Below, one piece after another: positions 1-36,042 of a DNA stretch of 36,042 nt. The notes beneath the pieces were generated by a model. That model had not been told where the DNA came from. It saw only the letters and a list, made by a program, of their open reading frames with translations, and did not search any database. The position numbers and the translations under genes were made by a program. Origin of the DNA: an uncultured Clostridia bacterium (GTDB taxonomy: Bacteria; Bacillota; Clostridia; Oscillospirales; Oscillospiraceae); the NCBI GenBank assembly GCA_947649615.1, contig CANSSG010000027.1:1-36042 (forward strand). Reading direction: 5' to 3'. Within the stretch, counting starts at the first letter, position 1. Every line of letters begins with the position of its first letter.

Positions 1-367
1 TGCTGTGGTGGGCGCAGGCTTTCTCGCACCGCTTCATGATGTGGCTGTACTCCATAAAGAGCGCCTCGCTTTCGCTGCCGCTGACGACCTCTACGCAGTC
101 CCCCAGTTCCGGGGTGAAGGCCAGCACCTCCCCAAATACCCCGCCGGTCTCTATACGCTCCAATATCGTCCGGGTGCCGCCGTAGTCGTAGCGGACCAGG
201 TCCGCGCGGCCCCGGAGCAGCACGCCCACCTCGCCCCCGCCCTCGCCATAGGTGCAGATGGTCTGCCCCGGCGTGTAGCGGGACCGGCGCATGTGGAAGC
301 AGCGGATCATAGCGTCCACTTCCTGGTTGGCGATATCATGAAAAATTGATAATTCGCTGAAATCCAT
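1..367 (-). CDS. Crp/Fnr-family transcriptional regulator, N-terminal part
   Basis: The reading frame begins at ATG 367-365 behind a good AAGGAG site and runs off the left edge, so only about 122 residues are visible. They form a cyclic-nucleotide-binding-like beta-roll: MDFSELSIFHDI at the start, then GQTICTYGEGGGEVGVLLRG and a GGVFGEVLAF segment, the usual order in Crp/Fnr sensors. The C-terminal winged-helix DNA-binding domain should lie outside the window. No cluster of cysteines like that of E. coli FNR is seen in this part. The gene is divergent from the small NrdD-like gene at 553, and a palindrome in the shared intergenic region is a likely target. The effector cannot be told from this fragment. 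Confidence 0.8.
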   Translation of the reverse strand, partial: MDFSELSIFHDIANQEVDAMIRCFHMRRSRYTPGQTICTYGEGGGEVGVLLRGRADLVRYDYGGTRTILERIETGGVFGEVLAFTPELGDCVEVVSGSESEALFMEYSHIMKRCEKACAHHS

Positions 368-447
368 ACTCGCTCCTTACCTGCGCCGCCCGATATCTTG
401 TGTGAAGCAGAAAGGAACGGCACAAAATGTAGAAATTATTTCTTCTT

Positions 448-491
448 ATGTTGCTGCTGCAACATCCTTTTTTCTCCCTTTATGATATACT
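448..491 (+). promoter_or_regulatory. Candidate Crp/Fnr-activated promoter with palindromic operator
   Basis: ATGTTGC-TGCT-GCAACAT (448-465) is a perfect 7-bp inverted repeat with a 4-nt spacer. A -10 like TATACT lies at 486-491 without a recognisable -35. With transcription starting near 498, the palindrome centre (456.5) falls at about -41.5, the classical position of class II Crp/Fnr activator sites. The adjacent divergent gene is a Crp/Fnr regulator. The operator role is inferred. Confidence 0.45.
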
Positions 492-511
492 CACCTCACA
501 CAAATGTAAAG

Positions 512-530
512 ACCCAATTGGGAATTGGGT
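512..530. repeat. Inverted repeat in the leader of the NrdD-like gene
   Basis: ACCCAATT-GGG-AATTGGGT is a perfect 8-bp inverted repeat with a 3-nt centre. It lies between the candidate -10 and the ribosome binding site (CAGGAGG, 539-545) of the gene at 553. It could be a second operator or an RNA hairpin close to the SD. There is no T-run, so it is not a terminator. Confidence 0.5.
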
Positions 531-552
531 TCAATTTCAGGAGGATTTTACT

Positions 553-816
553 ATGATGCAGATCAATGTAACCGGCGGCGCCCTTGACCAGCGGGAGTTG
601 GACGCCTATGTCGCCCGGGCAAACAGTAAATATGCCATTGGAACCGTGCAGGCGTTGGACATCCACCTGGACGGGGACTTTGTGGATTTGCGGTATCACT
701 TGGCCCCCAGGCCCTTCAGCCGCATCCGCCGGATCACGGGCTACCTGGTGGGGGATATGAGCCACTGGAACAACGCCAAGGCCGCCGAAGAGCGGGACCG
801 GGTGAAGCATCTTTAA
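553..816 (+). CDS. Small protein resembling the C-terminus of anaerobic ribonucleotide reductase (NrdD)
   Basis: The start at 553 follows a strong AGGAGG; an earlier in-frame ATG at 448 lies inside the palindrome and lacks an SD. The 87-residue product has an N-terminal segment MMQINVTGGALDQRELDAYV and a C-terminal stretch with RIRRITGYLVG, HWNNAKAAE and DRVKH. That stretch follows the R-x-x-GYL...WN-x-(G/A)K...E...DR pattern at the end of class III ribonucleoside-triphosphate reductases. The glycyl-radical loop and active site are absent, so it is not a reductase by itself. Such short stand-alone proteins are known in Clostridia, usually annotated from this similarity; their role is not established to my knowledge. 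Proximity to a Crp/Fnr regulator fits anaerobic control. Confidence 0.7.
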   Translation: MMQINVTGGALDQRELDAYVARANSKYAIGTVQALDIHLDGDFVDLRYHLAPRPFSRIRRITGYLVGDMSHWNNAKAAEERDRVKHL

Positions 817-837
817 GGCATGTTTGAAGCATGGCAA

Positions 838-861
838 GCCGCCCAAGCGGCGGCGCTTTTT
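838..861 (+). terminator. Rho-independent terminator after the NrdD-like gene
   Basis: GCCGCC (838-843), loop CAAGC, GGCGGC (849-854), then GC and five T (857-861). It begins 21 nt after the stop codon of the gene ending at 816. Confidence 0.65.
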
Positions 862-920
862 CCTCTGCGCGGCGGGACGAAAATGGGGGGATTCAGGCCG
901 GTTTTTTGATAATTTTGTCC

Positions 921-949
921 TTGCGGACGGCGGTTTTTTCTGCTATACT
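921..949 (+). promoter_or_regulatory. Sigma-70-type promoter for the zinc-ribbon/tatD pair
   Basis: TTGCGG (921-926), a 17-nt spacer, and TATACT (944-949). Transcription would begin near 956, leaving a leader of about 47 nt before the ATG at 1003. Confidence 0.7.
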
Positions 950-1002
950 GAAGGTAGATGCACCTGCTGGATTTGAGCCGCTTGATGAAAAGGAGGAGAA
1001 CT

Positions 1003-1317
1003 ATGTCTAGACGCTGTCCTGACTGCGGTTTTGTCAATGAGGATTCCCGTATCTATTGCGGCTCCTGCGGCGAACTGCTGGACCCTGAGCTTCGGTTGAT
1101 TAAAGATCTGGAAAAGCAAACCACTGAGCCGAAGAAGCCTACGTATAAGGAACCGCCGCCCCGGCGGGAGCCGGTTCCGCCCAAAGACGTCTATAATGAA
1201 AACTATGTCCCGCCTAAGTTCTCCAGGGAGAAGAAATCCAGCCCCCTGCCCTGGATCATCCTTGGGCTGGCGGCTGTGGCGGTAGTTTTGTATTTGATGA
1301 TGAGTTATGCTGTTTGA
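1003..1317 (+). CDS. Zinc-ribbon protein with C-terminal membrane anchor
   Basis: ATG 1003 is preceded by AAGGAGGAGAACT; an earlier in-frame ATG at 958 sits on the expected transcription start and is rejected. The 104-residue protein starts with a zinc ribbon, MSRRCPDCG...IYCGSCGELL (four Cys in two CxxC pairs, residues about 5-24). A charged, proline-rich linker follows, then one hydrophobic segment, PWIILGLAAVAVVLYLMM, close to the C-terminus, so it is probably tail-anchored with the ribbon in the cytoplasm. Its last 11 nt overlap the start of tatD, so the two are probably translationally coupled. Function unknown; such zinc-ribbon membrane proteins are common in Clostridia. Confidence 0.75.
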   Translation: MSRRCPDCGFVNEDSRIYCGSCGELLDPELRLIKDLEKQTTEPKKPTYKEPPPRREPVPPKDVYNENYVPPKFSREKKSSPLPWIILGLAAVAVVLYLMMSYAV

Positions 1318-2071
1318 CACACACGCCCATTATGACGCAGAAGAGTACAGCCAGGATCGGGACGGAGTCCTGGCTGCGCTGCCGGAAATGGGGGTTGGGC
1401 TGACGGTCAACCCGGGGTGCGACATCCTTTCCTCGAAGGCGGCGGTGGAGTTGGCGCGGAAGTGGCCTTTTTTGCATGCCGCCGTGGGATACCATCCCGA
1501 AAACTGCGGGCCGTATAGGCCGGAGGATTTGGATGTCCTCCGGGAACTGGCCCGGGAAGCGAAGACCGTTGCCATCGGGGAGATTGGGCTGGACTATTAC
1601 TGGGAGGAAAACCCGCCGAAGGAACATCAATTGCGGGTTTTCCGGGACCAAATGGCTCTGGCGCAGGAATTGGATATGCCCGTTGTCGTCCATGACCGGG
1701 ACGCCCATGCGGACAGTTTAGCCGTTGTGCGGGAGTTCCCAGGGGTGCGGGGCGTATTCCACTGCTACTCCGGCAGCGCGGAAATGGCCCGGGAGCTGGT
1801 GAAGCTGGGGTGGATGATCTCCTTTACCGGGGTGCTCACCTACAAGAACGCCCGGAAGGTTGTGGAAGCCGCGCAGGCCGTGCCGCTGGACCGGCTGATG
1901 ATCGAGACCGACAGCCCCTATATGGCCCCCGTACCCTACCGGGGGAAGCGGAACCACTCCGGCTACGTGCGCTATGTGTGCGAACGGCTGGCGGAGCTGA
2001 AGGGCGTCTCTTTTGAGGAGTGCGCCAGGATTACGATGGAAAATGGGAAGCGGTTCTTTGGGATTGCATGA
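1307..2071 (+). CDS. tatD: TatD-family metal-dependent DNase/hydrolase
   Basis: This 254-residue protein has the full TatD signature: DTHAH near the N-terminus (H6, H8), GEIGLDYYW (E92), VVVHDRDA (H129), FHCYSGS (H152) and IETDSPYMAP (D202). These are the ligands of the binuclear metal site in an amidohydrolase-type TIM barrel. Family members are cytoplasmic 3'-5' exonucleases or deoxyribonucleases linked to DNA repair and turnover; the cellular substrate here is inferred. Length is normal for the family. The start ATG at 1307 lies inside the last codons of the upstream zinc-ribbon gene, so both belong to one transcript from the 921-949 promoter, ending at the hairpin at 2085. Confidence 0.95.
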   Translation: MLFDTHAHYDAEEYSQDRDGVLAALPEMGVGLTVNPGCDILSSKAAVELARKWPFLHAAVGYHPENCGPYRPEDLDVLRELAREAKTVAIGEIGLDYYWEENPPKEHQLRVFRDQMALAQELDMPVVVHDRDAHADSLAVVREFPGVRGVFHCYSGSAEMARELVKLGWMISFTGVLTYKNARKVVEAAQAVPLDRLMIETDSPYMAPVPYRGKRNHSGYVRYVCERLAELKGVSFEECARITMENGKRFFGIA

Positions 2072-2084
2072 CGGAAAAGCAGGA

Positions 2085-2110
2085 GGGAGGTCTGTGAGAC
2101 CTCCCTCTTT
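2085..2110 (+). terminator. Terminator after tatD
   Basis: GGGAGGTC (2085-2092), loop TGTGA, GACCTCCC (2098-2105), then TCTTT. It follows the tatD stop by 13 nt. Confidence 0.75.
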
Positions 2111-2118
2111 AGATTATC

Positions 2119-2151
2119 AAAAAAAGAGACGGCAAGGGATTTTCCCTTGCC
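2119..2151 (-). terminator. Terminator of the chemoreceptor/methionine gene run
   Basis: Read on the minus strand, GGCAAGGGA-AAA-TCCCTTGCC (2151 down to 2131) is followed by GTCTC and a run of seven T (2125-2119). It lies 21 nt after the chemoreceptor stop codon. Confidence 0.85.
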
Positions 2152-2172
2152 GCCCCTCTGACTATCGCTGGT

Positions 2173-3855
2173 TTACTGGGGCAGGGCGCGGCTGCGGTTG
2201 GTTCCTTCGCCCCGGAGGTGGAAGCGGTTGGTCTGGTCAGCCAGGACGCGCACCTGGTTGAACAATTCCGCGCTGACGGCGGCGGATTCCTCGCTGCTGG
2301 CGGAGTTGCTCTGGACCACGGCGGAAATCTGGCTGATGCCCTCCGCCACCTGGGCAATGGCGAGGGCTTCGCCCTCCACGGCGGAAGCGATGGCGCCGAT
2401 GCCCTCGTTGGAATGCACCACCAGTTCCAGCGTTTTTTGCAGGCTGGCGGATACGTCCCCGACAATGTGGCGGCCCTTTTCCGTGGCCTGGACGGAGTTT
2501 TCAATCAGCTCCTTGGTGGCCTTGGCTGCCTGGTCGGACTGGGCGGCCAGGGAGCGAACCTCATCGGCTACCACCGCGAAGCCCTTGCCCGCCGCGCCGG
2601 CACGGGCCGCTTCCACGGCGGCGTTCAGCGCCAGGATGTTGGTCTGGAAAGCAATGTTCTCGATAGTGGCGATGATCTTGTCGATCTGCTGGGAAGCATG
2701 GGTGATATCCTCCATGGCGGAGACCATCTGGCCCATCTGCTGGCTGCTCAGTTCCACCTGCTGGGTGGTCAGGCGGGAATTGGCCTGGGCCTCCCCGGCA
2801 GACTGGACGTTGGACTCGGCGGTGTGGCGGATGTCCTCCAGGGTAGCCTGCAATTCCTGGACGGCGCTGGCCTGCTCCGTGGCGCCCTGGGCAAGGTTCT
2901 GAGCGCCGTTGGAAAGCTGCTCGGCGTTGCCGGACACCTGATGCTCCGCCTGGCGGATTTTGCCGAAGGCTTCGCTGATATTCTCCGTAAAGCTGTTGAT
3001 GGAGGTTTCGATGGTCTGGAAGTCGCCGATAAAGGGCGTGGAGGTCTGGACATCGAAATTGCCCTGGGAAAGCTGGGCCATAATGCGGTTGATGTCCTCT
3101 ACATAGCCGTTGATGCGCTCCATGGATACCTCCAGATTTTGCGCCATGGTTCCCAGCTCATTCTTAGAGGAGTAGTGCAGATCGATGTCCAGATGGCCTT
3201 CGTAAAGGGGCTTGGTGTGCTCGGTGATGACGAGGATGGGCTTGATCACATGGTTGAGCACGAACATCACCAGGCTGATCAGGCAGATCAGGGAAAGGCC
3301 CAGGCCTAAGACCGAGGTGACGTGCATCATGGAGATGATGGTGGCCATCTGCGCCTGGCTTTCGGCATTGGCTTCGCCCAGCAGGTTTACGACCTGATCC
3401 AGCTTGCCCACCAGGGTGGTCAGGTTGCTCTGGATAACGTTCTGATAGTAAAGCTGCGCCTGCTGGGGGCTGTCCTTCTTCATGTCCAGTACGTAAGTGG
3501 CGGACTCGTGCAGTTCCTTGTGCAGGGACTCCATTTCGCTGCGCAGGCTGAGGATCTTTTGATCCTCCGTACCCGCTTCGCCGTAGATCCACTTGCCCAG
3601 CACACAGGTGTCGGGGGCGGTGCTGCCTGTGAACTCCGTCCCGGCATACAGGGCATTGCTAAGGTTGGCGGCCCATTTGTAGTGGGCCGTCTCCGCCTGG
3701 TGGCAGCGGTCCAGCAGGTTGTTGGACTGGGCGTTGGCTTCCTCGGCCCGGTCGGTGCGGATGATGTTAATTGTGATTGCCACGCTGAACATCAGCACGG
3801 AAATCAGCGCGCAGGCCACCCGAATCCATACGCTTCTCTTAATGCTCTTACCCAT
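2173..3855 (-). CDS. Methyl-accepting chemotaxis protein with an extracytoplasmic CZB-like zinc-binding domain
   Basis: The start ATG at 3855 follows GAGGGA and overlaps the end of metA by 8 nt. The 560-residue protein has TM1 (about 8-31), an extracytoplasmic domain (32-174), TM2 (about 176-200), a HAMP linker (200-255) and a long signalling coiled coil. The hairpin tip is around residues 401-437, with [20 protein letters not shown] and then [15 protein letters not shown]. The sensor domain shows HYKW (H58, W61), CVLGKW (C84) and LHKELH (H112, H116), the spaced His/Cys/His/His pattern of the chemoreceptor zinc-binding (CZB) domain. CZB domains are more often described in cytoplasmic receptor parts, so this position is notable. 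The receptor should control CheA/CheW outside the window. Co-transcription with methionine genes is unexplained. Confidence 0.93.
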
Positions 3856-4825
3856 GATTTGATCCCTCTTCTTTCTTGCATTCAGCCGGATTTTGCCGCC
3901 CGCCCTGCGGCGGCAGGTCGCTGAGGTCATAGGGCGTGGTTTGGTACACAAAGTAGTTGAGCCAATTGCTGTAGAGCAGGTTGGCGCAGGAGCGCCAGGT
4001 CACGCGGGGGGGCTTTGTATCATCATCGCCGGGATAGTAGTTTTGGGGGAGGCCGATGGGCTTCCCCTGGCCCTTGTCCCGGCGGTATTCCTGATCCAGG
4101 GTGTCCGCGTCGTACTCGCTGTGGCCGGTAATGAAAATCTGCCGGCCGCTCTCTGTGGAAAGGGCGTAAATGCCCGCCTCCGGCGAGGTGGCCAGGATTT
4201 TCAACTGGGCCACCCGCTCCACGTCCTCCCGCAGGATGGTGGTGTGGCGGGAATGGGGTACCATGAACACGTCGTCGCTGCCCCGGAAGAGCATGTTGCT
4301 GCGCCGTTCCACAATGTGGGGGAATACGCCGAACAGCTTTTTTTCCAGCGGGTGCTTCTGTATGCCGTAGTGGTAGTACAATCCAGCCTGAGCACCCCAG
4401 CATATGTGGAAAGTGGAATGGACGTGACTTTTGCTCCACTCCAAGATTTCACACAACTCCGGCCAGTACCCCACCTCCTCAAAGGGGAGGTGTTCTACCG
4501 GCGCGCCGGTGATGACCATGCCGTCGTAGTTGTTCTCCCGCACGTCGTCAAAGTGGCGGTAGAAGGCCAGCATGTGCTCCTGGGGGGTGTTCTTTGGTAC
4601 GTGGTCCCGGGGGGCGATCAGTTCCAGCTCCACTTGCAGGGGGGTGTTCGATAGCAGGCGGCTGAGCTGGGTTTCCGTGGCAATTTTCGTGGGCATCAGG
4701 TTCAGCAGCAGGATTTTCAGCGGACGGATATCCTGCCCCATGGCCCGCTGCTCCGTCATGACGAAGATGTTTTCGTCCTTCAGCGTCTTCGCCGCAGGGA
4801 GGCGGTCGGGGATGCGGATGGGCAT
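3848..4825 (-). CDS. metA: Homoserine O-acyltransferase, predicted acetyl-CoA type
   Basis: The 325-residue protein is a full-length MetA of the glutamine-amidotransferase-like fold. The nucleophile lies in HICWGAQ (C142, the E. coli number), and GHSEYD supplies the catalytic His and Glu. It acylates the hydroxyl of L-homoserine in the first committed step of methionine synthesis, in the cytoplasm. Residue 111 is Glu ([10 protein letters not shown]). Published work on MetA associates Glu111 with acetyl-CoA and Gly111 with succinyl-CoA, so O-acetylhomoserine is the predicted product; that matches the O-acetylhomoserine sulfhydrylase encoded upstream. ATG 4825 follows AAGGAG. The MFS gene ends 16 nt before, and the chemoreceptor start overlaps the 3' end. 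Confidence 0.95.
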
Positions 4826-4841
4826 GACAACACTCCTTTCA

Positions 4842-6029
4842 TCAGGCGACGCCCTTGAGCCGCTTCATTTGTCTGGCAGCAAGCAGCATCACCAGATAGA
4901 AAGCAATTAAGTAAAACGGGAAGATTCCCATAGTAAACCGCTGGCCCAAAAGGCCACAAACCGCCGGGGCGATCATAATGCCCCCATATGCTGCCGCCAT
5001 CTGGGTACCCATGACGGATTGGGACGCTTCCTCCCCGAAATTCTGGGGGGTGAGATAGTTGAAATTGGGGAACAGCGGGCCGTTGCCCAGGCCTACCAGG
5101 AACAATCCTGCCGCCGCCAGCAGCGGAGACCCGGGAAGCAGAAGAACCGCCAAGGCTATGCCCAGGGTCATTTCCCCCAAGCGGATGATCCGCCAGCTAT
5201 CCAGCTTTGCCGCCAGCAGGCCCGACAGGAAGCGGCCCAAGGCCATGCCCACATAGTAAAACATGACGATCCGCGCGGCCCGCTCCGGCGGCGTGTGCTT
5301 GTATTCCACCAGGAAGGTGCTGGCCCAGTTGCCGCAGGTACACTCAATGGCGCAGGACGCGATAAACAGCGTCCACATCAGCTTCACGCCGGGAATCCGG
5401 GCGATTTCCCCCAGGGTCAGGTCCCGGGCGCCGCCGCCCTCCGCCGTTTCGGACGGGCCGTGGACCTTATGCCATACCGGCAGCGTGACAACCAGCAGGA
5501 GCGTGATGGCAAGCTGGATGCCGAAAGCGATGCGGTAGCCGCCCCGCCAGCCGGACTTGCCGCCAATGACCAAGGAGAGGACAAAGGGGCTGACGGACAC
5601 GCCTACGCCGTAAAAGCAGTGGAGAAAGCTCATGACGCGGGCGGAGTAGTGGATGGCTACATAGTTGTTCAGCGCCGTGTCGATGGCGCCCGCGCCCAAG
5701 CCCAGCGGGATTGCCAGCAGGCACACCGCCAGCAGATTTTCCGAGAAGGAGAAGCCCAGCAGCGCGGCGGCGGTCAGGGCGGTGCTCACTGCGGAAACCA
5801 CGTTAGTGCCGAACCGGCGGATGACGCGGGCGCTGAGCATGCTGGAAGCGATGGTGCCGCAGCAGATGGTGGCGCTCACCAGGCTGGCGCTGGAAATAGG
5901 AAGATGAAACTCGGTGTAGATGGCAGGCCATGCCGTACCAAACAGGGAATCGGGGATTCCCAGGCCGATAAAGGCTATGTATATGACAGTCAGCAGTATT
6001 GTTGCCATTTTATACTGATTTTCTCTCAA
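4842..6029 (-). CDS. MFS transporter
   Basis: A 395-residue integral membrane protein with about twelve hydrophobic segments, starting [18 protein letters not shown] and ending in a basic tail ([10 protein letters not shown]). A conserved-type loop (SARVIRRFG) after TM2 and a long central loop between the two six-helix halves ([14 protein letters not shown]...) place it in the major facilitator superfamily. Substrate is not readable from sequence; sitting between metY and metA, transport of methionine, homoserine or a precursor is possible but only inferred. The frame can begin at TTG 6029 or ATG 6008; TTG keeps the short polar N-terminus common in relatives, but AGGGG lies only 3 nt ahead of it. 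The metY stop is 9 nt upstream. Confidence 0.88.
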
Positions 6030-6038
6030 GGACCCCTG

Positions 6039-7319
6039 CTACACCGCCGCCAAGGCCTGCTCCAAATCGGCAATCAGGTCTTCCTTGCTCTCCAGGCCTA
6101 CGCTCAGGCGCACCAGATCCGGCGAGACGCCGGCGGCGGCAAGCTCCGCGTCATTCATCTGGCGGTGGGTGGAACTTGCCGGGTGGAGACAGCAGGTACG
6201 GGCGTCCGCCACATGGGTGGCGATTGTCCCCAGCCGTAAGCGGCCCATGAAGTCCTCCGCCGCCTGCCGCCCGCCCCTTACGCCGAAGCTGACCACGCCG
6301 CACACGCCGTTGGGCAGGTACTTGCGGGCGGTTTCGTGATAGGGGTCCCCGGGCAGGCCGCTGTAGCGGACCCAGGTGATCTTCGGGTGGCGCTGCAAAT
6401 ACTCCGCCACCGCCTGGCCGTTCTCGCAGTGCCGGGCCATGCGTACATGGAGACTCTCCAGGCCCAGGTTCAGGAGGAACGCGCTCTGGGGGCTCATCAT
6501 GGAGCCGAAGTCCCGCATGAGCTGGGCCGTGGCCTTGGTAATGAAAGCGCCCTCCTTGCCGAAGCGTTGGGCGTATGTAACCCCGTGGTAGCTGCCGTCA
6601 GGGGTACACAGGCCGGGGAATTTATCCGCGTGGGCCATCCAGTCGAATTGGCCCCCGTCTACGATGGCCCCGCCCAAGGCGGCGGCGTGGCCGTCCATAT
6701 ACTTGGTGGTAGAGTGGGTGACGATGTCCGCCCCCCACCGGAGGGGACGGCAGAGAACCGGGGTGGCAAAGGTATTGTCCACGATGAGGGGTACGCCGTG
6801 GGCGTGGGCCGCGCGGGCAAATTTCTCGATATCCAGCACCGTCAGGGCCGGATTGGCAATCGTTTCGCCAAAAACCGCCTTGGTATTGGGCCGGAAAGCG
6901 GCCTCCAATTCCTCCGGGGCGCAGTCAGGGGAGACGAAGGTAAATTCCACCCCCATCCGCTTCATGGTCACCGCGAACAGATTGTACGTGCCGCCGTAGA
7001 TAGAACTGCTGGCTACCACATGGTCGCCGCAGGACGCGATGTTGAACACGGCGTAAAAATTCGCCGCCTGGCCGGAGGATGTCAGCATCGCCGCCGTGCC
7101 GCCTTCCAGGGCGGCGATCTTCGCCGCCACATGGTCGCAGGTGGGGTTTTGCAGGCGGCTGTAGAAATAGCCTTCGGCTTCCAGGTCGAACAGCTTCCCC
7201 ATGGCCGCGCTGCTCTCATATTTGAATGTGGTGGACTGGACAATGGGGATCTGCCGCGGCTCACCGTTTCCCGGGCGGTAGCCGCCCTGGACGCACAAGG
7301 TTTCAATGTGGTCGCTCAT
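6039..7319 (-). CDS. metY: O-acetylhomoserine sulfhydrylase (aminocarboxypropyltransferase)
   Basis: This 426-residue protein is a PLP enzyme of the Cys/Met-metabolism family (fold type I). Visible landmarks are SRLQNPT (53-60), YGGTYNLF, the cofactor aspartate in VDNTFATP (D181), the Schiff-base lysine in HSTTKYMDGH (K206), and a C-terminal RLSVGLE motif. The length of about 425 residues, rather than about 385, and the GGAIVDGG insertion fit MetY/Cys-D type sulfhydrylases better than cystathionine gamma-synthase. The reaction is O-acetylhomoserine plus sulfide to homocysteine plus acetate, in the cytoplasm. ATG 7319 follows GGAGA. MetY and the Glu111-type MetA together make a direct-sulfhydrylation route. 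No SAM riboswitch is seen in the 30-nt gap upstream. Confidence 0.93.
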   Translation of the reverse strand: MSDHIETLCVQGGYRPGNGEPRQIPIVQSTTFKYESSAAMGKLFDLEAEGYFYSRLQNPTCDHVAAKIAALEGGTAAMLTSSGQAANFYAVFNIASCGDHVVASSSIYGGTYNLFAVTMKRMGVEFTFVSPDCAPEELEAAFRPNTKAVFGETIANPALTVLDIEKFARAAHAHGVPLIVDNTFATPVLCRPLRWGADIVTHSTTKYMDGHAAALGGAIVDGGQFDWMAHADKFPGLCTPDGSYHGVTYAQRFGKEGAFITKATAQLMRDFGSMMSPQSAFLLNLGLESLHVRMARHCENGQAVAEYLQRHPKITWVRYSGLPGDPYHETARKYLPNGVCGVVSFGVRGGRQAAEDFMGRLRLGTIATHVADARTCCLHPASSTHRQMNDAELAAAGVSPDLVRLSVGLESKEDLIADLEQALAAV

Positions 7320-7349
7320 GGTGTTCTCCTTTTATTGATCAAACAAGGC

Positions 7350-8246
7350 CTATTCAGGCCTCGGCATCATGCGCGGGGAGGAATACTGCTCCAGGCGGTC
7401 CACCACGTCCTGGCCGCTCATGCGGTCAGTAACGTTGACGCGCCCCAGCAGGCGCAGGCAGTCCATCTCCCCAATCCGAAGCCGGTTGGGCCGGTCATCA
7501 ATGGTGACGGTGAGGATATAGCCAGCTTCCTTCATGATTTCGTCCGCTTCCGGGCTGTAGTAGCCGAAGGGATACGCCAGGGCGTTCAAATCCCCCGCCA
7601 CCTTTCCCTGCCGCCTCTGGCGGCAGGCTTCCGCGTCCTCCAGGAGGGCGCGGCGGTAATCCGCCTGGCTCTCGCCGTCCTTCTGTAGTACGCCGTCCCG
7701 GCCGCTGTAGCCGTAGGATTCCAGCTGGTGCATGTCGTAGGTGTGGCTCTGGGCGTCGATAACGCCCTTTTCCGTCCAGGGGGCGGCTTCCTCATATGCA
7801 AACCGCTCCTGCCAGAATGGCTCGCCGGAGTGGACGTAGGCGTCCTCCCCCTCGTTTATCCCTATGACGAACACCGTGGCGCACATGCCATATTCCTCCA
7901 GAACAGGCGCGGCGATGGTGAGGTTGCTGGTGTAGCCGTCGTCCATCGTAATGAGCACCGGCTTCTCCGGCAGGGGCGTCCCGTTCTCCACATATGCAAT
8001 CACCTGGGGGACGGAAACGGCGTGGAAGCCCGCCGCATGCATGGCGGCCACCTGCTCCCGGAACCGGGCGGAGGAGACAACGGTGCCTTCCTTGCTGGTT
8101 TCCTCGAAGTGGTGGTACATCAGCACCGGCAGCATTTGGCCCGCGCCGCCGTGGGTCTGGTGGTAAAGCTCCAACATTTGCAGGAAGAGGGTCAGCGCCA
8201 GCAGCAGCAGCACAGGCGCCTTCCACCCGCATTTTCTTTTGCGCAT
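7350..8246 (-). CDS. Membrane-anchored polysaccharide deacetylase
   Basis: A 298-residue carbohydrate esterase 4/NodB-fold protein. An N-terminal basic stretch and hydrophobic segment (about 11-28) make a signal anchor that places the enzyme outside the membrane. The catalytic region contains LMYHHFE, ITMDDGY (D102 and D103; MDDG replaces the commoner FDDG), QSHTYDMH (H168, H173) and YPFGYY. The MYHHF start and this layout resemble PgaB/IcaB-like and other cell-surface deacetylases; peptidoglycan or exopolysaccharide N-acetyl groups are the likely substrate, not determinable here. ATG 8246 follows GGGAGG. It is the first gene after two tandem promoters and probably heads the transcript that continues into metY 30 nt later. 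Confidence 0.9.
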   Translation of the reverse strand: MRKRKCGWKAPVLLLLALTLFLQMLELYHQTHGGAGQMLPVLMYHHFEETSKEGTVVSSARFREQVAAMHAAGFHAVSVPQVIAYVENGTPLPEKPVLITMDDGYTSNLTIAAPVLEEYGMCATVFVIGINEGEDAYVHSGEPFWQERFAYEEAAPWTEKGVIDAQSHTYDMHQLESYGYSGRDGVLQKDGESQADYRRALLEDAEACRQRRQGKVAGDLNALAYPFGYYSPEADEIMKEAGYILTVTIDDRPNRLRIGEMDCLRLLGRVNVTDRMSGQDVVDRLEQYSSPRMMPRPE

Positions 8247-8328
8247 ATTTTAACCTCCCGGGCGTCCGCGCCGCAGGAACGCCGGAAACGGTTCCCGGCC
8301 CTGAAGCCAACGCTTAACGCCAGCTCCA

Positions 8329-8357
8329 ACTATACCACTTTCTCCCCCTGCTGTCAA
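8329..8357 (-). promoter_or_regulatory. Proximal promoter of the deacetylase-methionine run
   Basis: On the minus strand, TTGACA (8357-8352), a 17-nt spacer and TATAGT (8334-8329), a near-perfect sigma-70-type promoter. Transcription would begin near 8322, about 75 nt before the ATG. An inverted repeat, TCCGGCC-AG-GGCCGGA (8359-8374), abuts the -35 and could be an operator. Confidence 0.8.
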
Positions 8358-8429
8358 TTCCGGCCAGGGCCGGAGAGGGTGTCCTCCGCCTGCCAAAATC
8401 TGGTACAGGGCGGACGGGGTATCATTTTT

Positions 8430-8458
8430 ACTATAGCATTTTGGCGCGCTTCTGTCAA
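8430..8458 (-). promoter_or_regulatory. Distal promoter of the deacetylase-methionine run
   Basis: On the minus strand, TTGACA (8458-8453), a 17-nt spacer and TATAGT (8435-8430). It has the same two hexamers and spacing as the proximal promoter 101 nt downstream. The leader between it and the gene shows no recognisable SAM riboswitch or T-box core. Confidence 0.8.
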
Positions 8459-8572
8459 TGGAGCGTATAAGGATTTTCGGAGAATTCATAGGCCAAACCC
8501 GCCGGAAACGCCCCCGGCGGATATAGGGGAGGCCCGCCGGACGGGTGCCGGTTTTTGGGGGGCATGAACCCC

Positions 8573-8600
8573 TTGACAATCGCCAGCATTCCTCTATAAT
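8573..8600 (+). promoter_or_regulatory. Promoter for the gene at 8679
   Basis: TTGACA (8573-8578), a 16-nt spacer and TATAAT (8595-8600), both exact consensus. The leader to ATG 8679 is about 72 nt. Confidence 0.85.
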
Positions 8601-8678
8601 AGACAGCATATAGCCCGTCAGGCCCTTCCCGTCTGTCTGGGGCGGAGAAATTGATTTGTTTCGGAGGGATGTTCCGCT

Positions 8679-9179
8679 ATGAAAATGAACTCGGATTTTG
8701 CCAATAAGACCATCAAAAACCTACAGGCGGAGATTGACTCCATCCTCCAGGAGGAGTCCGCCGCCATGACCTATTCCCACGCTGCCAGCGAAAAGCCCCT
8801 GATCCCACCATACAGCTTCGCCGGGACCCAGGCGCGGCTGGAAGAGCTGCGGGGGAAAATCGCCGTCATCCGCCACGCCGTAAATAAGTTCAATATCCGC
8901 ACCAGGCTGCCGGGGTATGAGATGACGGTGGACGAGGGGCTGGGGTATATGTCCACGCTGCACAACGAGAAAAAGCGCCTGTACGCCATGACCCAGATTC
9001 CCGACGTGGAGCGGACCCGGGCCTATGGAAGCAAGGAGGCGGACTACATCCACCGCAATTTCGACCTCGCCGAGGTCCAGGCGGCGTACAAGGACGTCTG
9101 CGGCCGTTTGATGCGGATTCAGCAGGCCATCAACGTGGCAAACTTGACCAAGGAATTTGATGTAGACGTTGCGCTTTGA
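8679..9179 (+). CDS. Conserved helical protein of unknown function (DIP1984-like)
   Basis: A 166-residue soluble protein, start ATG 8679 after CGGAGGGATG; a second ATG two codons later is also possible. It appears almost wholly alpha-helical: an N-terminal helix (NKTIKNLQAEIDSILQEE), a central pair of helices (ARLEELRGKIAVIRHAVNKF), a loop LPGYEMTVDEGLGYM, and a C-terminal helix ending in RIQQAINVANLTKEFDVD. Paired coiled-coil helices and the closing IQxAIxxxN segment recall DIP1984-type proteins and clostridial hypothetical proteins of the same size. No catalytic motif, membrane segment or signal peptide is visible. It is monocistronic, with an exact consensus promoter, so expression is probably high. 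Function not known. Confidence 0.8.
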   Translation: MKMNSDFANKTIKNLQAEIDSILQEESAAMTYSHAASEKPLIPPYSFAGTQARLEELRGKIAVIRHAVNKFNIRTRLPGYEMTVDEGLGYMSTLHNEKKRLYAMTQIPDVERTRAYGSKEADYIHRNFDLAEVQAAYKDVCGRLMRIQQAINVANLTKEFDVDVAL

Positions 9180-9212
9180 GCGTTTTCCGCCGCCCCGTGC
9201 CATTCTTTTTGT

Positions 9213-9368
9213 TTGAGGAAGGGAAGTCCTCCCGGTTATGCTGTTATCCGGTTGTTCCATCGTTGGCCGCAGGGAAGTTGGCCGTAGGATTACATGCAGC
9301 CTGAAAGGTGACTGTGGCACAGGGTGGGAAAGCCTGCCCGGAGCGCCAGGCTCGGTTTCCGCTCCGGG
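9213..9368. other. Non-coding intergenic stretch with strong secondary-structure potential
   Basis: Between the genes ending at 9179 and 9507 there is no convincing ORF. The stretch holds a short hairpin (GAGGA...TCCTC from 9213), two tandem 15-nt units beginning GTTGGCCG with AGG at fixed spacing (around 9263-9292), and a perfect 9-bp stem CCCGGAGCG (9337-9345) / CGCTCCGGG (9360-9368) with a 14-nt loop. A strong terminator follows at 9388. It could be the structured 3' UTR of the upstream gene or a small RNA. I compared it by eye with cobalamin, SAM, TPP, c-di-GMP, glycine and THF riboswitches and with SRP, 6S and RNase P RNAs and found no match. Confidence 0.3.
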
Positions 9369-9387
9369 AATTTTAATAGAGCAAAAC

Positions 9388-9419
9388 GGGCCGGGCCGCA
9401 CCCGGCCCGCCGTTTTTTT
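9388..9419 (+). terminator. Strong terminator for the 8679 transcript
   Basis: GGGCCGGG (9388-9395), loop CCGCA, CCCGGCCC (9401-9408), then GCCG and seven T (9413-9419). Confidence 0.85.
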
Positions 9420-9462
9420 GCAGGCCCGCGCCCCAATTTCCCCCGGGCTTCATGCAGGGAAA

Positions 9463-9488
9463 GCCCCCGCAGGCTGCCCTGCGGGGGC
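9463..9488 (-). terminator. Hairpin terminator of the 10057-9507 gene pair
   Basis: An 11-bp perfect stem, GCCCCCGCAGG (9463-9473) / CCTGCGGGGGC (9478-9488), with loop CTGC. On the minus strand it ends in TTT, 18 nt after the zinc-ribbon gene. Confidence 0.6.
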
Positions 9489-9506
9489 GCTTGGGGGGGT
9501 AGGAGC

Positions 9507-9725
9507 CTACAGCCTGGTAACTACCGGCGCGTTGTGGATGTCCGTCCAATCCAGCCGTTGGCCGCAGCGGTCGCAATAATTCTGATACTCACGGTCCAGC
9601 GTCGCGCCGCACCGGGGGCAGAGCGGATATATGCCGCCCGACCGGAAGGCGAGCCGCTCCGCCACCGCCATCGGGCGGCGAAAGGACGCCGCCCCCGCCG
9701 CCGGAGCATAATATGCCGCCTTCAT
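9507..9725 (-). CDS. Small zinc-ribbon protein
   Basis: A 72-residue protein whose C-terminal half contains LCPRCGATLDREYQNYCDRCGQRLDW, two CxxC knuckles of a zinc ribbon. The N-terminal half is alanine- and arginine-rich with no recognisable domain, and there is no membrane segment. The start ATG at 9725 overlaps the stop of the HTH gene upstream in an ATGA arrangement, which strongly supports both the start and translational coupling. The CDRCGQRLDW ending is shared with many short clostridial zinc-ribbon proteins often encoded next to phage-like or XRE regulators. A role as a partner of the HTH protein is an inference. Confidence 0.7.
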   Translation of the reverse strand: MKAAYYAPAAGAASFRRPMAVAERLAFRSGGIYPLCPRCGATLDREYQNYCDRCGQRLDWTDIHNAPVVTRL

Positions 9726-10057
9726 GGATTTTTCGGCAGAAGTTGTTCCATTTCTGCGGCCAGTTCAATAAGACGGAGCCTGCGCGCTTCATCTGTTTCA
9801 GAAACCTCTGGAAAAGTGTCCAGCAGCAGCGCAAAGAACTCATCCATACTCTTATCGGTTAGAAGGACCGACGGCCCGATACCCATTTTTTGAGCCAAAT
9901 GCTCCACCGTCGCAATGCTGGGATTTCCCCGCATCTTGAGATATTCTTGCAGAGCGGACCTGGAAATTTCCAGCTTTTCCGCAAATTCTGCCAGTGTCAG
10001 GTGTTTGATGATCATAACAAAGCGCAATGCAGCGGCCAAATTATTCCGTATCCCCAT
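9722..10057 (-). CDS. Helix-turn-helix (XRE/Cro-C1-like) transcriptional regulator
   Basis: The start at 10057 has a strong GGGAGGG; a longer frame reaching 10198 lacks an SD and crosses the putative promoter. The 111-residue product carries an XRE-type HTH: LTLAEFAEKLEISRSALQEYLKMRG, then SIATVEHLAQKMGIGPSVLL (residues about 20-65). A C-terminal helical tail (ETDEARRLRLIELAAEMEQLL) probably serves dimerisation. It is coupled by ATGA to the zinc-ribbon gene downstream. An AT-rich -10-like ATTATA (10080-10085, read as TATAAT on the minus strand) and inverted TTTACC/GGTAAA elements upstream suggest a self-regulated promoter. Targets unknown. Confidence 0.85.
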   Translation of the reverse strand: MGIRNNLAAALRFVMIIKHLTLAEFAEKLEISRSALQEYLKMRGNPSIATVEHLAQKMGIGPSVLLTDKSMDEFFALLLDTFPEVSETDEARRLRLIELAAEMEQLLPKNP

Positions 10058-10079
10058 AGTTATCCCTCCCTTCGACAAA

Positions 10080-10147
10080 ATTATACAGAAATCGACCCCG
10101 GAGTGGAACGCCGTTTTACCGGTATAGCGTACTGTTTTTCTGGTAAA
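10080..10147 (-). promoter_or_regulatory. Putative promoter and operator of the HTH gene
   Basis: The minus strand has TATAAT (10085-10080) with a weak -35 region 17 nt upstream (TTCCAC, 10108-10103). Further upstream lie TTTACC (10115-10120) and GGTAAA (10142-10147), an inverted pair 21 nt apart; the first is part of the palindrome TACCGGTA (10118-10123). An autoregulatory operator is possible. Confidence 0.35.
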
Positions 10148-10196
10148 GCCACTGATCGCGGGCTGCCGCGCACCGGCACGGATGGCCTCCACCGCC

Positions 10197-10222
10197 AAAA
10201 AAAAGCGCCCCTTACGGGGCGC
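10197..10222 (-). terminator. Terminator overlapping the stop codon of the XRE gene
   Basis: On the minus strand, GCGCCCC (10222-10216), a 4-nt loop, GGGGCGC (10211-10205), then eight T (10204-10197). The gene's TAA stop (10214-10212) lies in the loop, so ribosomes would finish within the hairpin. Confidence 0.85.
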
Positions 10223-10469
10223 CCTCCGGATCTATTCCTAACAGCCACAGGGCCGAAACGTTCAACGCTCCGGCCAGCAAAGGCACCTCGTAATCCGGCA
10301 CCACCCGGGCGCCGGACTCTATCCGGCTGACCGCCTTCTGTGTCAGGGAGTGTCCTTCCAACTGGACTTTCGCGGCAAGCTGTTCCTGGGAAAGGCCGGC
10401 CTGTTCCCGCGCGGCGCGGACCCGCCCGCCGCAGGTATTGCACGTTCCGTCTATCGTCAGCAGACGCAT
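10212..10469 (-). CDS. XRE-family transcriptional regulator
   Basis: The start ATG at 10469 follows GGAGGTG; longer in-frame starts upstream have no SD and cross the divergent promoter region. The 85-residue protein has CNTCGGRVRAAREQAGLSQEQLAAKVQ, a classical HTH_3 helix pair, then a recognition region with SLTQKAVSRIESGARVVPDYEV and the closing LLAGALNVSALWLLG. This single-domain type with KAVSRIE and VVPDYE is widespread in Clostridia. No effector domain. It is divergent from the rluA-type gene, so it may regulate that promoter or itself; two AAGATGACT direct repeats about 60 nt apart in the shared intergenic region are candidate sites. Confidence 0.85.
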   Translation of the reverse strand: MRLLTIDGTCNTCGGRVRAAREQAGLSQEQLAAKVQLEGHSLTQKAVSRIESGARVVPDYEVPLLAGALNVSALWLLGIDPEGAP

Positions 10470-10601
10470 GGCCGCACCTCCATCCCAAAGATGACTACAT
10501 CTAACGGCTTCACGATACCATAGAAATGCCGGAAGAATCATCCTTAAGATGACTGCGCTGGTAAAAAAATCCAACACGGCCCGCCGGAGGAAAATGGGTG
10601 G

Positions 10602-10630
10602 TGGACTTTTTCCCGGGTTTCGGGTATAAT
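10602..10630 (+). promoter_or_regulatory. Promoter of the pseudouridine synthase gene
   Basis: TGGACT (10602-10607), a 17-nt spacer and exact TATAAT (10625-10630). Transcription would start near 10637, giving a leader of about 24 nt with the GAGGGAGG ribosome site. Confidence 0.65.
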
Positions 10631-10660
10631 GCACCCAAGAACGGCGAGGGAGGCCATGCC

Positions 10661-11638
10661 ATGCGGGAATTTACCATCGGAAAAAACGACGCGGGCCAGC
10701 GGGTGGACAGGTTTTTATCCAAAGCCATGCCCCTGCTGCCCGGCGCGCTGCTGCAAAAGTACATACGCATCAAGCGGGTGAAGTGCAACGGTGCGCGGTG
10801 CCAGCGGGACCAACGGCTGGCGGAGGGCGACGTGCTCCAGGTCTATATCAACGACGAATTTTTTGAGCAGCCCAGGGAGGACAACCTGTTCCTCACCCTG
10901 TTCCAGCCTAAGCTGGATATCCTCTATGAGGACGAAAACATCCTTCTGGCGGACAAGCGGCCCGGGATGGTGGTCCACGCCGGCGAAACCGAAAAGGTGA
11001 ACACCCTTATCAACCACATCCAGGCCTACCTCTATCAGAAGCGGGAGTGGAACCCCAAGTGGGAAAACGCCTTCACCCCGGCCCTGTGCAACCGGATTGA
11101 CCGAAACACCGGAGGCATCGTTGTCGCGGCGAAAAACGCGGAGGCCCTGCGCATCCTGACAGCCAAGATCCGGGACAGGGAGATCACAAAGAAATACCTG
11201 TGCGCCGTCCTGGGGGCGATGGAGCCGCCGGAGGGGCGGCTGGAATGCTTCCTGCTGAAGGACGAGGGGAAGAAGCAGGTGGCGGTGTACCACCGCCCCG
11301 TCCCAGGCGGGAAATCCGCCGTGACCATGTACCGCACCCTCCGGAAGCAGGGGGGGCTGAGCCTGGTGGAAGCGGAGCTGCTGACCGGCCGGACCCATCA
11401 GATCCGGGCGTCCTTTGCGGATGCGGGCCATCCGCTGCTGGGCGATGGGAAGTATGGGATAGGCGAGGTCAACCGGAAATACGGGGAGACCCGGCAGGCC
11501 CTTTACAGCTGCTATATCCGCTTCGACTTCCCCACGGACGCCGGGGCCTTGGAATACCTGCGGGGCAAGGCGTTCCAGGTGGAAAAGGTTCCTTTTGCGG
11601 AGCGGTACTTCGGCGGGAAGGGGGCGGCTTCCAGATGA
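10661..11638 (+). CDS. RluA-family 23S rRNA pseudouridine synthase
   Basis: ATG 10661 is preceded by GAGGGAGG; a frame extension to 10598 would begin upstream of the promoter and is rejected. The 325-residue protein has an S4 RNA-binding domain at the N-terminus (QRVDRFLSKAMP...KRVKCNGAR, residues 10-60) and the catalytic PseudoU_synth_2 domain. Its motif II reads CNRIDRNTGGIVVAAKN with catalytic Asp147 (the commoner form is HRLD), and the conserved GRTHQIRASFA and HPLLGDGKYG follow. It converts uridine to pseudouridine in 23S rRNA; whether the site is RluC- or RluD-like cannot be read. The stop overlaps the start of the DUF2284 gene (ATGA). Confidence 0.93.
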   Translation: MREFTIGKNDAGQRVDRFLSKAMPLLPGALLQKYIRIKRVKCNGARCQRDQRLAEGDVLQVYINDEFFEQPREDNLFLTLFQPKLDILYEDENILLADKRPGMVVHAGETEKVNTLINHIQAYLYQKREWNPKWENAFTPALCNRIDRNTGGIVVAAKNAEALRILTAKIRDREITKKYLCAVLGAMEPPEGRLECFLLKDEGKKQVAVYHRPVPGGKSAVTMYRTLRKQGGLSLVEAELLTGRTHQIRASFADAGHPLLGDGKYGIGEVNRKYGETRQALYSCYIRFDFPTDAGALEYLRGKAFQVEKVPFAERYFGGKGAASR

Positions 11639-12186
11639 TGGAAACGGACGGCCTGGACCGGGCGCGCCTGGAGGAACAGCTCAGGGCGCTGCCTATTATG
11701 CAGTACGAGTTTTTCCATACGGCGGAATTGACCTTCACCCCCCGGGTGCGCACCGTCTGCGAGACGGACTGCCCCCGGTACGGGACCAGCTGGGCCTGCC
11801 CTCCCGCCGTGGGGACGGTGGAGGCATGTATGGCGCGGTGCCTGCGCTATCCCCACGCACTGCTGCTCACCACGATGAATGAGGTAGAAGATATTACCAA
11901 TCTGGAGGGAACCCTGGCCACCCGCGCCCCCCACGAGGAAATCACACGGCAGGTCAACCTGCTGCTCCGGGAGCAGGGCTTGGAGACCTACCCGCTGTCC
12001 ACGGAATCCTGCGCCGTTTGCGAAGAATGCGCCTACCCGGAGGGGCCGTGCCGCTTCCCGGGCCGGATGTTCCCCTGTATTGAAAGCCACGGCATCCTGA
12101 TTACCGGCGCTGCGGAGAAATTCGGCATTGCATTCCAGGCAGGCGGGAACATTGTCACCTGGTTCAGCTTGATTTTGTACCGCTAA
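11635..12186 (+). CDS. DUF2284 cysteine-rich predicted metal-binding protein
   Basis: A 183-residue protein starting at ATG 11635, overlapping the pseudouridine synthase stop by 4 nt; a second ATG follows immediately. Conserved cysteine motifs are CETDCPRYGTSWACPPAVG, then CAVCEECAYPEGPC with RFPGRMFPC, the pattern that defines DUF2284 proteins, thought to bind a metal or iron-sulfur cluster. A middle region is helical (LEGTLATRAPHEEITRQVNLLLREQG), and there is no signal or membrane segment. Function is unknown in general; these proteins occur mainly in anaerobes. Coupling to an RNA-modifying enzyme may be incidental. The 15-bp hairpin after it ends the transcript. Confidence 0.88.
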   Translation: MMETDGLDRARLEEQLRALPIMQYEFFHTAELTFTPRVRTVCETDCPRYGTSWACPPAVGTVEACMARCLRYPHALLLTTMNEVEDITNLEGTLATRAPHEEITRQVNLLLREQGLETYPLSTESCAVCEECAYPEGPCRFPGRMFPCIESHGILITGAAEKFGIAFQAGGNIVTWFSLILYR

Positions 12187-12205
12187 CCTCTTTTTCGGAT
12201 AAAGA

Positions 12206-12242
12206 CACCGAGAGACCGGCGTTCATAGCCGGTCTCTCGGTG
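12206..12242. terminator. Bidirectional hairpin between DUF2284 and rpmF
   Basis: A perfect 15-bp stem, CACCGAGAGACCGGC (12206-12220) / GCCGGTCTCTCGGTG (12228-12242), loop GTTCATA, between converging genes. Neither side has a clean T-run, so termination efficiency is uncertain. Confidence 0.6.
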
Positions 12243-12262
12243 AATCATCATCAAGCGGCGAA

Positions 12263-12451
12263 TTAGTCCTCCGCAGCGGCGCTCTTGACCTGACGGCCGT
12301 TGTAAGTTCCGCACTCGGGACACATTCTATGGGACAGGCGCATCGCGCCGCACTTGGGACAAGGGGTCAGACCGGGCGCCTTCAGCTTCCACACGGAACT
12401 GCGGCGCTTATCACGTCTCGCCTTCGATACTTTACCCTTAGGGACTGCCAT
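12263..12451 (-). CDS. rpmF: 50S ribosomal protein L32
   Basis: The 62-residue product has the L32 start MAVPKGKVSKARRDKRRSS and a zinc knuckle made of CPKCG and CPECG (four Cys), so it is the zinc-binding form rather than the Cys-less paralog. It is a structural protein of the large ribosomal subunit. The gene follows yceD with a 35-nt gap, the classical yceD-rpmF pairing conserved across bacteria. It is the last gene before the bidirectional hairpin. The coding region uses AGA/CGT-type codons like other highly expressed genes. Confidence 0.97.
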   Translation of the reverse strand: MAVPKGKVSKARRDKRRSSVWKLKAPGLTPCPKCGAMRLSHRMCPECGTYNGRQVKSAAAED

Positions 12452-12486
12452 GATGACACCTCCAATATATCTGAATTATTTATTCT

Positions 12487-12990
12487 TTACTGCTCGTCCT
12501 GTTCCAGAAGCCTGGCCAGCACCGCCAATCGGGGGTCCACCTGTTTCTTGCAGGTGCAGCTCCCTTGGTTGAGATTGACGCCGCAGCCGGGGCAAATCCC
12601 CTTGCAGTCCTCGGAACACAAGGTCTTTTCGTCCATTTCCAGGATGAACGCCGTCCGGGCCAGTTCCCCTACGTCGACGCAGCCGTCCTCCAGGACGATC
12701 ACGTCGCCGGCATCCTCATTGGCTGCTTCCTCCACCAGGGGGTATTCGCAGCGGACGGATTTGGGGTTGTCAAACGCCTTCAGGCACCGGTCGCAGACGG
12801 ACTTGAGGGTGGCTTCCGCCGTGAAGGACAAGAGAAGCATCCCCGCTATATTCCGCACCTCGCCGGTTACCACCACCGGCTCCTGCGCGGGATACAAGCC
12901 GCCGAAGTCCACATCGGACAGGTCCAGGGAAAACTGGAACGCCATCCGCTCTCCGGGGGCGTTGATGATTCTCTGTACATTCAAAAGCAT
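12487..12990 (-). CDS. yceD: YceD/DUF177 family protein, linked to 23S rRNA accumulation
   Basis: A 167-residue protein whose ATG at 12990 lies behind GAGGTG; an in-frame GTG at 13002 overlaps that SD and is unlikely. It starts MLLNVQRIINAPGERMAFQF and carries the DUF177 central region (LLSFTAEATLKSVCDRCLKAF, CxxC). The C-terminal cysteine cluster CSEDCKGICPGCGVNLNQGSC is typical of the Gram-positive and plant forms. Family members are needed for normal 23S rRNA processing or accumulation in E. coli and plants. It is the first gene of a two-gene transcript with rpmF, driven by the exact consensus promoter at 13018-13046. Confidence 0.92.
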   Translation of the reverse strand: MLLNVQRIINAPGERMAFQFSLDLSDVDFGGLYPAQEPVVVTGEVRNIAGMLLLSFTAEATLKSVCDRCLKAFDNPKSVRCEYPLVEEAANEDAGDVIVLEDGCVDVGELARTAFILEMDEKTLCSEDCKGICPGCGVNLNQGSCTCKKQVDPRLAVLARLLEQDEQ

Positions 12991-13017
12991 AGCGCACCTC
13001 ACAAAGACACGATTAAT

Positions 13018-13046
13018 ATTATAGCGGATACGGAAGGGATTGTCAA
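13018..13046 (-). promoter_or_regulatory. Consensus promoter of yceD-rpmF
   Basis: On the minus strand, TTGACA (13046-13041), a 17-nt spacer and TATAAT (13023-13018). Both hexamers and the spacing are ideal, as expected for a ribosomal protein transcript. Confidence 0.92.
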
Positions 13047-13093
13047 ATACTTTTTCACAAAACCGGTCACATTTTCCACCCGGCTTCCTCCGG

Positions 13094-13792
13094 TCAAAGC
13101 TGCCGCAGGGCGGCTTCCAGGGCGGTTTTCTGGGTGGTCCCCTCGTCCTTCATTTTAATGACCCGGGCGGGGCATCCGGCTACCACGGCGTTCTCCGGCA
13201 CGTCCTCAATGACCACCGCACCTGCCGCTACCACGGCGTTCTTGCCCACATGGACGCCCTCGATCACCACGGCGTTGGCCCCCACCAGTACGCCGTCCTC
13301 CACGATTACCGGTGTGGCGCTGGCAGGCTCGATGACCCCCGCCAGCACCGCGCCCGCGCCGATGTGGCAGTTTTTCCCCACTGTGGCCCGGCCGCCCAGG
13401 ATGGCGCCCATGTCGATCATGGTACCCGCGCCGATGACCGCCCCGATGTTGATGACCGCGCCCATCATAATGACCGCGTTGTCCCCAATCTCCACCTGCT
13501 CCCGGATGATGGCGCCGGGTTCGATGCGGGCGTTGATATTCTTTAAATCCAGCATGGGAATGGCGCTGTTGCGGCGGTCGTTTTCAATCATCAGGTCCTC
13601 GATGTCGTCCACATGATCCGCCAAAATAGGCCCAAGCTCCCGCCAGTCGCCAAAGACAATCTTGCTCGCCCCATCCCCGAACACCTGGGCGGAGCCATAG
13701 GACAGGGGGGCGCGTTCCTTAATATAGGCCTTTACCGGGGTTTTCTTCTCAGCGGAACCGATGTATGCGATGATTTCCTGGGCGTTCATCAT
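13094..13792 (-). CDS. dapH: Tetrahydrodipicolinate N-acetyltransferase
   Basis: A 232-residue protein of the DapH/DapD acetyl type. The N-terminal alpha/beta part ([24 protein letters not shown]) leads into a left-handed beta-helix built from hexapeptide repeats (residues about 85-205), such as [19 protein letters not shown] and [15 protein letters not shown]. It acetylates L-2,3,4,5-tetrahydrodipicolinate with acetyl-CoA in the acetylase branch of lysine/meso-diaminopimelate synthesis. The ATG at 13792 overlaps the dapB stop by 4 nt, so it is coupled to it. It is the last gene of the dap run; no obvious terminator follows before the yceD promoter. The acetyl rather than succinyl form is assigned from length and motif layout. 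Confidence 0.93.
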
Positions 13793-14514
13793 GGCTGTTT
13801 CCCTCCAAACAGAATATCCTGCAAGTCGTACCGCCCCTTAGGGAGCAGGCACAGCTTCCGTGCGGCATGGAGCGCCCCGTTGACAAAAATCTGCCGGGAG
13901 GACGCCCGGTGGGTGATGGCAAACACCTCGTCCGGCCCAAAGAAGCTGACGGTATGGGTTCCGGCCTCCGTGCCGCCCCGGAGGGCGTGGATGCCGATTT
14001 CCTTTTTATCCCTGGGTCCGGGGGCGCCATGGCGCCCATAGACCGGGGTGTGCTTGTGGTGGGGGTCCACCGCTTCCAGGAGGAGTTTTGCGGTGCCGCT
14101 GGGGGCGTCTGCCTTCTGGTTGTGGTGGGCCTCTACGATTTCGATATCAAAGTCCGCCAAAGTCTCCGCCACGTCTCCCAGGATCTTCCGGAACACGGCC
14201 ACGCCCAGGGAGTAGTTTGCGGCGTGTATCACTGGGGCGAAATGGCCCAGGTCGTCGAAAACCGCCAATTCCGCGCCGCTCAGCCCCGTCACCCCCGACA
14301 GCAGCGGCGTACCGGTCATCCGGACGTAGTGGGCCACCGCCGGCAGCGCGGCGGGCGCGGAGAAGTCGATTGCAATATCCGCCACCCGGCCGATGGCTTC
14401 CAGGTCGCCGAGGTTGCCGATGTCGATGACGCCGCCGATGGAATCCCCGGCGGCCAGGGCGGTCTGTTCGATCATCCGGCCCATGCGGCCGTGGCCGATG
14501 AGTAAGATTTTCAT
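13789..14514 (-). CDS. dapB: 4-hydroxy-tetrahydrodipicolinate reductase
   Basis: The start is ATG 14514, overlapping the dapA stop by 4 nt; a frame extension to 14547 lies inside dapA. The 241-residue enzyme has the N-terminal nucleotide-binding motif [12 protein letters not shown] and the catalytic segment [16 protein letters not shown], with the His pair and Lys of DapB. It reduces 4-hydroxy-tetrahydrodipicolinate with NAD(P)H in the cytoplasm, between DapA and DapH. A loop [22 protein letters not shown] matches the dipicolinate-binding region. The product is slightly shorter than the approximately 270-residue E. coli protein, as is usual for Gram-positive DapB. Confidence 0.95.
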
Positions 14515-15401
14515 TTTACCAGCCCCGCCTTCTTCAGCAGGCTCCACAGCTGCGCCTGATGGGCTTCCGCCATTTCACACAGGGGCAGGCGGAAGGGTCC
14601 TACGTCCTTCCCCATTTGGTTCAGCGCGGTCTTGACGGGAATGGGGTTGACCTCCATGAACAGGCCGTTCATCAGGGCCAGGTGCTTTAAGGCGGACGCG
14701 GCGGCCTGCTCCCTGCGGCCCTCCAGGTAATCCATCACCATGTCATGGCACTCCCGGGGCATGATGTTGGCCCACACGGAGATCACGCCGCTGCCGCCGA
14801 TGGACAGCAGGGGGATGGTAATATCGTCGTTGCCGCACCACAGGGCGAAGTCCGGCCCGATGCAGTGGGCAATCTTCATGGCGTAGGACATGTCCCCGCT
14901 GGCTTCCTTGATGCCGCAGATGTTGGGGTGCCTGCTGAGCTTCTCCACATTCTCCACGGAGATGGCGCAGCCCGTCCGGCCGGGGACGTTGTAGAGGATG
15001 CAGGGGATTTTCACCGCGTCCGCCACCGTGGTGAAGTGGCGGCAGATGCCCTCTGCGTTGCCCTTGTTGTAGTAGGGGGTAATCAGCAGCAGGCCGTCGG
15101 CCCCCAGCTCCTCCGCCCGCAGGCTTTTTTCCAGCATGGTGCCGGTGGCGTTGGAGCCGGTACCGGCAATGACGGGTACCCGGCCCGCCGCCGCCTCGAT
15201 CACGCAGCGCAGAACCGCGTCATCCTCCTCATGGGTCATAGTGGAGCTTTCGCCGGTGGTGCCAAGAGCCAGTATGGCGTCGGTCTTGTTTTCAATATGC
15301 CACAGCGTCAGTTCCCTGAGTTTTTCAAAGTTCACCGAGCCGTCGGCGTGGAAGGGGGTGACCAGGGCCACAATCGAGCCTTTCAGATTGCGGATGTCCA
15401 T
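14511..15401 (-). CDS. dapA: 4-hydroxy-tetrahydrodipicolinate synthase
   Basis: A 296-residue class I aldolase-fold (TIM barrel) protein. LGTTGESSTMTHEE (residues 46-59) binds pyruvate, YNVPGRTG carries the catalytic tyrosine (Y137), and GIKEASGD holds the Schiff-base lysine (K165). It condenses pyruvate with aspartate semialdehyde, the committed step of the diaminopimelate/lysine pathway. ATG 15401 follows AGGAGG. The gene lies 37 nt after an amidohydrolase gene and is coupled to dapB. The order amidohydrolase-dapA-dapB-dapH is consistent with one transcript; no lysine riboswitch was noticed in the short leader. Confidence 0.96.
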   Translation of the reverse strand: MDIRNLKGSIVALVTPFHADGSVNFEKLRELTLWHIENKTDAILALGTTGESSTMTHEEDDAVLRCVIEAAAGRVPVIAGTGSNATGTMLEKSLRAEELGADGLLLITPYYNKGNAEGICRHFTTVADAVKIPCILYNVPGRTGCAISVENVEKLSRHPNICGIKEASGDMSYAMKIAHCIGPDFALWCGNDDITIPLLSIGGSGVISVWANIMPRECHDMVMDYLEGRREQAAASALKHLALMNGLFMEVNPIPVKTALNQMGKDVGPFRLPLCEMAEAHQAQLWSLLKKAGLVK

Positions 15402-15438
15402 TGTAGATTCCTCCTAGAATTTTGATCCGGTAATAAAC

Positions 15439-16248
15439 TTACAGCTTCCTGTAGTGGTAAAACGCCGCGAAGTTATGGAACAGCACGTCCTCCAAAAAGT
15501 CCTCCTCCAACCCCAAAGCCAGGGTTTTCTCCAATTCCTTCTGGGGACACCAGATGGGGTAGTCGGACCCCCAGAACACATGGGCGGGGTCGTACTCCCG
15601 CAAGATGCCGTAAAGGGGAGCCTTGTCCTTTACATAGCTGAAGGAGGAGCTGATGTCGGTGTAAACGTTGGGCAGCTTCGCCAAGGGGCGGATTTTCTCT
15701 ATATCCCAGTCCCCCCAGTTCCCCAGGTGTGCGGCGATGCACCGCAGCTTAGGGAAGGCCCGGGCAATCGGGATCATCCGGTGGGGTCCGGAGACGTCTA
15801 CCCGCGGGTCGCCCATGTGGGCGATAAGGAACATGTCGTGCCGCGCCATCTCCTCATACATGGGAAACAGCCGCGCATCGTCCAGGGCAAAATGCTGGAA
15901 CTCCGGGTGGATCTTCACCCCGAACATGCCGTGCTCCCGCATCCAGAGCAGCTCCTCCCTGTACCCCTCGTACCCGGCGTGGAGGGTGCCGCAGGGGATG
16001 AACTGGGGGTGGCCCTCCGCTTCGGAGAGGATATAGCGGTTGATATGCTCCACCTGATGGGCGGTGGTGGCGGCGGAGAACACCATGGCGTAGTCAATGT
16101 GCGCCCTGCCCAGGACTTCCACCAGCTCGCTGACGCTGCCGTAGTGGTTCGGCGGCTCCGGCAGGTCGAAGTATTCCGCCGTGGCGATGGTAGCCTTGGC
16201 GGCGACCTTTTCGGGGAAAATGTGGGTGTGCATGTCGATGATTTTCAT
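15439..16248 (-). CDS. Amidohydrolase-family metal-dependent hydrolase (PF04909 type)
   Basis: A 269-residue TIM-barrel hydrolase. MHTHIFPEK supplies the HxH metal ligands (H7, H9); further conserved features are FGVKIHPEFQHF, IAHMGDP, AAHLGNWGDW and the C-terminal WGSDYPIW aspartate. This places it in the Amidohydrolase_2 group, which includes decarboxylases such as ACMSD and resorcylate decarboxylase and lactone hydrolases; the exact reaction cannot be read. ATG 16248 follows AGGAGCG. It precedes dapA by 37 nt and would be co-transcribed with the dap genes; whether it acts in or beside lysine metabolism is unknown. Confidence 0.85.
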   Translation of the reverse strand: MKIIDMHTHIFPEKVAAKATIATAEYFDLPEPPNHYGSVSELVEVLGRAHIDYAMVFSAATTAHQVEHINRYILSEAEGHPQFIPCGTLHAGYEGYREELLWMREHGMFGVKIHPEFQHFALDDARLFPMYEEMARHDMFLIAHMGDPRVDVSGPHRMIPIARAFPKLRCIAAHLGNWGDWDIEKIRPLAKLPNVYTDISSSFSYVKDKAPLYGILREYDPAHVFWGSDYPIWCPQKELEKTLALGLEEDFLEDVLFHNFAAFYHYRKL

Positions 16249-16307
16249 AGCGCGCTCCTGTATGTACGGGCGTACTTCCGCACACCCGCGCCATTTTATT
16301 GCTTATT

Positions 16308-16336
16308 ATTATAACACACACAAAACCTTCTATAAA
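16308..16336 (-). promoter_or_regulatory. Promoter candidate for amidohydrolase-dap operon
   Basis: On the minus strand, TTTATA (16336-16331), a 17-nt spacer and exact TATAAT (16313-16308). The -35 overlaps the last codons of the carrier gene. A small palindrome GTACG-GG-CGTAC (16264-16275) lies in the leader. Confidence 0.55.
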
Positions 16337-17721
16337 ATAGCCGATACCGCCAAAAATGCAATGGTTAACAGGAAGAAAATCAGTATCAATTTCCACACGA
16401 ACCGCACCCACCGGTCATAAGGCACGTCCCCCAGCGCCAGCCCGCCCATGACCACCGCCGCCGTAGGCGTGACGATGTTCACCAGCCCGGAGGCAGACTG
16501 GAAGGCGGTAACGATCAAATCCCCGCCAATCCCCGCGAACTGCCCCAGGGGCGCGAGGATCGGCACCGACAGCGTAGCCAGCCCCGACGAGGAAGGAATC
16601 AGCACCGACAGCGGGATATAAATCAGGTACACCAGCAGGATGAACGCCACAGACCCCGCCCCTTCCAAGGCCCGCTCTCCCCAGTAGAGGACGGTGTCGG
16701 TGATCTGCCCGCCGTCCATGAGGACGGTAATGCCCCGGCTGATGCCGATGATGAACCCCACGCCGGTAAGATCCGCCGCCCCGGCTACGAAGGCGCCGGC
16801 GGTGTCCGCCTCCCCCAGGCCATAGGCCAGGCCGATGGCTACGCCCCCCACTAAGAACAGCCCGCTCAGCTCCGGGAACCACCACCCCAGGGTGGGGATG
16901 GGTACGCCGATCTCGTCAAAGGGGATAACGGCGTAAATCATAATCAGGAACACTACCGCAAACAGCGCCAGCACCAGCTTCCGCCGGGAAGTGAGGGTGG
17001 GGACGTCCCCGCCCTTCTGGGCGGTGAATTTCTGGCTGAAACCCGCCACCAGGGATTTGTCCGGGTTATGGCGCACCTTCCGGGCGTAGGCCGTCACATA
17101 CCAGATGGCCGCCGCGTCAAACACCAGCAGCATCACGAGCCGCACCATCAGTCCATCCCCCAGGCTGACCCCGGCGAAGCCGGAGGCGATGCCCGTGGCG
17201 AAGGGATTGACGGTGCTTGCCAGTACGCCCGCCCCGCTGCCCAGCAGCACCACCGCGATGCCCACAAGCGGGTCGTACCCCGCCGCGGCAAAGACGGGAA
17301 TCAGCAGGGGGTAGAAGGCCATGGTCTCCTCCCACATGCCAAAGGAGGTGCCGCCCAGGCTGAACATAATCATCAGCACTGGGATTAGCAGGATTTCCTT
17401 CCCGTTCAATACCCGGATGATATTGCCGACCCCCGCGTCGATGGCCCCGGTTTTCATGACCACCCCCAGGAAGCCACCCACCATTAGAATGAACAGCGCC
17501 ACGTCCACCGCGTCATAAAAGCCCTGGACGGACGCCAGCACCACATCGCCCGGCCCTTGGGGCTGCTGCTCCACGGGCTGGTAAGTGCCTGCCACCGGGG
17601 TTTCGTCCTCCCCCGCCCGGTCATACGCGCCGGCGGGAATGATCCAGGTAGCCGCCGCCACCAGGATCAGCAGCAGGAACAGGATGGTGTACGCCGTCGG
17701 CATACGGAATTTCTTTTTCAT
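16330..17721 (-). CDS. YfcC-family (C4-dicarboxylate anaerobic carrier-like) membrane transporter
   Basis: A 463-residue polytopic membrane protein of about 11-12 segments. The first, YTILFLLLILVAAATWIIPAG, is followed by an external loop (AYDRAGEDETPVAGTYQ), as in YfcC/DcuC-type carriers. Family-like features include GGFLGVVMKTGAID, GGTSFGMWEETMAFYPLL and the C-terminal LIPSSSGLATLSVPILAPLG, resembling the paired re-entrant regions of the ion-transporter superfamily. Some relatives are proposed to carry arginine/ornithine or peptides, so the substrate remains open. ATG 17721 has the SD GGAGGATT, which can pair with upstream sequence. The amidohydrolase gene follows after 81 nt with its own promoter. 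Confidence 0.9.
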   Translation of the reverse strand: MKKKFRMPTAYTILFLLLILVAAATWIIPAGAYDRAGEDETPVAGTYQPVEQQPQGPGDVVLASVQGFYDAVDVALFILMVGGFLGVVMKTGAIDAGVGNIIRVLNGKEILLIPVLMIMFSLGGTSFGMWEETMAFYPLLIPVFAAAGYDPLVGIAVVLLGSGAGVLASTVNPFATGIASGFAGVSLGDGLMVRLVMLLVFDAAAIWYVTAYARKVRHNPDKSLVAGFSQKFTAQKGGDVPTLTSRRKLVLALFAVVFLIMIYAVIPFDEIGVPIPTLGWWFPELSGLFLVGGVAIGLAYGLGEADTAGAFVAGAADLTGVGFIIGISRGITVLMDGGQITDTVLYWGERALEGAGSVAFILLVYLIYIPLSVLIPSSSGLATLSVPILAPLGQFAGIGGDLIVTAFQSASGLVNIVTPTAAVVMGGLALGDVPYDRWVRFVWKLILIFFLLTIAFLAVSAIL

Positions 17722-17729
17722 GGCAAATC

Positions 17730-17785
17730 AATCCTCCATTCCCTGCTAGTTTGCGTGGAATGGCCCGGGTTATGGCTGGAGGATT
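17730..17785 (-). promoter_or_regulatory. Leader structure able to sequester the SD of the YfcC-type gene
   Basis: On the minus-strand mRNA, AATCCT (17785-17780) can pair with AGGATT (17735-17730), and CCATTCC (17763-17757) with GGAATGG (17742-17736). The loop is 14 nt, with an unpaired stretch on the 5' side. The 3' partners contain the whole SD. The pairing is seen in the sequence; regulation is inferred. Confidence 0.4.
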
Positions 17786-17839
17786 CTGGATATAGGGAAC
17801 AATTTTTTCGCTTCTCCCGTCTAATTCGACAAAATCCGG

Positions 17840-17868
17840 TTGACTGCGCCTGGAAAACACGGTATTAT
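17840..17868 (+). promoter_or_regulatory. Promoter of the DUF5714 gene
   Basis: TTGACT (17840-17845), a 17-nt spacer and TATTAT (17863-17868); the leader to ATG 17931 is about 57 nt, with the SD AAGGTC near 17920-17925. Confidence 0.65.
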
Positions 17869-17930
17869 GTAAAATACGCGGATGGGAGCCGCTATTGCCA
17901 CACCCCCAAAAAATGTAAGGAAGGTCTGCT

Positions 17931-18623
17931 ATGAAGGAAGAATGCCTGATTTGCAAAGCCCCCCTGGAATATCTGGAACGGGACGAGGCCATGGAGTGCG
18001 CCATATGCCACAAAAAAGAGGACAGCAAAACCCGGTGCGTCAACGGCCACTATGTCTGCAACGACTGCCACACGGCGGGAATGGACGGCATCATCGGCCT
18101 GTGCCTGGCGGAGGAGTCCAAAAACCCCATTGCCATCCTGGAAAAGATGATGGACATGCCTTTTTGCCACATGCACGGCCCGGAACACCACGTCATGGTG
18201 GGCGCGGCCCTGCTGACCGCCTATAAGAACGCAGGCGGGGAGATCGACCTGCATCCGGCGCTGCTGGAAATGATGCGCCGGGGCAGGAGCGTCCCCGGCG
18301 GTGCATGCGGCTTTTGGGGCGCATGCGGGGCGGGCGTCAGCGCGGGCATGTTTATGTCCATCATTACCCAATCGACGCCGCTGTCCGTCGAGCCGTTTGG
18401 ATATGCCAACCGCATGACCGCCGCCGCCCTGGGGCGGATTGGCGAGGTAGGCGGCCCCCGCTGCTGCAAGCGGAATTCCTATCTGTCCATCCTGGCGGCT
18501 GCCAGCTTTGTGGACGAGCAATTCCACATCCGAATGGAAACGCAGGAGACCGTCTGCCGCAGGCCCGCCCAAAACAACCAGTGCATTGGGAAACGCTGCC
18601 CCTTTTCACCAGCCAACCATTGA
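17931..18623 (+). CDS. DUF5714-family cysteine-rich protein
   Basis: A 230-residue protein rich in Cys. The N-terminus has zinc-ribbon-like pairs (CLICKAPLEYLERDEAMECAIC, then CVNGHYVCNDC). Conserved family blocks follow: MPFCHMHGPEHHVMVGAAL, then GACGFWGACGAGVSAG, then PRCCKRNSYLSI. The FWGACGAG and HGPEHH motifs mark DUF5714, found in anaerobic bacteria and archaea and sometimes linked to radical-SAM or methylation genes. No radical-SAM CxxxCxxC motif is present here. Function unknown; a metal or iron-sulfur cofactor is likely from the Cys/His content. The Ig-like surface protein gene starts 24 nt later behind a strong SD, so the two are probably co-transcribed. Confidence 0.88.
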   Translation: MKEECLICKAPLEYLERDEAMECAICHKKEDSKTRCVNGHYVCNDCHTAGMDGIIGLCLAEESKNPIAILEKMMDMPFCHMHGPEHHVMVGAALLTAYKNAGGEIDLHPALLEMMRRGRSVPGGACGFWGACGAGVSAGMFMSIITQSTPLSVEPFGYANRMTAAALGRIGEVGGPRCCKRNSYLSILAAASFVDEQFHIRMETQETVCRRPAQNNQCIGKRCPFSPANH

Positions 18624-18647
18624 GGATCGATCCAAGGAGGATACGCT

Positions 18648-19574
18648 ATGGCAAACCGCCGCTGCCCCAAATGCGGGGAGGAATATTCCAATACATACCG
18701 CGCCTGCCCCTTCTGCGAGGAAGAGGACGCCATCAAGCACGGACGGCCCCTGCGCCGCCGGGGAGGCCGCCGGGTGGAAAAGCGCCCAGGCAAGACCGGA
18801 GGCGCGGGCGGCGTCATGCTGCTGCTGACCGCCGTCATCATTGTTGGCGTAATGGGCTATGTGTTTTTCGGTGAGGACCTGGCGGAAGCGGTAGGCATCC
18901 GCACCACCCCCGCCCCCGTCTTCGTGGGTAGCGATGAGCCAGAGAAAATCCCTCCCATTGACAACACGGCCGCCCCCCCTCCCGCCGTCGTGCCGTCTCC
19001 CACCGTTCCGGACGAACCCACCAGCGGCGAATCCAGCCCGCCGGACATTGCCGCAGACCCGGCAGCTCCGGAGCCAGCCGGGCCGTTGTCCCTGTCCCAG
19101 ACGGACATCACCATCCCGGCAGGCGAGACCGGGCGGATCACCGCCACCGGCGGCAGCGGCGCCATATCCTGGAGCTCCTCCAACCCTGAGATTGCTTCCG
19201 TAGACGGCGGCGCCGTCACCGGCAAGGCAGGAGGCACCGTCACCATCACCGCATCCAGCGGCGAAGAGAGCGCCACCTGCCAGGTCAAGGTAGAGGGCGA
19301 CCCCTGGGTCAACCCCAACCCCGACAGCTTCAAGCTGAGCAAAACGGACTTCACCCTGAAGCCCAGCGAGAGCACCTGGCAGATGAAGATTAAGCGCAAC
19401 GACGGCAGTTGGGAAATCCTTGGCTCTGCCGACGGCGTCGTATGGGCCAGCAACAACCCCAGTGTATGCACCATCAGCGACACCGGCGTTGTCACCCGCA
19501 CCGGCAAAGGCACCACTCAAATCACCGCCACTGTAGACGGCGTAACGTTGGACTGCACCGTGCGGATGTCTTGA
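18648..19574 (+). CDS. Zinc-ribbon membrane protein with extracellular Ig-like (BIG_2) domains
   Basis: ATG 18648 follows AAGGAGG. The 308-residue protein is built of clear modules: a cytoplasmic zinc ribbon (RRCPKCGEEYSN...RACPFCEE, residues 5-25), a basic linker, one membrane segment (about 56-74, VMLLLTAVIIVGVMGYVFF), and a Pro/Ala/Ser-rich spacer (about 84-143). Two bacterial Ig-like repeats follow: the first (about 145-215) with ISWSSSNPEIASVDGGAVTGKAGGT, the second (about 228-307) with VVWASNNPSVCTISDTGVVTRTGKG. The SSN-P-xIAxV-D-xGxVTGKxxGT pattern is typical of BIG_2 domains that decorate cell-surface proteins. It probably links an internal zinc sensor to the envelope; the ligand is unknown. 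A terminator follows. Confidence 0.9.
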   Translation: MANRRCPKCGEEYSNTYRACPFCEEEDAIKHGRPLRRRGGRRVEKRPGKTGGAGGVMLLLTAVIIVGVMGYVFFGEDLAEAVGIRTTPAPVFVGSDEPEKIPPIDNTAAPPPAVVPSPTVPDEPTSGESSPPDIAADPAAPEPAGPLSLSQTDITIPAGETGRITATGGSGAISWSSSNPEIASVDGGAVTGKAGGTVTITASSGEESATCQVKVEGDPWVNPNPDSFKLSKTDFTLKPSESTWQMKIKRNDGSWEILGSADGVVWASNNPSVCTISDTGVVTRTGKGTTQITATVDGVTLDCTVRMS

Positions 19575-19582
19575 ACGAAAAA

Positions 19583-19613
19583 ATAGGGAGCGGCTTGTGC
19601 CGCTCCCTATTTT
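19583..19613 (+). terminator. Terminator after the Ig-like protein gene
   Basis: A 12-bp stem ATAGGGAGCGGC (19583-19594) / GCCGCTCCCTAT (19599-19610), loop TTGT, ending in four T. It marks the end of the GC-rich left part of the window. Confidence 0.88.
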
Positions 19614-19758
19614 CTGTCTGCCAAAAAAACCATCCAAAATCCGGGTAAAGATGATGTTGGTACCACTGTATGTTCCAAACATCGTTACGGATATTAGCAG
19701 CAGAGCATTATTGAAAAATGGGCATACAGCGAAGGTCATCTCATGAACATCTCTATTC

Positions 19759-19929
19759 CTAATGGAATCGTATCGCTATTGATAAAAACAACTCTGGTCT
19801 GACGGACGCTGTGGCCATTGCCATCGCAAAGCCGGTTGCATAGCCTTTGTTCTGTGTCAGCCAGCTTTCGTATTTATTCAGATCCACATGCAGGACATAT
19901 TTTGCAATATAAGGTTTCTTTTGCGTCAT
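19759..19929 (-). CDS. Small ORF of 56 residues, possible immunity-gene remnant
   Basis: ATG 19929 follows GGAG at short spacing and overlaps the stop of the fragment at 19926 in an ATGA arrangement. The product begins MTQKKPYIAKYVLHVDLNKY, continues with ESWLTQNKGYATGFAMAMAT and ends abruptly at IAIRFH. I do not recognise the family. The mixed alpha/beta N-terminus and the position right after a toxin-like fragment suggest a truncated immunity or partner protein. The 140 nt that follow, up to the terminator at 19613, contain no gene I can support. Lower GC and different codon use from the left flank point to acquired DNA. Confidence 0.35.
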   Translation of the reverse strand: MTQKKPYIAKYVLHVDLNKYESWLTQNKGYATGFAMAMATASVRPELFLSIAIRFH

Positions 19930-20231
19930 ACTCCGGTTGATGCAAAACTACCTCCCAGCCGCGCTCCCCACAAGTCTAAAGCCAATTCCTGGCTACGGTA
20001 TTGCCCAAACAAGCGGTAAAGTACAATTGAGTCCAATGTTTGAACCGTTGTGTATGCGCCGTTTTGAAAACTGCTTCCGACCTGTTCTGGATATTCTTGC
20101 CGGGCAATTTCCACAGCTTTTCCTGTCAAATTTGTCTTATACTTTGCGTTGAATGTTCCAGAATCATAGTGCTTAATCATATCATAATCACAACAATTTA
20201 TAGCAAGCCCTCCCCCGTTGTTGCGGACCAT
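19926..20231 (-). pseudogene. Truncated ADP-ribosyltransferase-like (toxin-type) fragment
   Basis: A 101-residue frame read from ATG 20231 with no good SD and an in-frame stop just upstream. It contains NAKYKTNLTGKAVEIARQEY, then YTTVQTLDSIVLYRLFGQY and WGARLGGSFASTGV, where it stops. The order of an arginine in YRLFG followed by a GSFAST strand recalls the R and STS elements of R-S-E-type ADP-ribosyltransferases used in polymorphic toxins; the catalytic Glu region that should come next is missing. It is therefore probably a broken end of a toxin domain. This is resemblance by eye only, and the fragment might belong to another family. It overlaps the 3' end of the MGMT-like pseudogene and is coupled to the small ORF after it. 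Confidence 0.35.
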
Positions 20232-20542
20232 TGACTGAACCTAAACAATTTACTATGCCGTGGAAACGCTCTAATCTTTCCACTGATACTTCCACACATC
20301 CATTTTCTTTAAGCAACACTCCTTCCTGACAAAGAAGTTCCGGCTGTTCGAACCATCCAAGCACAGTTCTCCTGATATGGTTGACAACCTGGTGGCAGGG
20401 GTATTCTCCGTACCACTGGGACATACTGAGAATTTTGCCCACCACCCGGAAAAGTGGCGGCCTGTCCGTAGGCCGCCACTTTTCCGGGTGGTATCTCCTC
20501 AACGACAGAGAGAACCGCAAAAATCAATTTTCTCTCCATCAT
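20188..20542 (-). pseudogene. Frameshifted methylated-DNA-protein cysteine methyltransferase (MGMT-like)
   Basis: The 5' part, from ATG 20542, reads MMERKLIFAVLSVVEEIPPG then KVAAYGQ, the classical start of the MGMT DNA-binding domain (IPxGKVxTYGQ). The rest is in another frame: VVGKILSMSQWYGEYPCHQVVNH, with the PCHxV alkyl-acceptor motif, then GWFEQPELLCQEGVLLKENGCVEV. The roughly 13 residues expected between YGQ and VGK are replaced by one arm of a perfect inverted repeat, with a net loss of about 20 nt that breaks the frame. Similarity also ends soon after CVEV, near 20255. An active enzyme would repair O6-alkylguanine; this copy should be dead. It shows that the segment is decaying. Confidence 0.7.
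20441..20492. repeat. Perfect 23-bp inverted repeat inside the MGMT-like pseudogene
   Basis: The left arm (20441-20463, starting ACCACCCGGAAAAG) and right arm (20470-20492, ending CTTTTCCGGGTGGT) are exact reverse complements around a 6-nt loop, GTCCGT. The right arm, read on the minus strand, is the true coding sequence for IPPGKVAA; the left arm is an inverted copy of it. No T-run follows on either side, so it is not a normal terminator. Confidence 0.9.
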
Positions 20543-20558
20543 AACAATTTGTCAATAG

Positions 20559-20867
20559 TCAAGAATCCTTCAACCACTGCTGATACTCCTCTAGCGTAAT
20601 TTTCCTGCCGTCACATTCCGCTTTCTTTTCTCTGGCCTTTTCGCTCCAGGCGTAGAATTCTTCCGCAGTAACGCGTCCAGCCTTGATCCAGGCAAAGGGC
20701 CGGTTTACAGGGTAATTGAATAAGGAAAAGAATACCGACCGGTCTGCGACGGCTTGGTGGCGAAAGCCCTGTAGTAACGGACGGGCCCCTTGCCCCCAGC
20801 CCATCTGGCATTGTAATTTTTGTAGAATAAAGATGCCGGTTCCTGTGCACATATACAAGAAATTCAA
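20559..20867 (-). pseudogene. Gene fragment with a conserved-looking acidic C-terminus
   Basis: An open frame whose last about 50 residues look protein-like: NRPFAWIKAGRVTAEEFYAW, then SEKAREKKAECDG and KITLEEYQQWLKDS, a helical, charged end. The N-terminal part (MNFLYMCTGTGIFI...) reads like non-coding sequence and there is no SD, so this is likely the 3' end of a broken gene. I do not recognise the family; tails of this kind occur in mobile-element proteins, but this is only an impression. The promoter of the importer operon lies just beyond its 5' side, in divergent orientation. Confidence 0.35.
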
Positions 20868-20894
20868 CTCACTGTTAAATTTTTTGATATGCTA

Positions 20895-20924
20895 TTGACA
20901 AATAGCAGGATTTACATGTATAAT
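20895..20924 (+). promoter_or_regulatory. Promoter of the peptide-importer operon
   Basis: Exact TTGACA (20895-20900), an 18-nt spacer and exact TATAAT (20919-20924). The predicted start is near 20931, at the edge of the operator-like palindrome, and the leader to ATG 21091 is about 160 nt. Confidence 0.85.
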
Positions 20925-20929
20925 CAACA

Positions 20930-20967
20930 AAAATTAACTATTAGTTAATTAATCTATAGTTAATTTT
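20930..20967. promoter_or_regulatory. Operator-like palindrome and half-site at the importer promoter
   Basis: AATTAACTA-T-TAGTTAATT (20932-20950) is a perfect 19-bp palindrome lying on the predicted transcription start. A further TAGTTAATT (20957-20965) repeats the right half 15 nt downstream, so AAAATTAACTAT (20930-20941) also pairs with ATAGTTAATTTT (20956-20967). The position suggests repression; the regulator is not identified, the XRE-cupin protein at 34128 being one candidate. Confidence 0.6.
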
Positions 20968-21090
20968 GCGGAAAGGGGAGTGGCTGTGCGGCGCTATACA
21001 CATTAAAATGGCAGCGGGGAGGCGGTAAAGATGCTGTGAAAATGGAACGAGGAAGTGCGGGCCAAGAATAAAAATAGAGGGGATGTAAAT

Positions 21091-22620
21091 ATGAAAAAAA
21101 ACAAAACGTTGTTGCTCCTGCTGTTAGCTGTTGCCATGCTGCTGCCGGCCTGTTCCAGCAAATCTACTGAAGGTGGAGAAAAAATCAAGGACACCGTGGT
21201 GGTCGCAGTCAACAGGGATCCCCAGTCATTAGATCCTGCGGGCAGTTTGGTTGGTGTTGATAGCCGGATTCGTTACTGCCTGTACGAGTGCCTGCTGGCC
21301 TTCAATGACGATATGACCGTCAAACCTTGGCTGGCGGAAAGCTATGAGTACCTGGACGATACTACGATCCGATTTACGCTGCGCATGGACGTAAAGTTCC
21401 ACAACGGGGACCTTATGACCGCCGAAGATGTCATGTTTTCTCTGGAACGCGCACAACAGTCCTCTTTTTCTGGCGGTAATTTGGACTGTATCGACTTCGC
21501 ACAGTCTTCCATTATTGATGAGAAGACCATTGAGTTAAAATGTACCGAACCCTTTGCACCTCTGCTGGCCTCCTTGGCAGATTCCTACTATGCCTGCATC
21601 ACGCAGAAAAAGTGGGTGGAAGAGCACGGGCCGGACATCAGCGACGCACCTATGGGAACCGGGCCTTTTCAGTTCAAAGAAAGATATCCTGGCGACCGTA
21701 TTGAACTGGAGCGGTTTGACGGCTATTGGGGCCAGAAAGCAAAATTCAAAAACCTGACCTGGCGCGTTATTGTAGAGGCCGCCACCCGTGCCATCGAAGT
21801 GGAGACAGGAGGCGTGGATATTGCGCAAACCTTGGATGCGCAGGACGTCAAACGGCTGGAGTCCGGGGATAAGGTCCGGTTGGAATACATCTATATGCCT
21901 TCTGTAGGCAATATCATTGTTAACAGCTCCAAGGAACCGTTCAAGGATAAACGGGTCCGTCAGGCCATTGCTTGGGCGTTAGATATGGATGCGATTAATG
22001 AAGCCCTGTGGATGGGCATCCAGCCAGTGGGCAAGAGCGTGATCGCGGAAACTGTGGTGGGCTTTTATGACGGGCTGCCCCCTTATAGCCAAGATGCTGA
22101 AAAAGCAAAGGCCCTCCTGGCGGAAGCCGGATATAAAGATGGCTTTGCATGCCAGTTGGATGTTGCCGAGGAAGCGACAGCGGTCAATTTGGCTGAGATG
22201 GTGAAAAACCAGCTAGCAGATGTGGGGATTGCAATTACCATCAACGTCTATGATGCCACGACTACAAACCAGCGGCGGCTGAGCGGAGAGTTTGACTTGT
22301 CCTATGGTACATGGGGGTCCTCCAACGGGGACCCGGATAGCGCGATCTACCCAGAGCACCATTCCTCCCGTATAGGCGTTTCCAATACGTGGTTTGGCGA
22401 TCCGGAAGTAGATAAGTATCTGGAGCTGGAACGCGCCACGATAGAGCCGGAACAGCGCAAGGAATATCTTAAGCAGGTTCAGATATTGCTCCATGACCAG
22501 TGCCCGTGGATATATGTTACGCAGCTGGTGTTTGTTGATGCTGTGGGGAAGAATGTGGTGGGCTATGACCCGGTTGCCACCACATGGGTGCGTTACAACG
22601 AACTATATGTGACACAATAA
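21091..22620 (+). CDS. Peptide ABC transporter substrate-binding lipoprotein (SBP_bac_5)
   Basis: The start is ATG 21091 after AGAGGGGATG; an in-frame extension to 21055 lacks the signal-peptide layout. The 509-residue protein has a lipoprotein signal (MKKNKTLLLLLLAV, lipobox LPAC, lipidated Cys21) and then the family-5 fold: DPQSLDPAGSLVG, VKPWLAESYEYLDD, TIRFTLRMDVKFHNGDLMTAEDVMFSLER, GTGPFQFKE and VRQAIAWALDMDAI. It captures oligo- or dipeptides (or nickel/glutathione-like ligands in some relatives) outside the membrane and passes them to the permeases encoded at 25818 and 26771. First gene of the operon. The 248 nt after it, with several hairpins, may uncouple its higher expression from the genes that follow. 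Confidence 0.95.
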   Translation: MKKNKTLLLLLLAVAMLLPACSSKSTEGGEKIKDTVVVAVNRDPQSLDPAGSLVGVDSRIRYCLYECLLAFNDDMTVKPWLAESYEYLDDTTIRFTLRMDVKFHNGDLMTAEDVMFSLERAQQSSFSGGNLDCIDFAQSSIIDEKTIELKCTEPFAPLLASLADSYYACITQKKWVEEHGPDISDAPMGTGPFQFKERYPGDRIELERFDGYWGQKAKFKNLTWRVIVEAATRAIEVETGGVDIAQTLDAQDVKRLESGDKVRLEYIYMPSVGNIIVNSSKEPFKDKRVRQAIAWALDMDAINEALWMGIQPVGKSVIAETVVGFYDGLPPYSQDAEKAKALLAEAGYKDGFACQLDVAEEATAVNLAEMVKNQLADVGIAITINVYDATTTNQRRLSGEFDLSYGTWGSSNGDPDSAIYPEHHSSRIGVSNTWFGDPEVDKYLELERATIEPEQRKEYLKQVQILLHDQCPWIYVTQLVFVDAVGKNVVGYDPVATTWVRYNELYVTQ

Positions 22621-22656
22621 CTGGCGGCGCACCTTGGCGCGATCAGGGGAGCCTAT

Positions 22657-22849
22657 GCTGGGACGAGCGCCGGAAGCCCGTCCCAGCCGGCTTGGGGGAG
22701 ATGGTGAGAGCCGGCAGACGAACTCCGTTTTCCCTTTGATGCTGCATTCGCCGGCACACTGCGAAAACAGTTGGCGGCTGCCCGCATGCAGCGGCAGAAA
22801 AAATTTTTATCGTGGTGTTACACGACGCTGGGCCGTATTCTGCGGCCCT
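22657..22849 (+). other. Hairpin-rich intercistronic region, possible attenuator
   Basis: No gene is supported between 22621 and 22868. The stretch contains GCTGGGACG (22657-22665) / CGTCCCAGC (22679-22687), an imperfect GCTGC/GCAGC stem followed by A- and T-runs near 22798-22809, and GGGCCG (22830-22835) / CGGCCC (22843-22848) just ahead of the next gene. Partial termination or 3'-end protection of the binding-protein mRNA would give the usual excess of lipoprotein. Confidence 0.4.
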
Positions 22850-22868
22850 ATGAAAGGATAGATATTGT

Positions 22869-23759
22869 ATGAAAAAATTATCGGTAATACAAGCAGATAA
22901 TATTACGCTCGGCCTTGCACTGATTTACCTGTATATGGGAAAAAATATCTGCGAGACCTTCGGGATCGAAGGGGAGTCGGCCGTACGGCGTGGTTTGGCA
23001 GAATATGCCGCCACCCGTGGCTCTGACCTGCGAAAAAAGCACCAGGCGTTAGGAATGAAAACTAATTTGAAGAATTTCTTTTATTACGGCTCCAATCCCT
23101 ACAGCGAGGCATCCTTTGTCAACCACATGGGCCATGTTACAGAGGAGGAGGACGTACGGCAGACTACATATTGCCCCTTCGTGGAAGAGATGATCCGGCG
23201 GGGCCAGCGCCGGCTGGCGGTCACATACTGTGAAGAAGTCCACCCGCCTCTATGGCAGTCTTATGCGCCTACAGCTATTGTCAACCTGGGTAAGCATCTG
23301 GCGCAGGAGGGGAGCGACCGCTGCCTGTTCGATGTGTTCCTACGCCCCGGGCGTATGACGGCGGAGCAGCGGAAAGAGTGTTTCGAAGCGTATGATCCGG
23401 ACTTCAAAGGCGACCGCCGGGAGGAGTACATTACGCCGGATTCCAAAACCGGCAATTGCGCTATGACCATAATCATGGCGGCGTCTCTTTATCGGAGCTG
23501 CACAGAGGCATTCGGTGCGGATGCGGTTCCTGTATTGGAGAAAGGCGCAGAGGAGGCGCTGGCCGACTATATTCAGGTGCTTCGTACCTGTGCCGGGAAA
23601 CTGCAAGTGCCGTTTGACCAAGCATTCGTTGCGGAAAACTATGTATTCAGTTCCACTCTGGAAGAAGACGCCGCCTGGGAGGAATTTGCAGACGAGGAAA
23701 TTCGTGCGTTTGCACGGCGCTGCATCTACGATAAGTTCCATGCGCTGGCCGGCGTATAG
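22869..23759 (+). CDS. L-2-amino-thiazoline-4-carboxylate hydrolase-like protein
   Basis: A 296-residue soluble protein, ATG 22869 with a modest SD (AAAGGATAG). It resembles the ATC-hydrolase family (PF14196): an N-terminal helix pair with ALIYLYMGKNICETFGIEGESAVRRGLAEYAATRG, then TYCPFVEEMI with conserved Cys-Pro, VTYCEEVHPPLWQSYAP, and the LAQEGSDRCLFDVF element. In Pseudomonas the founder enzyme opens the thiazoline ring of 2-amino-2-thiazoline-4-carboxylate to N-carbamoyl-cysteine; most family members are uncharacterised. There is no signal peptide. The location between importer genes and peptidases suggests that it acts on something taken up by the importer. Family assignment is by motif layout and moderately sure; substrate unknown. 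Confidence 0.65.
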   Translation: MKKLSVIQADNITLGLALIYLYMGKNICETFGIEGESAVRRGLAEYAATRGSDLRKKHQALGMKTNLKNFFYYGSNPYSEASFVNHMGHVTEEEDVRQTTYCPFVEEMIRRGQRRLAVTYCEEVHPPLWQSYAPTAIVNLGKHLAQEGSDRCLFDVFLRPGRMTAEQRKECFEAYDPDFKGDRREEYITPDSKTGNCAMTIIMAASLYRSCTEAFGADAVPVLEKGAEEALADYIQVLRTCAGKLQVPFDQAFVAENYVFSSTLEEDAAWEEFADEEIRAFARRCIYDKFHALAGV

Positions 23760-23791
23760 GCAGGCAATCCCTGTACAGAAAGGAGCGACGT

Positions 23792-25798
23792 ATGCAAATG
23801 GAGAAATTGCGCATAAAGGACTTTACAGATTACCGGTTCCTATCAGGGCTTTGCTTTTCCCCCTCTGGGGAAAAAGCTGCATTTTTTAGCCGAAAAGCCA
23901 ACTTAGGAACCAATGGGTACGACCTTCACCTTCACCTGTGCCATGTACACGACGGTACAGTGGAATTGCTGCTGGAGAATATTGCCGCAGACTTTTTCTG
24001 CTGGGAGGATGATGATACGCTGCTGGTGCCCTTGCTTGCGACAGAGGAAGAACGGCGGACAGTGGCAAGCGGGGAACTGCTCACTTCCTTCTATCGCTTA
24101 GATGTCAAAACAAAAGCTTGTACACACAGTTTTTCTGTGCCGACAAATGCGCATATGATCCAAAAGCTGGCGGAGGGGAAGTATTTGCTGCGGTCCTGGT
24201 TTAATGCCTGCCGGCCGGATGTGGAACACGCCAGCGGGGAGGAAAAGGAACGCCTGCTGAAAAAAGTCCAGGATGATTCGCAGTATGAGATTCTCGATGA
24301 GATACCCTTTTGGTGGGACAGGACCGAATTCACCAACAAGCGGCGCAACCGGTTATATACTTACGACCTTGCCTCCGGGGCGCTGCATGCAGTTACGGAC
24401 CCGCTCTTTGACGCAGTCCACCTGGCAGTGTCCAAGGATGGCAGGAAGGTGGCCGTGGCAGGGCAGTGGTTCGACAGCAAGCGGCTGATAGAGGATGGCA
24501 TCTATCTGCACGACTTGGCAACTGGGGAGGTGTCCGTTTTAGTAGAGAAGGGGCTTATCCGGATCTGCGGCATGGACATCGCCGGAGACCGCGTCCTCTT
24601 TGCGGGCACGGAAATGCGGCGGCATGGCATGTATGAAAATCCTCAATTTTATGAAGTAGGCTTTGACGGCGGGGAATACCGCCTGGTTCGCAGCTACGAC
24701 CGCAGCATTGGCGACATGGTGGTTACAGATTGTAAATTCGGTGGCGGCTGCATCTGCAAGGCAATGGGGGAGGCACTGTATTTCCTGTCTACAGAGCGGT
24801 ATTCCACGGTCCTGCGCCGTTTGAATAAGGATGGTACGATTGATGATTTGTCCGCTGAAAATGGGGCGGTTAACTTTTTTGACATTAGCGGGAACCACGC
24901 TGTTTATGCCGCCATGCGCGGGCTGGGGCTTCAGGAGTTGTATCTGCTGGACCTAAATACGGAGAAAGAGACCAGGCTAACGAACCTGAACGAATCCTGC
25001 CTGTCCTGCAAAACGCTCTCCCCTTATGAGCATTTCACCTTTCAAAACACTGATGGGGTCGAGCTGGACGGCTGGGTGCTCAGGCCGGTGGATTTTCGAG
25101 AAGACAGGCGCTATCCTTGTATTCTGGATATTCACGGCGGGCCGCCGGGCGCCTACGGCGAGGTGTTTCTCCATGAGATGCAGTGCTGGGCCAATGAGGG
25201 GTTTTTTGTTTGCTTCAGCAACCCCAGAGGCGGCGAGGGGCGGGGAAACGCCTTTATGGATATTCGGGGCAGGTGGGGCGAGGAGGATTACCGTGATTTG
25301 ATGGAATTCATGGACCAGGTCTTGATACGGTATCCATCTGTAGACGCCCAACGCTTGGGCGTGACCGGTGGGTCCTATGGCGGGTATATGACGAATTGGA
25401 TCATCGGGCATACGGACCGGTTCCGGGCTGCGGCAGCGCAACGCTCAGTTTCCAACCTGATTTCTATGGTGGGGCACTCCGGTTCCGGTTATACTTACAC
25501 CCTGGACCAGATAAACGCCGGTTTTTGGGAAGGGGTTGGCATAGGCTGGTACCACTCGCCGCTGAAGTATGCGAAGAATGCCGTCACACCTACGTTGTTC
25601 ATCCATTCCGACCGGGACCGGGACTGCGCCCTCTCCGAGGGGCTGCAAATGTTTACTGCCCTAAAGATGGTAGGCTGTGAGGCGCGGATGTGCATCTTCA
25701 AGGATGAATGCCATGATTTGAGCCGGACCGGGCGGCCTATGCAGCGGATCCGCCGCCTGGAGGAAATCACGCGTTGGTTCCACAAGCATCTGGATTAG
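23792..25798 (+). CDS. S9-family serine peptidase (prolyl oligopeptidase/acylaminoacyl-peptidase type)
   Basis: ATG 23792 follows AAAGGAGCG. The 668-residue protein has an N-terminal beta-propeller-like region (about 1-400, with blade-like repeats such as YRFLSGLCFSPSGEKAAFFS and HLAVSKDGRKVAVAGQ) and a C-terminal alpha/beta-hydrolase domain beginning near FTFQNTDGVELDGWVLRP. The catalytic triad is GGSYGGYM (Ser528), HSDRDRDC (probably Asp609) and CHDLSRTG (His641). The propeller restricts substrates to short peptides. No signal peptide, so it works in the cytoplasm, probably on imported oligopeptides, removing Pro-containing or blocked N-terminal residues. The next gene starts 19 nt later. 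Confidence 0.93.
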   Translation: MQMEKLRIKDFTDYRFLSGLCFSPSGEKAAFFSRKANLGTNGYDLHLHLCHVHDGTVELLLENIAADFFCWEDDDTLLVPLLATEEERRTVASGELLTSFYRLDVKTKACTHSFSVPTNAHMIQKLAEGKYLLRSWFNACRPDVEHASGEEKERLLKKVQDDSQYEILDEIPFWWDRTEFTNKRRNRLYTYDLASGALHAVTDPLFDAVHLAVSKDGRKVAVAGQWFDSKRLIEDGIYLHDLATGEVSVLVEKGLIRICGMDIAGDRVLFAGTEMRRHGMYENPQFYEVGFDGGEYRLVRSYDRSIGDMVVTDCKFGGGCICKAMGEALYFLSTERYSTVLRRLNKDGTIDDLSAENGAVNFFDISGNHAVYAAMRGLGLQELYLLDLNTEKETRLTNLNESCLSCKTLSPYEHFTFQNTDGVELDGWVLRPVDFREDRRYPCILDIHGGPPGAYGEVFLHEMQCWANEGFFVCFSNPRGGEGRGNAFMDIRGRWGEEDYRDLMEFMDQVLIRYPSVDAQRLGVTGGSYGGYMTNWIIGHTDRFRAAAAQRSVSNLISMVGHSGSGYTYTLDQINAGFWEGVGIGWYHSPLKYAKNAVTPTLFIHSDRDRDCALSEGLQMFTALKMVGCEARMCIFKDECHDLSRTGRPMQRIRRLEEITRWFHKHLD

Positions 25799-25817
25799 CA
25801 CTGATGGAGGTGATACG

Positions 25818-26774
25818 GTGCATAGGTACATTTTGAAACGGCTTCTCATGCTGATCCCCGTGCTGCTGGGCGTATCCCTCACGGTGTTCGCGCTGCTCTA
25901 TTTCTCACCTGGGGATGTAGTAGATTCCATCGTTGCCCAGGGCGGCGTGTACTCGGAGGAAGATGCCGCACAACTTCGTGAGGAGTTTGGCTTAAATAAG
26001 CCGTTCTTTATACAATACCTTTCATACATTAAGGGAATTGTCTTGCATTTTGACTTTGGCACATCTTATTTAACCAAACGTTCCGTTACCGCAGAAATAT
26101 TAGACCGTTTCCCAACGACAGTGCTGCTCGCTGTCCTGGGTATCGGCATCGCCTTTGCGATTGGCGTTCCGGCAGGCATCCTGTCTGCAACCCGGCAGTA
26201 TTCCATGTTTGACAACATCGTCACCCCCATTTCTCTGTTAGGCGTTTCAATGCCTGGCTTCTGGTTTGGCCTTATGCTCATCATTCTCTTCTCGGTCAAA
26301 CTGGAATGGCTTCCGGCGTCGGGCTTTTACGGGCCGAAGTACTGGATTCTGCCAGCCCTGACCATTGGCTTTAGCGCTGCGGCGTTTATCATGCGTATGA
26401 CGCGGTCATCCATGCTGGAGGTCATCCGGCAAGACTACATCCGCACCGCCAGGGCCAAAGGGCAGAGCGAACGGATCATCATCACAAAACACGCGCTGAA
26501 AAACGCGCTCATTCCAATCATCACCTCCACAGGCCTCCAGTTTGGCTTTATGCTGGGCGGGTCAATTCTGGCGGAGTCCGTATTTGCGATTTCCGGACTA
26601 GGGAAACTGATACTGGATGGTATTAAGGCGCGCAACTATCCTGTCGTGCAGGGCGGCATCCTGTTTATCGCTTTTGTATTCAGCTTTGTCAATTTGCTGG
26701 TGGATGTAATCTATGCATATGCAGACCCGCAGATCAAATCCCAATATGTGCGGAAGAGGAGGAGGGACAAATGA
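25818..26774 (+). CDS. Peptide ABC transporter permease, DppB/OppB type
   Basis: The start is GTG 25818, behind a strong GGAGGTGA. The 318-residue membrane protein shows about six transmembrane segments: RYILKRLLMLIPVLLGVSL opens it as in DppB, with an external loop (DSIVAQGGVYSEEDAAQLR). The cytoplasmic coupling motif is RTARAKGQSERIIITKHALKNALIPI (EAA-type), which contacts an ATPase subunit. Together with the protein at 26771 it forms the channel for peptides delivered by the lipoprotein. The stop overlaps the next start by 4 nt. Assignment to the peptide/nickel permease family is secure; ligand specificity is not readable. Confidence 0.95.
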   Translation: MHRYILKRLLMLIPVLLGVSLTVFALLYFSPGDVVDSIVAQGGVYSEEDAAQLREEFGLNKPFFIQYLSYIKGIVLHFDFGTSYLTKRSVTAEILDRFPTTVLLAVLGIGIAFAIGVPAGILSATRQYSMFDNIVTPISLLGVSMPGFWFGLMLIILFSVKLEWLPASGFYGPKYWILPALTIGFSAAAFIMRMTRSSMLEVIRQDYIRTARAKGQSERIIITKHALKNALIPIITSTGLQFGFMLGGSILAESVFAISGLGKLILDGIKARNYPVVQGGILFIAFVFSFVNLLVDVIYAYADPQIKSQYVRKRRRDK

Positions 26775-27640
26775 GAAAAGGAAATGGGGAAAAGAGGAAG
26801 GACGGCCTATGGACAGATGCGGCCAAACGCTTCCGCAAGAACAAGCTGGCTATGGCCGGTCTCGTTATGCTGGCTATCTTAATCCTCTGCGCTCTTTTTG
26901 CAAACTATATTGCGCCCTTCCACTACGATGAGCAGAATCTACCGGCGGCTTTCGAGAGTCCAAGCCTGCGGCATTTGATGGGGACTGACAATCTGGGCCG
27001 GGATATTTTCAGCCGGATCATATATGGGACGCGCACTTCCTTGTCCATCGCGCTGGTCGCAGTACTGGTGGCAACCTTGGCCGGCGGTCTCATGGGGGCT
27101 GTGGCGGCCTTCTATGGCGGCGTTCTGGACAACGTCATCATGAGGTTCCTGGATGTGTTCCTGGCCATTCCCTCCACGCTGCTGGCAATTGCTATAGCGG
27201 CTGTGCTGGGGCCAGGTGTTACCAATACGGTGCTGGCCATTACGATTGGACAACTGCCGGGCCTGGCCCGTATTGTACGCGCCACGGTCCTGTCCATCAA
27301 GGGCGAGGAGTACATTCGCGCCGCCAGATCCATCGGTGCGGGAAACATGCGGATTATCGGACTCCATATCCTGCCCAATGCGATGGCGCCGATTATTGTA
27401 CAAGCGACGCTATACGTGGCTTCTGCGATCCTGTCAATATCTTCCCTAAGCTTTATCGGGCTTGGCATTCAACCGCCTACGCCGGAGTGGGGCAGCATGC
27501 TGTCCGCCGGACGCGCCTATATCCGCGATTACTGGTTCATTGTAGCATTTCCGGGACTAGCCATTATGGCGACCATTTTTGCATTCAATTTGATTGGCGA
27601 CGGCCTGCGGGATGCGTTGGATCCGCGGCTGAAAAACTGA
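26771..27640 (+). CDS. Peptide ABC transporter permease, DppC/OppC type
   Basis: A 289-residue membrane protein beginning with a charged cytoplasmic tail (MRKGNGEKRKDG...) and the FRKNKLAMAGLVMLAILILCALF first helix typical of DppC. The N-terminal OppC_N region contains HLMGTDNLGRDIFSRIIYGTR, and the EAA loop is EEYIRAARSIGAGNMRIIGLHILPNA. The end, FNLIGDGLRDALDPRLKN, is the family hallmark. It pairs with the DppB-type permease and shares a 4-nt overlap with it. Two ATPase genes follow after 15 nt, completing the importer. Confidence 0.95.
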   Translation: MRKGNGEKRKDGLWTDAAKRFRKNKLAMAGLVMLAILILCALFANYIAPFHYDEQNLPAAFESPSLRHLMGTDNLGRDIFSRIIYGTRTSLSIALVAVLVATLAGGLMGAVAAFYGGVLDNVIMRFLDVFLAIPSTLLAIAIAAVLGPGVTNTVLAITIGQLPGLARIVRATVLSIKGEEYIRAARSIGAGNMRIIGLHILPNAMAPIIVQATLYVASAILSISSLSFIGLGIQPPTPEWGSMLSAGRAYIRDYWFIVAFPGLAIMATIFAFNLIGDGLRDALDPRLKN

Positions 27641-27655
27641 CGGGAGGCGTATGGA

Positions 27656-28636
27656 ATGGAAAAGGATACATTGCTTGCGGTCCGCGGCCTTACCATACAG
27701 TACGAGACGGACAGCGGCGTGGTGCATGCGGTAAACGGCCTGGACATGGAACTCCGCCATGGAGAGACCTTGGGGCTGGTAGGAGAGACCGGCGCAGGAA
27801 AAACTACGGCTGCGTTGGGGATTATGCGGCTGCTGCCGGAACCGCCGGCCAAGATACAGTCAGGGGAAATACTTTTCAAGGGGGAGGACGTCCTGAAAAA
27901 ATCGGATGCAGAGCTGCGCTCCATGCGCGGGAAAAAAGTTGCCATGATTTTTCAGGATCCCATGACCAGCTTAAACCCGGTGCTGACAGTGGGGGAACAG
28001 ATTGCGGAGGTTATTCAACTCCACGAAAGGAAAAGCGCGGCGGAAGCCCATGTGAAAGCCCAGGAAATGTTGCGCCTGGTGGGCATCCCACCGGAGAGGT
28101 TCTCTGAATATCCGCACCAGTTCTCCGGCGGGATGAAGCAGCGGGTTGTCATTGCCATTGCCTTGGCCTGTGACCCGGAACTGCTGATTGCCGACGAGCC
28201 TACCACCGCTTTGGATATGACCATCCAGGCCCAGGTGTTGGAGCTAATGCGGTCTCTTCGCAAGGAACTTAATACATCCATGATCTTAATCACGCATGAT
28301 CTGGGGGTGGTGGCGGAGATGTGCGACCGGGTCGCTATCGTGTATGCCGGCGAAATTGTGGAGCAGGGGACGGCCCATGATGTATTCAATGATACAAAAC
28401 ATCCCTATACGATGGGCCTGTTTGGCGCTCTCCCGGATTTGGAGGGGAGCGAGGAGCGCCTGCACCCCATTCCTGGGTTGATGCCGGATCCCACTCACCT
28501 GCCGGAGGGCTGCCGCTTCAGCCCCAGATGTCCCAAGAGGACGGATGCCTGTGTCCAGACTCTTCCCAAAAATGTGGAGACCGTGCCGGGGCACAGTGTC
28601 CGCTGTTTGTTGTACGAGCACGGGATGCAGGGATAG
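27656..28636 (+). CDS. Peptide ABC transporter ATP-binding protein, DppD/OppD type
   Basis: ATG 27656 after GGAGGCG. The 326-residue cytoplasmic ATPase has Walker A GETGAGKT (43-50), a Q-loop in [12 protein letters not shown], signature FSGGM (156-160), Walker B LLIADE (176-181), and the H-loop [10 protein letters not shown]. The C-terminal oligopeptide-transporter extension contains [24 protein letters not shown] with cysteines; comparable Cys patterns bind an iron-sulfur cluster in some DppD/OppD proteins. It drives uptake together with the DppF-type subunit encoded 9 nt downstream. All canonical residues are intact. Confidence 0.95.
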
Positions 28637-28645
28637 GAGGCTGAT

Positions 28646-29590
28646 ATGGAAGCTATTTTAGAAGCCAAGAATATACGAAAATACTTTAAGACGCCCAAGG
28701 GGATGCTGCATGCGGTGGATGATGTCAGCTTTTCGATTCCCAAGGGAAAAACCCTGGGTGTGGTAGGAGAATCTGGGTGTGGGAAATCAACCCTTGGCCT
28801 GCTGCTCCTGCATCTGGAATCGTTGACAGGCGGGCAGATATTTTTTGAGGGCAGGGACATTACCAATCCTGGGAAGAGGAGGTTAAAAGAACTGCGCTGT
28901 TCCATGCAGATGATTTTCCAGGACCCGTTTTCTTCTTTGAACCCCAGGATGTCTGTAAGCGAAATCATCAGCGAACCATTCCGCATCTACAAGATTTGCA
29001 GAAGCCCGGCGGAGATGGAGAAAAAGGTGGACCAACTGATGGACCTGGTCGGCCTGGCGCCGCGCCTGCGGCAGGCTTACCCGCACGAACTGGATGGGGG
29101 CAGGCGGCAGCGGGTAGGCATTGCCAGGGCGCTGGCCATGGCGCCCAAATTTATCGTCTGCGATGAGCCGGTTTCTGCGTTGGATGTTTCTATTCAAGCG
29201 CAGATATTGAATTTGATGCAGGACCTTCAGAAAGAGATGGGCTTGACCTATATCTTCATTACGCACGACCTCTCCGTCGTCCGGCATATCTCAGACGAGA
29301 TATGTGTCATGTACCTGGGAAAGATCGTAGAGCAGGCGCGGGCGCAAGAACTGTTCCGGAACCCGCTCCATCCGTATACCCAGGCGCTTCTGTCCGCCAT
29401 CCCACGGCCCAAAGTGCCTCCGGCAACAGAACGCATTATCCTTAAAGGCGAGCTTGCCTCCCCCATTGAGCCGAAGCCCGGATGCCGCTTTGCCCCGCGC
29501 TGCATCCATGCTCAGGATCGCTGCTTCCAGGAAAATCCGGAGCGCAGGGAGATTGGCCAGGGCCGCTTCGCCTGTTGTCACTGTATATAG
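28646..29590 (+). CDS. Peptide ABC transporter ATP-binding protein, DppF/OppF type, variant signature
   Basis: A 314-residue ATPase with ATG 28646 after ATAGGAGG. Walker A is GESGCGKST (41-49), the Q-loop lies in IFQDPFSSLNPR, Walker B is FIVCDE (169-174), and the H-loop is ITHDLSVVRH. The ABC signature reads LDGGRRQR (149-156) instead of LSGGQRQR: the usual serine is Asp150 and the Gln is Arg153. Variants of this kind occur in clostridial DppF-like proteins, so it may still be functional, perhaps as the weaker of two nucleotide sites. The C-terminus has GCRFAPRCIHAQDRC. It is followed within 14 nt by the racemase gene. Confidence 0.94.
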   Translation: MEAILEAKNIRKYFKTPKGMLHAVDDVSFSIPKGKTLGVVGESGCGKSTLGLLLLHLESLTGGQIFFEGRDITNPGKRRLKELRCSMQMIFQDPFSSLNPRMSVSEIISEPFRIYKICRSPAEMEKKVDQLMDLVGLAPRLRQAYPHELDGGRRQRVGIARALAMAPKFIVCDEPVSALDVSIQAQILNLMQDLQKEMGLTYIFITHDLSVVRHISDEICVMYLGKIVEQARAQELFRNPLHPYTQALLSAIPRPKVPPATERIILKGELASPIEPKPGCRFAPRCIHAQDRCFQENPERREIGQGRFACCHCI

Positions 29591-29603
29591 GGAAAGGCAG
29601 CGT

Positions 29604-30608
29604 ATGCTTACAGAAAAGTGTATCTTTGCGGTAGACACCCATACCGCCGGAGAACCAACCAGGATTGTGATAGGCGGCCTGGGAATGATACCCGGGGATA
29701 CTATTTTGGAAAAGAAACAATACCTGGAGCGGGAACTGGACAGCCTGCGCATTATGCTCATGCATGAACCACGGGGGCATCGCGACATGTTTGGCGCGGT
29801 TATCCTGCCGCCCTGTGACCCGCGCGCGGATGCAGGGATCGTATTCATGCACAGCGGCGCTTACCAGGAGATGTGCGGGCATGGCTGTATTGGCGCTGTG
29901 ACGGCGCTGCTGGAACTTGGCATTGTGAAAGGAAGAGAGGGCAGGAATACCGTGGTCCTGGATACGCCTGTAGGCTTAGTCCATGCGGAAGCGGAGATGG
30001 GCTGCGGCCATGTGACATGCGTTTATATCCAGAACGTCCCTTCCTTTTTATACCGGGAGGGATTGGAGGTGGAGTTGCCCTCATACGGCATGTTGCCCGT
30101 TTCCATTGCTTTCGGCGGGAACTTCTTTGCCTTGGTAGACATCAGCAGGTTATCGCTGGAAATTGCCCCACAGCGGGTAGAACAGCTTGTCGGCCTGGGG
30201 ATGGAGGTGCTGGGCCAGGTCAGATGCATGGAACCGGCCATACATCCGCTGCTGCCGGAGGTGCGGGGCGTGGCGATGGCGGAACTGTATACGAAATCCC
30301 CCACGCCCGGGGTTGATGCACGAAACATCGTTGTATTTGGGAACCGCCAGTTTGACCGTTCGCCATGCGGGACTGGCACCAGCGCCAAATTGGCCGCTCT
30401 TTACCGCAGGGGAGAACTCCGGCTGGGACAGCCTTATACCCATGAGAGCGTGATCGGCACTGTATTTCGTGGACGGGCGGTGGAGGAGACCTGGGTTGGG
30501 CTGTTCCCCGCTGTCATCCCGGAGATTCAAGGCGAGGCATTCATCACGGGGATCCACCAGTTTGTCCGCCACCCGGACGATTTGGCCGGCAAAGGATTCT
30601 TAGTGTAG
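29604..30608 (+). CDS. Proline racemase/hydroxyproline 2-epimerase-family enzyme
   Basis: The start is ATG 29604, with a modest SD (GGGAAAGG). The 334-residue protein follows the family from VDTHTAGEPTRIVIGG through HEPRGHRDMFGAV. The two catalytic cysteines are both present: Cys91 in EMCGHGCIG and Cys255 in DRSPCGTGTSA. Enzymes with Cys at both positions racemise proline or epimerise 4-hydroxyproline, whereas trans-3-hydroxyproline dehydratases have Thr at one of them, so a racemase or epimerase is predicted. Which substrate cannot be decided from sequence. It is cytoplasmic and fits an operon that processes Pro- or Hyp-containing peptides, for instance to feed D-proline into Stickland fermentation. 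D-proline reductase genes are not in the window. Confidence 0.9.
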   Translation: MLTEKCIFAVDTHTAGEPTRIVIGGLGMIPGDTILEKKQYLERELDSLRIMLMHEPRGHRDMFGAVILPPCDPRADAGIVFMHSGAYQEMCGHGCIGAVTALLELGIVKGREGRNTVVLDTPVGLVHAEAEMGCGHVTCVYIQNVPSFLYREGLEVELPSYGMLPVSIAFGGNFFALVDISRLSLEIAPQRVEQLVGLGMEVLGQVRCMEPAIHPLLPEVRGVAMAELYTKSPTPGVDARNIVVFGNRQFDRSPCGTGTSAKLAALYRRGELRLGQPYTHESVIGTVFRGRAVEETWVGLFPAVIPEIQGEAFITGIHQFVRHPDDLAGKGFLV

Positions 30609-30648
30609 CGGCAGGGGAAAGTTGGGAAAGATAGTGAGGAATAAAAAT

Positions 30649-31686
30649 ATGGCGACCCTTGACAAGCAGATACAAGAAATACACCAGTCGAACATCATTG
30701 TGGATGCGCACCTGGACTTATGCATGTACATCGACCGGCAGCGCAGCACCGGGAGAAGAAAGGTAATCCAGCGGGATTACCTGGAGGACATAAGGAAGGG
30801 CGGCGTCAATGTGATCGTTTCCGCTATTTTTGTGGAGGATTATGGCTCCGGGGAGACTGTGCTGCGCCAGGCTATGGACCAAATCGGAGCATTGTACGCA
30901 GAACTGCGGGAAAGCCCCGGCATCTTTGAGGTGTGCTGTACCTATGATGAGATTCAGCGGACTGTGGCAGCAGGAAAACTCGCCATTTTGCTCTCCTTCG
31001 AAGGCGTGGAGCCATTGGGGAAGAACGTGGAGCTGCTGCCGCTGTTTTATCAGCTGGGGGTCCGAGGGGTAGGCCTTGCTTGGAGCCGGCGCAACTTTGC
31101 CTGTGACGGCGCCATGTATACAAATACGCCCTACAATCTGGGGACCGGGCTGACAGAATTCGGCGTGGACCTGGTACGAGAGACGGAGCGGCTGGGCATG
31201 TTCCTGGACATCTCCCATCTAAACGATGCCGGCGTGGACGACATACTGTCACTTACCCGTGGCCCTGTGCTTGCCAGCCACTCAAATTGCCGGGCCATCA
31301 ACCCTACCAGCCGGAACCTGAGCGATGGCCATATTCGTCAAATTGCCGCACGAGGGGGTGTGGTCGGCATCAATACCGTCAGCGCCATTGTCAGCGACCA
31401 GCCAGGCGGAGCAACCATGGAGACGCTGCTACAGCACATCGACCATCTTGTGGATGTGGCTGGGATTGACCATGTGGGGCTGGGCTTTGACTTTGCGCTG
31501 AAAATCATGCCGGATGCTTACATCCAAGTCAATGGCTACCAGCAGAAGGTATTTGATGTCATCAACGGATACGGAGATTTACCAGCATTGACCCAGGCCC
31601 TTTTGGAGCATGGCTATGGGGCGGAGGATATCCGGAAGATTTACGGCGTCAACTTTATGCGTATGTACCAGCAGGTACTCTCTTAA
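30649..31686 (+). CDS. M19-family zinc dipeptidase
   Basis: ATG 30649 follows GTGAGGA; an alternative in-frame TTG at 30622 would add 9 residues. The 345-residue protein is a membrane-dipeptidase/renal-dipeptidase homolog: VDAHLDL supplies H21 and D23, SFEGVEPL gives bridging E118, DISHLND H190, ASHSNCRAI H211, and GLGFDF D281, the complete binuclear zinc site. Bacterial M19 enzymes cleave dipeptides, tolerate a D-residue at the C-terminal position, and can open beta-lactams and related rings. No signal peptide or GPI/TM segment, so it is cytoplasmic. Its place after the racemase suggests that it splits dipeptides left by the larger peptidases. Confidence 0.93.
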   Translation: MATLDKQIQEIHQSNIIVDAHLDLCMYIDRQRSTGRRKVIQRDYLEDIRKGGVNVIVSAIFVEDYGSGETVLRQAMDQIGALYAELRESPGIFEVCCTYDEIQRTVAAGKLAILLSFEGVEPLGKNVELLPLFYQLGVRGVGLAWSRRNFACDGAMYTNTPYNLGTGLTEFGVDLVRETERLGMFLDISHLNDAGVDDILSLTRGPVLASHSNCRAINPTSRNLSDGHIRQIAARGGVVGINTVSAIVSDQPGGATMETLLQHIDHLVDVAGIDHVGLGFDFALKIMPDAYIQVNGYQQKVFDVINGYGDLPALTQALLEHGYGAEDIRKIYGVNFMRMYQQVLS

Positions 31687-31718
31687 CGGGGCTATTGTAC
31701 AATAGGGAGTTGAGCGTA

Positions 31719-33830
31719 ATGGAAGAAAACCGCTATATATATTATCGTGCCGGCGTACCGGTGGGGAGATTCTCCATCTCCCCAGACGCAATACGATGCA
31801 GCGTCCGGTCTTTTGAAACCCTAATGTGGCAGGCGGAGGAGCCATTCTCAATGGACATGGCGCCCTTTGACAGGGAACTGGACCTGCGTCTGCCGGAGGC
31901 GCTGGCCTGTGTACAGCGGGGCGCATTTGACACGGCCCGATATGAGAAGTCCTGCCAGATAGAGGCGGAAATCCAGGGAGAAAGGAAACGAGGGACTTTG
32001 TGGGCGCAGAGAGAGGGACATTTTCCCCTGGATGTGCTGACCTGCGATGGCCGGATCGCCGCCCTGTATGACAATGAGCGCAATTATATTGGCCTGCTGG
32101 TGCGGGAAGGCTATGAGACCATGACGCCGCAAGCGGCTTTTTCTGATCCGCTACTTTCCAAAGGGAACCGGGGCATGAAAAAGCTCGGTGGATTCATGGT
32201 CCCCATGCGGGATGGGGTGTGCCTGGCAACCAATGTATTCCTGCCCGCAGATTACCGGGATGGAGAGCGCCTGCCCACCGTGCTCGTCCGCACCTGCTAC
32301 GGCAAGGACAGTGCAAAGCAGTTCTTTGTCTTCACCCACTACGGATATGCAGTGGCGGCACAAGACACACGGGGGCGGGAGGAGTCGGAAGGCTGCTGGC
32401 AGCCCATTGTTAATGAAATGGATGACGGGGATGACACTTTGGACTGGATTTCGGGCCAGTCATGGAGCGATGGCCGCGTGGGTATGATCGGCGCATCCTA
32501 CCTGGCAATCGTCCAGTGGGCAGCGGCGGCCAGCGGCAATCCCCATTTGAAGGCATTGATCAGTATGGTTACTGGCGGTGTTCCAATCTTTGACTTCCCT
32601 CATCGCGGCGGCGTTTTAAGTCCGGGAACCATTGCATGGGCCTTCGCCATGCGTAAGAAGTCATATTGCCCCCGGGATATGCTGCGGAAGGATTGGTCCC
32701 AGATTCTTCGCACACGGCCTATCCGGGATATACCAAAGAAGGGAATTGGAGAAGACATCCCCTTCTGGGACGAGTGGATGGGCCATGAGTTCTATGATGA
32801 GTATTGGCATAGGGCCAATTGGATGATGCGGCAGCATCAAATTGACGTGCCTTCCCTGTACATTTCCGGATGGTATGACGATGTGGGGGGCGGCACTATG
32901 CAGATGTGGGATATGAACCGCCGCAATGGACGGCGGAATCAGAAAATAGTCATTGGCGCATGGAAACACAAAATGAACGTCTCAAGGGATATACACGGCA
33001 TCTGCTACGGGGCTGACTCCCTGCGGTACGACCTTTTTCCGCTCTATCTGCGCTGGTATGACCGCCATCTCAAAGGCATTCCCAACCATATTGAAGATGC
33101 GCCGCCGGTGGAGTATTACATTATCGGCGAGGGCGCTTGGCGCAACGCAGATGATTGGCCGCCGCCAGAGACGAAAATGCACCCCCTATACCTGCAAAGC
33201 GGCGGAAACGCCAATACCAGCCTTGGCGACGGTATGCTCTCCTGGCAGAGACCGGAGCGCGCCTGCGAGGATTGCTTCGCCTTTGACCCGCAGAACCCAG
33301 CGCCATTCTTGATTGATGTCAGCGAAAATGAGTGCATGGTTCCGGAAAACTATCGGGATGTGGAGTTGCGCCAGGATGTGTTGGTATATACCTCTGCACC
33401 GTTGGAACAGGAGTTGGTGATTGCTGGGGAGCCGGTAGCCGTGCTTTATGCTGCATCCGATGCCAAGGATACGGATTGGGTCGTGCGGCTGACGGATGTA
33501 GATGAGATGGGAAATTCTATCCGTATGTGCGACGGCATTGTACGCGCCAGGTTCCGCAAGTCTTTCATTGAACCCAAACTGCTGCTGCCAGGAGAGGTTG
33601 TACGCTATGAGATACCGCTAACCTGGATTGCCGGACGGTTCCAGAAAGGGCACCGGCTGCGGGTAGAGGTAGGTTCTGGGGCGGACTATTCTGTCTTTCC
33701 TAATCCCAACACCGGCCATTTGATGGCAGACGAAACCGAGTGGGTGATTGCTAACCAAACTGTTTACAGCGGCGGCATGCATCCCAGCCATATCCTGATC
33801 CCTGTTTTTCAAGAAGGGCCAAATAACTAG
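31719..33830 (+). CDS. S15/CocE-NonD-type alpha/beta hydrolase with a long N-terminal extension
   Basis: ATG 31719 follows GGGAG; an upstream in-frame TTG at 31695 has no SD. The 703-residue protein contains a CocE/X-Pro dipeptidyl-peptidase core starting near residue 158 (FMVPMRDGVCLATNVFLPADY). The nucleophile elbow GASYLA (Ser260) replaces the usual GxSYxG, and a conserved SGWYDDVGGG follows. The C-terminal jelly-roll domain contains TDVDEMGNSIRMCDGIVRARFR, GHRLRVEVG and PNTGH. Residues 1-157 have no domain I recognise and make the protein longer than typical CocE enzymes (about 550-600). The likely role is hydrolysis of an acyl, ester or X-Pro bond in the imported substrate. No signal peptide. 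Last gene of the operon. Confidence 0.88.
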   Translation: MEENRYIYYRAGVPVGRFSISPDAIRCSVRSFETLMWQAEEPFSMDMAPFDRELDLRLPEALACVQRGAFDTARYEKSCQIEAEIQGERKRGTLWAQREGHFPLDVLTCDGRIAALYDNERNYIGLLVREGYETMTPQAAFSDPLLSKGNRGMKKLGGFMVPMRDGVCLATNVFLPADYRDGERLPTVLVRTCYGKDSAKQFFVFTHYGYAVAAQDTRGREESEGCWQPIVNEMDDGDDTLDWISGQSWSDGRVGMIGASYLAIVQWAAAASGNPHLKALISMVTGGVPIFDFPHRGGVLSPGTIAWAFAMRKKSYCPRDMLRKDWSQILRTRPIRDIPKKGIGEDIPFWDEWMGHEFYDEYWHRANWMMRQHQIDVPSLYISGWYDDVGGGTMQMWDMNRRNGRRNQKIVIGAWKHKMNVSRDIHGICYGADSLRYDLFPLYLRWYDRHLKGIPNHIEDAPPVEYYIIGEGAWRNADDWPPPETKMHPLYLQSGGNANTSLGDGMLSWQRPERACEDCFAFDPQNPAPFLIDVSENECMVPENYRDVELRQDVLVYTSAPLEQELVIAGEPVAVLYAASDAKDTDWVVRLTDVDEMGNSIRMCDGIVRARFRKSFIEPKLLLPGEVVRYEIPLTWIAGRFQKGHRLRVEVGSGADYSVFPNPNTGHLMADETEWVIANQTVYSGGMHPSHILIPVFQEGPNN

Positions 33831-33832
33831 AG

Positions 33833-33862
33833 GGACGGCGGCACGGGTCCGTGCCGCCGTCC
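33833..33862 (+). terminator. Hairpin at the end of the peptide-importer operon
   Basis: A 14-bp stem, GGACGGCGGCACGG (33833-33846) / CCGTGCCGCCGTCC (33849-33862), beginning 2 nt after the stop codon. The following ACATGTTT is only a weak T-run. Confidence 0.7.
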
Positions 33863-34034
33863 ACATGTTTCCCAGTTTACGGATGGAAATTATTGCTTTG
33901 ACATTGCATTACCGCTTCTGTTGTGTTACTATTGTCGCAGGCGGCGCAATAGCGTGTCATGCAATTTGCTTACTGTATGCCTTACTTGCGGTCCCGTCTC
34001 TTTTGCGCCGTTTTTCCGCCCCTTTTTAAATTTT

Positions 34035-34108
34035 TTGTGGTTGATTCACATTCCTACATATGATGTAAATAAATTGAACTTTTTAACAAATTGTTATCAC
34101 AACAAATT
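34035..34108 (+). promoter_or_regulatory. Promoter and possible operator of the XRE-cupin gene
   Basis: The AT-rich stretch 33863-34127 has no gene. TTGTGG (34035-34040), an 18-nt spacer and TATGAT (34059-34064) form a candidate promoter. TAACAA-A-TTGTTA (34084-34096) is a palindrome in the leader, and its AACAAATT half recurs at 34101-34108, 16 nt on. Palindrome plus repeated half-site echoes the layout at the importer promoter, but with different bases. Confidence 0.45.
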
Positions 34109-34127
34109 ACTATAGAGGAGTGATATT

Positions 34128-34745
34128 TTGATCAATTGTTCCTATCTGCGAAAGGTTAGGCAGTCCAGACATTATACACTCAACCAACTGAGCAAAGAAA
34201 CTGGCTATACCGCCAGCTTTCTTTCCCAGATTGAACGAGGGCTGAGAGAACCCTCGCTGACATCTCTGCGGAAGATTTCAGAGTGTCTTGGCGTTTCGCT
34301 GGTATCTTTTTTTATACAGCCAGAAGAACAGGCGGTGAAAGAACTCCCGGAAATATATACCGTGCAAGGACAGGATTATGGGATTGTTCGCAGAGGAGAG
34401 GGATTGCAGTTGGAGCTGCCGGATCTATCCATCCGCTGCCAGATGGTGACGCCGCCGTTGATTGCGTCGGACGGCCAGCGGCTTTTGCGGGGGTTCCTTT
34501 ATATTCTGCCGCCGGGAGAGTGGTGCTCAGAGAAGATGATTTCTCATTCTGAGGATGAATGTATCTATTGTTTGCAGGGGAAACTGCGCGTCTGTGTGGG
34601 ACAGGATGAAACTTTTTTGGATACCGGAGACTGTCTCTACATCAACGCAATGACTCTGCACAACTTTCAAAACTGTGGAACCGAGGATTGCGTTCAGCTA
34701 ACGTTTACGGTATCGGAAAAGATTGCGCCAGAGCATGGACAATGA
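34128..34745 (+). CDS. XRE-family regulator with C-terminal cupin domain
   Basis: The only start with a good SD (GAGGAG, 34115-34120) is TTG 34128. The 205-residue protein has an N-terminal HTH (SYLRKVRQSRHYTLNQLSKETGYTASFLSQIERGLREPSL, residues about 5-48) and a linker. A cupin beta-barrel (about 120-195) shows EWCSEKMISHSEDECIYCLQGKLRVCVG, DTGDCLYINAMTLHNF and VQLTF. XRE-cupin regulators usually sense a small metabolite in the cupin pocket and control a neighbouring transport or catabolic operon. Here it lies directly after the importer operon, in the same direction but with its own promoter, so it is the best candidate regulator of it. Ligand unknown. Confidence 0.9.
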   Translation: MINCSYLRKVRQSRHYTLNQLSKETGYTASFLSQIERGLREPSLTSLRKISECLGVSLVSFFIQPEEQAVKELPEIYTVQGQDYGIVRRGEGLQLELPDLSIRCQMVTPPLIASDGQRLLRGFLYILPPGEWCSEKMISHSEDECIYCLQGKLRVCVGQDETFLDTGDCLYINAMTLHNFQNCGTEDCVQLTFTVSEKIAPEHGQ

Positions 34746-34842
34746 TGGATATTGGATATGCTGCTGCCGTTGGGGTGCAAAACGAAATAGCCATGCGCCA
34801 GTTTCCGGGTCTCCCACCCGTCTTTCTTGCTTTTAACAGCCA

Positions 34843-34880
34843 TACCGCCAGCATCGTACTTCGTGCGGATGCTGGCGGTA
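34843..34880. repeat. 13-bp hairpin between the convergent XRE-cupin and GT11 genes
   Basis: TACCGCCAGCATC (34843-34855) / GATGCTGGCGGTA (34868-34880) with a 12-nt loop, in the 323-nt gap 34746-35068, which otherwise holds nothing I can support. It is probably a transcription end for one or both genes, but neither side has a clear T-run. Confidence 0.55.
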
Positions 34881-35068
34881 AAAATTTGAAGTTTGTGCTT
34901 GTGGCAACACTGCGTTTAAAATGTCATTTGGGCCTGGATTTTGCGGTTCCAAGGTGCTGTCCGTCCCGGTGTAGGCTTCACTCACGGAAGTTTCTCTGTC
35001 TCCCCAGGTTTCCCGGCCGCCAGCCTATTCCGCTATCAGCTGTCGGGAATTTGCACCCGCAGCCCGTC

Positions 35069-35941
35069 TCAGATTTCCCGCTCCATAGGATTGACCCAAA
35101 ACTTCAGATTTCTATCCATCAGCGCGGCCAGATAGCAGAAAGAGCTTCTGGATAAAATCATCCCTTGGCACATGCTCAAAAGCTGCAAGTCAATATAATT
35201 TCTGCCCTTCATGTTTCCTGTGACAAAAGTAGTCTGAGACGGCGGGTCCAGCCCCAAATCACTGGAGTTTTCACTGCACCAATCAGGGTCATCTGTAAAT
35301 ACGAAAAAGTGCGCGTCCGGCCACGTCTCCAGGAATTTCTGTGTGGCGGTTTTATAATATTTCGGCGGCATCGCCCAGCCACCCGTTATAAAGTCCCCGC
35401 GCCGGATATGGACGCCTACAGAAAGTTCGGTACGGATTAGTTCCGCTATCCGAATATTGTTTAGGTCTGTCAGATCCGGGAAAGTCAATTCGGCTAAGTT
35501 TTCCTCCCGGTAGTGTGCAAACCAGTGTTTATTGATCCAGTATCCATGGTAGTACAGTTTTTTTTCCGGAATCTGTACAATCTCCGGATGAAACTCATTT
35601 GCCGGAACCGTCCGTACTTTTCCATTAAACGCATAATCACCAGTTTCCGCTACAAGCGAAATCGGCAGGCCCATATCCATAAAGGTCTGGGGAAGGCTGC
35701 GGCCTTCTTTTCTCAGGCGAATAATCTCCTCCCAGACGTCCTGGTCAAAGTAATTGCTGAGAAGATTCGCTTTAATGCCAAAGACTTTCTCCAACTCATA
35801 GCCGTTATGGTAGTTGGATATGAAAAACTCTGAGTCGTCAAAGTACCAGGTCTCACCTGGACAATAACGCTCCGCAAACCTGACAAAAAGGTATTGAAAG
35901 ACCTGATTTCCCAAACCGCCGTTCAAAAGCTGAATCCTCAT
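35069..35941 (-). CDS. Glycosyltransferase family 11 (alpha-1,2-fucosyltransferase-like)
   Basis: The start ATG 35941 follows GAGGGAAG; longer in-frame starts at 35965 and 35977 lack an SD. The 290-residue protein begins MRIQLLNGGLGNQVFQYLF, the GT11 opening, and carries the GDP-fucose-binding motif HIRRGDF (H178, R180, R181, D183). YYHGYWINKHWF, FFVFTDDPDWC and the C-terminal DLQLLSMCQGMILSRSSFCYLAAL block follow. Such enzymes add alpha-1,2-linked fucose to capsule, O-antigen-like or exopolysaccharide glycans in the cytoplasm. AT-richer codon use than the left part suggests a glycan locus acquired by transfer; the rest of such a locus would lie to the right of the window. Confidence 0.92.
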   Translation of the reverse strand: MRIQLLNGGLGNQVFQYLFVRFAERYCPGETWYFDDSEFFISNYHNGYELEKVFGIKANLLSNYFDQDVWEEIIRLRKEGRSLPQTFMDMGLPISLVAETGDYAFNGKVRTVPANEFHPEIVQIPEKKLYYHGYWINKHWFAHYREENLAELTFPDLTDLNNIRIAELIRTELSVGVHIRRGDFITGGWAMPPKYYKTATQKFLETWPDAHFFVFTDDPDWCSENSSDLGLDPPSQTTFVTGNMKGRNYIDLQLLSMCQGMILSRSSFCYLAALMDRNLKFWVNPMEREI

Positions 35942-36042
35942 AACCGCGCTTCCCTCATTGCTCATAAGCGTTTTCAAATTTTATGGGAATTGAAACTTTC
36001 TTTTATCCCGCACAGAAATTTCTTTGCCCAGTTGCACTTCGA

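Follow-up and report, generated by a model that had tools for sequence, protein, structure and literature searches.

Relation to described systems

Peptide importer operons that include enzymes for D-residue peptides are already known, as is evident from the ykfABCD genes of Bacillus, which are linked with dpp. To our knowledge, the DppABCDF operon of Escherichia coli contains no enzyme genes. The locus described here lies in a window (the whole stretch of DNA that was analysed, 36,042 nucleotides) from an uncultured Clostridia bacterium of the family Oscillospiraceae. It resembles the E. coli system in having a complete set of binding protein, two permeases and two ATPases, but OppA, DppB, DppC and DppF fell under the Dpp equivalog cut-offs in an NCBIfam scan of these four proteins. 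With ykf it shares, as that system is presented in the available text of PMC3305447, a peptide-transporter part and cytoplasmic enzymes for D-residue peptides, which in ykf include a dipeptide epimerase. However, ykf carries muropeptide-specific peptidases, whereas the window carries M19, CocE-type and S9C enzymes, a proline-type racemase and an XRE-cupin regulator.

Two further systems invite comparison. Like the ATC hydrolase of Pseudomonas, one window protein belongs to PF14196 and retains all three invariant cysteines, but it is longer, scores only 33 bits, and has neither an M20 amidohydrolase nor a hydantoin-type racemase adjoining it. The racemase shares with AsProR and the proline racemase superfamily a Cys/Cys pair and ProR-type ligand-site residues, but it lies under the ProR equivalog cut-off and its own genome has no detected D-proline reductase. 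A racemase of this kind beside peptidases and transporters is not new in itself, since one Bacilli cluster of the superfamily already has such neighbours in the accessible portion of PMC4113996. Among open-licence papers, judged by titles and the starts of abstracts, we recognized no description of the window's gene combination, of the common operator reported below or of the swapping of enzymes.

Organization of the operon

Ten genes, all on the plus strand between 21091 and 33830, constitute the operon (Table 1). Intergenic gaps were computed from reassigned start codons, including a racemase start corrected to ATG 29604, and range from −4 to 32 nt, except for 248 nt 3′ of OppA; with ATG 30649 as its start, M19 is preceded by a gap of 40 nt. 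The long gap folds only somewhat better than its shuffles (z −1.92; 7/200 equally good), and we make no structural claim for it. The hairpin directly 3′ of the S15 stop codon (13 pairs, 4-nt loop, z −4.66, 0/200 shuffles as good) is the likely operon end. The promoter is the only 12/12 match in the scanned 15.5 kb, where promoter-like sites overall occur at chance level (15 found versus a mean of 13.6 in shuffles).

An earlier note on this DNA had described an importer and five enzyme genes as one unit running from a promoter at 20895 to 33862. Both the unit and the promoter are confirmed, and the hairpin agrees with the end point. The short gaps that it reported were also found, the one behind OppA excepted. 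The XRE-cupin gene and the double operator are additions to its description.

Table 1. Features of the operon and of its putative regulator in the window
Feature	Position	Strand	Basis
Sigma-70-type promoter, TTGACA-18-TATAAT, 12/12	20895..20924	+	Promoter scan
Double operator, two TTAAC-N5-GTTAA-type palindromes 15 bp apart, 0 and 1 mismatch	20934..20963	+	Sequence scan
OppA/DppA-type substrate-binding lipoprotein (SBP_bac_5)	21091..22620	+	Family profile match, closest solved chains
ATC_hydrolase-like protein (PF14196, 33 bits; C102, C121, C152)	22869..23759	+	Pfam, alignment
S9C-type serine peptidase, probable carboxypeptidase, GGSYGG	23792..25798	+	Pfam, closest solved chain, motif
DppB-type permease	25818..26774	+	Pfam, NCBIfam
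DppC-type permease	26771..27640	+	NCBIfam
DppD-type ATPase	27656..28636	+	Pfam
DppF-type ATPase	28646..29590	+	Pfam, NCBIfam
Proline-racemase-superfamily enzyme, Cys/Cys, ProR-like Phe at ligand sites 1 and 5	29604..30608	+	Pfam, alignment
M19 dipeptidase (ATG 30649, or TTG 30622)	30649..31686	+	Pfam, closest solved chains
S15/CocE-type hydrolase, N-terminal extension of ~165 aa	31695..33830	+	Pfam, NCBIfam, closest solved chains
Hairpin 3′ of S15, probable operon end, weak T tract	33833..33862	+	Folding versus shuffles
Single operator-like site, 3 mismatches to the 15-bp site, upstream of the regulator gene	34083..34097	−	Sequence scan
XRE-cupin transcription regulator	34128..34745	+	Pfam, NCBIfam

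An operator common to other M19-S15 operons

The double operator begins 9 bp behind the −10 box, and its 30 bp recur at 27/30, 27/30 and 26/30 bases (3, 3 and 4 mismatches) in three loci from other genomes (L133, L135 and L136), each time upstream of M19 in an M19-DUF819-S15 operon. No further copy with fewer than eight mismatches was found in 1,618,197 bases (145 sequences, some overlapping). The exact TTAAC-N5-GTTAA sequence occurs nine times in 1,601,973 bases of loci outside the window, and seven of these occurrences are at cluster promoters: two each in L133, L135 and L136, and one in a Subdoligranulum variabile plasmid locus (L150). Sites with at most one mismatch are commoner, amounting to 46 in the same loci when the exact ones are included.

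In L133, L135, L136 and at the Dpp promoter of L150, the final base of the −10 box is also the first base of the first site (in L150 with one mismatch), and at the SBP5 promoter of L150 the site starts 5 bp behind that box. The divergent promoters of L150 each have a single site (0 and 1 mismatch) behind the −10 box; the double form was not found in this locus. A 1-mismatch site also lies 24 bp behind the −10 box of the epimerase promoter in locus L137. No site of this type was present in the scanned stretches of L144, L145, L134 and L080, and L144 has an XRE-cupin gene without the operator. Within its own genome the 15-bp site matches at one place within two mismatches, the reversed control pattern giving one match, and the viral contigs searched for the operator contained none.

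The promoter of the OppA-S15 operon is tied by these observations to the kind of operator that accompanies XRE-cupin/M19/S15 operons, and we infer that the XRE-cupin protein binds it. The existence of a dedicated regulator and of an operator common to M19-S15 operons of other families suggests a specific substrate class.

The S15 protein and its relatives

The S15 protein scores 380.6 bits on the CocE_NonD model TIGR00976 (cut-off 66.3) and only 61.2 bits against a cut-off of 642 on the best Xaa-Pro DPP model (PRK05371), which does not support assignment as PepX. Its closest solved chains are cocaine esterases, followed by alpha-amino acid ester hydrolases, and about 165 additional residues are located at its N terminus. 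Relatives that keep this extension were found in one of 200 family genomes (G074), five of 291 class genomes, two of 119 phylum genomes and one of 72,556 plasmid records, and these provide the nine neighbourhoods considered here, with the window's own genome not counted. Four further phylum matches begin at query residue 160 or later, and M19 was near none of the three of these whose neighbourhoods were inspected. Eight further plasmid matches begin at residue 154 or later, and no relative was found in the viral contigs searched.

Because S15 was the query, its presence in all nine neighbourhoods holds by construction. M19 adjoins S15 or lies one gene off in five (G282, G425, G204, G1062 and G1063, the last with an M19 only 26% identical to that of the window), and a dipeptide epimerase is near S15 in two (G230 and S. 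variabile). The two enzymes never occur together, and neither is present in G074 and G257. Of M19, the epimerase and DUF819, M19 alone was counted in the 20 control stretches, and it was absent from all of them. Also recurring are a DUF819 permease in five neighbourhoods (G282, G425, G204, G230 and G1062; Pfam for three, similarity for the rest), the XRE-cupin gene in five (G282, G204, G230, G1062 and S. variabile; G425 is not judgeable, since its contig begins just before M19) and a Dpp importer in one. The sample of nine loci is small, and both M19 and the enolase-type epimerases belong to widespread families.

The layout nearest to that of the window is found on the S. variabile plasmid record OY725877.1 (L150), which carries a divergent SBP5 gene, XRE-cupin, DppB, DppC, DppD, DppF, a dipeptide epimerase and S15, and thus a regulator, a full importer, a stereochemistry enzyme and the hydrolase; the record has no gene annotation under the S15 match. 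Its epimerase shares 50% identity with the G230 enzyme. Among solved proteins, the L137 epimerase comes nearest to dipeptide and L-Ala-D/L-Glu epimerases, and it falls under the NCBIfam cut-off (238.4 versus 500). In G1063, an ornithine-cyclodeaminase-family protein whose closest solved relative is a delta1-pyrroline-2-carboxylate reductase is encoded upstream of M19 and S15.

The cluster formed by XRE-cupin, M19, DUF819 and S15 (L133, L136 and L144, plus L135, where no regulator is visible) resembles the window in its regulator, M19 and S15, and in the double operator common to the window, L133, L135 and L136. Unlike the window, it has a DUF819 permease in place of the Dpp importer and no match to the ATC-like, S9 or racemase proteins. 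More broadly, homologues of these three proteins were found in none of the nine S15 neighbourhoods (tblastn at E 1e-8 with 40% or more of the query covered, a setting that a very remote ATC-like protein could escape), so that their place in any common pathway is argued from the window operon.

Other proteins of the operon

The S9 protein carries a GGSYGG motif and aligns over residues 3-667 of its 668 with the solved chain 7ep9 (552.6 bits), cited in the accessible part of PMC12871690 as the S9Cfn carboxypeptidase of Fusobacterium nucleatum. With both the motif and full-length similarity present, it is probably a carboxypeptidase of the S9C type. The closest solved chains of M19 are 3ly0 and 3fdg. 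Those of OppA are mixed, beginning with an ABC substrate-binding protein that has no named ligand (5u4o) and continuing with dipeptide- and heme-binding proteins, and its ligand is therefore not readable from sequence.

The racemase has catalytic Cys91 and Cys255 (numbered from its corrected start) within MCGH and SPCGTG motifs. Its closest solved relative is AsProR. In an alignment with a solved relative it has Phe at ligand sites 1 and 5 and Met, not His, at site 4. Under the ligand-site scheme set out in the available text of PMC4364671, our best guess at its specificity is ProR, and we call it ProR-like because its 395.8 bits are under the NCBIfam equivalog cut-off of 556. Action on thiazolidine carboxylate was also considered, but no positive evidence for it was seen; in one report, 0.5 mM of the proline analogue thiazolidine-4-carboxylate did not inhibit proline racemase in Trypanosoma cruzi extracts (PMC2645137).

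The ATC-like protein

This protein is a remote member of PF14196 (cut-off 28.1), longer than the Pfam domain and without an NCBIfam match. In an alignment with 32 chosen relatives, C102, C121 and C152 are the sole invariant columns (33/33). A single-sequence AlphaFold model has a mean pLDDT of 40.5, too low to be informative, a sequence search of the PDB gave only a chance-level match (E 0.24), and a single-sequence scan of genome contigs gave one short match (L012). The plasmids searched contained no relative. The long form occurs as tandem pairs in G016, G625, G641 and G606, and as a single copy in the window.

PF14196 is matched in 58 of 391 class genomes. We compared 44 stretches with ATC-like genes (4 + 20 + 20) with 20 control stretches, and found homologues of the racemase, M19 and S15 in none of either set; a conserved pairing of ATC-like gene and proline-type racemase was rejected on this count. 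An S9 homologue is present in 1/44 (controls 0/20) and SBP5/DppBC in 4/44 (controls 1/20), which indicates that ATC-like genes have no general association with importers. Of the 11 loci that come from the window's family, eight have M20, five have SDH_alpha (by Pfam in one locus), which we take to be CyuA-like, and four have a Dpp-type importer (L008, L010 and L064, and L059 by DppD/DppF), whereas the other 33 loci have M20 in one and SBP5/DppBC in one. ATC-like genes near importers therefore recur within the family, in company other than that in the window. These enrichments are only suggestive, because part of the reference set came from the very loci surveyed, the controls are mostly from other families (2/20 from the window's) and two of the 44 stretches (L071 and L072) come from one contig.

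Proposed function and alternatives

Taking together the observed genes and their order, the promoter, the common operator and the recurrence of regulator, M19 or epimerase, transporter and S15, we give an even chance to the reading that the genes form a single catabolic operon, under XRE-cupin control, for small peptides taken up by the cell, in which stereochemistry is the problem solved. While no inducer is bound, the XRE-cupin protein would block transcription by occupying the double operator that follows the −10 box, and binding of an inducer (a peptide, a peptide product or a cognate small molecule) to the cupin domain would release it. OppA and DppBCDF would import peptides, the S9C carboxypeptidase would shorten them, the CocE-type hydrolase would cleave an acyl, ester or amide link, M19 would cleave the L,L- or L,D-dipeptides thus produced, and proline or a close analogue would be interconverted between its D- and L-forms by the racemase. 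The ATC-like protein may serve as an accessory enzyme or as a small-molecule-binding protein that uses its three-cysteine site, both roles being possible in that the available text of PMC5847659 describes such a cluster as common to the ATC family, to V4R sensor domains and to a domain from methanogens.

M19 enzymes can cleave L,D-dipeptides, and also cleave ordinary L,L-dipeptides. Dipeptide epimerases turn L,D- into L,L-dipeptides, according to the accessible section of PMC3305447. Because M19 and the epimerase alternate near S15 (five versus two loci, never both) and both handle L,D-dipeptides, an L,D-dipeptide is the likely intermediate. The most economical intermediate would be a dipeptide containing a D-residue or an imino acid, a theme that the proline-type racemase fits, although two of the nine relatives have S15 with neither enzyme. 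If correct, this reading would tie swappable stereochemistry enzymes and importers to one hydrolase, a regulator and a conserved operator, and would offer a testable substrate class (dipeptides of unusual stereochemistry) for CocE-type enzymes that are left without an assignment in genome annotation. The operator and promoter would form a simple reporter for inducer screening.

The earlier note's view of a single unit for the uptake and intracellular cleavage of small peptides is supported, and its D-residue handling is a plausible theme given M19 or the epimerase near S15 in relatives, the substrates being presumed. Conservation of the gene set, proposed there as a check, was found in part: the exact set did not reappear, but one locus (L150) combines XRE-cupin, a Dpp importer, a stereochemistry enzyme and S15, and L133, L136 and L144 each combine XRE-cupin and S15 with M19 and a permease.

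General peptide scavenging for carbon and nitrogen, with the racemase and ATC-like gene as incidental passengers, is possible, if on the unlikely side. The S9C, M19 and Dpp families have a broad substrate range, and the exact gene combination recurs in none of the loci examined. However, the specific substrate class suggested by the dedicated regulator and common operator argues against scavenging, as does the alternation of M19 with a dipeptide epimerase, which fits a stereochemical task.

A bolder and rather unlikely proposal is that the extended CocE-type S15 marks a pathway not yet described, spread by horizontal transfer and controlled by XRE-cupin through TTAAC-N5-GTTAA, that opens conjugated or cyclic dipeptides (e.g. 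proline diketopiperazines or heterocyclised dipeptides) to give L,D-dipeptides. These would be resolved by interchangeable M19, dipeptide epimerase, ornithine-cyclodeaminase-family imine reductase or, in the window, proline-type racemase. Interchangeable DUF819 and Dpp importers would feed the pathway, to which the ATC-like protein of the window would add ring opening.

Recycling of peptidoglycan peptides such as L-Ala-D-Glu or related muropeptide fragments, in the manner of ykf, seems distinctly unlikely. A dipeptide epimerase does replace M19 in L137 and L150, that of L137 resembles L-Ala-D/L-Glu epimerases, and ykfABCD joins such an enzyme with a peptide-transporter part in the available text of PMC3305447. 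Nevertheless, neither a gamma-glutamyl endopeptidase nor an LD-carboxypeptidase was recognized among the window operon genes scanned, the proline-type racemase would have no role in such recycling, and CocE is no part of ykf.

We are very doubtful of the dismantling of thiazoline peptides as the core of the pathway, a reading taken from the earlier interpretation, in which the ATC-like protein would open the ring and the racemase would correct the thiazoline residue. The invariant cysteines are consistent with it, and M20, SDH_alpha and Dpp-type importers near family ATC-like genes recall the route from DL-ATC to cysteine outlined in the accessible part of PMC10821248. However, the window protein is a remote member in an operon without M20 or SDH_alpha, its cysteine cluster is common to V4R sensors, the thiazolidine-4-carboxylate report cited above counts against it, importers are not generally linked to ATC-like genes, and the proposed partners were missing both from the 44 ATC-like stretches (racemase, M19 and S15) and from the nine S15 neighbourhoods (ATC-like, racemase and S9). 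Least probable of all is the Pro/Hyp-rich peptide reading, with proline from host peptides racemised to D-proline for Stickland reduction, which the catalytic cysteines, the ProR-type Phe residues and the similarity to AsProR would suit, since PrdA was not found above its cut-off in the window's own genome (95.8% complete; best 44.6 versus 700 bits, in what we read as a glycine-reductase-type gene) and since S9 and S15, once thought to favour proline, are of the S9C (7ep9) and CocE (CocE_NonD) types.

Distribution and probable acquisition

The ATC-like gene is absent from 9/9 other listed genomes of the same genus, S15 from 3/3 and the racemase from 2/2. At E 1e-12, the ATC-like protein was matched in only one of 295 genomes of the order, its own, and the full set, ATC-like, S9C and racemase genes included, had no second occurrence in the loci examined. 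GC content drops at 19.5 kb, with values of 0.56-0.64 to the left of this point and 0.45-0.57 to the right. Because the exact set was found nowhere else and lies in the low-GC stretch, the operon was probably acquired by gene transfer; loss of the genes from other members of the genus and mis-assembly of the contig are the alternatives. Across family genomes, with the window's own included, matches were found to the ATC-like protein in 12/400 (E 1e-8; 5/150 in another search), to the racemase in 5/150 (E 1e-50) and to S15 in 2/200 (E 1e-60).

Surroundings of the peptide-import operon

At 20312-20542 lies a start-like fragment of a 6-O-methylguanine-DNA methyltransferase-type domain, which scores under the family cut-off and is apparently broken, stop codons being present in the longer stretch. 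Taken with the shift in GC content at 19.5 kb, the fragment may be a scar left by the insertion. One more TTAAC-N5-GTTAA-type site, with 1 mismatch, is located at 20864-20878, immediately upstream of the -35 box of the operon promoter. The glycosyl transferase gene resides in low-GC DNA next to the operon. The consecutive carrier, Amidohydro_2 and DHDPS-family genes possibly constitute a second catabolic operon.

Features of the window around the peptide-import operon
Feature	Coordinates	Strand	Basis
DcuC-type carrier, Amidohydro_2 and DHDPS-family genes, consecutive	14511-17721	-	family match
6-O-methylguanine-DNA methyltransferase-type domain, start-like fragment	20312-20542	-	DNA_binding_1, 19.9 bits (cut-off 27 bits)
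Glycosyl transferase family 11 gene	35069-35977	-	family match

ATC-like genes in other genomes

Among the loci from other genomes that carry ATC_hydrolase-family (ATC-like) genes, tandem pairs encoding long ATC-like proteins are present in L008, L058, L059 and L060, and these perhaps form two-subunit proteins. At 5155-7164 of L011, the ATC-like domain forms the end of a longer protein and is preceded there by a different domain; an SDH_alpha-like gene and M20 come after this gene. In L062 and L063, a transporter gene and an EutA/arylmalonate-decarboxylase-family (Asp/Glu racemase-like) gene, a call made by a family scan covering L062's gene only, adjoin the ATC-like gene, with M20 nearby; this neighbourhood looks like a cysteine-derivative route. 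A gene for a fumarate-reductase-type flavoprotein, assigned by a family scan of L009's gene, is found near the ATC-like gene in L009, L010, L061 and L100.
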